A stretch of 64,000 bases of DNA. It comes from Buxus sempervirens. Its lineage: Eukaryota; Streptophyta; Magnoliopsida; Buxales; Buxaceae. The notes under the pieces were generated by a model. It was not told where the DNA came from and did not search any database. It saw nothing but the letters and a program-made list of their open reading frames with translations. The position numbers were made by a program, and so were the translations under genes. How positions within the stretch are numbered: position 1 is the first letter of the stretch; each line of letters starts with the position of its first letter. Positions 1 to 64,000 of the stretch are shown piece by piece. The stretch covers positions 14,874,858 through 14,938,857 of the forward strand of contig OX387190.1 in NCBI GenBank assembly GCA_947561395.2, written 5' to 3'.

Positions 1-1327
1 ATATTATGACGTTGGGATCTATCCTCCTGTTTGGCTGAACACAACACTCGTTGCAGGACTAGATTGAGGCGGTCTCCCTTATCTTCTTCCCCAATCTCAT
101 ACGCATCGTTATCATACATAGCAATAGCTCCATCTTCACCCTCTTCTTCTTCTGAAACATCACCATGTTCAATCAAATTAACTGGCTTCCGGGCTGGACA
201 CTCATTAGATCTGTGCCCTGTCTGACCATATCTGTAACACTTAATTGCGGTAGAACGGGATGAATTTTTAGCTTGTTCCCGGTAACCAACATCTGTTGAT
301 TTTCTAAGGTTAGCGCCACCTTCCGGAACCATTCTGGAATTGACGCTAGGAGCAGAACTAACTCTGGAATTGATGCCACCTGTAGATGGGTCTGTTGGAT
401 TGTCTGTTTGAGGTGCCTTGCCCTTTCTAGAATAATTACCAGCCTCATAAAAAGGCCTGCGAGTGAATTCGAAATGTCCAACTGTCTTCTCCATCAATTC
501 AGCTTTCAATGCCATGTTGTGTGCTTCATCCACTGACCACAAAGTCTGCAACCCAATTTTGTTTCGAATTGATGGTTTCAGCCTTGCCAAATATCTAACA
601 ACTCTCTACGATTTTGTTTTAGACAAATTATTACGTGCAGATAGTCTAGAGAATTCAGCAGTATAATTAGAAATTGGTTTACTTCCTTGAACGCAATTCT
701 GATAAAGCTGAAATAGATGCTGATTGTAGTCTGGCGGTAAGAATCTCTCCATCATCAGTTGCTTCATTCTCCTCCACGTATGGATTAGGACTTTTCCCTG
801 TCGACGTCTATTATTCTGCAACGTGTCCCACTAGACGGCTGCTCCACTCTTCAGTTTGAAAGCAACAAGTTTCACTTGTATATCTTTATGAACCTCCATT
901 ATCTCAAAAAATCTTTCAACTTCTAAAACTCAATTGAGAAATTCCTCGATATTCATATTCCCACTGAAAGAAGGAATATATGCCTTGATGCGGTAATCTT
1001 CGAACCTTCCATTGCGAACTTCATGATTTCCCTGATCGCGAACTATCTCCTACTCTTCTAGGTCCGAATCATCATTGCCAAATAGTGCCCGATGATGCCC
1101 GCGAACATTGCATTCATGGGGTCGTTGGTAGGGCCTTTTGGCTTCAACACCTGGGGGTCCTCGGGCAAGTCCCACGGCTCTGCGCCCAACAGAGTTTTGA
1201 TTATGGTTGGCATTAACTGCTGTATCATCGATCATCTGACGAATCTCCACTATCTGTTGCCGTTGTTCTTCAATGGCCCCTCAGATCGCTTCTTGCCCAT
1301 GAACAACCTCGATGGGATTGTTACCGT
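1..1327 (-). pseudogene. gag of Ty3/gypsy element G1 (fossil, partial)
   Basis: Minus-strand translation gives a typical plant gypsy gag. The core lies around 600-870 with [17 protein letters not shown] and a [17 protein letters not shown]-type stretch. It is followed by a basic, Ser/Pro-rich linker and a zinc-knuckle-like segment with GHRSNEC near 190-235. The N-terminal part lies around 1050-1327 and includes RPYQRPHECNVRGHH. Gag would form the particle core that packages element RNA. It is a fossil with several breaks, and the right end is separated from its leader by the 1328-2884 solo LTR. Confidence 0.8.
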
Positions 1328-2469
1328 TGTGAGACATGGAAAAATAAGGGAAAAAAGCTTGCTATAAAATTCATGAAAAATCACATAAAAGACAAAATTG
1401 TATGGTTTTTTCATACGAATAGCCTGATTGATCCAGAACTTTCAAATATGATCATACCATTCCTAGGGTTTCATGATTAAAACAAATTTGAGATAAAATC
1501 AAATAAAATCAATTTAAAGTGAAAAATCCAAAAATCTGGCTTCAAGTCAAATTCTAGAAATCTAGAAAAAATATGATTTTTATAAAATATTTCAAAATCG
1601 AACTTGAACAGTCCAGGACATAGATATAACCCAAATTTCACATTAAATCGGAAAATCAAAATAAAAAATACCCACATTGATGAAGAACATCAAAAGGGGA
1701 GAACTTAGACAGTAAGGTCTTCTCTCAATAATGAAAAATGATTTAAAAACCATATCATGAAACCCTAGAATTTACTTTCAGGCTTCTGGATCCAGATCTA
1801 TCATATTGATCATGATAAATCTAGGATCTTAGCCTAATATCTCAAAAATCACGAAAACAGTGCTGTAGGTGCAAAAGTGGTGAAAATCCAATTTTTGGCA
1901 AAAAGTAGGGATCTCATGCTATAAACATCATGGATTCATGTTATTCATTCAGATTCAACATAAAAACAATAAAACATGATCAGGATATCCAAAGCAACCA
2001 CATCTCACAGATTAGAGCACATGGGGGTCTACCCTATGGATCCACATGTTCTCTTTTCCCCTAGCTCTCTCTTCACGTTTTACGGCTAGAGAGGATTCTT
2101 GAGGTACTTGGAGATAGGTTTGGTTACACAAACACAATCAAAAGCTTTATTCTAGAAAAAGGAGAAAAACAGATATGGGGTTCTATTCTAGGGATCCACC
2201 TGTTCTCTTTTCCCCTAGCTCTCTCTTCACGTTTTACGGCTAGAGAGACTCTTGAGGTACTTAGAGACAAGTTTAGGAATACATATACAAAAGATGGCCT
2301 TATTCTATAAAAAAGGAGAAAATCATATTACTTCTAGAATTGAAGACAAAAAATAAAAGGGAAAAGGGACTTACTTGGATTGAGCAAGCAAGGCAGCAGG
2401 AATTCCTCTCTTCTCTTGGAGCTTCTTAGAATTCAAATTTTCGTGGCCTTTTGCTTGAAGAGAGGCCCT

Positions 2470-2478
2470 CTATTTATA
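2470..2478 (-). promoter_or_regulatory. TATA box of family B LTR
   Basis: Minus strand TATAAATAG in a conserved GCCTATAAATAG context. The same motif occurs at the same place in all four Tat LTR copies of the window. It lies about 400 bp inside the LTR start, as expected for a U3 promoter. Confidence 0.7.
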
Positions 2479-2678
2479 GGCAAACACAGGGGTATGGTTG
2501 GTCCAAGGTTTGGCAAGATAGAGTTTCAGTTTGAGTTAAACACAAGATCATGCCCATCCTTTATCCACAAAGATATTTTGCACGAATAAAATATATAATT
2601 CGCTCATTTAAAGGGATATTGGACTAAAGATAAGGCTCAGAAATCGAGAAAAGAATAAAACTCGCACGAGTCTAATGT

Positions 2679-2783
2679 GCCCGTAAATGATTTACGGTCC
2701 AATGGTGTCCATATATGTATTATGGGCGCTGCGTGCCCGTATATAAAATTCGGGCGCACTTAGCCCGTAGATACAATATGGGC
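2679..2783. repeat. Family B dyad array, 4 units, 28-bp period (solo LTR)
   Basis: Units start at 2679, 2707, 2735 and 2763, exactly 28 bp apart. Each is a 21-bp inverted repeat of the form GCCCGTA, 7 bp, TACGGGC (degenerate). The array lies about 200 bp upstream of the LTR TATA box in the element's transcription direction. Confidence 0.9.
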
Positions 2784-2926
2784 AAAGCTTAAATTATTCA
2801 TTTTCATGCATTTTGGCCTATTTTAAATTCCAATTAATGTTTTCATTATTTTCTCATTTTGTAGTGTAATTTGGGGTGTCTACAACCGTCACCCTCATTG
2901 TTGGCCATCTCGTCAGGCAAGTCCTG

Positions 2927-2938
2927 GCTTTGATACCA
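2927..2938 (-). other. Primer binding site of G1 (tRNA-iMet type)
   Basis: Minus strand TGGTATCAAAGC, two bases from the LTR end, matching the usual plant initiator-Met primer site (TGGTATCAGAGC-like). Confidence 0.85.
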
Positions 2939-2940
2939 AT

Positions 2941-3418
2941 TGATGCAGTGAAAGTTAGGAAAACAAGGATTAATCTCCGTTAATCCTATAAAACTGGAAT
3001 TCACCAGAAAATAACCTTGAATCCACAAGGAAGATAAGAGAGAAACTCTGTAGTTCTTTTAAAAAAATAATGTCTAAATTTCGTGTACAATCTTTACCCA
3101 TTATTTATAGACCTCCAAAATAAGATAGAAACCTACTAAAATTAGAACTCCTACTCATAGTAAACAACTTAAAGTTAAAATCTAACTCTAAAACCTCTTA
3201 GAAGACTCCTAATATAACTCAAATACTTAATACATTAAGAAGCAATAAGAAATTACAAATCTAACCCCTACTTAAATAAGAAAAGAACTAAAAACAAACT
3301 CTAACGACTCCTAAAAGACTTAAAGAAAAACAACAACAACACTCCAACTCGTCAAGCTTTGTTCCTCTTCTTCATGTCTTGCTTCTCTAAATATTTCACG
3401 ACTAGATGTTCTACATCA
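2941..3418 (-). repeat. 5' LTR of Ty3/gypsy element G1
   Basis: About 478 bp with matching terminal inverted bases TGATG...CATCA and the primer binding site directly beside it. The partner LTR is outside the window. The right edge abuts Tekay-like LTR sequence, which suggests G1 inserted into that LTR. Confidence 0.8.
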
Positions 3419-3944
3419 AATTTAAACTTCTATTAAAGCATGGGAATTTCTAAACCAAAATCACAAGTCAATATCATGAATCAATTATATCAAATCTGAT
3501 ACCCTCAACAAATCTCAAAGTTTACAAGTTCAAATCATCAATTATGATTACAACATACTAAATCTATGGGACAAAATAGTCTTCAGCTCTACAAAGTTCA
3601 TCCGGCTCTACCTCGATAGTCGTGTTCTCTCCAAGAATAGCTGAAAACAAAACAAAACTGGTATGAGATACAAATATCCCAACAAGTAGTACATGCATGT
3701 CAAAGCATTTTATCACAGTTCTAAACATATGCTATGATAGATATTCATAACAATTCTGATATCAAATCTTGTGGAAATCAATAAATCCAAATATAATCAT
3801 GTAACATGTGTCGATGAAAACAAGTGTACAAAACAACCAATAGATATAACTCAGGTCAAATTTTGTGTCAACATAGGTTAGTGTTCTCTACTTCACTTTA
3901 GTTGGGTAATTGCCATGCCATAGCTAAATCCATGCCTCTATGCA

Positions 3945-4080
3945 TATAATCCAGCCTACTTAGGATTTTGGATACTAAAATGACGGCCTACTTAGGGTTT
4001 CGTCATCCATTGCCGGCATACTCCGACTTCGGCATTGATAACACCGGCCTACTCAGGGTTTCAGTGCTACTCTACACCGG
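3945..4080. repeat. Short repeats of CGGCCTACTYAGGGTTT
   Basis: Four to five degenerate copies of a roughly 17-bp motif (for example at 4048-4061), each followed by a variable stretch. The reverse complement, CCCTGAGTAGGCCG, recurs in the solo LTR at 34890-35010. Confidence 0.7.
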
Positions 4081-4309
4081 CTGTGACAACACTCATGGTC
4101 ATGTAATTACAACAACAAAGTAAATACATTACACTACCAAGCTTAAGCCATGGATCCAAGATAAGCTCAGCCAAATAGATAAAACAATGCCAACATGTAA
4201 ATAAAATCAGTAGTATTGATCAGAAACCAATAGGTCACAGCAAGATTCATGAAACCAAAACCAAATATCATGTCCATAAAACATGACTCGTCTCAATCAC
4301 TAACATCTC

Positions 4310-4450
4310 ATCCCACCCCAAGTACATGGAGCATCTCTAAGTATACAGAGGTATCATCCCAAGTACATAGGGCATCCCTGAGTACACGGAAGTATAATAT
4401 CAACCCAAGTACATGGGCATCACAATCCATCTCTCCAAGTACATGGAGGA
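4310..4450. repeat. Repeats of CCAAGTACATGGRGCATC
   Basis: About five imperfect copies of a CAAGTACATGG / GAGTACACGG motif spaced roughly 25-40 bp apart inside the Tekay-like LTR. No coding sequence is apparent. Confidence 0.65.
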
Positions 4451-5061
4451 AAACAAATCAAATCTCAATCTCAGCAATCGTGTAAAAAAAAAAAGACATA
4501 TCTTTGGAAATAGTTCACAATAGTTGAAAACAATGCAGGTTTTCCAATCAAGATCAATATAGTCTAAAACTATCCGAAATAGAACTCAAAATTACCAAAT
4601 TCTCAAATTTGTCCAGAACTACAATCTTAGGTTTATTTAGTAAAACATAATCATTCATAATCTGTAACACAATGGGAAAATCCTTGATAGCATTTGAAAC
4701 CAATATTCAACACTTAAACCACTTTATAACACTAAATAGGTTAGTTCTTGCGAAATAGGTATCCAAAATTTAAATCTGAGATAATGAATACTATTGGCCT
4801 TTGAAAACACTTAAGAAATGATCTTAACAGAATGTTACAGAAGACGGAATCAATAAAAACTCATTCTGTTGTAATTTGGAACCAAAAGTCTCTCAACAAC
4901 CTATTTCAGTCGAATGTGCCCAAACTCTTTAATAAATTGGATTTTATGATAAATCCTGTGGAAACACATCCTAAGCACCTAAATCTTATTTGTATATAGG
5001 TTAGATTTGATAAAAACACATTTTATAGTTAAAATCTACTCAAAATGGCCCAAAACCCCCC

Positions 5062-5250
5062 TTTCTTAGTTGGGCGCTTGACCGTATGCTCAAGCACATG
5101 AGTTGAGTGCCCCTTTTAACATGGGTGCTTGACCCTGTGCTTGAGCACAGGGGTTGAGTGCCCTTTATTAACACGGGTGCTTGACCGGGTTGGGCACCCA
5201 TTATAACATAGGCGCTTGACCCGGTGCTCAAGCATAGGTTGAACGGCCAT
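5062..5250. repeat. GC-rich tandem repeats in Tekay-like LTR
   Basis: Four imperfect units of about 50-60 bp, built on GGGCGCTTGACC...GTGCTCAAGCACAGG...TTGAGTGCCC. The CTTGA/TCAAG parts make each unit partly self-complementary. The surrounding LTR is AT-rich, so the block stands out by composition. Confidence 0.75.
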
Positions 5251-6261
5251 GACAATTTTTTGTTCATGAATTTTTCAGATTCTTTGATTTTCTAAATCTG
5301 AACTTCAATTCACAATTTAAACATTCTAAATCCCATGGAAAATTTTTAGAACCATTTCATGCTCATAATCTAACACATTAAAACCTAATTTACACACAAT
5401 TAACCTTCCGATCAGAATTCACATCGATAACTCATAGAATTTCGTTCAAATTAGTCTGGTATACAGTCCTCTTTAAAATTCGAAATCCATGCATAGTTTT
5501 GATTAGAAAGGTGCTACTTACTTGATTGTAGCTTGAATTCCTCTCTTCCTTCTTCTGATTTCCAGATTTGAAACTATTCGACCAAATCTCTTTCAAAAGA
5601 CTGAAAAAATACAAAATCATTTGCTCTTACACAAATCTGGTTGAATCCCCTCCAAATCCTATTGTTTCATTGAATTAATCCTTAAATGTTTAGATTCAAC
5701 CTTTCATACTTGAATCCTTGTAGATCTGAGCGACTTCCTTCATAATTCCACAATAATCTCCATGAATTCACTTCCTTGTTCTGAATTTTCTTCAAAAATT
5801 CTCCATAGATCAATCGGCTAACTCAGAATTCACTTCTCAAACCTCCCTCCCATTCTCTAGGTTCCATAATTTCTGTTCTCCATTTCTCTAGATAATTTCC
5901 AGATTTACAAACCAACTAACTTAACTATGCTCCCCCCTTTTATACTAACATGTTGCCGCCAAAGCTCCCTTTTAATTTCCATGAGTTTTACTACAATGCC
6001 ACTCCACCATTTCCTTCATGGTCAACCAATGATTATTTTACAATTAATAGTAATGATCTCGTATATGGACATTTTACTAATTAAACTCAAATTAAGCTAC
6101 TTCTTCAGTTGATATCTAATCCTTCATTTATTATTATTTTTTTTTCTAAAAATTTTACATCACCCTAAATCCTCATTTCTTGCAAAATATTCACCACTTA
6201 ATCAAGTTACTAGTTATAAAATCAAATTTTAAATCACTATTTAAAATTTCGAGATTTAACA

Positions 6262-6817
6262 ACTAATCTGTAGTCTTCTTCTTTTATTTATCTATTTTTT
6301 TTTCCTGATTTGCAATGAGAAGGTATCCTGAAATAAAGCTGGGTCATTCAGGTACATTTATTCTATCTATTTAATCTTTTGTCATTAACCTAACTGGTAC
6401 GTTAAAATCTGCAAAGGGGCACATAATATGAAGCCCGGTAAACACTTTGAATTGTATACTAGAAACCATGACATTTAGCTCTTTCTAACAAGTGGTAGCT
6501 CTTTTTCTGTTGGGTGTCTCACATTCCAATCTTGGAAATCCTCCTCCATGTAGTTTCTCAAGAACATTCTAGAGACAGGTAAACTTTTGGCTTTAAAATC
6601 AACTTTAATGGATATCATAACTTTTTCTGCATATGATATTCGTATTTCAGAGGGCTTGAATCGTCTTTGAAAGCTCTTCTATCTCACAACCTTTCTGTAA
6701 ATTATAATGATTTGAAGCTTTGAAACAAGATTCAATATATAAATACGGAGAGTGTACCACCAAAATTTTGCTTTTCGCCGCCCCCTCCCCCAGGGCACAA
6801 AACTGGGGTGCAGAAAT
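6262..6817. other. Unassigned AT-rich DNA
   Basis: No supported reading frame, RNA gene or recognisable repeat. It ends in a C-rich stretch (about 6776-6800) that loosely resembles the modules at 7505-7560 and 7705-7760. Confidence 0.5.
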
Positions 6818-7328
6818 AGGGCTGTAAATAGGTCGAATTTGGTACAGATTTGTTAAGATACGAACTCGATTTGATAAGGAATGCCGATTATCCAAACATC
6901 TGAATCCGAATTAGATTCGGATTCGAATTCGAATGATTATTTGATATCTGTATCCAATTTTGATAATATTTGAAAAAAAAAAAGATTAAAATACTATAAA
7001 TCTCAAGTTAGTGGGTCAAATAGGGGATATATTCATTGAAATCTATCCTATATTAGTATGACCTTAAATCAATAAATAATATATGGAACCTTCATTCCTT
7101 CTATATTAATATGTAAAAAGACTTAAAAGGCCTAAAAAACATAAGATATATACAGAAAAACAGTTAGATTTTTATCTGGTCGAAGATGTATGACTTCCCT
7201 ATTCGAATCCAAATATAATCAGATCCGATTACTCGGATCTGAATTCGGACAATCGGATCAAAACCAAGATCCATATCTCTGATAATTGGGTTGGATTCGG
7301 ATTTTTATCCAAACCATTGACACACCCT
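6818..7328. mobile_element. Possible non-autonomous DNA element (MITE-like)
   Basis: A 511-bp block starts AGGGCTGTAAATAGGT and ends, in reverse complement, AGGGTGTGTCAATGGTTT. This is an imperfect terminal inverted repeat. The interior is rich in GGATTCGGATTCGAAT-type dyads on both sides. Sequences with AGGGNTGTAAATGG-like ends are common in plant genomes. No clear target duplication is seen, so the class (hAT-like or other) is not settled. Confidence 0.4.
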
Positions 7329-7504
7329 ATTCGGAATAGCTTTATTTCAGTTTTGATGAGGTGTTGGCAAAACGTAGCGGCGTGCTAGGAGAAATTGGGG
7401 GAATACGTTATTTTTCTAATAAAAAAAATATTTTTTTTGCCATTTAAATAGGCGAAATCAGGCAAATTTTGCTCCTAAGATCCAAGAAACTCCAAAATTT
7501 TTTT

Positions 7505-7895
7505 TGTGTTTTTTGAAATTTCGTTTCTTGCCCTGGGTGGCATTGAAACGTTAAACCATGGATATGCATAAGTTGAGGAATTTGAAGGATCTTTTTGTTA
7601 GTAGGATTTAACTTTAGAAGGCATTTAAATTTTAAATTAATTCTTGCAAGTATGAGAGTATTTACTTAATTAACAACCATATAGCTAGGATTATAGTATG
7701 GTGGTCTGCCAAAATTTTGTTTGCTGCCCTGGGGGGCATGCCTAGCGGCACTAAACCGGTAAACCTTGGATATGCATAATGTGAGGAATTTGAAGGATCC
7801 TTTTATTAATAGGATTTAAATTTAGAAGACATTCATGTCGGTTTGAGAGTATTTACTTAATTTACAACCATATAGCTGAGATTATGGTATATGCA
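7505..7895. repeat. Local tandem duplication, about 200 bp unit
   Basis: The stretch from TGCCCTGGGTGGCATT (about 7530) through GGATATGCATAAG, GAGGAATTTGAAGGATC, TAGGATTTAA and ACAACCATATAGCT is repeated from about 7727 to 7895, with scattered differences and small length changes. It is non-coding. Confidence 0.75.
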
Positions 7896-8149
7896 GAACT
7901 GGAGTTAATTATTTGGGTCTTAATTAAGATTTTTTTACCAATTTTTTTTTTTCTTTTTGTTATGACTCTTATGGATAAATATTATGAAAGCATCAGTAGG
8001 AGTCCTTAACCAAAAAAAATCAGTGGGAGTCCTTAAATGATTAAATGGAGAACAACCATTAGGCTGTGTTTCATTGTCTAAAATCTCAGCTGATGCCGAA
8101 TTGTACGGGTGGATTTTAACCTGGTATTGACCAATCTCAAGATGAGAGG

Positions 8150-8310
8150 TTCACACGCATGCCTGCACACACATGCACACACACCCATGCACGCGCCGAC
8201 CCAACACACACGCACATGTGTAGAGCTGCACAGGCATACACCCCGCACACATAGATGTGTGTGCATGCGTATGTGTGTGTCCTTGTATATATATATATAT
8301 ATATATATGC
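8150..8310. repeat. Degenerate (CA)n/(TG)n tract followed by (TA)n
   Basis: Alternating purine-pyrimidine sequence: CACACATGCACACACACC-type on the left, TGTGTGCATGCGTATGTG-type on the right, then an uninterrupted TA run at about 8286-8308. The frames open across it on both strands are simple-sequence artefacts. Confidence 0.85.
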
Positions 8311-8798
8311 ATATGCATTGGGCATGAATAATTAGCAGAGGACTGTAACAAGAAATAGAAAAATAAGTTTATCGTAAGATACGTTCATATGAAAATCAAG
8401 TTCATATGTTGTTTGCACATCAAAATAATTGTATGAATAACATTAAGAACTTATAAAATTAAAAACTTCAAAACAATAATTTCTTGGACGAAAATAATTT
8501 TCTTGCTTGCCATTGTCTCCACTTGGTGATAGAGGTGGTCTAATGAAAAGCTTTGAAAAAGATCTTGAATACTATTTCTTTCCACACAAATTAGTGGTAA
8601 TTAAACGGACATAGTCATTGATTTCCAAGGTTACTGAAATTATACGCATACCCTTCCGATGCAGAACATTAGGAAGACTATTCATGAATTCTCTTGTGTC
8701 CATTACCACCAGTATTACAAAATTTATAACGGCTTTAAAAATGTGCTAAGTCAGAGAAACCAAATTCTACAATGAAGGCAAACTAACAGTACCTGCAT

Positions 8799-8799
8799 T

Positions 8800-8838
<39 letters not shown>

Positions 8839-8839
8839 G
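8799..8839. repeat. (CT)n microsatellite
   Basis: About 40 bp of CT dinucleotides with a single interruption (CG). Confidence 0.95.
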
Positions 8840-9313
8840 CTTCCTTTTATTCTTTTTAGTTTTTGAGTTTTGTGACATTATGATTTGTGATTCTACGGAG
8901 GTACTCAGTCCAAGAAAACATCCATCCTGGAAATAATGACACACAACCACTGGTATAAGTACAACAAAGGGTTAATTCTAGGTTTACAAAGAAGGGGTAT
9001 GGAAAATCTAGTCAAAAGGAATTGCGATTGATGTGCACGAACAAAATAAACGGGTCGAACCTGCCAACCCATTTATTTTAAAATTAAATATTTCTATTTG
9101 AATTTCAATTATGTTTTTGAATATAAAAATTTTAACAAGTACTATAAAAATAGCTACTAAACATGATTTCTTTCAAAAAACGAAACAAAAAGGCAAATTT
9201 TACTTGTGAAGAAGTTTAGAAATGGTACCAGCCCTTGAAAACAGTACTTACTAAAAATGACTGTAATCAGAACTTAGTATACCATCATGGAGTTCTGTAC
9301 GAAGTATGAAAAC

Positions 9314-9637
9314 TGTTGAAGATTGAAATAAGACAAGTGGCTGGAAGCTTGGAAGCTTCCAGTTGAATACAGTTTCAGAACATGCTGAGCTGTACAGATG
9401 AGTCTCAAAAGTTTGTTTTGTTTGTTAAATCTGTTTTTCAGCTTGTTGGGAGTTTGTTGGTTGGAAGTTGGAGTCTGTTAATTTGTTTTCTGTCTTCTTG
9501 ATAGCTACTTAAGAGTCCAACTATGTAACAGTTTTGAACAACTTCATTAAAACAAGAGTTACAGAGTTTTCTTTTCCCAATTTCTTCTCTACATACAGAG
9601 TTGTTACTCTGCCCAGCTTTATTGCTATTCTTTAACA
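9314..9637 (+). repeat. 5' LTR of copia element
   Basis: 324 bp from TGTTGAAGATTG to CTTTAACA, about 94% identical by eye to 14101-14425. Confidence 0.95.
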
Positions 9638-9649
9638 TGGTATCAGAGC
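9638..9649 (+). other. Primer binding site (tRNA-iMet) of copia element
   Basis: TGGTATCAGAGC immediately follows the LTR. It is the canonical plant copia primer site. Confidence 0.95.
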
Positions 9650-9661
9650 ACAAGTTCATCC

Positions 9662-10870
9662 ATGGCTGCTGAATTCACCTCTATGAATACTACCTCTGCA
9701 CTTAACCAAACTGAAGATCCTTCTAGTTTGTAATACATTCATCATGCAGACAGCACAGGAAATGCATTGGTTTCTCAAATACTAGTTGGAGATAACTATT
9801 GCTCTTGGAGTAGAGCTATGGAAATGGTTTTGAGTGCCAAGAAAAAGATCTGCTTCATTGATGGGAGCCTTGCTAGACCTAATCCTACAGATCCTCTTTT
9901 CCACTTTTCCAAGCATGGAAAAGGTGTAATAATATGGTAATTTCATGGATCATGAATTCTGTTTCGAAGGAGTTGTCTAGCAATATTTTGTACATAGACA
10001 ATGCTAGGGACGTATGGCTTGATCTCAAGGAAAGATTCTCACAAAGCAATGGTCCAAGAATCTTTCAATTGTAGCAATCAATCTCTTCATTGTCTCAAAA
10101 TCAATCTTCTGTCAGCTCTTACTTTACCAAACTCAAAAGCCTTTGGGATGAGTTACAGAACTACAAACCTCTCCCAACTTGTACCTGTGGAGCAGCAAAG
10201 TCACTTACTGAATATCAACAATCTGAATATGTTATGCCGTTTCTAATGGGACTGAATGAGTCATACTCCCATATTCGAGGTCAGATCTTACTTCTTGATC
10301 CCTTACCACCCATTAACAAGGTATTTTCCTTAATTCTTCAAGAAGAAAGGCAAAGAGAAGTTTCTTCTTCCATGGCACACAATCTCGAATCTATAGCTTT
10401 AATAAGCAAGGGATACAATACCAGATTTACATCCTCTGTAACAGAAGATTAACAGATCTGAAAACAAGAAGCCTAGCCAAGGAAATCGCAAAGAAAGAAC
10501 TGTTTGCAGTCACTGTGGTATAGTTGGACACACAATTGACAAATGCTATAAGATTCATGGATACCCATCTGCGTATAAGCCAAGATCCAGAAACCACACC
10601 TCCACTCATCAAGTTTCATTCACTCCAGATACAGTTTCAAATATGCCACAAGTTCCTTTTACACAAGAACAGTGCTAGAAACTACTAGCATTGCTTCAAT
10701 CTTAACCAGACAATTCTGGACCTGGTGCTTCAAATCAGTCATAGCCATCAGCACTTCAGTCTTCTGTCTTCCAAGCAGGTAGTGAACTATCGTCTCAGCA
10801 ATCTTCCTTGACAAATATTGCAGATATGAGCCATTGTCTCTCTGTTCACTCTCAAATTCCTGCAACTTCG
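9662..10870 (+). pseudogene. copia gag region (fossil)
   Basis: It starts with an ATG 12 bp after the primer site. It shows the plant copia gag signatures: the N-terminal NYCSWSRAME segment near 9800, the UBN2-like middle (LKSLWDELQNYKPLPTC, 10120-10190), and a CCHC-type knuckle region near 10500-10560 (CSHCG-like spacing with GHTIDKCYKIHGYP-type sequence). It would form the particle core. Several breaks. Confidence 0.8.
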
Positions 10871-11070
10871 AAATGGATTCTTGATATTGGTGCCACAGAC
10901 CACATGATTTGCTCTACCACACTCTTTACTAACTTTGTAGCCACAAATGCAGCCTTTGTTAAGTTACCCAATGGCAATATGGCTACTGTAACTCATATAG
11001 GCACTGTCAAAATTTCTGAAGATATCCACTTAGCCGATGTTCTTTGTGTGCCTTCCTTCTTTTTCAATTT
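10870..11070 (+). pseudogene. copia protease region (fossil)
   Basis: The segment around WILDIGATDHMI and the following LPNGNMATVTHIGTVKI and FFFNLISVSAL match the copia retropepsin block (ILDSGATDHM ... LPNG ... NLISVSKL). It would cleave the polyprotein. Fossil. Confidence 0.8.
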
Positions 11071-12110
11071 GATATCTGTCAGTGCCTTAGTTAAACAATT
11101 GAGATGTTGCTTAATCCTTTTATCTGGATATTGTTTCATTCAGGACCTATGCAAATGGAGAACGTTGGTTTGGCTAAGGAAAGTGGCAACCTATACTACC
11201 TACTGCAGAATAAGAACAATAAAGCAGCTAGTACATCTCTTGCTTCTTCTGTTACTTCTTCTATTACTAGCTGTGTTTCCAACCTTTTGCATATTAGACT
11301 AGGACACCCTTCTATTTCCAGATTGCAATTACTCAATAATGATATACCAGAACTCAATATATCAGATTTGAGCCATTGTGATGTATGCCCATTAGCAAAG
11401 CAGCATAAACTTTCTTTTCCTCTCATTTCAAATAAAAGTGCTGCACCATTTGATTTGGTCCATTGTGATGTATGGGGTCCTTTTTTTGTTAAAGCTATTG
11501 ACAATTCCAAGATATTTTCTTACCTTAGTTGATGATTATAGTAGATCAACTTGGGTGTATTTGATGCACTCTAAGGCTCAAACACAAGTTCTTATTTCCT
11601 CATTTTATTCCCTTATCCAAACTCAATTCAATACAAACATCAAACCAATAAGAACTGATCATGGCAGTGAATTTAACCTTGCTGAGTTTTCTAGAGTTCA
11701 AGGTATTATACATTAGAAGTCATGTGTTGAAACACCCCAACAGAATGGGGTCGTTGAGCGCAAACACCAACACTTGTTGAATGTAGCTTGGGCACTTAGG
11801 TTTCAATCTGGTTTACCTTTACATTTTTTGGGGCGATTGTATCTTGACAGCTACTTAGCTCATTAACAGATTACCTAGTCCCTTACTGCAAGGCAAATCA
11901 CCTTTTGAGCTTCTTTTCTCTGTCAAACCTTCTTATTCTCATTTAAAATCCTTTGGATGTCTTTGCTATGCTTCTTCCTTAACCAGAGACAGACACAAAT
12001 TTGACCCTTGTGCTCACAAATGTATTTTCATTGGCTACCCTTTCGGAATCAAAGGATATAAACTTTATAACCTTGATACCCAGGCATGTAGTCTTTCATG
12101 AAAACATTTA
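11070..12110 (+). pseudogene. copia integrase region (fossil)
   Basis: An HHCC zinc-binding region (LLHIRLGHPSISRLQ ... CDVCPLAKQHKLSF) is followed by the catalytic core, including DLVHCDVWGP, TLVDDYSRSTWVYL, RTDHGSEF and a [14 protein letters not shown]-like segment. The integrase would insert element DNA. Fossil with several breaks. Confidence 0.85.
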
Positions 12111-12179
12111 CCCTTATAAATCCATTGTTCCTCCACCTATTCCAAGTAGTCACATGTCATACCTCAACCAATTCTAGAT

Positions 12180-13600
12180 TCTATGTATTTTCAATTTCCT
12201 ACATCCATACCTCCCTATCCTATGGATACATCCATTGTTCCTTCCTATTTTGAAGATCACACAGAAGATGAACCTACATACTCTTCTATTCCAAGATCTT
12301 TAACCCCATCTAATCCTCCACATTCCTCTATTCCATCACCTCCTTCCAGAAAATCTCAACGCCTTAGAAAGCCTCCTTCTTACCTACAAAATTATCATTG
12401 TCAAATGGCCAAGCTTTCACCTTGCCAATCATTTAGTTCTCCAAGCACAGAATTCATGCTAGCTGTAGGTAAGCCTTATGATATTGCACATTCTCTTGAT
12501 TACAGCAAGTTGTCTCCCTCTCATAAATCTTTCGTTCTAGCTATTTCTACCAACACTAAGCCTACATCTTATTATGAAGCCTCTAAGAAACTTGAATGGT
12601 GTGAGGCTGTGAAGAAAGAAATTGAAGCCTTCGAAGCTAATAACACTTGGACAGTGACAAGTTTACCCCCCGGAAAGCATCCCATTGATTGCAAATGGGT
12701 TTACAAAACTAAGTTTAATGCAGATGGGTCTATTGAAAGACACAAAGCTAGACTAGTGGCTAAAGGATATACATAGGTTGAAGGTCTTGCCTACTTTGAT
12801 ACATTTTCTCCTGTAGCAAAAATCACAACAGTCAGGACATTACTTGCTGTTGCAGCAACTCAACAGTGGCACTTACATCAATTAGATGTTAATAATGTGT
12901 TTTTGCATGGTGATTTGAATGAAGAAATCTATATGAAACTTCCTCCTGGGTTTGACAGCGAGGGGGAGTCACAAGTATGCAAATTAAACAAGTCTCTATA
13001 TGGCTTAAAACAAGCCTCTAGGCAATGGTTTCCAAGTTTTCAGACTTTCTGATCTCACATCATTTCGTTCAGTCAAAAGCAGATTATTCTTTGTTTACCA
13101 GGTTACAAGGGACTTCTTTCATTGCTCTATTAGTATATGTAGATGACATAATAGTTGCTAGCAATGATGAGTTCGCAGTGAATGATTTAAAGGTTGAAAT
13201 TGATCCTGCATTCAAGATTAAAGATCTTGGATTGCTGAAATATTTTTTGGGAATGGAATTAGCTAAAGCAACTCAAGGAATTACTATCTGTCAATGAAAG
13301 TTTGCCTTAGATATACTTTTAGATACTGGTTTTCTTGGAGCATAACCTGCCAAGACCCCAATGGAACAAAATCTCAAGCTTAACAAGACCAGTGGGTGCC
13401 TATTGTTAGACCCAACATCTTATAGAAGGCTGGTAGTAAGACTATTGCATTTGACTCTCACAAGATCTGATATCTCATATGCTATTCAAGTTCTTAGCCA
13501 ATTCATGGACAATCCTACAGACCGTCACTTAGACGCATTACATAGAGTATTGAGATAAATCAAAGGGTCTCCTGCACAAGGGTTATTCTTTCCAGCAGCT
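12180..13600 (+). pseudogene. copia reverse transcriptase region (fossil)
   Basis: It carries the RVT_2 family blocks: WCEAVKKEIEAFEANNTW, CKWVYKTKFNADGSIERHKA, the LHQLDVNN region, [11 protein letters not shown] and the active-site block YVDDIIVAS at about 13136-13162. The preceding Ser/Pro-rich stretch (12183-12360) is the usual spacer after integrase. Fossil with several breaks. Confidence 0.9.
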
Positions 13601-14093
13601 TCTTCACTTCAACTCAAAGGTTTTTCTGATTCAGATTGGGCGAGTTGTCTTGATTCTAGAAAATCTATTACAGGATATTGTGTTAATTTTGGGAGATTCA
13701 CTAATATCATGGAAATCTAAGAAACAAACTGTTGTTTCTAGATCGTCAGCAGAAGCCGAATATCGATCCATGCCATCTACTTGTTGTGAGTTACAATGTC
13801 TACTATATATCCTTGCAGATTTGTGTATTGATCACCCTAAACCAACCTTACTATTTTGTGACAATCAAGCTGCCCTTCATATTGTTGCCAACCCAGTATT
13901 TCATGAGAGAACAAAACATATCGAGATAGATTGTCATCTAATTCGTGATAAAATTCAAGAGGGAATGGTTCATACTTTACATGTCAGATCTCAACATCAA
14001 ATTGCTGACCTATTGACAAAATCTTTGGGTACCAATCAACTGCATTTGCTGCTATCCAAGATGAATATCTGCAACATCCATATATCATCTTGA
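13600..14093 (+). pseudogene. copia RNase H region (fossil)
   Basis: The copia RNase H signatures are in order: [54 protein letters not shown] and LTKSLG near the C-terminus. The region ends 8 bp before the right LTR and overlaps the polypurine tract. It would degrade the RNA template during reverse transcription. Fossil. Confidence 0.9.
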
Positions 14094-14100
14094 GGGGGAG
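14091..14100 (+). other. Polypurine tract of copia element
   Basis: TGAGGGGGAG abuts the right LTR, the expected plus-strand priming site. Confidence 0.9.
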
Positions 14101-14425
14101 TGTTGAAGATTGAAATAAGACAAGTTGCTAGAAGCTTGGAAGCTTCTAGTTGAATACAGTTTCAAAACATGCTGAGCTGTATAGATGACTCCCAAAAGTT
14201 TGTTTTGTTTGTTAAATCTGTTTTTTAATTTTTTTGGGAGTTTTTTGGTTGGAAGTTGGAGTTAGTTAATTTGTTTTCTGTCTTCTTGATATCTACTTAA
14301 GGGTCCAACTATGTAACAGTTTTGAACAACTTCATTAAAACAAGAATTACAGAGTTTTCTTTTCCCAATTTCTTCTCTACATACAAAGTTGTTACTCTGC
14401 TCAGCTTTATTGCTATTCTTTAATA
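14101..14425 (+). repeat. 3' LTR of copia element
   Basis: 325 bp from TGTTGAAGATTG, followed directly by the AAAAC target duplication. Confidence 0.95.
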
Positions 14426-15166
14426 AAAACACTATCTTTGGTATATCAACCGTGGGCTGTATCCATTGATACATAGCAACAACTAGGGTGAAGCAACAAC
14501 TCAAACAAAACAAGGCATGTCTTTGGATAGAGGCTAATCGTTGAGCACTTTGTTTTATTCATGTTCCAAACCAGGTCTTAGGAGTGATTCTCCAAGTCTT
14601 GACTACTATCCCATGTAGCAACCTCAACTTGGAAAGAATAACAAGGAATGTTTTTGTTCATAAGTTACTTCTTTCCAACTTCATGTATGTTTCATTCAAT
14701 CAAGCACTAAGAGATACTAATTACTTTGTTTACCATCTTAAGATAGATGTGGAAGGACACCAAGTTCCTTCCCTCTTCTTCAACAAGGCCTCCTTAAATT
14801 GCTTAGATATAAGTCAGTTAAGGATCATTTTTGTTTTTCTTTTGCTTTGTTCATCCAAGTGACCATCAACACCCTAACTCAATGTATGTTTTTTCTCTTA
14901 ACTTTTAAATTAGGTTTTATATCCTCAATTTACAAATTTAAAACTAGTGATTCCATTGGTTAGTCGTTGATTTATGCTTGTAACGCTTTCCTGTCATTGC
15001 ATATCTGTTTTCTTGAATGCATGATGGACTTCATTCATATTTGTACACTGCTAATCTTTCTCTTTGTCCCATTTTATTTGTCTTCCTTTCTCATCCTTTA
15101 CTTGATGTAAATGATTGTCATAATAATTACCTTTGAGAGTAAAACACATTTTTTCTTTTAAAGACA
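14426..15166. other. Unassigned DNA between copia and Tat elements
   Basis: Together with the DNA left of 9314 this was continuous before the copia insertion. No gene or repeat is recognised; a 92-codon open frame at 14584-14862 shows no family signature. It ends where the truncated Tat LTR begins. Confidence 0.5.
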
Positions 15167-16405
15167 TAAATCTGTTACCCACGACACAAGTGGAATCAAA
15201 AAATCATGAAACCAATTGGATTTGAAATTATACTCCCGAAGGAAAACACAGAAACAAAAATCACTCGAATCGGACTTAAAACGAACACATGGCGCTCAGT
15301 CAAAGTGATAGGTTCAGCAATTTGGCCTGAACTGACCTATCAACTTCAACTGAGTGGTGTCAAAAATCCCCTCCATAAAAATTGATGAAATTTTACAGAC
15401 ATAAACAAGACAGCCTCACCTTTCCCATGGCTTTAAAAATAACTCCAAAATTCATCCGGATGATGAAGTTACGAGCGTTCGAAGTTAGGGTACAACTGCT
15501 GTCCAGTTTAGACCTTTTTAAATAAAATCAATTCAAAATGGTGATCAAGTGTATGTCATCCGTGCAATACAAACCAAAATCATTTGAAAAAGTGTTGAAG
15601 AACCTCTAGGAAGAAATAGGGCACAAGTTTGGCTCCTCATTCTCTTCGATTGACGAGAATATGCCAAAAATCCCAAAATTGAGCAAAATGCCCAAAACCG
15701 AAAGGTTAGGCCTAGAGGTCTTCAATACTCGAGATAAACTTGATTGAAATCAATTTGAAAATCATTGAGATATATCGCAAAATTGCTTGGGGCTATTTAT
15801 TTGAGATCTATCACAATGAATGCAATAGATCCGAAATACAAGCCGATTCCGACAAAAGCAAGTGCAATATGTGTGTATGTGTAAAAATCATTTCTTCAAT
15901 CACAACATAACAACATATGGCATTCATATCAATCAAATGGGGTTCTAAAACAACTTAGGGTTCCGTTCCATTCTCGTTTCCCTTAGTTCTCTCTCCCCAT
16001 TTTACGGTTCTTCGAGATAATCTTGGGGTACTTTGAGTATGAAACGGTTTTCATAGAACAAAAGGCCTTTCAAAAAGGTTCTAACACTAAGGATCAATCC
16101 TCAGTCTCGTTTCCCCTAGATCTCGTCTTCTCGTTTTACAGCTAGAGGGAGTCTTGAGGTACTTTGAGTAGAGGAAGAGGTTGCATACACAAAGATTAGG
16201 CCATTATTCTACAGAAAGATAGAAGAAAAGAACTAACTTTAGAATGTAAAGACAGAAAAGTACAGAGGGATTTAGGCTTAATTACCTGGGTTTCTGGAAG
16301 CAGTGCTGCAGCAGTTCCCTTCTTCACTCAGAGCTCTTCAATCTCCAACTTCTTGGCCAAAATTCTTGGCAAAAGTTATCGGCCATTTGCTTGAGGAGAG
16401 GCCTC

Positions 16406-16414
16406 CTATTTATA
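16406..16414 (-). promoter_or_regulatory. TATA box of family A LTR (left copy)
   Basis: Minus strand TATAAATAG, same context as the other three Tat LTRs, about 410 bp from the LTR start. Confidence 0.7.
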
Positions 16415-16581
16415 GGCAAAGGCTAGGGTTAGGGTTTGCATGATGCTAGACACAAAATGATGTCTAGAGTCCACCAACCTAAACCCTAAGGCTATTTCCG
16501 AGATTTCCACTCCTTTAATGAAGGATATGATGGTAAAAAGTGAAAACTCTCGGAAAACCCTAATTTTGAGCGAAAACCTTG

Positions 16582-16721
16582 TATTTGACAACTCAGATCG
16601 GATACAAGAGCACATATATGTATCCGGCATATGTCGTTGGATACATTAATACTTGCTTGTATCCGACAACTTGTGTCGGATATAAAAAGGTCCTCTTGTA
16701 TCCGATGATTTGTGTTGGATA
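16582..16721. repeat. Family A dyad array, 4 units, 39-bp period (left LTR)
   Basis: Unit starts are 16582, 16621, 16660 and 16699, exactly 39 bp apart. Each unit is a 23-bp inverted repeat of the form TATCCGAC, 7 bp, GTCGGATA (degenerate). The array is about 170 bp upstream of the LTR TATA box in the element's direction. Confidence 0.93.
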
Positions 16722-16825
16722 CAATAAAGAATGCTTAAATCTGAATTTTTGTGCTGGTTTTAAAGGAAAGAATAATTTTTGCCAATTGTTCATTATTTTA
16801 CCAGCGCAATTTTGGGGTGTCTACA

Positions 16826-16841
16826 ACTGCCCCTCTTTGCG
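16826..16841 (-). other. Polypurine tract of Tat A1
   Basis: Minus strand GCAAAGAGGGGCAGT directly precedes the LTR start TGTAGACACC. The same tract lies beside the LTR at 53582 and, with one extra G, at 58040. It fixes the element direction. Confidence 0.85.
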
Positions 16842-17223
16842 GGAATTGCAGAGCAACGAGCTGCAAAGATTAGACAAGCCCAAATATCGCTCTCTTGACC
16901 ATGATTTGCTTGGTTCAATTTTAATTTTGCAAAATAATTTTGGGTGAAGATTTACCAAAAAGCCCTAACTTTAAGGGGGCATTTTTTCAAGATGTCTTAA
17001 ATTCCACTAAGCTATCGTGGCTATGAAGTGGATTTTAAGCCCAAAATAAGATTTTTGAAAATTGATTTTTTCATCAAACCAAGTTAAAAATTGAATGAAT
17101 ATTTTCCTTTTGACCAACACATTTCCCCAAGTTGTCCCAAATTCCACTAAGCTCTCGTGGCTATGAAGTGGATTTTAAGCCCAAAATAGGTTTTTTGTGG
17201 AAATAATAGATTTTGTAGCACAC
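16842..17223 (-). other. 3' untranslated segment of Tat A1
   Basis: No gene. It contains two copies of a 45-bp phrase, AATTCCACTAAGCTNTCGTGG...GAAGTGGATTTTAAGCCC (about 16996-17045 and 17140-17185). The phrase also occurs twice at 53760-53805 and 53898-53940 in copy A2, and once in altered form in family B (58240-58275). Confidence 0.7.
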
Positions 17224-17334
17224 ATTTTTTTTTCTTTTTCTTCTTTTTTTCTCTTTTTTTTTCTTTTTCTCCTTTTTCTCTTTTTCTTTTCTTTTTCTCT
17301 TTTTTTTTTCTCTTTTTTTTCTGTTTTTCTTTTG
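17224..17334. repeat. Long polypyrimidine tract
   Basis: Almost pure T/C for about 110 bp (polypurine on the element's sense strand), ending at the dyad array. Copy A2 has the equivalent tract at 53987-54150. Lysine/arginine-rich open frames across it are composition artefacts. Confidence 0.9.
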
Positions 17335-17396
17335 TATCCGACGTAATTAGTCGGATAAGAAAGGCCTCAGTTATATCCGGCGTGATCTGCCGGATA
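17335..17396. repeat. Family A dyad array, 2 units (before PMD gene)
   Basis: Units start at 17335 and 17374, 39 bp apart, both strong dyads (TATCCGAC...GTCGGATA and TATCCGGC...GCCGGATA). A TATA-like sequence follows 8 bp later. Confidence 0.92.
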
Positions 17397-17404
17397 CAGT
17401 AGGT

Positions 17405-17411
17405 TATATAA
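17405..17411 (+). promoter_or_regulatory. Candidate TATA box of the antisense PMD gene
   Basis: TATATAA lies just downstream of the dyad array and upstream of a pyrimidine-rich leader with GCGTGCGACCGCGAC. The array and GCGACCGCGAC are conserved in copy A2 (54215-54245), where the TATA is weaker. Inference from position and motif. Confidence 0.5.
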
Positions 17412-18777
17412 GTCGCGTGCGACCGCGACTCTTCTCCTTCTTTTCTTCTTCTCCGATTGCAAACCTCGGACACATTTCTTCTTTTCTTCGCCGACTGTCA
17501 ACCTTCTTTTCTTCTCCGGCGACTTCCACTGCTTCTGGCGACTCCCATTGCTTCCGGCTAAAGATCATAACTTCGGCATTTTTTGGTGGTTGCTCATTCA
17601 CGATAGTGGCCAAGCCCTAGCTTGGTTTCCCCTTCTTCTAATTTTCGGTGATTGCTGCTCGTCGTTGGAGCGCTAACCTCCGGTGATTGCTAACGACCTG
17701 CTCTTCGCCACTTTGATTTCTCATTTGCAATTAGACGTTCGATTCTATACTGCTCGTCCACCAAACCAGGTCAGTGAGCAGATTTCAGATTGTTGTATTT
17801 GCAATAAAATTCCTGATTATTGACTATATGTTGGACGAATTGCTCATGGCATGATTTTCAAATTTTGCATTTCCAATATTACTGATGATAGAATTTTCCC
17901 AACTTAATGTCATGTTGTTTTTCTACTTTCTTGTTCTGCAATTTGATTTGCCTTGTGATTCCTTAGAACCGAATCTGCCATTGGCTTGATACCCTTGAAT
18001 TGACAACGTCCAGGAACTTTGGATTGCCTGTCTGTAGTCTTCATAGAATTGCTGATTGCATGCTTTTTGGATTGTATGTTTCTCATGCTCTGAATTGCTG
18101 ATGTCTTGCTGGGATTTTTCTCTACCATTTGCTTTGGCTTTCCACTCTGTCTTGCTAATCCCTGACCTGCAATTCCTTTGAGATTGATTGCCTTGACAGT
18201 ATCTGAGAACCTCGGATTGCCTGCCGGCAACATTTTCCACTGAATAGTTGATTTTTGGTTTAAATGCCTCTGATCACTGAATTTCCGGTGCTTCAGTACT
18301 ATGCAGGGATCTTTTTCTTTTTCTTTTTTTATTCTGCAATTTGCTTTGGCTTGCCAATTACACTTCAGTGTGTTTTTGATCAGTGTAGTGCTTCAATTGC
18401 CCGGGTTTTTCTTTGCCCTATGGATTCCCTGTCGATTCTCCAATTTTTGCAAACACTTGATGTTCTTAACACATTTTGCTGATACTTGTATTTTGATACC
18501 ACATGTTGTCATCAAATGCCTTCCCATTAACTTTGATGTCTGACTTGGGTATTCTTCGAGATGCAATTCCCGCTTTGACCTAGGACCTTTTATGCAATGT
18601 TGAACTTTTTCGCTTCCTGCTTTCCCGAGTGCACCTTGTACTCCCTCCTTTTTTTCATCGGGTAATCCTGAAAACAATTTAAGAAAGATTAAGCTTTGTA
18701 AATATATTCAGGTTTAGATAATATTGTCAAACAATAAAACTTAAGTAGAAACATAAAACATCTCCTGTTTCCTGTAG
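17412..18777 (+). other. Leader and probable 5' intron of the antisense PMD gene
   Basis: A pyrimidine-rich leader with CTTCTCCGGCGACT-type phrases (17430-17770) is followed by long T-rich sequence ending TTTCCTGTAG directly before the ATG at 18778. All three cassette copies have a CTTGTAG/CCGTAG-type acceptor immediately before the start codon. This sequence is poorly alignable between A1 and A2, unlike the exon. Confidence 0.5.
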
Positions 18778-21550
18778 ATGGCTAGGAGTCGTTCCTGTGT
18801 TCGAGAGGAGGCTGACCCTGATGATCAGCCCTTTTCGTCCCAGGCTAGGATCGAGGCGAGTTCTAATGCTACCCTGTCGGAGCCGCTGGATGATTCCAGA
18901 GAGAGTTCTGGAGAGGGCTCTGCTGAGGTAGGCCTTCAAATTCTTATTTCCTTTTCTTGCTTTCCGCGAAACTGACTTTGCTTATTCATTTCTGCTTTTA
19001 GCCTGTTGTTGCTCCTGCTCGAGGTCTCGGTAGAGGCCGAGAGAGAGGCGGAGGCAGAGTTGGAGAGAGGGGTCGAGGCCGAGCCAGAGAGAGGGGCCGA
19101 GGCTGGGCCGGAGCTTTAGGCCAGGAGGGTGTTGCTGCAGCTTTCCGCATAGGGATCTCCGCGAAGTTGAGAGCGTCTGTTCATGATATAGAGCTTCTTA
19201 GTGGTTTGGATAGCCACCCCTCCATGTGCATCCGTGCTGATGTTCCACTCCCGTATCCTCCTTCCCATCTACGGGGCAGCTGGGGGAGGTTTAGTGAGTT
19301 GGTTTTGACTCTTTCTCCGGCACTCAGGCGCGAGTTCGGTCGGTGCCACATTGACTACTTTCTTCATATCCCTTCATTTCGAGCTGACCGCTCCCTTATT
19401 TTTGCCATGATGGAGCGATAGTTTCCGGAGACGCAGTCCTTTTATCTGCCGGACATGGAGCTTGGGATCCGTCCCTCCGATTTTGTCATGATCACCGACA
19501 TTCCTCTGGTGGGGCGGACTATTGTGTTGGATCGACCTTCAGCAGCGGACATCGACCTTCTCTTGGGATACCAGGACTTACTTGACGCTGCTTGGGACAG
19601 GCGGAGCAGTCGTATCTCCATCAGCTGGCTACGAGAGAGCCTTACCCGACACTTTGAGGGGAGACATGCGACCATTATCCGGGAGGACACGACCAGTGTT
19701 AGTCCTCTTTTTTTGGATGCTTTGAGAGATCTCCACCAGACCCGGCAGTTAGCGTGGGGTCGGATTATATATGGGACCATCCTGGCCGGGTTGTGCCGAG
19801 TAGTTTGAGGCCTAGCCGCTCCGAGGGGTGATGGAGTTAGTTGCCGGTTCTTCTGGCAGATCCTGCAAGTACTGAATTCATCTGCATTGTCTTATTCCCT
19901 TTATTTTCTCTATCCTTGACTTATTTCTCTTTTGCCAGGTATTCATGTATACTTACATGACTTACTTCCGTCTGTCCCCCGTGCCTGGTGTTGCGGAGTT
20001 CCCTGTTGCCTTACGGTGGTCTGCCCAGGTCCAAGATGCAGATAGGAGTCAGCCCCGTACTGCTCGGGTTCACTTGGATCGTGCCCGACGATCTGATGTA
20101 AAATTCTTCGCCCCTTTCTTCTTTTTGTACCTTATTTGTATCTGGCACCCTTATTCTTCTTTGCAGCTCCTATTAGCACGCTTCGACGATGTGGATATCG
20201 GGGTCGCTCGTGAGATGATAGTACAGGATGCTTTTGATCGAGACCTCCGGCGCCAGCCCTACCAGTGCTTCCTTGGGAGGCTTGGTAGGGTAATGTATCT
20301 AGGAGAGCGCCTGTACTATCAGTACATAGGCGTACCTCGCATTCCAGTTCCTCCTCCTCCTGTGGGTCCCGACACTCTCCTGCCCGGTTTTGATATTAAT
20401 CAGTTTGATCAGTATTAGGATGCTTAGGGGCTTACAGTAGCTGGGGATTACAACAAGTGGATCAGGAGGGTGTCCATCGGGTGCCTGAAGGATCGACCCA
20501 CTCGTGCCGGGGTGACAGAGATTGGCGAGATTTACATCCGGGTCCATGATGACACCGTAAGTTTTATGATCTTCATTTTTCATCTTATTTCCCTCAATTT
20601 AGTATTTGTGACTCTAATCCCATTCTCATTGGCGGGTAGAGGAGTTGAATGCTCTTCGGGACCGGTTCCAGAGTCAGTGGACCACGGTCGATGATTTGAT
20701 TGCTGAGCATGATGCGGTTGTGGCCCAGCGAGATGCCTGGATTAGGGAGCTGGAGGCTTTGGTTGCTGAGCTTCGGGCTAGACAGGTATATAGTTTTCCA
20801 TTTCTTCATCTCTTTCATTTCCATGTTTCTCTGTTGTTCTGATATGACTGTTTGACTTTTGCAGGATCCAGTTCCAGATCATGATGTCTCAATTAGGCCA
20901 GACCCTCCGGTTCCTGGTCCATCTCCTATTCGGGCTGTTGTTCCTGATCCTGTTGCATCTCCTATGCCTACTGCTGTAGTTGACCCTGTCAGTTTCCCAT
21001 CTCCTGTGAGGGCTCCTGATCCTAAGGACATCCCGGTCGCCGATCCGGTTGTATCTACTATTTCTGCTACTCCTGTGGATCCCACTAGCACCTCATCTCC
21101 TGTGGTGGCTCCTGATCCCGTCCCTGAGGTCCTTGGTAAGTTTTCTTTAGTCTTACCTCCTTGGTTCATTTTGATGCTTCAATTTTTGACTTTATTTCCA
21201 TTGACCCAGATATTTCTGTTCCTGGTCCTTCTTCTGCTGTTGCCGAGCCTTCTGGAGCTGCAGGAGTTGAGACTACTACGGCCGAGGACCCGGTTGAGCC
21301 TGAGGTGGCTATCCTGTTAGTTGAGCTTGTTCCTGCTATGCCTGAGGCTTCCTCCTCAGATTCTGTTCCTGACCTGCCTCCTGACATATCGGACTACTGT
21401 CTTGAGTATCAGCTTGAGTCCTTCGTGGGTCGGAGACCACGCTACATGGCCGAGCGCCTTTTGGCATATTATAGGCGCCGACCATCTCGAGGTAGAGGCC
21501 GCAGAGGAGCACGGGGTAGAGGACGCAGGGGTGATCCTGCACAGGAGTAG
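18778..21550 (+). pseudogene. Antisense PMD-like gene of Tat A1 (fossil)
   Basis: Coding segments are separated by GT...AG-bounded gaps. In order they are: an acidic N-terminal exon (18778-18929, MARSRSCVREEADPDDQ), an RG-rich stretch (19002-19125), and a plant-mobile-domain-like core (about 19167-19808: HIPSFRADRSL, FPETQSFYLPDMELGI, PSDFVMITDIPLVG, plus WLRESLTRHFEG). Then come a region at 19945-20560 (GRLGRVMYLGERLYYQYIG, RAGVTEIG), a short coiled coil (20640-20785), a Pro/Val/Asp-rich region, and an RG-rich tail (RGRGRRGARGRGRRG) ending at 21548-21550. PMD proteins (MAIN/MAIL1 family) act in transposon silencing in plants, and PMD domains also occur in transposable elements. Function here is inferred. 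The frame is no longer intact. Confidence 0.7.
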
Positions 21551-21689
21551 GAGATTAGGATTTACATTGTTTACATTATCATTGTATAAACGAGACTTGC
21601 ATATATATGAAAAACTTTTTTATTCATTCTCTCTTGTGCTGCTCTCTTTTCCTTCTTATTTTTATGCAATTATAACTTGTACACAGGTA

Positions 21690-21754
21690 AAACAGGTAAA
21701 AAATTCGGATTTTTCTCCATTTTTTCTTTTTTTCTTTTTTTGCTTTTTCCTTTG
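21690..21754. repeat. Pyrimidine-rich tract before the second array
   Basis: T/C-rich sequence ending directly at the dyad array, the same arrangement as at 17224-17335. Confidence 0.7.
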
Positions 21755-21894
21755 TATCTGACATATCAGATCGGATACATTAAAACCTTTTTGTATCCAA
21801 CGTAATACGTCGGATATACTAACATTTTAATGTATCCGACATTTTTCGTCGGATAAGAATAGGACCCTTTGTATTTGACCTGATATGTCGGATA
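21755..21894. repeat. Family A dyad array, 4 units (before DUF7745-like gene)
   Basis: Units start at 21755, 21794, 21833 and 21872, exactly 39 bp apart, each TATCCGAC-7-GTCGGATA or close to it. The array ends 130 bp before the ATG of the next antisense gene. Confidence 0.93.
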
Positions 21895-22024
21895 CATTAA
21901 AACATGCTAAAAAAGCAACGGGACTCGGGATTTGAGTCATTTTAACGAGTTTTTGAGTTTAGAAAACCCCCTTTTCGCCTATTTCCTCCTCCTATTGATT
22001 CTTAACACGCTCCAATCATCTCCA

Positions 22025-23694
22025 ATGGCTTCTGGATCATCTTCTGCCCCACCATTGTCTGTCCACACAGCCTCCCCTGCAAAACAACCTTTTAGAGCAA
22101 AACCCCCTAATCTCACTAGGTACAGCCCTGTAGATTCATTTTACACTAGGTGGGTCAACTCCATGACCCTTGATGAAGAGATTAGATGGGATTTTATTCA
22201 TCTAGGCCACACTTTGCTCATCCCTTCCATCCCGTTCAAGTGGGAAATTATTGAAGCCATGATTGGGCACTGGGTTCCTGATTTGAACCTTTTTCGTTTT
22301 GGAGACAATGAGATGACTCCAACCATTGAAGAGGTTGAAACCATCCTAGGCTTGAGGTTTGCAGAGAAGGTAGTGAACCCATCCCCTAGGCCTAGCTACA
22401 AGAAAGAGGCTTCTACTTTTTTGGGCATAGGGAAGGACTTAGGGGACTTTGACACCCTTTTGATTTTATCCAAGTCTTTTTTGACTAAGAAGCTCTTGAG
22501 GGGGGAGAACAAGGAAGCCAGGTTCAATGCCCTAACCCTGGTAGTGGTCAATCAACTACTTTTCCCCAGAGATGATGATGAAGTCGACCTGGCCCTTATC
22601 CCGGTTATATGCCAAGTTAGGGAGTGTGAGAGATTGGCCCCTATGATTTTGGTAGAGATGTACCAGGCTTTGACTGATTGTTATTACAGGAAGAAGAAGC
22701 GCTTCCTGTCATGTGCCCCCATCCTGCAGGTAAAATTCACCTTTTTTTTTCTTTTTGCTTTTTTCTTTACAATATATTGAAATATCTTTACTCTTCTGCA
22801 GCTTTGGTTACTTGACCACTTGAGTCAAATTGAGGAGATCAATCGACACTTCTTTCCAAGCTTGAAGGTTCCAATCTTGATGAGCACCGGGGGTGCCCTG
22901 ATATCCAAGGAGGCAGACAGGGTTGGTTTGCTTTTTTGGCTACTCTTCAGGACGATCAGGTGAGGTGGCCTAGCACTTATCAACCCAATGCAGAGACAGT
23001 GATCAGTTTAAGAGACAGGAACTTTTTGGTTCTGACTGGCTTGAGTCATGCTGTGCTTTACCTCCCCTTGCGTGTTCTTTGGCAGTTCAGAGCGACCCAG
23101 GGGATTATAATCCCAAGTGGATACGAGGATCATCTTGGGCCACTTTCACCAACCACCGGGAAGCTGAATGCTTGGTTGATGAGGGAGTGGTCCTATGTTT
23201 GTTTCATGCAGAGCCCAGTCTTCTCAGAAACCCATGTGAAGGACTAACTCTTTTGGATCAAGGAGCATATTCAAAGTCAAGCCCCAGTACTCGAGGATCC
23301 TCCTGCAGTTTTGGTTCCCACTTATGAGGACCTCCTGGAATCTGAGAGAGCCTCTCACAAGCGACTTCAGCAGATATGGGTACGAGAGGCCTGGGAGCTT
23401 AGGATACGAGGCCTTGATCTGGAGAGGCAACTTGAAGAGCAGGTATCCCACCGTCTTGCTATGGAGGAGAAACTGGAGGAGTAGAGGCAGGCTCACTACT
23501 TTGAGGTCCGGATGATACGGCAGAAGTACCAGGATGCTTTAGCCAGCCTTAGAGGCATGAGGATCAGGCAGGCCCTTTCAGATGAGGTCATATCCTTTTT
23601 GAGCGATCCGGATGCAGAGGGGGCTTCTGGAGTTATTGCAGCTCAGGCAGCTCGGATTCGGGAGCTTGAGGAGCGGCTAAGGGATAGAGAGTAG
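22025..23694 (+). pseudogene. Antisense DUF7745-like gene of Tat A1 (fossil)
   Basis: Exon 1 (22025 to about 22729) starts MASGSSSAPPLSVHTA and contains RWVNSMTLDEEIRWD, FKWEIIEAMIGHWVP, PTIEEVETILGLRF and FNALTLVVVNQLLFPR. A GT...AG gap (about 22730-22800) lies at the same place as in family B. The second part holds WLLDHLSQIEEI-type sequence, RDRNFLVLTGLSHAVLYLP and LRVLWQFRATQGII, typical of plant DUF7745 proteins. It then has a C-terminal coiled coil with RIRELEERLRDRE, ending near 23694. Molecular function of DUF7745 is unknown to me. About 85% identical by eye to the family B protein over exon 1. The frame is broken. Confidence 0.72.
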
Positions 23695-24674
23695 CCTTCT
23701 TTCCTGCACATTTTTTTCTTTTTTTTTTCTTCATACCTTTGTACGAAAGTAAACTCCAATAGTGGAAAGACAAAGGATTTAATTCAAAAATAAATTTTTT
23801 ATGTTATTGGCCTCAGAATGCTCAGATGCTTGTAAAAACAAAGGTTTTATGAAAAGTATTTGATTTCTCATCACTAGCCAAAGTATAGTTTTTTCTTTTT
23901 ATTATTATTTTTTATTTTTTTGAAAATTGGTCCATATACTTAATCACCCATAATTAAAGGAATTAAAACCAGGTCAAATAATAAAAAGGGTAATCCAAAC
24001 AATAACAAGGGATCAAATCTGTCTATCTTAGGACCTTCACAGTCATCCCCAAATGCTAAAACTGACTCCATTGTTCTCAATCTGCTTAGTCTCAATATTC
24101 GTGCTGATTTTACTTTAAGCTTAGATCTCCATGATCAACTCAACCTTTGATTTTTTTCTTTCTTTATTTTATTTTATTTTATTTTTTTTTCTTGCCAATA
24201 TTGCCCCTAGCGCCAGTTGCGGTTTTCACTAGGACCGGCTTCTGCATTCCATCATCACCAATCTCACTCTGAAATTTGAATGAACATACTAAAATCACTG
24301 ATGGCTTAAAAATAGGATGAAACAAAGGCTAGACTTGGTTTATGAAAGAAAAGGTATTAGAGGCTCAAAATTTTTCTAAATGTGAAAATAGGTCAATCGG
24401 ACTTACAGTCATGATGAATTTGCCTCATTTCCCCAAAATGTATCCTTTTCTTCCTTTTTTGCCGTTGGCTTTCATTTGCCAATATTCTTTGCTTTTTTGC
24501 TTTTCTTTTTTTTTTTCTTTTTGCCCCAATTTGTTTTGCCCCAGTATAAGACTGTAAGTCCAGTTTAGGTTTATCAAAGAAATGAACCGGCTCGACTTGG
24601 CTAGACTAGGGATTAAAATTTTTGAGGGAAATAAAGAAAAAAATGGCCTCAGATCATTTCCTAGTAATATTCAT
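23695..24674 (-). other. Spacer between DUF7745-like gene and integrase
   Basis: Non-coding, T-rich, and clearly alignable with 63571-64000 of family B (TAAACTCCAATAGTGGAAAG, GGCCTCAGAATGCTCAGATG, TGATTTCTCATCACT). It is thus an inherited part of the Tat element and the convergent 3' end of two opposing transcription units. Confidence 0.75.
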
Positions 24675-25871
24675 TCAAGGAAAATACCTTTTTACTGCAT
24701 CAGAGTTAATTGGCTTAGGAAAATCTGTCCCATCCATTTCCGTCAAGATTAGTGCACCCCCTGACAGGACCTTCTTGACAACATAAGGCCCTTCCCAATT
24801 TGGCTTGAACTTACCACGAGGATCTTCCAAAAATTGTAAAATTTTCTTTAGTACCAAGTTTCCTTCTTGGAAAGTTCTGGGCTTCACCTTCTTATTGTAG
24901 GCCCGGGACATTCTCCTCTGGTACAATTGGCTATGACAAAGCGCCTTCAAACACTTTTCTTCTATCAGGTTAAGTTGATCATGTCTTGACTGTATCCATT
25001 CAGCTTCTTCCAATTCAGCTTCCATGAGCACTCTAAGTGATGGGATTTCTACTTCCACTGGCAAAACTACTTCCATCCCATAGATTAGGGAATATGGGGT
25101 TGCCCCAGTTGAAGTCCGGATTGAGGTTCTGTAGGTATGTAGAGCAAGTGGTAGCGTTTCGTGCCAATCCTTGTAACTTACTACCATTTTCTGAATGATT
25201 TTTTTTATCTTTTTGTTTGCTGCTTCTACTGTCCCATTATGGTGGGTGATCTGAAACTGCTCACATAACTTCTTCATATCCTTGTTCTTAATATTTGAAG
25301 CATTGTCTGATACTATGGCATTTGGCAGTCCATAGCGATAAATGATATTGTGCTTCAAAAACTTAATGACATGGTTGCTTGTGATGTTCGCATATGAGGC
25401 CGCTTCTACCCACTTAGTGAAATAATTGATTGCTACCAGGATAAATCTGTGCCCGTTCGATGCCTTTGGGGAAATCATGCCAATGACGTCTATGCCCCAC
25501 ATGGAGAAGGGCCATGGTGATGTCATGTTGTGAAGCTTGCTTGGGGGTGCATGCTTATTATCTGCATATATCTGATATTGATGATATCTCCTGACATGTA
25601 TACAGCAATCATGCTCCATTGTCAACCAATAATATCCCAATCTCAGGATCTTCTTTGCAAGCATGTGTTCGTTCATATGGGGTCCACAAACTCCTTTATG
25701 TACAGTCTCAATCAATCTTTCTGACTCAGCCATAGCAACACACCTGAGCAGAATGTCATTATGTGATCTCCTGTACAAATGTCCACCACTTAGTAGGAAT
25801 TGACCGGCTAATCTCTGTATTGTCTTTTTCTCAGTAGAATTGGCATTTTCTGGCAAACTTCGATGATTCAA
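24675..25871 (-). pseudogene. Tat A1 integrase (fossil)
   Basis: About 398 residues. The N-terminal zinc-binding region (HMLAKKILRLGYYW ... C..C-like) is followed by a DDE core with WGIDVIGMISPKASNGHRFI, GLPNAIVSDNASN and the glutamate in HHNGTVEAANKKIKKII. A C-terminal GPYVVKKVLSGGALIL segment is typical of Tat integrases. It would join element DNA to the host chromosome. Its 3' end converges on the antisense cassette. The copy looks nearly full length but belongs to a broken element. Confidence 0.9.
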
Positions 25872-25892
25872 GAAATTTTTGATATCTTGAAA

Positions 25893-26315
25893 CTATGGTG
25901 TTTCCTCTTCTAGTGCTCCTTCTAGAACAAGACAATAAGCCGGTTCATCTTCGACCTCGATTTCCAGTGGCTTGATGTCTACCCTTTCTGGCATGCTGAC
26001 CATGGAAGCCAATGTTGCTAGAGCATCTGCAAATTGATTTTTGGCTCTTGGCATATAGTTGAAGGAAATTCGAGTAAAATTTGTGTTTATTTCTTCCAAA
26101 TACTGGTGATAGGGGATTAATTTGTGGTCTTTGGTCTTCCATTCACCAGTTGTTTGGAAGATGATAAGACTCGAATCTCCGTATACGTCAAGTTCCTCCA
26201 CTTCATGATCTATGGCGGCTTGCAACTCAATTATGCATGCTTCATATTCGGCGATATTATTGGTGCACTGGAATCTTAGCTTCACTGCGATCGGGATGTG
26301 TGAACCATCTGGTTT
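25893..26315 (-). pseudogene. Tat A1 second RNase H, downstream part (fossil)
   Basis: PDGSHIPIAVKLRF, NNIAEYEACIIELQAAI and VYGDSSLIIFQTTGEW are the middle of the archaeal-like RNase H that Tat/Ogre elements carry in addition to the gypsy RNase H. ADALATLASM follows. The other part lies at 35550-35733, separated by the 26321-35544 insertion. Confidence 0.88.
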
Positions 26316-26329
26316 GACCATGTAAAACC

Positions 26330-27120
26330 TCGGATTTTTTTAATAAAGTAAATTAAATAAGCCTAAATATTGAGAAGTTAAGATTCAATTTAGGTATTTG
26401 AAGAATAATATTATGATCCAAAGAGATATTAGTAACTAAATAAATAAACAATAATTTTGAGTAATTAGGAAATTAAATATAAACGATTTGAGAAGATAGG
26501 TATTAATCCAAGTACATTATATGGTTAAGATTGATGTGAAGAATAAAGAGGAGGATTTTTGGAAAAAGATTCAAAGGTTAAGTATGAAATTCAAAGGAAA
26601 GGGTATTTTAGTCATTTCTTAATTAGCCAAATTAAGATATTAAGTAAATAAATAATTATTAGACTTGAAATATTTAACTAGACTTAATTTGGGTTAGGTT
26701 TGGATTTAAATAGCAAATTATTGCTTAAAAGTAGGAAAAAGGGTATATTGGTGATTATGGTTGATAAGGAGCCTTAAGTTTGAGGTTAAGAGGCAGCTTT
26801 AGGGTGTTTTAGTAATATTTTAAAATAAGAAATTTAATTAGCACGAAAATAAATTAAAATAAATCCTTCTCTTATATAAGATACTTAAAAGAGGAATTAG
26901 AATGAGGGTTAAGATGGCGAGGTTTCCAATTAAGAGTGGGAATCCTATTTAGAAAGTCTTCTAAACCTAGTGGGACTTCTAAATAAAAGAGCTTATAAAA
27001 GGGGAGATCTAGGAAAGGTTTAGGGTTTTTAGCAAGTCAAAAATAAGGAGGAAAGAGAGGAAAATTCGTGCTTGGGAGAAAAATAAAGGAAAGAAGAGAA
27101 GAGAGAAAAGAGAGGGAAGA
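26330..27120 (+). other. AT-rich first part of the solo LTR
   Basis: Non-coding, strongly AT-rich (ATTAAATAAATAATT-type), then a purine-rich run near 27045-27130 (GGAAAGAGAGGAAAA, GAAGAGAGAAAAGAGAGG). GAGCTTATAAAAGGG near 26990 contains a TATA-like motif on the plus strand, a plausible U3 promoter. Confidence 0.5.
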
Positions 27121-27124
27121 AAGG

Positions 27125-27336
27125 AAAAAGGGAGGTGCTGCAGAGGTCCGACCAGCAGACTTTGAGCGACGATCCCCGGAGATCTAATTGTTGGATCGTC
27201 ATGAAATTTGGAGGTTATGTTCTATACATGAGATACTTTAATCTGAACGGTGGAGATTTGGTTTGGATGAGTCTAAGGTGGTGCGAATTAACCCAGAAGT
27301 TGGTGGAAAACCAGATTTTGGAAGAAAAAGGAGTTG
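27125..27336 (+). repeat. First unit of an LTR-internal tandem repeat
   Basis: GGTGCTGCAGAGGTCCGACCAGCAG...AACGGTGGAGATTTGG matches the unit at 33364-33580 (GAGTTGCAGAGATGGCCGACTAG...AACGGTGGAGATCT). They are adjacent divergent units of about 210 bp, split by the LINE. Confidence 0.75.
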
Positions 27337-27443
27337 GAGTTTGCACATAAGAATCCTATAGAGAAACCCAACAGATTGGCACATTTCCCAAGGGCGATTA
27401 GTGATTCTTTTGGGCGATTAGGTTTTCTTCTTGGGGTTCTCTC

Positions 27444-28988
27444 ATGGCCGCCAACTTGATCCATGGTGGATCTTCTTCCATCCCTCCTAACATACCAAGA
27501 TCATATGCAAATGTAGTATCAGCCTTACCAGTTACGCTTCAAGTGGAGGATGCGGCTATCCCCAGGAAACAGGTTTCTTCTTTCAAAGGCCATCCTGTAG
27601 TGGTTTTTTCAGATGCAGATATTAACAAATCGGTTGATCCTTTCAAGTTTGCTTTGATCTCAAAGTTCATCAGTGGACGACCATCTGTTGATGTGGTTCG
27701 AAAACACTTGGCTAAATCTTGGGGCATTCAAGGAAATTATCACGTTGGTGTTATTGATGCCAAACATCTTCTGCTCAGATTTCATGAGGAACGTGACTTC
27801 ATAAAGGCATGGACCAGAGAATCAAATACCATTCAAGGGTTTGCCTTTAGGATTTTTGAATGGTCCTACAGATTTAATCCTTCTCAAGATTCATCTATGG
27901 CTCCGGTGTGGATCTCTCTTCCTCACCTTCCATTAAATTTATTTCCACAATCCTTTTTGTTCTCCATTGCAGGTGCTGTGGGAAAACCTCTCACGGTTGA
28001 TTCTCCCACCCGAAATATTACAAGGCCAAGTCTTGCTCGAGCTTGTGTATTGGTGGATCTTCTTAAACCAATGCCAGATAAAATTTGGATTGGCATGGGA
28101 GGAGATTATGGAATATGGCAGTCGGTTCTTTATGAAAATATCCCTGCTTATTGTAGTCATTGTTATCATAGAGGGTATCTTCATTCTCAATGTAAGAAAA
28201 AGGAAGTTTCAAAGAAGAAGGACAGCATTCAGACGTATGTGAAGAAAGGTTTATTTACAGAAATTCCATCCATGGCAGATTCTTTTGATTTGCTTCCTCA
28301 ACTTCATATAAATGATCCTGTCGAACATGCTTCAGTTCCTGGGCATATTGAAAATACTTGCTCTAAAGATGATAGTGAAAATATTGTTACAGCAGATTAT
28401 TCTATTCCAGATCCTATTGGAAATATTAATGCTATTACCGAAGGTGAAGAAGTTGCTATTTCGAGGGATGGTATGAGTGATATTCAGGAAACTAATTCTA
28501 TGAATAATTCTACTTTACAAGAATTTGCTTCCCATCTTCGGCAGACTGCTGATAGACAGAATGGTACTGCTGATCGTGATCCAAATATTAAGGAAGTTTT
28601 CCATGATGTTGTGCTAGAGACATCTGAAATTTTTTTTCAAGAAAATCTTTATTCTTCTGCGTTAATGGATGGTTGCCATGCTGAATTGGCTTGAGCAGGG
28701 AAACCTGATGGTGAACTTTCATTGGAGCTTAGAGGTCTAGCTCTTCTCGCTCCTGTTTCAAGCAAAGTCTTAAACTTATCCAAGGACGAATTCAGGTTTA
28801 GTCTTATTCATGATTATAGCAGATGGTCTTCTAATATTGAATCAGTGCTAAACAATTTTAAAGATCACCAATCTGTTAAGGATCGTTCATCTCTCAAGAA
28901 CAAGAAGAAATTAAAATCTTCTGGAATTATCACAAGATCAAAGGTTAAATCCTTAACTGTTCCCTCATCTTCCCTTTTGTCTCAATGA
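27444..28988 (+). pseudogene. LINE ORF1 (DUF4283 / zinc knuckle protein)
   Basis: The ATG follows a short leader. About residues 45-210 form a DUF4283-type RNA-binding domain (FKFALISKFISGRPSVDVVR, FHEERDFIKAW, FRIFEWSYRFNPSQDSS, WISLPHLPLNLF). A zinc knuckle follows (C237, C240, C250), but the expected histidine position 245 is Tyr (codon TAT, 28176-28178). The acidic C-terminal half ends with a basic segment (KNKKKLKSSGIITRSKVKS). An in-frame TGA at 28692-28694 interrupts it; the same frame stays open to the stop at 28986-28988. ORF1 proteins coat LINE RNA. The stop overlaps the ORF2 start as ATGA. Confidence 0.9.
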
Positions 28989-31900
28989 TCCCGATCCTTT
29001 CTTGGAATATTAGGGGTGTGGGTAATAAGGAATCTAGATCTATGCTTAATAATATTGTCAAAAAGAACCGTATTCTTTGTGTTGCCATTTTTGAACCTAT
29101 GATCTCTTCTTCCTATTGCATGAAAATTGCTCGAATGCTTCAAATGAACCATATGGTAACTAATGAGGAACAAGGTGGAAAAATTTGGTTGCTTTGGGCT
29201 GATGCCATTAAGGTGGATATTATATGCTCTTCTTCTCAAGTTATTTCTTCTCTTATTTCTCCTTCTTCAGATATGAGTTTCAGTTCCTTTTATGCATCTT
29301 TCGTTATGCTAAATGTGATTATTTAGAAAGAAGAGATCTCTAGGAGGAATTGCTTATTTTCTCATCTAGTGTGGACAGGAAGTGGATTGTTGGTGGAGAT
29401 TTTAATGTTATTACAGGATTACATGAAAAGAAAGGAGGACAACAAATTGTTAGTAGAGGCATGCAAGATTTCCAAGATTTCATTCAAAGAAGTGGATTGC
29501 ATGACATTGGTTTTTCTGGAGAATCTTTCACTTGGTGCAATGAACAGCAAGGTCATAGAAGAATATGGGCTCGTTTGGATAGGTTTTTTTATCAATCATC
29601 TTGGGCTGCCTTTTCTATCTTCTTTAAAGGTCCAGCACCTTCAAAGGGTTCGTTCTGATCATAACCCTTTGTTTATCAACACTTCTCAAAGGGATTCGGC
29701 CTCCAAAGCCTCTTTTAAAATTTTGAAAATGTGGACTTCTCATGTTTCTTTTGTGGATGTTGTCAATAAGGCTTGGGATATTCCTTTTGAAAGGTCTTAC
29801 CTTTATACATTTAGCAAGAAACTCAAGCATTTGAAGAGCATATTAAAAGACTGGAATTGGAACATCTTTGGGGATGTTTATCGTAAGATGGATTCTTTAA
29901 AAATTCAAGTCTCCTCTCTTGAAGAAGCTATTTTGAATGGTGTGAATAGTAATCTGCAGGGTTTAGCTGAAGCTAAAAAGAAGCTTGCTGAGTGTATTTT
30001 GCAGTAGGAATCTTTGCTTCTTCAAAAATCTAGAATTAAATGGCTTAAGGAAGGGGATAGGAATTCAAGTTTCTTTCATGCTGCTCTTCAGATCAAAAGA
30101 CAACAATATAGTGGCATTGCAGATTTTTTGGGGAACTCCAAAGATGAGGCAGTGGATTTCTTTAATTCTCTCCTTTCGTCTGATGGTTTGGCTAGGCCGA
30201 ATGAGTGTATTAATTTTATTCCTCAGTTGATAAATGATGAGTATAATTTATCTCTTTTTGCTGTCCCTATTATGGAAGAAATCAAATCAGCTGTGTTCTC
30301 TTTATGCCCCGATAGTGCTCCTAGTCCTGATGGTTATACGGGCTGGTTTTATCAAGTTTGTTGGGAGATTATCAAGGAGGACCTGCTCAAAGCCATTACG
30401 GAATTTTTTAATGGCAATGCCCTTCCTATTTCTTTCTCTGCTACTCAGATTGCTCTCATCCCTAAGGTCAGTAACCCTATTAATTTTACTGATTTCCGTC
30501 CTATTAGTCTTTGCAATTTTTCTTACAAGATAATTGCAAAAATCTTGGCTTCAAGGTTATTTCCTTTACTCCCTAGAATCATCTCTCCAGAACAAAATGC
30601 TTTTGTCTCTAGTCGTTCCATTTTTGATAGCATATCTTTGGCTCATGAGCTCTGCCAAGATATCAACAGGAAACATGTTGGGGGTAATTTGGTTCTAAAA
30701 TTGGACATGGCTAAAGCATTTGACCGAATGGACTGGAATTTTCTGTTGGAAGTTTGCAAGAGATTTGGTTTCTCTGCTAAATGGTGCTCTCTTATTAATG
30801 CTTGTATTTCTAACTGTTGGTTTAGCATTTTGATCAAGGGTTCTCCTTATGGTTTCTTTAAATCTTCGAGCGGTTTACGTCAAGGAGATCCGCTTTCCCC
30901 CCTTCTATTTATTATTGTAGAAGAAGTGCTCAGTAGAGGAATTTCTTATCTTATAAATTCTGGTAAAATTGGCAGATATAATTCTGGTAGAAGTGGTTTA
31001 AGTATCTCTCATCTTCTATATGCTGATGATATTATGGTTTTTACTTGTGGTAAAAAATCTTCCATAAACAATTTATTGGATTTCATTGCTATCTATGAAT
31101 CTACTTCCGGACAGAAAGTTAATTGCTCTAAAAGTTCCTTTTTTTCTCCTAAACATCTGAGTCATGCCAGGGTGGGAATTTTGGCTTCTGCCATAGGATT
31201 TAATCACAGCTCTTTTCCTACAAAGTACTTGGGTGTTCCCCTTTTTATTGGTCGTACTTCTGCTACTCTTTTTGATGATCTGATTAATAAAATTCAGAGG
31301 AAAGTTAGTGGTTGGAAAGCCAAATTGTTATCTGCTGGAGCTAAGGTCACATTGCTTCAAAGTGTTCTTTTAAGTGTTCCCATTCACTCCATGGCTGCTA
31401 TTCCAATACCCAAGGTTGTTTTAAAAGGGATTGATTCCATATTCTCCAACTTCTTTTGGGGTGAAAGTTCGGAGTTTGGCCATAAAAAACATTGGATAGC
31501 CTGGAAATCTATTTGTCTTCCTAAAGAAGAGGGCGGGTTAGGTATCAGAGCTATTCAAGAAATGATGACTAGTTTGCATATTAAGATGGGATGGAGATTA
31601 TTAACAGACCAAGGTATTTGGGCAAGGTTCATGCGTAACAAGTACTGCAAAAGAGATACTTTTCAAAATGCTGATTTAAGACATTCTTCTTCCAAAGTTT
31701 GGAAAGCTATCATTCAAGTAAAGGAGCATATTTTGCAAAATATGGGTTTTGTTCCTGGTAAAGGAGATATTAGATTCTGGAAGGACAATTGGACTCCCTT
31801 TGGTACTCTGGAAGTTCATGTGGATAACAACCTTATTGTTAATCCTGACTTGAAAGTTTTTGAAACCTTTGATATGAATGGTTCCTGGAATCCTCATGCT

Positions 31901-33118
31901 GTCATTCCCTCTCTCCCTTCTCATATTAAAGATTTTCTGGAATCCATGCATTTTGTTTCTCAGGATGAGGAGGATAAGCTGGTTTAGTCGGCTTCTTCTA
32001 GTGGTATCTGCACGGTCAAATCTGCTTGGCAGCACATCAGATCAAGACATCAAATTTCTGATCTTTATTCTAACTGTTGGAGAAACTTCATTCCTTCAAA
32101 AATATGTGTTTTCCTCTGGAAAGCGTTGAGGGGTGTTGTCCCTACGGATGATTTGATTATGAGACTTGGAATTCATCTTTGCTCCAAATGTCATTGCTGT
32201 AGATCCCCTTCTCAAGAGTCTTTTAACCATCTTTTTGCTTATGGTGAGATTGCTCAGGAGGTTTGGAAAGTGGTTGGGACCTGGTTCCATATTCAACATC
32301 ACCCTCTTCATACTCCTTTATCTCGAGTTAGCTTCTGGTTTAATCAAGTTAGTCGTAAAGATCAATTCAACATTCTAATTCAGGTGATTCCTCATCTTAT
32401 TTTTTGGGAACTATGGACTGCTAGATGTAAATCCAGATTTGAGAATAAACCCATGGTCCTTGCTAGTATTGTGTTTAATATTGTGAGATGGCTCCAGGAG
32501 GTTTCTTTTTTCACTAATCCTTCAATTCCTTGTTCCTTTGAGAATGCTCTCTGGCTTGAAAAATTAAGAATTTACATGCCTTTTGTTAAGGAAAGAGTTT
32601 ACAAATTGGTTAGATGGCAGAAAATTCGTGTGCATCCATATGTCCTTAATACTGATGGTGCCTCCAAAGGTAATTCGGGTATTAGTGGAGGAGAGACTGT
32701 TATCAGATTTTCAAATGGTGATTTTTTTGTTGCATACTCTGCTTTTTACGGCCTTGCAACAAATACATTGGCTGAAATTTTATCTTTAAGGGATGGTCTT
32801 AGATTGGTGGACAGTTTGGGTATTCAAGACATTTGCATTGAAAGTGATTCCAAGTTGTTAGTCGACAGTTTCTACAGTAATAAAGGTATTCCCTGGCAAT
32901 ATCAACTCTGCTAGAAGGAAATTCTTGCAAGAATAAAAAAGTTCAACAGAATTTTCACTCATGTCTATAGAGAAGGAAATTTCGTCGCTGATGCATTGGC
33001 TAATGAGGGTTGTTCCAGACAATCTTGTTCTACTTTTACCTATATTTCTACCCTTCCTCATGCTGTCAAAAATGCTCTATTTGATGACAAAACTAGACTT
33101 TTTCAATTTCGGAAATAG
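28985..33118 (+). pseudogene. LINE ORF2 (endonuclease, reverse transcriptase, RNase H)
   Basis: Roughly 1,377 codons. An APE-type endonuclease starts MIPILSWNIRGVG, with GGDFN near 29390 and RSDHNP near 29655. The reverse transcriptase follows (30300-31250): FRPISLCNFSYKIIAKILAS, LKLDMAKAFDRMDW, GLRQGDPLSPLLF and YADD at 31019-31030. A zf-RVT segment (about 32000-32280, CSKCHCC) and an RNase H domain (32640-33050: NTDGASKGN, TLAEILSLRDGL, ESDSKLLVDS, EGNFVADALAN) complete it. The ORF2 protein nicks DNA and primes reverse transcription at the target. Frameshifts lie between 29326 and 29350 and near 29640; in-frame TAG stops are at 30005, 31985 and 32912. Confidence 0.94.
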
Positions 33119-33307
33119 TCTAGTTTTCCTTTTTGTTGCTCTTTTTGGTTTTTGTTGTTTTTCTCTAGGTTTTTCATTGGTGGTGTATTTTTTTGGTTGT
33201 TGTAGGGGTAAGGTGTTATGTCCCCCCCTATTTTTGGTTTTATCTTGGGCTTTTGTTATTAATATACAGGTCAGGGTCTGCCTCAGCCTCCTCCCACCGT
33301 TGGAGTG

Positions 33308-33334
33308 CCACTAAGGCTATTCCTGCCTTAGTGG
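33308..33334 (+). other. 3' hairpin of the LINE
   Basis: CCACTAAGGC (33308-33317) and GCCTTAGTGG (33325-33334) pair perfectly around a 7-nt loop, 9 bases before the A-tail. Some plant L1 elements are known to use a conserved 3' stem-loop for recognition by their reverse transcriptase, so this is the likely template recognition signal. Confidence 0.75.
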
Positions 33335-34600
33335 GTTTTTACCAAAAAAAAAAAAAAAAAGAAGAAGAAAAAGGAGTTGCAGAGATGGCCGACTAGTCAA
33401 CTTCGAACGGTGAGATAGAAAGATCCAACCGTTGGAATGGGCTGACATTTTAGGGTTTTGTTCTACTCATGGAGGATTCAAACTGAACGGTGGAGATCTA
33501 AATTGGAGAAATTTAGAGGGGTCCGGTCGAGCTCCAAAAGCGGGCACCGAAGATGTTCTGAAAAATCTGGGTTCATCAAAAAGGCAAGTAGTAAACACTT
33601 GAAACTGGAGGAACTACATATTTTCTTGTGTTTTTGATGATTGATCGTATTGGTTTTTAAGTTGGATTTTATTGGAAAAGTTAGATGATTATAAAGTTTT
33701 GATTTGGTGATTTGAATCTCTCTTTAAGAATCAAGAAAAAATATTGTTCATGAGTGGTTTGATTTAGAAAGAAACCTAAGTAAATTTTAATCACCAAGAA
33801 GTGAGTAGCATCGTTTTAAAACTGGGTTTTCGTATTATTCGTGAGTTTAATCTGAATGCATGTGTTTTCTGGAAGGAGATATTCATGTATTTTCTGGAAG
33901 GAGATAGTCCGAGTGTGGGTTTTCTTTAGGACTGAATGAGATAAATAAAAAATGTGTTTAGAATAATTTCAAAAGTGTTTTAAATGGCTTTTGGGGATAT
34001 TAGGAGACCAAGAAAATTGTTACAGAGGGAAAAATTTCGGCCAGTCGTGTAGATCTGGAAATAACAGAGAGTCGTAGAAACTGGGTAGTAACCGTCGAGC
34101 CCGCGCTCAATGCGCGCCTAGCTCGCGCGGACTTGCTTTTCTTTCCGCCCATCTTGTGTGAGTCTCGCGCCTATTGCGTGCTCAGCTCGCGCCCAGTAAC
34201 CTTGAAGTAAGCGCAACATGTATTGATAAGAAATGACTTACCGCTGACCTCGCGCCTAGTGCTAGAGGTTAGCGCAAGCCTGATCTTTTGCCGAAAGGTG
34301 AGATTTGACAAAAATCAAGTTACAGTGGACACTTTGAGGGATTAAGCACTTACCTATTGACTAGTTTAGGATGTTAGAAATACTATATTCGTTCAAAACA
34401 ATTTAGAGACTATTGAATCACATTCTGAATATTACTACAAACTGTTCGAAAGGAAAGTTTAAGGAATTTAGGTAGGTTGTTGCTATTCATGATCCTATAA
34501 GTAAATGAGCCAGTTTGGGTATATACTTTATCTGTTTCCTGTTTTTGAAATTGTTTAATCGGGTTTTTGGGAGTTGGATTAATTGCTGGAAATTATATGA

Positions 34601-34697
34601 GTTGCTGTTCTGGTTGGAATGACTTGTGATTAGTTGCTGTTCTGGTTGGAACAATTTGTGATGAGTTGCTGTTCTGGTTGGAACGACTTGTGATGAG
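34601..34697 (+). repeat. Three 32-bp tandem repeats
   Basis: GTTGCTGTTCTGGTTGGAA followed by TGACTTGTGATTA-type sequence is repeated three times, starting at 34601, 34633 and 34665. Confidence 0.9.
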
Positions 34698-34889
34698 TGT
34701 ATTGGGATACACAGGATGGTAATTGGTGTGGGTTTATTGTTTTGAAAATACTGAGTTATATGAAATTGTTAATTTGGTTTTGGTTTAGCTTGTCCTGGAT
34801 CCAGAGTCTAAGCTTAGTAATGTGATGTATATGCTTTATTGGTGTAATGGCATGGCCATGGAGTGTTGCCACGACCGGTGTAGAGTAGC

Positions 34890-35010
34890 CAGAAACCCTG
34901 AGTAGGCCTGGTTGTCGATGCTGATACCCGGAGTAGGCCGGCATTGGATGACGATACCCTGAGTAGGCCGTCATTTCAGAGTGTCCGATACCCTGAATAG
35001 GCCGGAACTG
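34890..35010 (+). repeat. CCCTGAGTAGGCCG repeats
   Basis: Four copies of an ATACCCTGAGTAGGCCGG-like motif with variable spacers. The reverse complement occurs at 3945-4080 in the other Tekay-like LTR. Confidence 0.85.
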
Positions 35011-35549
35011 TGTACATGGAGGTGTGGATGTCGCTCTGGCATGATTGATTAACCAATCTAAGCAACTACATGACATTGACCATTCGATGTTTTATCGGTA
35101 TTGTTATTGAAATATGATTTGATAGTATTAATGGGATTGGTTTTAAACTTTGGAATTATTCTTGTTGATATTGTCGTTGGTTTAATCGTACACCTCATGA
35201 CTTATTTTATATAAACATGGACTGATTTCATGCATGCACCTTGCTACTTGTTGAGATTTATTCTCACTCCGGTTTCTCCCATTTTTTAGGTATTCTTGGA
35301 GAGGACGACAACATTGGGCTAGTATGTAAAGGGGTAGTCAGTTTAGTTGTAGATTAGTTTCTTGAGATTAAAAACATTGTAATGGCTTATAGTTTATTTG
35401 CGATAGGATATTATTTCAAGTTTCCGCTTTTACTCTGATTATAAAGTTAGAAAAAGTTTTAAATTATTCCATATTTTAGTTGCTTTTGTTGCTTATCATA
35501 ACACCTCGGGTTTTGGGAATTGGACCCGGAACCGGAGCGTTACAGACCA

Positions 35550-35733
35550 AGACTACCCCTATTCCATTTCCATTCATGTTGGCGGCCCCATCGAAGAACA
35601 TCTGCCAAGAACTTTCACTTTCCTCTTCTTCAGTAAATAGAATTGCCTCATCAGGAAAGTTACTCTTCAACAGTTGGTATTCTGGCAAATGATGTGCAGC
35701 CAGGTGATCAGCAATGGCTTGACCCTTAATCAC
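35550..35733 (-). pseudogene. Tat A1 second RNase H, upstream part (fossil)
   Basis: SSWQMFFDGAANMNGNGIG carries the first aspartate region of the archaeal-like RNase H. It continues, across the 26321-35544 insertion, into the domain at 25893-26315. Confidence 0.88.
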
Positions 35734-35778
35734 CTTCTGAGTGATGTACGTGAGGTCAAACTCGGATAGTAGCAGCTG

Positions 35779-37254
35779 CTACTTTGCCGTTCTGCCAGTT
35801 GGTGTTGGTTTCTCAAACAAATACTTCAGGGGGTCCATCCGGGATATCAATAATGTGGAGTGACTAAGGAAGTAATGCCTTAGCCTCTGAGTTGCCCACA
35901 CTAGAGCACAACAAGTCTTTTCCAACGGTGAGTACTTGGCTTCATATTCTGTGAATTTTTTACTCAGATAGTAAATTGCCCTTTCTTTTCTACCAGTCTC
36001 ATCATGTTGCCCCAAAACACATCCCATCGATGTTTCCAACCCTGACAAGTATAGAATCAGTGGTCTTCCTGGAGTTGGTGGCACTAGCACAGGTGGATTT
36101 AGTAAATACGTCTTTATGGTATCAAAAGCCTGTTGGCAATCCTCATTCCAGACCGTCGGGTTATCTTTCCTTAGAAGCTTGAAAATCGGTTCACAGATAG
36201 CAGTGAGCTGTGCTATGAACCGGCTTATGTACTGAATCCTTCCAAGAAAACCCTTGACCTCCTTCTCTATTCTGGGTGATGGCATTTCAATTATGGCCTT
36301 GGCTTTAGCTGGGTCAATTTCAATTCCTCTTCTGCTCACTATAAATCCCAGCAACTTCCTTGATGTAGCCCCAAAGACGCATTTAGCTGGGTTAAGCCGT
36401 AGACTGTACTTCATGAGTCGATCAAACACCTTCTTCAGATTGATCAAGTGGTCTTCTTCTTTGCATGATTTGGCAATCATATCGTCCACGTAGATCTCCA
36501 TCTCCTTATGGATCATGTCATGGAATAGTGCTGTCATGGCCCGCTGGTAGGTTGCCCCGGCATTCTTAAGCCCAAACGGCATGACTGTGTAGTGGAAGGT
36601 GCCCCAAGGTGTGATGAACGCTGTTTTCTCTTGATCTTCCTTAGCCATCTTGATCTGATTGTATCCTGAGAAACCATCCATGAACAAAAATAGGCTATGC
36701 ACCGCAGTGTTGTCCACCAAGATGTCTATGTGTGGAAGCGGAAAATCATCCTTTGGGCTTGCCTTATTCAGATCTCTGTAGTCCACACACATTCTGATTT
36801 TCCCGTCCTTCTTTGGTACCGGCACTATGTTTGCGAGCCACTCGGGGTACGTGGAGACTGCCAAAAATCCTTCTTGAAATTGTTTGACCACTTCGTCCTT
36901 GACCTTCAAAGTCCATTCAGGTTTCAATCTTCTCAGCTTCTGCTTAATTGGCTTAACCCCTGGCAAAATTGGCAACTTGTGCACCACCATGTCAGTTTCC
37001 AATCCCGGCATGTCCCGATACGACCAAGCGAACACATTCTTATAGTCTGCCAAGAACCGTGTCATTTCATTTTGTTGTACCTCAGATAGGCATGCCCCAA
37101 TCTTAACTATTTTTGGGTTATCTTCGGTCCCAAGATTTATTGAGATGGTCTCCTCAATATTAGGTTGGACCCCCTTTTCACGACATTCCAATTGATATTC
37201 AATTTCTTTTGGAACGTCTTCTTCTTCGACCTCGGTCTCTTCTTCGATCACCAT
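35779..37254 (-). pseudogene. Tat A1 reverse transcriptase and gypsy RNase H (fossil)
   Basis: 491 residues. An acidic start and an FAWSYRDMPGLETDMVVHKL linker lead into the reverse transcriptase: KQFQEGFLAVSTYPEWLANI, VPKKDGKIRMCVDYRDLNKA, FMDGFSGYNQI, TFHYTVMPFGLKNAGATYQR and IYVDDMIAKS near residue 255. The gypsy RNase H follows from about residue 390 (RPLILYLSGLE, AIYYLSKKFTEYEAKYSPLE, TCCALVWATQRLRHYF). The sequence is Tat/Ogre-like throughout. It would copy element RNA into DNA. Confidence 0.93.
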
Positions 37255-38024
37255 GAGGTCAAAGTCGAGCTTAAGGTCGAAGTCATATTCAACCTAGTCT
37301 AATTCGGTTTGCTTATATGGTTTATAAGTGGTTTGGACCTTTTTGAAAAAATTAAATTTCCTAGAAAAAATAGAAAAATCTTTTTGGGTTTTTTGTGAAC
37401 CTCCTGCAAAAACTCTCCCTAAAGACGAAGGCTCATTAAAACCTTCAGGGAAATGGCAATCCACTAATGGAGTTTTTTTTTGGAAACCGCGTCAGTTTGC
37501 CAAACAAACGCTGCTTCAAAGGTAAGGGTAGTTTCCTCCCAATTATTTAAAAAAAGTTTTTCAGGAGTGGGGGAAATTGTGCAAGCCTGCTCCTCAAGCT
37601 CTGAATCCGATGCCATCATCACCAGATGAGTTGTACTGCCCTTTTCTGCTGTGGGGCCCAGTCCAGATACGACATCATTTGGAATTTTTACCGCTGCCCA
37701 ATCAATGAACGGTAGTTGCTTAGCAACTTTTGTCTTATCACCCTCAGTCATGGCGAAGAAAGCCCCAACATCTTCGGAGAAGTCCGTCTGCTGCTTTGGC
37801 TGTGGCCCAGGCCCGCCCACAGTTTCAAGCATAGGAGATAGGTTATAGGGTTGCAGGGTCGGAACAGAAGGCTTTTGGAATGCATTGATGTTGCGGTAGG
37901 GAGGTTTGGATTGGTCCATAGGAGGAGACAGTTGGATTGTATATAAGGGTTTAGGAAAATTTTCCTTTAAATGAGGGAAACTTCATTTGCTTCTTTTCTC
38001 TCCTTCTTCATGCTTCATCGTTCT
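37255..38024 (-). other. Protease-to-RT linker of Tat A1
   Basis: It contains an open segment of about 150 codons at 37464-37919 (minus strand, YRNINAFQKPSVPTLQPYNL, acidic) of the kind found between protease and reverse transcriptase in Tat elements. Ogre elements are known to remove an intron in this part of pol. No splice sites could be assigned with confidence. Confidence 0.5.
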
Positions 38025-39104
38025 TCATCCTCTTGGTTTGAACCCCAGTCCTACTTTAGGAACCAGCTTCTTCACCTTGATTGGCTCTACCATCTCCTGC
38101 AAATTATTTCCCAGGCCTTTCCCGGGGTGAAAGTGGTATTTTTCCATCACTCTTTTCACCATGCTCTCAGCAGTAGTCCCTTTCTTTTCTTTTTTCTCAC
38201 ACCCTTCAGGTATGAAATTAACTGTTTCAAACTGAAACGAGTGGAACGCAATCTTGTAGACAGATAAATCCACATTTATAAAGGGTACGTTAGGTGACAC
38301 AATGGGAGGTACCAAATTCTCAGCTAAGACAGTTATCACCCTTTGTCCTCTTATGTACTTCACCCTTTGGTGAAGTGTGGATGGTATTGCCCTAGCCAAA
38401 TGTATCCACGGCTTCCCTAGGAGCAAATTGAAAGTTGCGGGGATATCCATCACTTCAAATGTGATGTTGAAGATATTCGGTCCAATTGTGACCGGAAGTT
38501 CAATCTCCCCTAAGGAGTGTGTCTTAGAGCTATCGAAAGCCCTCACAATCCTCTCATTCTGCTTGATCTTCGACTGATCCAAACCAAGTTTGACAAAAGT
38601 GATTAATGGGCAGACATTTAATGCCGACCCATTTTCAATTAAAACCCGTGCCACCATACTGCCCTTACAAAGCACTGTGATGTGCAAATGGTCAACATGG
38701 TAACACCCACCTGGGCTTATCTCACCTTTGGAGAAACTTATCACATTGTGTGACAAGATTTGACCAACCATTTTGCCTAGTTGGTCCAGATCAATAGTCT
38801 GGGATACATGTGCACTCTGTAGCACCCTTAACAATGCGTCCTTGTGCTTTTCCGAATTCAGCAAAAGGCCCAGTATTGAAATCTGGGTCGGGACCTTATT
38901 TAGTTGATCCACAAGATTAAATCCACTCTTTTTTATTATTTTTATGAGGTCTGATGCCTCATTTTCTGCACCCTGGGGGGTGTCTTCTCCTACTTTTGTT
39001 TTTCCTTTCAATTTTCTTTTTTCTTCTGTTTCTTTTCTCTCTCTCTCCACCTTTGTTTCTTTTTCTTTTTCTGCTCCTTCCACATATTTCCCTGACCTCG
39101 TCAT
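38025..39104 (-). pseudogene. Tat A1 protease with G-patch (fossil)
   Basis: A Lys/Glu-rich start is followed by LIKIIKKSGFNLVDQLNKVP and a retropepsin-like domain (GSMVARVLIENGSALNVCPL, ITFEVMDIPATFNLLLGKPW). Near the C-terminus is a G-patch-like segment (MEKYHFHPGKGLGNN, VKKLVPKVGLGFKP). A G-patch next to the protease is characteristic of Tat/Ogre elements. The protease would cut the polyprotein. Confidence 0.85.
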
Positions 39105-39762
39105 GAGGTTTACCTCTTCCTAGTTCTGGTTCCTGACCACCGGAACCGTAGCCGTGACCCCCTCGCTGTAATTCCATGGTACAGCTGCCTCAGAATAGGC
39201 CAGTTTAGGGACATTAACCACCAACGGCTGGAGTGTGGACCGGGATGTATGAGCCGGTTTAGGGATATGATAGGATTAAGGAACGTTTACAACCAAGGTT
39301 TGGAGCTTGGCTCTAGATGTGGCTGATGGAACAGAAGAGGAGATGGATGCAGTGTTGGGGTCAAGGTTGATGACCAAAGGGGTTTTTGATGTCTGGGATG
39401 GAGAACAAGTGGGTGGACTGCAATTGAAGACCAATGGAGGCCTTGCAATGTTTATCTAGGCAATAAGGGAGGAGACCCGGTTCAGGGAGGAGCTAATATC
39501 CTCAGCAGCATGATCATTTTTTCTGGAGATAACATTCTTGGAAGAAATGGACCTTGACCGAGGTCCCCACGGGAGCTATAAGTTGATATGGGTCGAAGGC
39601 CCTTCTCATGGCGGATATGGCAGTGATGGAGTTGGACGGGCCTGCCCCATTGCGGTAAGGCAGAGGGTTTTGCTCGATATCATTTCCCAACGGGGCAGGT
39701 GCAGTAGTATTAAAGACCAGGGCCTTCTGATCCAACAGATCCTGGACTGCATGCTTCAGAAC
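39105..39762 (-). other. Gag C-terminal linker of Tat A1
   Basis: Low-similarity, Gly/Pro-rich sequence between gag and protease. It includes short open segments, such as NDIEQNPLPYRNGAGP near 39650, that are typical of the gag-protease junction in Tat elements. No independent gene is supported. Confidence 0.5.
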
Positions 39763-41211
39763 CTAGCAAGAGTCTGTAGAGTGCCCTGGTGTACCCATGT
39801 GGAAGTTACAAGTGACTGCCGGATCAAAATTCCTCCCCTTCAAGGCATTTGGGTTGGGCTCTTTCAGGGTCACATACTCCCCTTTCAGCAGGGATGGCAA
39901 TAGTTGGGAAAGAGACACGGGCAGAGGTGTAAAAACTCTGCTCCTTCTTGCTGCTATCCAGGCCTCCCTCTCTTCCTTAGTAAAAGCCCTCCTCTGATTT
40001 GCAGGCACGGAGGGGGAGAAATTGACATTAAGTGGGGTCTGGTATGACTGTTGGGCCTGTTGGGGTGCAGAAATATTGACATGAAGCGGTTTCTTGGAGG
40101 GAGGAGCCTGTACCAGGTTTACTTCTTCTTCTTTTTTGGCCCCGTTCTTTTTAAACCCAGTCCCCTTCTTCTGTGCCAGGAAAGCGGAGGAATCAGATTG
40201 CCCGGTCAAAGTAGAGTAGTCAATAAGTTTTCCCGACCTGACCCCTTCCTCGATCCTGTCAGCCGCCTGTACCAGGGCTGTAAAATTGGTGGTGATCTGA
40301 CCCACTAGATGGTTATAGAAGGGCTGCCCCAGGGTGCTTACAAAGGTTGAGATCATTTCGGGCTCCAATATAGGCGGCCTGACCTGGGAGGTGGCCTCTC
40401 TCCACCTCTTAGCATACTGCCGTACAGATTCCTCTTTTCCCTTACTCATCCTCATCATGTTGTACCGGTCTGGCACGATCTCAGAGTTGAACTTGTACTG
40501 GTCTAGAAAAGCGTCGATCAGGTCCTTCCACCTCCTGATCCTTCCATGGTCCACCGTGGCAAACCACCTAAGAGCCGATCCTGTCAAACTCCTCTGGAAG
40601 AGTTAGATCAGTATGCCGTCATCCCGGACAAACTGGCACAAAGCCCCGCAGTATACTTTCAAGTGGCTCATTGGGCAGCCCGTGCCATCGTATTTATCAA
40701 AGTCCGGGCACTTGAACTTGGACAGTAGACATGCATCCGGGTATATACATAGGTCGTCAAAGGTGGTACCTCCATAGCTGTTTCCCCCCTTTAACTCCTT
40801 AAGTTCTTCATGAATCCTCTCTATCTTATGTAGGAGTTTCTTTTCCATCTCCTCCCTAGCTTTTTCTTTTTCCATTTCCTTCTCATACTCCACAGTGTTT
40901 TCCCTGATCAGAATAGGTTCAAGGACTGGCTCAGAAATGGGTTCAAGTATGGGTTGAGCTGGAGGTGGAATGTACGCTTGAGGTGGTGGTTTTTGATGAG
41001 AAGTAGAGGCTTGGTTTTGGGCCTGGGCCTGAGCCGCCAGTAAGTCACCCAGCATCTTGGCCAGATCGGCCACTTGCTCTTGCAGCTGAGCGAAGTCCTG
41101 AGCGGGTACAGTGGCTTGAGCTTGATTCTCTTCAGTATTCATTGCTCGAGCTTTGGATCTGGTTACGGGAGCAATGATTGCAAGTAAGTGTACCTGGGGA
41201 AGAAAAAACAA
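39763..41211 (-). pseudogene. Tat A1 gag (fossil)
   Basis: N-terminal Gln/Ala-rich coiled region (QLQEQVADLAKMLGDLLAAQ), a Pro-rich stretch, and the conserved CPDFDKYDGTGCPMSHLKVY block. The Retrotrans_gag core follows (LRWFATVDHGRIRRWKDLID, FLDQYKFNSEIVPDR, EESVRQYAKRWREATSQVRP, MISTFVSTLGQPFYNHLVG). A C-terminal CNFHMGTPGHSTDSC segment matches the knuckle-like C..H..C of Tat gag. Breaks are few here. Confidence 0.9.
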
Positions 41212-41338
41212 AGAAACAAGTCAGCTCCCATTTAATCCTAGTCACACATATAAATGTTGATAAGTGAGTTAGGTGAACACAAGTCCGGATTTATTTGTTT
41301 TTTTTTTCTATATTTTTCCATTTTTTTGTTTTTTTGTT

Positions 41339-41660
41339 GGAATATTTTAGGGCTTCCAAGTGTCCCTCAAATTTTTGAGTTGGTTGGTATGAAAAAGACC
41401 AACCAAAGGTTTTATGGAATATTCTAGGGCTTCCAAGGGTCCCACAAATTTTTGAGTTGATTGGTACGAAAAAGACCAACCAAAGGTTTTTTGTTTTGGA
41501 ATATTCTAGGGCTTCCAAAGGTCCCACAAAATTTTGAGTTGATTGGTACGAAAAAGACCAACGAAAGGTTTTATGGAATATTCTAGGGCTTCCAAGGGTT
41601 CCACAAATTTTTGAGTTGATTGGTACGAAAAAGACCAACCAAAGGTTTTTTTTTTTGGAA
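41339..41660. repeat. Four tandem repeats of about 80 bp
   Basis: Units begin GGAATATTYTAGGGCTTCCA at 41339, 41416, 41498 and 41575, and contain TTTTTGAGTTGATTGGTACG and AAAAAGACCAACCAAAGGTT. Spacing is 77, 82 and 77 bp. An open frame on the minus strand simply reads through them. Confidence 0.95.
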
Positions 41661-41955
41661 TTTTTTATTTTTTTATTTGCTGATTTTTCTCAGTTTCAAG
41701 TTCAAAAGTTTGATTGAAACATGTTTGAGGTGAGTTGTATCAAGAAATATGACACCTTGGTTCCCTTTTTATGTATCTTCTTTCAAAATTAGGTTAAATC
41801 CTAAAAAAAAAATTTTGTTTTGTTTTTTTTTTTTTGTTTTTTTATTTGAAACATTTTCATATTCTCTTTGGGGTGCCTAAGGATTATTCACAATGTTTTA
41901 GGCATTTTATTCTAAAAATTTGGGATGAAAAACCAATTTGCACATTTCCTGGCTA

Positions 41956-42095
41956 TATCCGACATGACATGTCGGCTAAGGCTATGCCTTATTGTATCCG
42001 ATACAAATGATCGGATACATGCATAAGCTTTTGTAACCGATGAAATATGTCGGATAAGAAGGAAACTCTGTTTAACCGACCTGAGTTGTCGGTTA
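41956..42095. repeat. Family A dyad array, 4 units (upstream of gag)
   Basis: Units start at 41956, 41995, 42034 and 42073, exactly 39 bp apart. The last two have TAACCGA in place of TATCCGA on one arm; the final unit changes both arms, which keeps the dyad (TAACCGAC...GTCGGTTA). Confidence 0.93.
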
Positions 42096-42593
42096 ATGCC
42101 GAAATGACCCTTTTTGACTCATTTTTCACTAAATCCTGTTATTTTCATTCCCACTTGATGTTCACCTTGACTTGGCCTCTAAATCTAGCCCCAAATTGGG
42201 CTTTGACATCATACTTGCAAAAATTCACAAATTCATGAGGGTACTTGTACCCTCCAAAGTTATACACCCATTCATGGATTTTGGTACTCTTAGTTACCTC
42301 CTGCATGGACTTTGGGTAGGATGACTTTTAAATTGAGTTGGAAACTCATCCTATAGGTTACACCAACCTTAGGCTATAGACACTTTTGGGAGAAGATTCA
42401 TCCCAAGCGTATGGACACCATAGCTTTTAATTTACATGAAGATAAATAAAAAACATGGCTTTACCTTGCTACCTTGTGTTACCTTCAATATGGTATTTAT
42501 ATTATACCTTGGCCTGTGAAACATGCAAACGGCCTTCCTACATTTACACCCAATTCCCCAAACGTAATTGTGTTCTTTAGCTGAAAACATGTT

Positions 42594-44814
42594 TGTAACG
42601 CCCCGAACCCGGGTCAGTGCAAACTGGCACCCGACCTGAGTCCGGTTCGCTACTGTGATAACCCGAATTCAGTTCAACAACCAAATCTGAGCTGTCACTG
42701 GCCCATATCAAATAATCATCAATCATTAATATCAAAGTCTGGTAAAATAAAATGGTTACTATCTCTCTCATCTCTCTAGTACATAAAATCCAATGAATAA
42801 TAGTCTATCAAATATGTCTAAGTCTAAACAATCCTCCACCTCAAACAAGATCCGGATAAAAGTAATCCTCCGGTGAATACTCAGCTACCTTTCCCTGGAA
42901 ATCACTAAGATTCCTCTCTCGCGTATCAGCTGAAAAATGAAATGAAAGTAGGGTGAGATATGAATATCCCAGTAGGTAACACATGCATGATTAAACAGTT
43001 AATATAAGTAAAGTACAATTCATGCACGATTAAACAATATTGACTAATCAGGCTCGTATAATCATTCGTATCATTCATGAATACAAAACAGTATGATAAA
43101 CAGTTCTAGAGATGAATTTCAGCAAGTTCTATTATAAGAATCCAATATCAAAATCAATAACATAATTCATACTTTGCTAGGATGTACTAAACAGTCACAT
43201 CCGATCCATATCTCAATCACATGCTTCTAGCATGTATACAATAGTAATAACAAGTGCTTGTGATTTCAGTATCATTGTAGGATTGACAAAGATAGATAAA
43301 CCTTTTGAGATGATTCTCGACCAATCACTATACCACCGTGCGGCTTAGGAGCAATGCTACTAATGATACTCAAGTCCCATGCAGCGCAGCTTAGACAAGA
43401 GCCGTAGCCACTGACTTATTGCACACGCACCCATCAGAGTTGGTATGTACCATCAGCATGCAACACCAGAATAAATACATGGAGATGGTCGCTTATCCAC
43501 ATGTACAGGGAATCACCAGCGGCTCATCGGGGTGTCCCTCCAGAGATAGGACCTTCCCAGACAAACTAACTTGCAAAGGAAGCGCGTCACACAAGAGAGA
43601 AACTCAATCCAAATGACATATCCCTTAGCTATTTAGCAACAACTATGGATCCATAACCAGCTATGCCCACTAGACTCCAAAATTTCCTAAAATATAATAT
43701 TTCTATAAGGGTTGGTGCCTAGCGGCATATAAAGGTTAAATCTGTCAATTACTTCAATATTCAGTCATCTGAGTTCTGAATTCTCTTTATAAAGTTTTCT
43801 GGTTTATAGTGTAATTTAAAAGATGTTCTAGTAATTAGATAGTAGTTAGGTTTTCCAAAACTAGGTTTTTCCATTTCTTTCAAAGTTTGGCAACTAATGT
43901 CCTAAATATCTTCCTAATTTATTTTTCTGTAAAACAGGGAATTAGATAATTTATTTTGGTATTAAAACATCTTATTTAATCATTAAAATTGTCTAAAAAT
44001 AGTTTGGAATTGATTCAGGGTTTGAAATTACGAAAATCTACAAAATCTGAACAAAGCGCCTAGGATCGCTCAGGATTGCCTCGGCGGTCTGTGGTCGGCG
44101 GTAGTTCAAAATCAAACGCCGACGGTACGTCATCCAGCGGTCTTCGGTGGTCTAAGGTTTTTCACTAGCGCCGAGGATCGCAGAGTACAGTTGAGGTTGG
44201 CGGTCATCCAAAATCGAACAAAAACAGTTCTAAATCGTGATTTTTCTCGTCTAACCTCATTCTATCATACATATAACATTGATACTAAACTAAATACATC
44301 AATAGATCATATAAAAACATGCTCTTGCGATTAAACGAATGTAAAATACCAAAAACGAGTGTAAACGGTGTCACCTACCTCTTTTCCACGATTGTTTCTC
44401 CTTCTCTCTCTAAACAATGATTCACAAAGGCGCGAGGTACTCCCTAGGTGATGAAAAACACAAAACCAACACCCTTCCTTCTTTCTCTTCTTCTTCTTCT
44501 CCTTCGGTTGCTCGGTTTGTCGCTTGTGGCTGAAGTTGACGAGCGAAATACAAACGGATATGTTTTTAGGTTATTAAACTAATATATATAACTCTTGATC
44601 CCATGTATCTCATGTACAACTTTCCTATACACACTGCTCAATCAGAACACATACCTCGATATCTCATGATCGGACGATCAGATCTGTGTTTAATTCTGGA
44701 TCTCCACTAATTAGATCATCCCCTACAATAATAAAATATTTTCATCAATTATAACTCTCAAAAATATTATTTATTAATTTATTTTATTATTTAAGGAAAA
44801 TTCGGGGTTTTACA
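42594..44814 (-). repeat. 3' LTR of Tekay element
   Basis: 2,221 bp, TGTAACGCCCCGAACC to TTCGGGGTTTTACA on the plus strand. It includes a GC-rich block (44050-44215, with CGGCGGT and GCGGTCTTCGG phrases) in an AT-rich context. Confidence 0.93.
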
Positions 44815-44825
44815 TCCTCCCATCC
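44815..44825 (-). other. Polypurine tract of Tekay element
   Basis: Minus strand GGATGGGAGGA directly before the LTR start TGTAAAACC. Confidence 0.85.
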
Positions 44826-46405
44826 TAAAAGAAAGAAAAATTTCGTCCTCGAAATTTACCTTGTGATTCTGGAAATAGGTTAGGATACTTTCTCTGCATT
44901 TCCGATTCCAATTCCCAAGTAGCTTCCTCAGTTGTGTGATTCTGCCAAAGTACTTTCACAAGTGGAATTACTTTAGTACGAAGAACCTGCTCCTTCCTGT
45001 CCAAAATCTCAACTGGATGCTCCTCATAAGTCAAGTCCCCTCGCACTACTATCGGCTCATGCTGAATGATATGAGTAGGGTCATGCACGTACTTCCTCAA
45101 CATAGAAACATGGAATACGTCATGAACTCCTTCTAGCTGTGTAGGCAAAGCCAATCTGTATGCTACTGGTTTTACTGTACCCTTAATCTCAAATGGACCT
45201 ATATATCTTGGAGCCAATTTGCCTTTCTTTCCAAATCTCTTAATCCCACGAGATGGTGATATCTTCAGAAATACCAAATCATCAACTTCAAAATGCAAGT
45301 CTCTTCTTCTGGTATTTGCATAACTCTTCTGACGACTCTGGGCTGTAAGCATATTCTGCCTAATCTGATTCACCTTCTCAATGCTATCCTGTACAATCTG
45401 CAGCCCAATAAGTTGTCTTTCTCCAACTTCCACCCAACACACTGGGGATCTACATGGTCTGCCATAAAGTGCCTCAAATGGTGCCATCTGAATACTCGCC
45501 TGATAGTTGTTATTATAGGCAAACTCCACCAATGGTAGGTGCTGATTCCAACTGCCCCCCCAATCCATAACACAGCATCTCAGTATGTCTTCCAATGTCT
45601 GAATAATATGCTCAGACTGTCCATCTGTCTGAGGATGATAGCTAGTGCTGAAATTAAGCTTAGTTCCTAAGGCTGCCTGAAATGCAAGCCAAAAGCGTGC
45701 CGTGAATCGTGTATCTCTGTCAGACACTATGGAAACTAGTACTCCATGAAGTCTCACTATCTCCTTGACATATAGTTCAGCTAAAGACTTCAACTGCTGC
45801 GTAGTGCTCATAGGCAAGAAATGTGCTGACTTAGTCAGTCTATCCACAACAACCCAAATAACATCTTCTTTCTTTGCTGTCAATGGTAACCCAGATACAA
45901 AATCCATGGTCACATGCTCCCACTTCCATTTTGGGATAGGAAATGACTGAAATAAACCAGGTGGTTTCCGATATTCAGCCTTCACTTGCTGGCATATCAA
46001 ACACTTTGCCACATACTCTGCAATCTCTTTCTTCATTCCTGACCACCAATAGATTTCTTTCAAGTTTTTGTATATCTTCGTACTTTCTGGGTGAACTGCA
46101 TACCTCGATCTATGACCCTTTGTCAATATTTTTTCCTTAATCTCCTCATCAGCTGGAACACAAATACGGCCTCTATATCTCAATAGCCCATCTCTATCTG
46201 AAAAATCTTCAGCTGCCTCAGATCCTCTACTCATCATCTCCCTAGTCTGAATCAACTGTGGGTCAATCAACTGTCTCTCTCGAATCAACTGAACCAAATA
46301 TGGCTCAATCTGAACACGAGCAACTCGGATCACTCCATCCTGTGGCATGCTAAACTCTCCCTGCCAATCTTTGACTGAATCAACCAATCTACACTGGCTC
46401 ATCAT
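44825..46405 (-). pseudogene. Tekay integrase with chromodomain (fossil)
   Basis: Zinc-binding region (GHRSRYAVHPESTKIYKNLK ... CLICQQVKAEYRKPPGL), DDE core (WEHVTMDFVSGLP, VDRLTKSAHFLPM, VSIVSDRDTRF, SYHPQTDGQSEHIIQ), GPFEIKGTVKPVAYRLALP, and a C-terminal chromodomain (PVEILDRKEQVLRTKVIPLV, KVLWQNHTTEEATWELESEM). Chromodomains of chromoviruses direct integration to marked chromatin. This segment is long and mostly open, but the element is broken. Confidence 0.93.
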
Positions 46406-46433
46406 AAAAGCTGCTAAAGTAGCTACCTGATCA

Positions 46434-47582
46434 TCAACTGAACTTTTTTCTGCTCAAAGCATCAGCCACTACGTTTGCTTTACCAGGGTGGTATTGCAAA
46501 GTGAACTTGAAATCCTTTAGTAGATCCATCCACCTTCGCTGCCTCATATTCAAGTCTCTTTGTGAAAACAGATACCTCAAGCTCTTATGATCAGAAAATA
46601 TCTCAAACTCTACCCCATAAAGATAATGCCTCCATATCTTCAGTGCAAAGACTATGGTTGCTAACTCTAGATCATGAGTAGGGTAGTTCTTTTCATGCGG
46701 CCTCAACAATCTTGAAGCATACGCTATAACTCTGCCCTGCTGCATCAATACACATCCCAAGCCTATCCTAGAAGTATCACAATATACTGCAAATGCCTCA
46801 TCCATGGATGGCATAATCAAAACCGGTGCAGTAGTCAATCTCTGCTTCAATTCCTGGAAACTCTGCTCAAATTTCTCATCCCATTGGAATTTCACTGCCT
46901 TCTTGGTTAGATTACACAAAGGTGCAGCTATACGTGAAAATCCTGCGATGAATCTCCTATAGTACCCTGCCATACCAAGGAAACTCCTGACCTCCGTCAC
47001 TGTAGTAAGTCTAGGCCATTCTGCCACTGCCTTAACCTTCTCAGGATCCACAGATATACCCTCACCTAAGATAACATGACCTAAGAAAGAAATCTGCCTC
47101 AGCCAAAACTGACACTTGCTAAATTTCCCGTACAACCCGTGGTCTCTCAAAGTGTGCAATACTGCCTTCAAATGCCCAACATGTGCCTCTTGGGTCTTAG
47201 AGTATACTAAGATGTCATCAATGAACACTACTACGAAACTGTCCAAGTATGCATGGAAAATCCTGTTCATGAGGTCCATGAAAACAGCTGGGGCATTGGT
47301 CAGCCCAAAAAGCATAAACAAGAACTCATAATGCCCATAGCGTATACGGAAAGCTGTCTTCTCTATGTCATCTTCTGGTACTCTCAACTGATGATATCCT
47401 GACCTCAAGTCTATCTTGGAGAACCAAGATGCATCTCCTAACTGGTCAAACAGGTCATCAATCATAGGCAACGGATACTTATTCTTCACTGTCACTTGAT
47501 TCAGTTGCCTATAATCGATACACATCCTCAAACTACCATCCTTCTTCTGCACAAACAGAACTGGTGCGCCCCATGGCGACAC
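46434..47582 (-). pseudogene. Tekay reverse transcriptase and RNase H (fossil)
   Basis: [66 protein letters not shown] and [12 protein letters not shown] mark the reverse transcriptase. [40 protein letters not shown] and [13 protein letters not shown] mark RNase H. All are typical chromovirus blocks. Confidence 0.95.
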
Positions 47583-47721
47583 ACTCCATCTGATGAACCC
47601 TTTCTCCTAAAGCTCATCTAATTGCTTCTTAAGTTCCTCATGTTCTGGTTTCGCAAGCCTATAGGGTGGCTTTGAAACTGGAGCCGTACCAGGCATCAAC
47701 TGGATCCTAAACTCTACTCCT

Positions 47722-48372
47722 CTAGCAGGTGGTAATCCAGGTAAATCCTCTGGAAACACATCCGTAAACTCCTGAATTACAGGTACATCGGAGATGACAA
47801 GGGTGTTGCTCCTCTGCTATCACAGATGATACTAGACCAATCAATGACTTCAACCCCTCACATTTGAAACAATGAATGGTTTGATCTGGCCCTCTAACTA
47901 TCACTGTCCCCGCATAGCAATCCAACGTCACATGGTGTCTACATAACCAGTCCATCCCCAATATCACATCTAAACCTCCAATGTCTAAGGCAACCAAATC
48001 ACCAAACAACTCCAATCTACCCAATCTAATCATGTAGTCTCTATACATATGTTCAACTCTAGTAGACTCTCCCAAAGGTGTTTGTACAAACAATGCAGTA
48101 TCCAATTCAGTGGGTGACAAACCAATCCGTCGTGCACAAGCAGGTGATATAAATGAATGGGAAGCACCAGAATCAAACAGAACACATGCTGATCTACCAC
48201 AGATGAAAAGAATACCTCCGATTAGCTCAGGTGCCTCGTGATCAGCCTCAATATCCTCCATACGATCAGGCTCAATCTCCTCATGTGCCTCCACTGCATA
48301 CACTCTCGCTAGCTGCGGCTGCTGAGCAGGTACTGCCTGCCTCTGGCCTCCTCTCTGAACTCTTCTGCCCAA
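47722..48372 (-). pseudogene. Tekay protease region (fossil)
   Basis: ILFICGRSACVLFDSGASHS with the DSGA active-site block, ALFVQTPLGES, and GLDVILGMDWLCRHHVTLDC, the standard chromovirus retropepsin signatures. The stretch 47583-47721 is the usual linker to reverse transcriptase. Confidence 0.92.
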
Positions 48373-49477
48373 CTGGTGCTCTCTGAGCTGTCTGCTGAAA
48401 CTGTGGCCTCTGTGGGAAAGCAGGCACGGTCTCTGGCTGTGGTAATACTGGTCGTGGCATTGCTAAAGACTGATAGCTTGGAGAGAATCGACAGTCGGTG
48501 ATCCTGTGACTTGCCTTTCCGCATCGGTAACAAGTGCCCGGTGTTGCGACACACGGTCCAGGTACATGATATCTACCACAACTGGCACATCCCCTCTGAG
48601 CTGGTCTATACTGTCCTCCTGCAGGCTTCGTCCTAGTCCAGTCTCTGGGCCTCTTGTTTCCACCAAGGAAACCTCTCTGATCTGTCGGCCTCATAGGTGG
48701 TCTAGCTCTACTTTGGCTCACTTTAGCCTCTATGTCACTCTCAGCCCTGGTGGCTCGACGTACCATATCCTTTAGTTCGGTGCACAAGAGTACTGTCAAC
48801 ATACTTTTAATCTCGGGCTTCAGACCCCACTTAAAGTGTGAAGTCAACCTCCTCTCATCCTGGGTCATGTGGGGTGCAAATCGAGACAAGGCTGCAAATC
48901 TAGCCTCGTACTGGGCCACTGTCTGGCTCCCCTGAGTAATCTCCATAAATTCCCTTTCCTTCTTGAGCCGGACTTCCTCAGAAAAGTACTGGTCATAGAA
49001 GACCTCTTTGAATCTATCTCACGTCATGTACGTAGCCTGTGGGTCTTGCCTCTTCCTGGCTGTCCACCAGTGAACTGCTTCACCCTCAAACAAGAATGCT
49101 GCCAATCGCACTCTCCGGTCCATCGAGCATCCCATGGCCTCAAAAATCCACTTCACTCTCATCAGCCATCTCTCAGCCTACATAGGATCTGGACGTCCAC
49201 TGAAGATAGGTGGATCCAACTTCCTGAATTGCTCTAAATCCTTGGCCGTCTGTATGGCCCTCTCATGTACAAGCTCATCCCTGTGACCATTTCCACCGTT
49301 TCCACCATTGCCGTGCTGGCTCAGTCTCTCCCCCCTTTCCTTGGCAAGAAGCTCTACCAAGCTGCTAACAACAGCCCACACATCACCCCCTGGAGGTGGT
49401 GGAGGTAATGGAACATCCTGCTGCTCCTCCTCAATAGGATCAGCTCTAGCACGTCTCCCTTTACCAGCCATCTGCAA
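48373..49477 (-). pseudogene. Tekay gag (fossil)
   Basis: It starts MQMAGKGRRARADP at 49477. QTAKDLEQFRKLDPPIFSGR begins the Retrotrans_gag region. VAQYEARFAALSRFAPHMTQ and the knuckle CYRCGKASHRITDC (48500-48545) follow, preceded by a CASCGRYHVPGPC segment. Confidence 0.93.
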
Positions 49478-49580
49478 AATACAAATTTCACTTGTTAGAA
49501 TCTAATAATTCTAGGGGTTCTATCTAGCGTACTCACAATCCCATTCCCCTAAAGCTGGCTATCTAAGGTTAGGACCATTT

Positions 49581-49591
49581 CTCTAATACCA
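49581..49591 (-). other. Primer binding site of Tekay element
   Basis: Minus strand TGGTATTAGAG four bases inside the LTR (49596-50664), a tRNA-iMet-type site. Confidence 0.8.
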
Positions 49592-49595
49592 TCTC

Positions 49596-50664
49596 TGTAA
49601 CGCCCCGAACCCGGTCAGTGCAAACCGGCACCCGACCCGAACCCGGTTCGCTACTGTGACAACCCGAATTTAGTTCAATAACCAAATTCGAGGTGTCACA
49701 CTGGCCCATATCAAATAATCATCAAGAATATATTAGACTAAAGAATTTAAAAATCCATTCAATTAAGTAACTATCAGAGTGCGGAAACAAGTATGTGCGG
49801 AAGTGTAGTCTAAAATCCTCAAATAAACATTAAAGTTAATCATTAAAATTGTCTAAAAATAGTTTGGAATTGATTCAGGGTTTGAAATTACGAAAATCTG
49901 CAAAATCTGAACAGAGCGCCTAGGATTGCCTTGGCGGTCTGTGGTCGGCGGTAGTTCAAAATCGAACGCCAACGGTACGTCTTCTAGCGGTCTTCAGCGG
50001 TCTAAGGTTTTTCACTAGCGCCGAGGATCACCGACTAAAGTCGAGGTTGGCAGTCATCCAAAATCAAACTGAAACAGTTCTAAATCGTGATTTTTCTCGT
50101 CTAACCTCATTCTATCATACATATAACATTGATACTAAACTAAATACATCAATAGATCATATAAAAACATGCTCTTGCGATTAAACGAACGTAAAATAAC
50201 AAAAACAAGTGTAAACGGTGTCACCTACCTCTTTTCCACGATTGTTTCTCCTTTTATCTCTAAACAATGATTCACAGAGGCGCGAGGTACTCCCTAGGTG
50301 ATGAAAAACACAAAACCAGCACCATTCCTTCTTCCTCTTCTTCTTCTTCTCCTTCGGTCGCTCAGTTTGTCGCTTGCGGCTGAAGTTGACGAGCGAAATA
50401 CAAACGAATATGTTTTTAGGTTATTAAACTAATATATATAACTCTTGATCCCATGTATCTCATGTACAACTTTCCTATACACACTGCTCAATCAGAACAC
50501 ATACCTCGATATCTCATGATCGGACGATCAGATCTGTGTCTAATTCTGGATCTCCACTAATTAGATCATCCCCTACAATAATAAAATATTTCCATCAATT
50601 ATAACTCTCAAAAATATTATTTATTAATTTATTTTATTATTTAAGGAAAATTCGGGGTTTTATA
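49596..50664 (-). repeat. 5' LTR of Tekay element
   Basis: 1,069 bp, matching both ends of the 2,221-bp partner (first about 160 bp and last about 830 bp). Confidence 0.92.
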
Positions 50665-51096
50665 GTGTTTCTCCACCTTCAAGCGTATGGTTTTTGGGTT
50701 TTGGCTTAATTGGGAACTTAGAACTCAAGTCTAGTGATGCCCGGAATCGAATCATAGATCCCATTGTCATCACATCATTGACTCAAATTCTAAGGTAAAT
50801 GTTTTCACTTTCGCGTTCCGAAGTATCGACCTCGGTGCGTGAAGCTACACACATTCGGGTTTAACTTCCTATAGGTAATGGGTAGGCTGTGCAAAGTGTT
50901 TAAAGTGCTCAAGTGCATTTAAAATTGAGGTGCATTCATAACGTCCCAGCCCCTTGCCACTTTTTTTCTTAGCCATGCATACAATTTCAAGCCAAGGCAA
51001 TATGACATTATAATGAAAGCAAACACAAGCAAGAATGGTAGCCAAAGCAACTAAATATGTACACAATTATTACATACCCAAAAGTAGCGTACAAAT
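50665..51096 (-). other. Leader of Tat A1, outer part
   Basis: Non-coding stretch between the Tekay insertion and the A1 5' LTR. No canonical tRNA primer site is evident immediately inside the LTR; the A1 primer is unidentified. Confidence 0.6.
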
Positions 51097-51280
51097 TGTG
51101 AGACATGGAAAAATCACCAAGATGATTCCCTCCGTCAACACACGGGCTCAATGAAAATGGGAGAGTCATCACCATTCAATTTTTGGGGTGTGAATGGACA
51201 CCAAAAGATTCAATGTAAGCAAAAAAAGAGCTAAAAGGCAAATATACTAGAGTAAAAATAACTCTACTTGAAAATCAAAT

Positions 51281-51336
51281 CCAGAGATGGGTAAGGGGAT
51301 TAGATTATGAACGGGGGAAGGTGTTAAGCACCCCCA
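51281..51336 (-). other. Block conserved between family A and B LTRs
   Basis: CCAGAGATGGGTAAGGGGAT...GGAAGGTGTTAAGCACCCC has only three differences over 54 bp from 56407-56460 of family B, while much of the surrounding LTR has diverged. A candidate conserved RNA signal near the LTR 3' end. Confidence 0.7.
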
Positions 51337-53162
51337 TTCACCCACACAAGGTGATTGCCAAGTGTTGTTCATGCTAAAAAATGAGAAAGCTTGCTAAAAT
51401 AATCAAAAACCTTGAGAAAGGATTAAAAAAAATGTGTGATGCCTTCACATGAAAAATCCAAATGAATTCCAGATCCTCTTTTATGTCAATATCACTTCTG
51501 GAATATCACCAATAGATAGAAATCAAAGCAAAAATTGCTCAAAACCAAGTTGAGTCAAATTCGGAAAATTCGGTAAAAGATAGAGCCACTTGTCTTGAAA
51601 TCATTCAAATCTAGTTTAGATTGAATCAAACCAAATCCATTTGAAAGATTATGATAAATAGAAGACTCATTCAAATTTTCAATCAATTCCGGTTAAAATC
51701 CTAGGAGTTATTCTCCTTTGAAATCTGCTGCTGGAGATAGTTAAAAGTGACAAGTGGGCAAGTTTGGAAAATCATTTAGAAAAATTGGCTCAATATAAAT
51801 CCATGAAATTTGGTGTGAATGAAGTATGTATGGACATCTTTCAAATGAAACTAGCCTCATACAAAAATTCATTCGGATGTGCCTTAGGTGACCTCCCGAA
51901 CAGGCCTCGAGGATCACAGGTTAACCTAGAAAAGTGCTGTTGAGCAGTTCTGAGTAAATCTGTTACCCACGACACAAATGGAGTCAAAAAATTATGAAAC
52001 TAACTGGATTTGAAATTAGACTTCCAAAGGAAAACACAGAAACAAAAATCACTTAAATCGGACTTAAAACGAACACATGGTGCTCAGTCGAAGTGACAGG
52101 TTCCGCAATCTGGCCTGAATTGACCTATCAACTTCGACTGAGAGGTGTCAAAAATACACTTGATAAAAATTAATTAAATTTTGCTGGCATAAACTAGACA
52201 TCCTCACCTTTCCCATGGCTCTGAAATTACTCCAAAATTCATCCGGAGGATGAAGTTACAAGTGTCTGAAGTTGGAGTACAGCTGCTGTCCCGTTTTGCC
52301 ACTTTTAAGTAAAATCAAATCAAAACGGTGCTAAGGTGTGTGTGGTCCGTGCAACATGAATCAAAATCATTTAAACAAAGTTGAAGAACCTCTAGGAAGA
52401 AATAGGGCACAAGCTTGGCTCACCATTCCCTCCGATTGGAAAGAATATGCCAAAAACCCCAAAAATGAGCAAAAATGCCCGAAACCGAGAGGTTAGACCT
52501 AGAGGTCTTCAATACTCAAGAAGAACTTGCTTGAAATCATTTTTGAAAATCATTGAAATTTATTCCAGAATTTCTTGGGGCTATTCATTTCAGATCTATC
52601 ACAATGAATGCAATAAATCCGGAATATAAGCCGATTCCGACAAAAGCAAGTGCTATGTGTGTATGGGTAAAAATCATTTCTTCAATAACATAACAACATA
52701 TAGCATGCATTTATATCAATCAAATGGGATTCTAAAACAACCTAGGGTTCCGTTCCATTCTCGTTTCCTTTAGTTCTCTCTCCCCGTTTAACGGTTCTTC
52801 GAGATAATCTTGGGGTACTTTGAGTATGAAACGGTTTTCATAGATTCAAAAGGCTTTTCAACAAGTTTCTAACACTAAGGATCAATCCTCAGTCTCATTT
52901 CCCCTAGATCCCGCCTTCACATTTTACGGCTAGGGGGAGTCTTGAGGTACTTTGAGTAGAGGAAGGGTTTACATGCACATAGAGTAGGCCTTATTCTATA
53001 GAAGGGTAGAAGAAAATAAATAATTCTAGAATGTAAAGACAGAAAAATAAAGAGGGGTTTAGGCTTACCTGGGTTTCTGGAATCAATGCAGCAGCGGTTC
53101 CCTTCTTCACTCGGAGTTCTTCAATCTCCAACTTATTGGCCATTTTCTTAAGGAGGAGCCTC

Positions 53163-53171
53163 CTATTTATA
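53163..53171 (-). promoter_or_regulatory. TATA box of family A LTR (right copy)
   Basis: Minus strand TATAAATAG in the same position as in the left LTR. Confidence 0.7.
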
Positions 53172-53338
53172 GGCAAAGGCTAGGGTTAGGGTTTGCATGA
53201 TGGTAGACACAAAATGATGTCTAGAGTCCGCCAACCTTAACCCTAAGGCTATTTCTGAGATTTCCACTCCTTTAATGAAGGATATGATGGTAAAAAGTGA
53301 AAACTCTCGGAAAACCCTAATTTTGAGCAAAAAGCTTG

Positions 53339-53478
53339 TATCCAACATATCAGGTCAGATACAAGAGCACATATATGTATCCGACATATGTCGTCGGATA
53401 CATTAACCTTTGCTTATATCTGACAACTTCTGTCGGATATGAAAGAATATGCTTGTATTCGACCTGGGTTGTCGGATA
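53339..53478. repeat. Family A dyad array, 4 units (right LTR)
   Basis: Units start at 53339, 53378, 53417 and 53456, exactly 39 bp apart; the unit at 53378 is a perfect TATCCGAC-7-GTCGGATA dyad. Confidence 0.94.
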
Positions 53479-53986
53479 CAAGAAAAAATGCCTATTTCTC
53501 CAATTTTGTGCTGGTTTGAAAGGAAAGAATGATTTTTACCAATTATTCATCATTTTTATTGTGCAATTTGGGGTGTCTACAACTGCCCCTCTTTGCGGGA
53601 GTAGCAAAGCAATGAGTTGCAAAGATTAGACAATCCCAAATTGCACTCCCTTAACCATGATTTGCTTGGTTCAATTCAATTTTGAAAAATAATTTTTTGG
53701 GTGAAGATTTGCCAAAAGGCCGTAACTTTAAGGGGGGCATCTCTCTAAGAAGTCCTAAATTCCACTGAGCTCTCGTGGCTATGAAGTGGATTTTAAGCCC
53801 AAAATAAGATTTTTGAAAACTGATTTTTTTATCAATCCAAGTTAGAAATTGAATGAATATTTTCCTTTTGACCAAAACATTTCCCCAAGTTGTCCTAAAT
53901 TCCACTGAGCTTTCGTGGCTGTGAAGTGGATTTTAAGCCAAAATAGGGTTTTTTTTTTGGTGAAGATAGCAGATTTTGTAGCACAA

Positions 53987-54150
53987 TTTTTTCTTTTTCT
54001 TCTTTTTTTTTCTTTTTCTCTTTTTCTTTTTCTTTTTTTTCTTTTTTTTTTGCTTTTCTTTTTTCTCCTTTTTCTTTTCTTTTTCTCCTTTTTCCCTTTT
54101 TTCTTTTCTTTTTCTCTTTTTTTTTTCTTTTTTTTCTGTTTTTTTTGTTG
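53987..54150. repeat. Long polypyrimidine tract (A2)
   Basis: Nearly pure T/C ending at the dyad array. Open frames here are Lys/Glu- or Phe/Leu-only artefacts. Confidence 0.9.
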
Positions 54151-54212
54151 TATCCGACATAATTGGTCGGATAAGAAGATTCTCATTTGTATCCGACCTG
54201 ATTCGTCGGATA
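54151..54212. repeat. Family A dyad array, 2 units (A2, before PMD gene)
   Basis: Units at 54151 and 54190, 39 bp apart: TATCCGACATAATTGGTCGG-type and TATCCGACCTGATTCGTCGG-type dyads. Confidence 0.93.
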
Positions 54213-55843
54213 CATTAGGCTTTATTTAGTTGCGCGCGACCGCGACTCTTCATTTCTTTTCCTTCTTCTCCGACTACTTAAACCGGCTACATACTTCTTC
54301 TCCTTAGCGCCCGACGACTTTCCTTTCTTCTTCGGCCACTTTCGACGACTCCTTGAGCTCTGGTAACTTCCTGCGAACTTCGGCGATTGTTGTTAACTCC
54401 GGAAACTCCCTATATTTCCGGCGATTGGTATTCACTGAGCCCTGGCTCTTTGTTCCCACCGCCATCTTCATCAGTTCCAGGCGATCCTCCGGCGGCAACT
54501 CCACTATCCGATGCCCTTGTGCACGAATTGTCTGAGTTTCAATCCTTGCTCCTGCTCCACCATTTTCTTTCTTCCGACAGCGGTAGTAAGCATCCCATTT
54601 CCTTTGGCAATCCTCATAATTTCAAGTAAGTGATCTTACTTTGTCCGAAATTTTATCCCAACAGGAACTGGTAATTATTTGCATAACTTGGGATTTGATT
54701 TTCTGATTGCATGCTTTGGTTCCTTGGATTCTTATTTTCTGATTGCATGCAATATTTTTCTGATTGCATGCTAGAACAAGCTTTGATCTCCCAATTTTGA
54801 TCCAATTTGCTGCAATTCTTTAAGATTGTCCTGCTGGTGATGTTTCCTCACTGTTCCTGCCCGAGTTGACAGTGAGTGGCACATTTGTTCCCAATTTCCG
54901 GTAACCTTCATTCTTGGATTTCTAAAAAGCTTGAGCTTGAATTGCAATTACTTTGGTTGTTTCGAACAAACATGATTTGCAGCATCCTTTGCCATGAACA
55001 ATTGATTCATTGATGCTTCATACTATTTCCTTTTTTTTTGAATTGCAATGTTCTAATTTCTGCTATGATTCTCACTTGCATTGATTGGAATTTCCGCCGG
55101 TGAGGAATTCTGACCAAATTGCTCATTCTTCATGTTTCTGATTACTTTTGAATTGTGAATACCATGCTGTTCTTTTTTTTTTTTTCTCTCTGCCATTTGC
55201 TTTGACCTGTCAATTACAATTCCTGATAACAGTGGCTTGCTTCTTTGGTGATACCCTTGAATCGACAGTATCCAAGAACTTTGGATTAACTGTCGGTGGT
55301 ATTTATTGAATAGTTGATTGCATGCTTTTTGGACTATATGGATTGCTGATATAAAGCTGCAATTTACTTTGGTTTTTTTTTTACTGATCTGTAATTCTCT
55401 TAGAACTGATTGCTAGATGCTATGCTATGCTCTGTTTTTCCCATAATTTGATTTTAGCATGCCTTTAACGAAAGTGGTGCTTCGATTGCCAGCACTTTTC
55501 CCTGATTGGCCCTTAGGTTCTACAGTTCATCTTGATCTTTGATTAGCCAAGACCTTTTGCCTCTGCATCACTATCTGGTTTTCATGTAGGGGTCCTGTAG
55601 TAAATTAGCAAATATTAAGCCTTGTAGATATCCTTAGAACAAAAAGCTTTAGAATCAGGATTTCACAAAATAGAAATACCCATTACTTAAAAAACTTTGA
55701 GCCGAAACAGATAACAAAATTAAAATAAAATTCCCTCATGTAAGATTCTTGATGAACTAGAACCGAAACCCAGACCAAAAGCAAAGTAAAATTCCTGATA
55801 AATTTGTACTGAAATTCATAAAACACTTCCCTGTGGCTTGTAG
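54213..55843 (+). other. Leader and probable intron before A2 PMD exon
   Basis: GCGCGCGACCGCGAC is conserved with A1 just after the array. Then comes a leader rich in CTTCGGCGA/CTCCGG phrases, then T-rich sequence with only patches alignable to A1, ending CTTGTAG before the ATG at 55844. Confidence 0.5.
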
Positions 55844-56233
55844 ATGGCTAGGAGTCGTTCCCGTGTTCGAGAGGAGGCTGACCCTGCTGATCAGCCCTCT
55901 TCGTCGCGGGCTAGGATCGAGGCGAGTTCTAGCGCTACTCTGTCGGAGCCGCTGGATGATTCTAGAGAGAGCTCTGGAGAGGGCTCTGCTGAGGTAGGCT
56001 TCCCAATTTTCCTTTCCCTCCTTCTATTCTCTTTCTACACAAACCTTCTCATTTCTCCTTTGAATTTTAGCCTGTTGTTGCTCCTGCTCGAGGTCGGGGC
56101 AGGGGCCGAGGCAGAGTTCAGGATCAGGCCCTTGATGGTGAGGGAGGCCATGGCAGAGGCCGAGGACGTGGCAGAGCCAGAGGTGCGGTTCAGGATCTGG
56201 TCCTTGGAGGTGATGCTAGGGGGTTCCGGTTGG
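55844..56233 (+). pseudogene. Antisense PMD-like gene of A2, 5' part (fossil)
   Basis: The first exon (55844-55993) encodes MARSRSRVREEADPADQ and is about 93% identical in DNA to A1's. It is followed by a GT...AG gap and an RG-rich exon start (PVVAPARGRGRGRG, GHGRGRGRGRARGAV). The rest is separated by the family B insertion at 56234. Confidence 0.75.
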
Positions 56234-57623
56234 TGTGAGACATGGGAAAAAATCAGATTCATTATGAATGACTTCTTCAATCATCACACGGGATTGGTTA
56301 AAAACAAAGAGTCCCACCATTCAATTTAGGTGTGAATGGACACCAAAATATTAAATAAGCACAAAAAGGCAATTTTAGGGTAAAAATAACCCTCTTAAAA
56401 AAACAACCAGAGATGGGTAAGGGGATTAGGTTATGAACAGGGGAAGGTGTTAGGCACCCCTATTCATCCACAAAAGGTGGTTGCTAGGTATTGTTCATGT
56501 TTTACAAAAAAAAGGGCTTGCTATAAAAATCATAAAAATCGCCAAAAGACACAAATATATGGTTTTTTCATACGAATAGTCTGATTGATCCAGAACTCTC
56601 AAATATGATCATACCATTCCTAGGGTTTCATGATCAAAACAAAATTGAGATAAAATCAAATAAAATCAATTTAAAGTGAAAAATCAAAAAATCTGGCTTC
56701 CATTCAAATTCTAGAAATCTAGAAAAATATGATTTTTATAAAATGTTTCAAAATCGAACTTGAACAGTCCAGGACATAGATATAGCCAAAATTTCACATT
56801 AAATCAGAAAATCAAATCCAAAAATGCCCACGTTGATGAAGAACATCAAAAGGGGAGAACTTAGACCGTAAGGTCTTCTCTCAAACATGAAAAACGATTC
56901 AAAAACAACATCATGAAACCCTATAATTTAATTTTAGGCTTCTGGATACAGATCTACCATATTGATCATGATAAATCCAGGATCTTAGCCTAAAATCACA
57001 AAAATCACGAAAACAGTGCTGTAGGTGCAAAAGTGTGGAAAATCCAAATTTTCTCAAAAAGTGGGGATCTCATGCTATAAACATCATGATTATCATAAAT
57101 TCATAGATTCATCATAAAAACCATTAAAACATGATCAGGATATCCAAAGCAACCACATCTCACAGATTAGAGCATAAGGGGGTCTACCCTACGGATCCAC
57201 TTGTTCTCTTTTCCCCTAGCTCTCTCTTCACGTTTTACGGCTAGAGAGGATTCTTGAGGTACTTGGAGATAGGTTTGGTATACAAACACAATCAAAGGCT
57301 TTATTCTAGAAAAAAGGAGAAAAACAGATATGGGGTTCTATTCTAGGGATCCATCTGTTCTCTTTTCTCCTAGCTCTCTCTTCATGTTTTACGGCTAGAG
57401 AGACTCTTGAGGTACTTAGAGACAAGTTTAGGAAGACAGAATAAAAGATGGCCTTATTCTACAGCAATAGAGAAGATCCTACTACTTCTAGAATTGAAGA
57501 CAGAAAATAAAAGGGAAAAGGGACTTACCTAGATTGAGCAGGCTGAGCAGCAGGGATTCCTCTCTTCTCTTGGAGCTTCTTAGACTTCAAATTTTCGTGG
57601 CCTTTTGCTTGAGAAAAAGCCCT

Positions 57624-57632
57624 CTATTTATA
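57624..57632 (-). promoter_or_regulatory. TATA box of family B LTR
   Basis: Minus strand TATAAATAG, in the same context as the other Tat LTR copies. Confidence 0.7.
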
Positions 57633-57833
57633 GGCAAACCCAGGGGTAAGGTTGGTCCAAGGTTTGGCCAGATAGAGTTTCAGTTTGAGTTAAACACAAG
57701 ATCATGCCAATCCATTATCCACAAAGATATTTCGCACGAATAAAATATATAATTCGCTCATTTAAAGGGATATTGGACTAAAGATAAGGCTCAGAAATCG
57801 AGAGAAGAATAAAACTCACACGAGTCTAATGTG

Positions 57834-57938
57834 CCCGTAAATGATTTACGGTCCAGTGATGCCCCTATATTCATTACGGGCTCTGCGTGCCCGTATACTC
57901 AGTCCGGACACGGTCAGCCCGTAGATTCAATACGGGCA
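57834..57938. repeat. Family B dyad array, 4 units (LTR)
   Basis: Units start at 57834, 57862, 57890 and 57918, exactly 28 bp apart. The last is a perfect GCCCGTA-7-TACGGGC dyad. Confidence 0.93.
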
Positions 57939-58039
57939 AGACTTAAATTATTGATTTTCATGCATTTTTGGCCTGTTTTAAATTCCAATTAATGTTTTCA
58001 TTATTTTCTCATTTTGTAGTGAAATTTGGGGTGTCTACA

Positions 58040-58056
58040 GCTGCCCCCTCTTTGCT
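58040..58056 (-). other. Polypurine tract of Tat family B
   Basis: Minus strand AGCAAAGAGGGGGCAGC directly before TGTAGACACC. Confidence 0.85.
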
Positions 58057-58389
58057 GGTAATTGGAACCAATTACCAGCAGAGAGCAAAAAGACCCACCA
58101 ATTGCACTTTTTGAGATCTTTGTCTAACTAATTGCATTTTGCAAGGATTAAATGGATGATTTTGGAAAAAGAATTTATTGCGGAAGATTTGCTGAAAAGT
58201 CCCTAACCTTAAGGGGCAAATCCTCCTCTCTCCTCTCATTGAGCACTCGTGGCTATGAAGTGAGATTTGAGACAAACTTTTTTTGAACAAAAGTGGGTAC
58301 GGTGGCAATCCTTGCAACTTACAACTAGTATAAACATTAATCTCCTAAAAAGTGTGGAGAAAATAATAAAATATGCAATTTTCTGTTTT
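58057..58389 (-). other. 3' untranslated segment of family B
   Basis: No gene. It shares the GAGCACTCGTGGCTATGAAG phrase with family A. A short inverted repeat, GGTAATTGGAACCAATTACC, lies at 58057-58076. Confidence 0.6.
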
Positions 58390-58491
58390 GCCCGTATTGA
58401 TATTACGGACAGGTCATGCCCGTAATTTTGATACGGGCGATCGGGACCGTGTTACCTTTATGGGCGCCTATGACCGTATTGCTTTTACGGA
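58390..58491. repeat. Family B dyad array, 4 units (before PMD-related gene)
   Basis: Units start at 58390, 58418, 58445 and 58472 (28, 27 and 27 bp apart). Motif GCCCGTA...TACGGGC with some GACCGTA arms. Confidence 0.88.
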
Positions 58492-59833
58492 TTTTGGCTT
58501 TCTTCATAACCGCAGCTGCGAACCCTTCTCTCATTTCTGCTCGTATTTCTTCTTTGATTTCTCTGTGACCTCAAACCCTATTACGATTTTTCCTTTTCTC
58601 CATTGACCGCACTTGTCTTCTCCGGCAACCTTCTCATTCTCCGGCGACCATTGTTATCTCCGGCGACTTCGTTTCTCAGCGATTCTCACATTCTCCGGCG
58701 ACGACTTACTCATTCGGCCTTGTCGTTTCTTGTCGGAATAGCAGTGTCTTCGACGACTATCAGCTTCTCTTTGCGACAGTGACCTTGCCGAGGCTGTTTC
58801 CTTTTGCTCCAAGCATCACTCAAACATCTCCTGTGAGTGAGTTCGAAGCTTCCATTTATATTTTGCAAACTTCTAATTCGACCCACACAGGTATGCCGAA
58901 CAGTAGCTTTCACTTTAACTATTCGACTGAGAATCATTGTTCAAAATCCATGATTGAATGCACACAATTATATGGGCATGATTTTTGATTTGTTCTGCTC
59001 AATTTACAGAGTTCTCCAACACCTTGTCTGATCATATGAAATTGGATGACTTGGGTCTCATGAACCAATCTCTTATGCTGTTAATTCCTGTTTGAATATG
59101 ATTACAAATTTCTGAATGAATGTACTAATACTTGAATGGTCAAACTCCCTCAAATGTTGGCTTGTTCATCATTATGGGCTGCCAATTTTCCTTGCCAATG
59201 ACATCTATGAGAATGTAATGCTTCTGGATTCATGTTTGACCCATGCTCAATTTTCTCAGTTATTGAACTGCTGTGTTGCCTTGCTGATCTGGAGTAATCA
59301 TGCTCGGCATGTTTTGATACTTTCTTAATCCTGATTTTCTGCCAATGCATATTCTCATAGCAAACTTTTGTATGTTCAATTCCTGCTTCCAGACTGTTGC
59401 TTTAGGTCTTCTTGGAACTTTGCTTTGATCATGGGATGCTAGGTGATTGTCCACCTATTGATTTTGACTTGCTTGGCTTTCCACTGTAGGGGCTGCTAGG
59501 CCAATGATTTTTTACTCCCAACTAATCTTCCATTGAATAAGCCTAAACTTGATGAGTACTTCTGTTACCATAATCATAACACAAATAGGCTTGAATTTCC
59601 GTCCTGAAACCAAAATGCAAAAGAGAAAATTAGAATCAATCCTTAAGACATTCATACGTATTTTTTTTTCATTTTATAGACAAGTAATTATCACAATAAA
59701 ATTTCTCCAAACAGAAAATTAAACTCCTTTTCTTCCATTTCCCTTTTTCTGCACATTAATTAATCTTGATTAATAATGAAAATCAAGCAATTTTAACAAG
59801 AATAATTAAACATCTCCTTTATTTGAACCGTAG
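58492..59833 (+). other. Leader and probable intron before the family B PMD-related gene
   Basis: CTTCTCCGGCRACC-type phrases (58615-58700), as in family A leaders, then long AT-rich sequence ending CCGTAG before an ATG at 59834. Confidence 0.5.
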
Positions 59834-61290
59834 ATGGCCCGCCTTTGATCAGCTTCCAGGGATCCTGCAAATGAGCCTTCCTCCTCTTTTTTCCTTCCTA
59901 AATCATATGTCTAATATTCTTCTTTCTGTTTTTCAACTGTTCGTCCCCAGGATGGAGGACATTCATGAGGTGCTGGCCCTGCATGCGGCTAGAGATGATG
60001 CCTTTGCCCCTGACCAGAGACGTCAGAGATATCAGTTCTTTATTGGTCAGATGGGCAGCATCTGGTATTGCGGCGAGCGCTTCTTCTATCAGCACGTCGG
60101 AGAGCCTCGGATTCTTGCCATCCCTCCAGATACTACCCCTTCCTTTCCTCCTATGCCTGTTGATCCTGCCCAGTTCCTAGATTGGATTGAGGCAGAGACT
60201 TTATTGGAGGAGGGTGACTATGATGCCTGGTTCAGGCGATCTTCAGTTGGGTGTCTTATGCCACCCATGCCTATCCGTGGTGGAGTCACGGAGATTGGAG
60301 GGGTAGTGATTAGGGCCTATGATACGACGGTATACCTTCTCCCATTTCATCTTCCATTCTTATACTTTATTTGAACTTGGAATTTTCTAACACCTTCTCT
60401 TCTATTTCAGGAGGTTCAGTTGGTAGAGATCCGATCCCGGTATGCTGATATAGAGCGCCAGCGAGATGCTGCTATTGCCGAGCGGGACGCCCTCTATATT
60501 ACTATTTCCTATCTTCGAGGACAGCTTGCTAGGGCGCAGGGCCAGGCGGGCCCTTCTGGTGCACAGGATCAGGCGGGTCCATCTAATACCCAGGTTAATA
60601 CTTTCACCTCTTTCCATTTATGCTTTTATATCTGCTTATCCTGTTTTGACCAAAATTTTCTTTCTTATTTTCAGGATGACACAGCCGGCCCTTCTTCACC
60701 TACTTCACCTGTGCCTATGCATCTTCGTGGTGAGGTATTTTCTGTGGCACGGGTGGAGTTTGTGACTTCTCCTAGATCGGTAGAGACACCTGCAGCAGAG
60801 CCTGCGGTCGAGGCTGAGGTTGATCCTACTATTGTGGATGTGCCAGAGTCTGCCCCAGCACCTAAGACTGCTCCTGATGCTTCTGTAGATATGGATATGG
60901 AGCCGGCCAGGGATGTCGCTGCGGTGGAGCCTACTGTGGAAGCTGGGGTCATAGAGGAGGCTTCGGTTGATCCTGTGGAGCCTGAGGTAGAGACTGATGT
61001 TCCTGGGACGTCCGTTCCTGCTGATCTTGCTGCTGCCGATTCTGAGTCTGTTTACACAGATTCTGATACCGAGTCTACGGGATATGTAGATACTTCGGGG
61101 TACGTTCCTCCTGATCATCCCACTGCTGGCCTTGTGCCTTTATATATGTGGCATGTTATTCAGTTTGTTTTGAGCAGGATGACCCGTAGTACAGCCCGTA
61201 ACATCGTACGACATGTTTTTGAGCCCCGGCGATCTTCAGGCCGTGGTTGAGGTAGAGGACGTGGCCATGGCCGTAGGGGTGGACCTGTAT
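59834..61290 (+). pseudogene. Antisense PMD-related gene of family B (fossil)
   Basis: The recognisable parts correspond to the C-terminal half of the family A gene. They are RQRYQFFIGQMGSIWYCGER, FFYQHVGEPRI and RGGVTEIGGVVIRAYDT (59950-60330), a coiled coil (60415-60592, ADIERQRDAAIAERDAL), an acidic Pro/Val/Glu-rich region (60675-61090), and an RG-rich tail ending near 61290. The PMD core seen in family A is not recognisable here. GT...AG gaps separate the segments at the same places as in A1. The frame is broken. Confidence 0.65.
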
Positions 61291-61504
61291 AGTCAGTAGA
61301 TTAGGATTCTCCATGTACATTTGTATTTGACAAACTGATGTATACCTTCATATATATAAAAGAAATATGATTCATTTTTATTCATTTGTGCTCTTTTTTC
61401 TTTTATTTCTAGCTTTTCTTGCATGATGTGTTAAAGCAGGGACATGTGAAACTTAGGAAACCATTGAAATCAAAATTCCCCACTTTTTGGCATTTTTCCG
61501 AAGG

Positions 61505-61637
61505 GACCGTAATTAGGTTACGAGCAAGCCGTGCCCGTAATATTAATACGGGCGTACTCTGCCCGTAAATATTTCACGGTCACAGTGTGTCTGTATTCTT
61601 TATACGGGCACTCCATGCTCGTATTCTAATTACGGAT
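61505..61637. repeat. Family B dyad array, 5 units (before DUF7745-like gene)
   Basis: Units start at 61505, 61533, 61561, 61589 and 61617, exactly 28 bp apart. Arms vary (GACCGTA, GCCCGTA, GTCTGTA), but most right arms complement their left arms. Confidence 0.93.
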
Positions 61638-61659
61638 TTTACTGCCTTTTCAGATTTTC

Positions 61660-61667
61660 TATATAAA
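61660..61667 (+). promoter_or_regulatory. Candidate TATA box of the family B DUF7745-like gene
   Basis: TATATAAA lies 23 bp after the dyad array and about 90 bp before the first ATG of the gene. Confidence 0.6.
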
Positions 61668-61756
61668 CTCATGGGGGACGTCATTGTGACACTTTTTAAA
61701 AGTTTAAAAACTCCCTGAGCCTTCCGTTTTCTGCTTTCCTTGGCTTCTTTGGTGCT

Positions 61757-63571
61757 TCTATGGCTTCCCTTGCCCTTTATCTTCTGTCGATGAATCTCCT
61801 CCTGCAAGACAACTTGTTAGATCAAAACCTCCTAATCTCACCAGGTACAATGTTGTGGATTCCTTCTATGATAGGTGGGTTAACTCCATGACCCTTGATG
61901 AGGAAATTCGCTGGGATTCCATCCACTTAGGCCATATCCTACACATCCCTAAAATTCCCTTTAAGTGGGAAATCATTGAAGCTTTGATTGGACACTGGGT
62001 TCCTGAATTGAATCTCTTCCGCTTTGATGACAAAGATATGACTCCTACCATAGAAGAAATTGAAACCATCCTTGGCCTAAGATTTTCTGAAAAAGTTGTG
62101 AACCCTCCCCTAAAGCCTAGCTACAAAAAGGAGGCCTCCACATTCTTGGGTATAGGGAAGAAAGACTTAGGAAATTCTGATACCCTATTGACCTTGTCCA
62201 AGACCTTTTTGACTGAAAAACTTCTAAGGAGTGAAGACAAGGATGCCAGGTTTAATGCATTGACTCTGGTAGTGGTCAATCAGCTGCTCTTTCCACGGGG
62301 TGATGACCAGGTTGACTTGGCTCTCATCTCAGTTATCTGCCAGGTTAGGGAACGTGAGATATTGGCTCCTATGATCTTAGTAGAGATATACCAGGCCCTT
62401 ACTAACTGCTATTTTAGAAAGAAGAAACGCTTCCTTGCCTGCACCCCTATCCTACAGGTAAAAAAAGAAATACTTTTTTTTTCTTCTCTTTTTTTTTCTT
62501 TTCTTTTCTTTCGTTTTTTTCTTCTTCTTCTTCTTCTTCTCTTTTTCTTTTCCTTCTTTTCTTTTTTTTCTTTTTTTTCTCTTTTCTTTCTTTTTTTTTT
62601 CTTTCTTCTTCTTTTTTTTTTCTTTTTCTCTTCCCTTTTTTTTTTTGAAATGAATTGAAATTATCCTCCTTTCTGTAGCTTTGGTTGCTTGACCACCTGA
62701 GTCAAGTTGAGGAGATAACTCGCCGCTTCTTTCCAAGGTTGAAAGTTCCTGTTCTGATGAGCCACAGGGGTTGTCCTAATATCCAAGGCGGCAAGCAGGG
62801 ATGGTTCACTTTCTTGGGTACTCTCCAGGATGATTAAGTGAGATGGCCTGGTATTTATCAGCCCAATCCAGAGACAATGATCAGCTTTAGAGATAGGAAC
62901 TTTCTGGTCCTGGCAGGCTTGAAATCTGCTGTTCTTTATCTTCCCTTGAGGGTTCTTCGGCAGTTTGGAGCAACCCAAGGTATCATGATCCCCACTGGAT
63001 ATGAGAGCCTTGTAGGGCCACTTACATCAGCCACTATGGGGCTAAATGCTCAATTAATGAATGAGTGGTCCTATGTCCGCTTTCTGAGGGGTCCAGTCTT
63101 TTCTGAGTCCCATGTGAAGGACTATCACTTCTGGATCAAAGAGCAGGTACAGAGTCATGCCCCAGTACCAGAGGATCCTCCTGCAGTTGTTTCCCCTACT
63201 TATGAGGACATTCTGGAGTCTGAAAGGGCAACCCACAAGCGGCTTCAACAAATTTGGGTACGAGAAGCACAAGAGCTCAGGATAAAGGGCATTGATCTGG
63301 AGAGGCAACATGAAGAGCAGAGGTCTTGTCGCATTGCCATGGAGAAGAAACTTGAAGAATAAAGGCAAGCTCGTCGCTTTGAAGTCCGAGCGATGCGGAA
63401 GAAATATCAGGATTTCTTGGCTAACCTTAGGGCGTTGAAGATCAAGCATTCTTTTTCAGATGAGATCATCTCCTTTTTGAGCGATCCTGATGTAGAGGGA
63501 GCTTCTGGAATCATTGCAACTCAGGCAGCTAGGATTAGGGAGCTTGAGGAGCAGTTGGGGAGTAGGGATTA
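61757..63571 (+). pseudogene. Antisense DUF7745-like gene of family B (fossil)
   Basis: Exon 1 (to about 62457) contains RWVNSMTLDEEIRWDSIHLG, FKWEIIEALIGHWVPELNLF, PTIEEIETILGLRFSEKVVN and FNALTLVVVNQLLFPRGDD. The intron-like gap (62458-62678) holds a 170-bp polypyrimidine tract and ends TTTCTGTAG. The second part has RDRNFLVLAGLKSAVLYLPL, FGATQGIMIPTGYE, WSYVRFLRGPVFSESHVKDY and a coiled-coil C-terminus ending near 63571 (RIRELEEQLG-type). It parallels the A1 gene at 22025-23694 throughout. Function unknown; the frame is broken but much is open. Confidence 0.75.
62473..62645. repeat. Polypyrimidine tract inside DUF7745-like intron
   Basis: About 170 bp of almost pure T/C. The family A intron at this place is only about 70 bp, so the tract accounts for the extra length. 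Confidence 0.9.
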
Positions 63572-64000
63572 GATTCTTTTATCTCTTTTTTTTTCTTTTT
63601 TTTTCATACTTTTATACAAAAGAAAACTCCATTAGTGGAAAGACAATAGATTTAATTCAAAAATAGGCTTTATATTATTGGCCTCAGAATTCTCAGATGC
63701 TTGTAAAAACAAAAGTTTTATGAAAAAGTATTTGATTTCTCATCACTGGCCAAAGTATAGTTTTTTTTTTTTGAAACTGATCCAAAACACTTAATCACAT
63801 ATAATCAAAGGAATTAAAATCAGGTTGAATAATGAAAAGGGTAGTCCAAGCAATAAGGAGAGACCAAATCTGTCTATCCTGCGACCTTTAGAATCATCCC
63901 CAAATGGCTTTTCCTTCATGACTGACGTTGCTAATTTGCTCAGTTTCTAGTGCTCATGCTGACTTCAAATTCGGACCACATGATCAACTCAACCTTTGAT
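63572..64000 (-). other. Spacer of family B, homologous to the A1 spacer
   Basis: Alignable with 23700-24150 (AAACTCCATTAGTGGAAAGA, GGCCTCAGAATTCTCAGATG). No gene. In A1 this is followed by integrase on the minus strand, so pol is expected beyond the window edge. Confidence 0.75.

Follow-up and report, generated by a model that had tools for sequence, protein, structure and literature searches.

PMD genes are common in plant retrotransposons, and the host PMD proteins MAIN and MAIL1 influence transposon silencing. We know of no established role for the PMD genes within plant retrotransposons, and the literature searched yielded no DNA target for their PMD or DUF7745 proteins. A locus at which such genes lie antisense to gag-pol, close to arrays of short repeats, raises the question of which protein, if any, reads the arrays, and to what effect. 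Analysis of this locus and of related copies in the genome points to DUF7745 as, most likely, a DNA-binding protein that regulates its own element in a family-specific way.

Tat elements with antisense PMD and DUF7745 genes

The window, i.e., the whole stretch of DNA analysed, comprises 64,000 nt of Buxus sempervirens (GCA_947561395.2, OX387190.1:14,874,858-14,938,857, forward strand). Element A encodes an integrase, a second RNase H-like domain, an RT and gag on the minus strand, and a profile search returned Retrotrans_gag, RVT_1, rve and RVT_3 above cut-off. Based on these domains, element A is a Tat-type Ty3/gypsy retrotransposon; the second, archaeal-type RNase H is a Tat marker according to the available part of PMC6317226. 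A PMD-like gene and a DUF7745 gene occupy the plus strand, antisense to gag-pol. The sequence-only reading had described two Tat families with this gene pair and RG-rich tails on the PMD-like protein; A and C bear out the pair, with tails at both ends in A and at one retained end in C. Both cassettes are broken in the window: DUF7745 exon 2 of A contains one frame shift and one stop, and the DUF7745 gene of C an early shift and a stop. Element B is a 3' fragment interrupted by element C, and element D is a solo LTR (1328-2884) with target duplication ACCGT. The 5' LTR junctions of A and C, where an Ogre-type (tRNA-Arg) primer binding site would be expected, both lie outside the window.

DUF7745 exon 1 matched the DUF7745 profile (PF24924) at 57.2 bits in A and 71.8 bits in C (cut-off 26). 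The PMD profile (PF10536) matched both antisense genes: DUF7745 exon 1 scored 39.5 (A) and 38.0 bits (C), above the curated 34.9, and the PMD-like gene of A scored 28.8 bits (E 8.9e-7), below that threshold, with its stops read as X.

Table 1. Coding regions and dyad arrays in the window (dots, no strand assigned).
Element	Feature	Position	Strand	Description
A	Integrase + second RNase H	24675..26339	-	element's sense strand
A	RT + gag region	35779..41220	-	
A	PMD-like gene	18778..21550	+	antisense; multi-exon, with two in-frame stops; both termini RG-rich
A	DUF7745 gene	22025..23694	+	antisense; exon 1 (22025-22729) open; exon 2 broken
C	PMD-like gene	59834..61300	+	5' half missing; RG-rich end retained
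C	DUF7745 gene	61760..63573	+	antisense; broken
A	LTR U3 array	16582..16721	.	4 dyads TATCCGAC-N7-GTCGGATA, 39-bp period
A	PMD-promoter array	17335..17396	.	2 dyads, 39 bp
A	DUF7745-promoter array	21755..21894	.	4 dyads, 39 bp
A	Fourth array	41956..42095	.	4 dyads, 39 bp; ~0.8 kb upstream of gag
B	LTR U3 array	53339..53478	.	4 dyads, 39 bp; stops 103 bp short of LTR end (53581)
B	PMD-promoter array	54151..54212	.	2 dyads, 39 bp
C	LTR U3 array	57833..57937	.	4 GCCCGTA-N7-TACGGGC dyads, 28 bp
C	PMD-promoter array	58390..58492	.	4 dyads; periods 28, 27, 27 bp
C	DUF7745-promoter array	61505..61637	.	5 dyads, 28 bp
D	Solo LTR array	2679..2783	.	4 GCCCGTA-type dyads, 28 bp

Dyad arrays in the window

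In A and C, the arrays stand at three sites: in the LTR, upstream of the antisense PMD gene and upstream of the antisense DUF7745 gene (Table 1). The dyad of A and B recurs with a near-exact period of 39 bp, that of C and D with a near-exact period of 28 bp. The family-specific arrays previously noted beside each predicted promoter are thus present, and two features can be added: a joint change of all arrays in one element, described below, and a fourth array in A, near which no clear TATA was seen. The LTR array of A ends 104 bp short of the LTR end (16825), with the sense TATA (16406-16415, minus) 166 bp away; that of C ends 102 bp short of the LTR end (58039). TATATAAG occurs at 17405-17412, 8 bp beyond the PMD-promoter array of A, and TATATAAA at 61660, 22 bp beyond the DUF7745-promoter array of C.

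Allowing up to three mismatches, all 20 window matches to the family-1 dyad and all 17 to the family-2 dyad fell inside arrays; the means of 100 shuffles were 0.04 and 0.38 matches, respectively. A scan that assumed no motif detected 65 dyads having a relative at most 200 bp away, and 39 of these had at least two; five shuffles gave 5-11 and 0-1, respectively. Arm symmetry did not reach significance within the window alone (p 0.07 and 0.75), and the test was therefore carried out on genome copies.

Dyads across genome copies

Twenty family-1 copies, from 150 listed, were examined. All 20 had the DUF7745-promoter array and a TATA box at that promoter, the TATA lying 13 bp past the fourth dyad in the 19 copies in which this dyad passed. 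More generally, TATA boxes of the antisense genes were 8-13 bp from dyad sites. Family 4 had arrays at three promoters, as do A and C; no array was found in the 5.3 kb upstream of one family-3 gene (L054). Among the DUF7745-encoding Tat families to which the comparison was confined, a CCG-N11-CGG core was common to five, with differing flanks. For four motifs in the DNA examined, the spacer was 7 in 101/102, 66/66, 44/54 and 21/26 half-site pairs.

Tandem repeats lie near the 3' LTR in about half of Retand clusters, according to the accessible text of PMC11963269, and the arrays could likewise be ordinary functionless repeats, as are common in Tat elements. Separate loci of one element, however, have the dyad but not the linkers in common (arms 0.894 vs linker 0.746), and the spacer and TATA distances are fixed. 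We consider this explanation highly improbable. RNA hairpins were set aside as a role of the dyads because the antisense-promoter arrays stand upstream of TATA.

In one family-1 subclade, the two arms alike have exchanged AC for GT as the inner dinucleotide, and this holds at all three promoters. In 14 of 15 elements, dyad class was concordant across sites; the arms agreed in 109 of 173 dyads versus 54.7 in shuffles. Within elements, arm symmetry was weaker: its excess (p 0.014) was due to position 8, and position 7 had none (154 vs 153.2, p 0.47).

These data bear on whether the dyads are read by host transcription factors, with the element genes as unrelated passengers. The family-1 half-sites contain CCGAC, the DRE/CRT core recognised by DREB transcription factors. 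The available portion of PMC2829016 reports that the palindromes of Sireviruses correspond to database entries for stress-factor sites. Nevertheless, the dyads GCCCGTA, AACCGCA and TATCCGGT lack CCGAC yet have the same core, spacer and placement, and a single host factor would not track symmetric, family-wide changes. A host reader thus appears unlikely.

Family 5 and the partner of the arrays

A young family-5 Tat element carries DUF7745 on the sense strand, before gag, and has no antisense cassette. Its LTR array stands 14 bp upstream of the LTR TATA predicted to drive the sense DUF7745; no array was found at the DUF7745 gene itself. No PMD was found between the integrase and the 3' LTR, with ~4 kb of pol outside the search. 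An element with DUF7745 and an array and no PMD found suggests that the unit is DUF7745 plus arrays. The proposed tie to an antisense cassette, taken literally, is contradicted by this LTR array, although the element does encode DUF7745. The arrays thus seem to pair with DUF7745 rather than with the two-gene cassette, and PMD is apparently optional or dispensable. Family 5 carries the family-2 dyad despite having a DUF7745 with only 37-38% identity to that of A; this weakens a strict one-to-one code.

Alternatively, the PMD protein, alone or with DUF7745, could read the dyads. Its RG-rich ends, the array at its promoter and purifying selection on its gene would suit such a role. Against it stand the family-5 arrays and three copies (L018, L020 and L027) that retain AC dyads and an AC-type DUF7745 with a strongly diverged PMD (~71% identical to other copies); all three arrays are visible only in L020. 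A PMD reader is therefore very unlikely.

Selection on the genes and dyad type on the DUF7745 tree

Both genes are under purifying selection (dN/dS 0.06-0.23), values well under 1 that argue against the neutral evolution named by the sequence-only reading as a ground for rejecting its proposal. In one comparison, no mean against C was obtained, some pairs being saturated. Elsewhere, pairs with saturated dS were dropped; for PMD this left 19 of the 30 AC-swapped pairs and 11 of the 12 GT-swapped ones. L029 was excluded from the AC and GT means, and L018, L020 and L027 were counted separately. No PMD exon 2 hit was obtained in L015, L022 or L024.

Dyad labels, set by hand from the dyad scans, required six changes on the DUF7745 tree, the minimum. 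The labels of L040 and L042 rest on two dyads each from a looser scan. Family-5 rows were labelled 'none', for the gene-proximal region; relabelling by the LTR dyad gives the family-2 label, with at least one further change expected. Dyad type would also track the tree through linked descent alone. A specificity switch of DUF7745 matching the AC to GT change, if real, would be narrowed to ten residues of exon 1.

DUF7745 had no relative in the PDB, and AlphaFold on two sequences gave no usable model (pLDDT 36.9). Outside the genome, exon 1 had no hit in the protein collection (E 1e-5), viral contigs, genome contigs or plasmids.

Proposed self-recognition by DUF7745

We lean slightly towards the reading that DUF7745, kept by selection, binds the dyads of its own family as a dimer and activates its own promoters or keeps them unsilenced. 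Supporting this circuit are the arrays, their periods, the common core, the fixed TATA distance, the joint array change, the correspondence between dyad type and DUF7745 clades, purifying selection and the array of the family-5 element, in which no PMD was found between integrase and 3' LTR. DNA binding, dimeric binding and a positive rather than repressive effect are each predicted under this reading. Under this mechanism, evenly spaced two-fold symmetric sites upstream of predicted promoters, family-specific in sequence, would be bound by the family's own DUF7745 dimer; the bound protein would activate the element's promoters or protect them from silencing, and each family would thereby control its own copies.

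The same anatomy could serve a DUF7745 repressor that binds the dyads and limits the element's expression and copy number. In its favour, every promoter, including DUF7745's own, bears sites, and these closely adjoin the antisense-gene TATA; the anatomy suits either sign. However, the sites lie upstream of TATA rather than covering it or the start, and families that escape silencing would presumably benefit more. We judge repression rather unlikely. In families 1 and 2, the sense LTR arrays are ~155-200 bp from TATA rather than adjoining it, which counts against both repression and self-recognition.

Activating self-recognition, if true, would give LTR retrotransposons a sequence-specific recognition of self comparable to that of VANC in DNA transposons, and the AC to GT change would be a natural change of specificity. 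The dyads provide a concrete, family-by-family prediction of the DUF7745 target, making the question testable by in vitro binding. More doubtful, and less likely than not, is a broader reading in which reading DNA is the function of the PMD/DUF7745 superfamily domain, each family's password around the CCG-N11-CGG core being read by its own DUF7745 and silencing evaded separately by coexisting families. In that case, the host silencing factors MAIN and MAIL1 would be members of a superfamily of promoter readers encoded by retrotransposons.

Comparison with known systems

The closest parallel is VANC of Arabidopsis VANDAL DNA transposons. As described in the available parts of PMC5735166 and PMC10398659, its motifs are element-specific, short, tandem and non-coding, and binding and demethylation were shown experimentally. 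In both systems, an element's non-coding regions carry repeats of short motifs that are specific to the family, differ between related families and adjoin a conserved gene of that element. However, VANC is carried by a DNA transposon, whereas A and C are LTR retrotransposons with gag-pol and a DUF7745/PMD protein; moreover, those parts do not describe VANC motifs as dyads, whereas fixed-spacer dyads, known from sequence alone, occur here.

Sireviruses, in the portion of PMC2829016 at hand, have many palindromic motifs with a CG-rich core, located ahead of the LTR TATA and in some cases also ahead of an additional gene, env, paralleling the arrays here. They are Ty1/copia elements with a CGG-CCG core, unlike the Ty3/gypsy elements and CCG-N11-CGG core of this study, and that portion proposes no element-encoded reader. 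Retand elements with antisense Transposase_28 have family-specific tandem repeats but another protein domain, and the accessible text of PMC11963269 describes no dyads, promoters or repeat-protein link. Ogre eORFs with PMD (PMC6317226) and Gypsy PMD-A clades (PMC5418596) likewise represent Tat-lineage elements that encode PMD proteins, for which the parts of these papers available describe no cis targets.

Dyads near other DUF7745 genes

Sequence upstream of five further DUF7745 genes of the sense type (L060-L064) was also scanned. No dyads were found in the L060 slice. The L061 slice held a single hairpin, L062 two family-3-like dyads, L063 GCCCGTA dyads in an apparent inverted family-5 LTR, and L064 GT-type family-1 dyads, none tied to the gene's own element. 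The dyad search of viral contigs returned one dyad in each of five contigs.

Elements and genes

The window is plant DNA in which transposable elements are nested in one another. Elements A and B belong to family 1, and C and D to family 2. The gag-pol of A is interrupted by a LINE. The antisense pair described from sequence alone, a PMD-like gene (PMD, plant mobile domain) with RG-rich ends and a DUF7745 (PF24924) gene, was recovered in A. Exon 1 of DUF7745 in A and C scored above the curated cut-off for DUF7745 as well as that for PMD.

Features of the window, by position
Feature	Positions	Strand	Remarks
Element D	1328-2884		Solo LTR, family of C; target duplication ACCGT, 5 bp
Duplicated 154-bp stretch	2021-2328		Within D
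Copia-like element	9314-14423		Terminal repeats ~320 bp, 94% identical; without dyad array
Element A	3' LTR ends 16825	minus	Tat-type Ty3/gypsy
Pyrimidine-rich long tract	17225-17333		A, adjoining PMD-promoter array
PMD-like gene of A	18778-21550	antisense to gag-pol	Both ends RG-rich; two stops
DUF7745 gene of A	22025-23694	antisense to gag-pol	
Integrase and second RNase H of A	24675-26339	minus	
LINE	27405-33314	plus	Endonuclease/RT-like ORFs; within A, between RNase H and RT
RT and gag of A	35779-41220	minus	
G-patch domain	38028-39119		Protease region of A; 23.4 bits, cut-off 22
77-bp tandem repeats	41328-41661		Leader of A, between gag and fourth dyad array
Ty3/gypsy element	42600-50668	minus	Weak chromodomain match; upstream of gag of A; without dyad array
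Element B	LTR to 53581		3' fragment, family of A, interrupted by C
Pyrimidine-rich long tract	53987-54146		B, adjoining PMD-promoter array
Element C	LTR end 58039		DUF7745 and PMD minus 5' half; extends beyond window
Pyrimidine-rich long tract	62473-62646		DUF7745 intron of C

Dyad arrays at predicted promoters

The arrays consist of regularly spaced dyads, each with two mirror-symmetric half-sites (arms) around a spacer. The dyad of A and B was TATCCGAC-N7-GTCGGATA, with a period of exactly 39 bp, and arrays lay in the LTR U3 and at the PMD promoter; A had further arrays at the DUF7745 promoter and ~0.8 kb before gag. The dyad of C and D was GCCCGTA-N7-TACGGGC, with a period of 28 bp (27 twice), at equivalent places. 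Thus, the sequence-only reading of family-specific arrays beside each promoter held, the promoters being predicted from TATA boxes only. In A, B, C and D alike, 101-104 bp separated the end of the LTR array from that of the LTR. The difference between the two periods, 11 bp, would be about one helix turn.

At ≤3 mismatches, all window matches fell inside arrays (20/20 for the A/B dyad and 17/17 for the C/D dyad); the shuffled window gave means of 0.04 and 0.38 matches, respectively. A motif-free scan found 65 dyads with a relative ≤200 bp away, versus 5-11 in five shuffles. The majority were in arrays; of the others, some lay scattered and some fell within tandem repeats at about 5.1 kb and 41.3-41.5 kb.

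Arrays in other family-1 copies

All comparisons used one genome, the 676.5-Mb host assembly (247 contigs), in which searches with DUF7745 exon 1 gave at least 150 scored matches for each of families 1 and 2. Twenty family-1 copies were hand-chosen among the matches listed, and slices (L numbers) were studied. All 20 had an array of at least three dyads at 39 bp before DUF7745 (38 bp once each in L031 and L033) and a TATA box beginning at slice positions 5882-5884. This TATA lay 13 bp downstream of the fourth dyad in the 19 copies where that dyad passed; the DUF7745 promoter of window element A had no clear TATA at the corresponding place. An LTR array was also present in 13 slices and a PMD-promoter array in 12, the remaining slices being disrupted or without a recognisable LTR end. 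Copies were classed as AC, GC or GT by the inner dinucleotide of the arms. In AC and GC copies the LTR array stopped 103-104 bp away from the end of the LTR, a distance that was 91 bp in L030-L033. Among 13 AC copies, conservation was 0.894 in arms, 0.836 in spacers, 0.746 in linkers between dyads, 0.748 at the inner dinucleotide and 0.859 in the 100 bp downstream.

In most family-1 copies, the PMD-promoter TATA was followed by a conserved stretch like GTCGCGCGCGACCGCGAC (17413-17435; L016-L033). Separately, a recent burst of family 2 is suggested because many of its DUF7745 copies shared one score among the matches listed.

Further families and a common core

A DUF7745 profile search of the host genome found 118 places, of which 18 were hand-chosen and fetched together with two family-2 copies. 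Upstream of DUF7745, these 20 carried family-2 dyads (5), family-1 dyads of GC type (1), AACCGCA-N7-TGCGGTT (family 3; 5), G[AT]CCGCA-N7-TGCGG[AT]C (family 4; 1) or none (8); the dyads of L040 and L042 were detected in a looser scan only. Family 4 had the same layout: its LTR array comprised four dyads at 28 bp and stopped 103 bp short of the end of the LTR, and two further dyads formed an array at the PMD promoter. The family-3 LTR was searched for in L054 and not found; the family-3 dyad was present in an LTR inserted within L027.

All dyad types share CCG-N11-CGG, with varying flanks. Half-site pairs were counted at spacers of 0-20 in 312,509 bases, mostly selected for these elements. Those at spacer 7 were 101/102 for TATCCGAC, 66/66 for TATCCGGT, 44/54 for GCCCGTA and 21/26 for AACCGCA.

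Concerted and symmetric change

GT..AC mostly replaced AC..GT as the inner dinucleotide in L030-L033, alike at LTR, PMD and DUF7745 sites; L029 had GC and GT mixed at all three sites alike. Fifteen elements had two or more sites, and in 14 of them the A-or-G class was identical between sites; the fifteenth was window element A, whose PMD site was tied. Sites far apart within an element thus changed in concert, which is what reading by a single factor would lead one to expect.

The two arms agreed in 109 of 173 dyads, versus 54.7 with arms shuffled among all dyads (0/5,000 shuffles reached 109), 98.4 with shuffling within elements (p 0.014) and 95.5 with shuffling among dyads of the same class, site and index (0/5,000). 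The within-group excess sat at position 8; position 7 alone had none, whether arms were shuffled inside elements (p 0.47) or inside classes (p 0.23). In dyads selected at ≤2 mismatches, 68 of 74 changes at arm C/G positions were C>T or G>A, and 11 changes occurred at 1,038 arm A/T positions. This excess of C>T and G>A would fit cytosine methylation of silenced copies.

Selection on the cassette genes

A comparison of cassette-gene dN/dS among natural copies, proposed in the sequence-only reading, gave means of 0.059-0.230. For DUF7745 exon 1, these were 0.149 within AC type (120 pairs), 0.073 within GT (6) and 0.092 between them (64); A versus C gave dN 0.116 and a dS of 2.0, near saturation. 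For the PMD domain, the values were 0.185 (45 pairs), 0.059 (6) and 0.098 (40), and 0.230 within three swapped PMDs (L018, L020, L027). Three copies of family 5, the family of the L037 element described below, differed at 14-17 synonymous and 6-8 nonsynonymous codons of 208.

The candidate reader

On a DUF7745 tree of 42 rows, the dyad labels took 6 changes, the minimum (0/200 shuffles as low), a fit that would also be expected from whole-element descent. More telling on who reads the sites are L018, L020 and L027, whose PMD is ~71% identical to other family-1 PMDs and which kept AC dyads and AC-type DUF7745; the argument rests mainly on one copy because all three arrays occur in L020 only. 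The second-subtype PMD domain of these family-1 elements lies at L018:2900-3600 (oriented). The tail of the L018 PMD has kept 84% DNA identity to A, which looks like the outcome of recombination within the gene.

The eight DUF7745 genes without a local array were 31-39% identical to A. One, in L037, had a gag-like ORF downstream in the same direction, by eye, and its element is young because both LTRs are identical across 2,434 bp. Each LTR carried five dyads of the GCCCGTA type, the last of them 14 bp upstream of a TATA box, and a second copy (L058 with L051) had the same LTR array. Thus, in the elements whose DUF7745 is predicted to be LTR-driven, L037 and L058/L051, the array lies at the LTR TATA. 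In the L037 element, which was read apart from ~4 kb of pol, tblastn of the stretch from integrase to 3' LTR found no PMD with two PMD queries and only an 11-residue match (E 0.75) with DUF7745. The PMD-free argument comes from few copies. Family 5 has the dyad of family 2, yet the identity of its DUF7745 to that of A is no more than 37-38%, which counts against a match between DUF7745 and dyad.

Related arrangements have been described. VANC proteins of VANDAL DNA transposons are reported to remove methylation and to bind tandem motifs that are specific to the family (PMC5735166, PMC10398659). In Sirevirus LTRs, palindromic boxes built on a CGG-CCG core are reported upstream of TATA and also upstream of env, with no known reader (PMC2829016). 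Retand is described with tandem arrays and with Transposase_28 genes in antisense orientation (PMC11963269), 57% of Ogre elements with PMD (PMC6317226), and PMD-A clades as Gypsy-encoded (PMC5418596). The literature searched, with most subscription journals outside its coverage, contained no paper linking DUF7745 or PMD to such dyads.

The best reading of the arrays is that DUF7745 protein would bind the dyads as a dimer and act on the promoters of its own element, including DUF7745's own. We favour a positive effect, either anti-silencing or activation; repression of the same promoters by DUF7745 is the main rival. Next after repression comes reading of the dyads by host factors. For DUF7745 as the putative reader, AlphaFold run with two sequences gave no usable model (mean pLDDT 36.9), and a search of the PDB by sequence found no relative. 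Ten residues separate the AC and GT DUF7745 proteins, and five of the ten cluster at residues 53-69 (p 0.012, assuming independent change at each residue); these separating residues are candidate base contacts.
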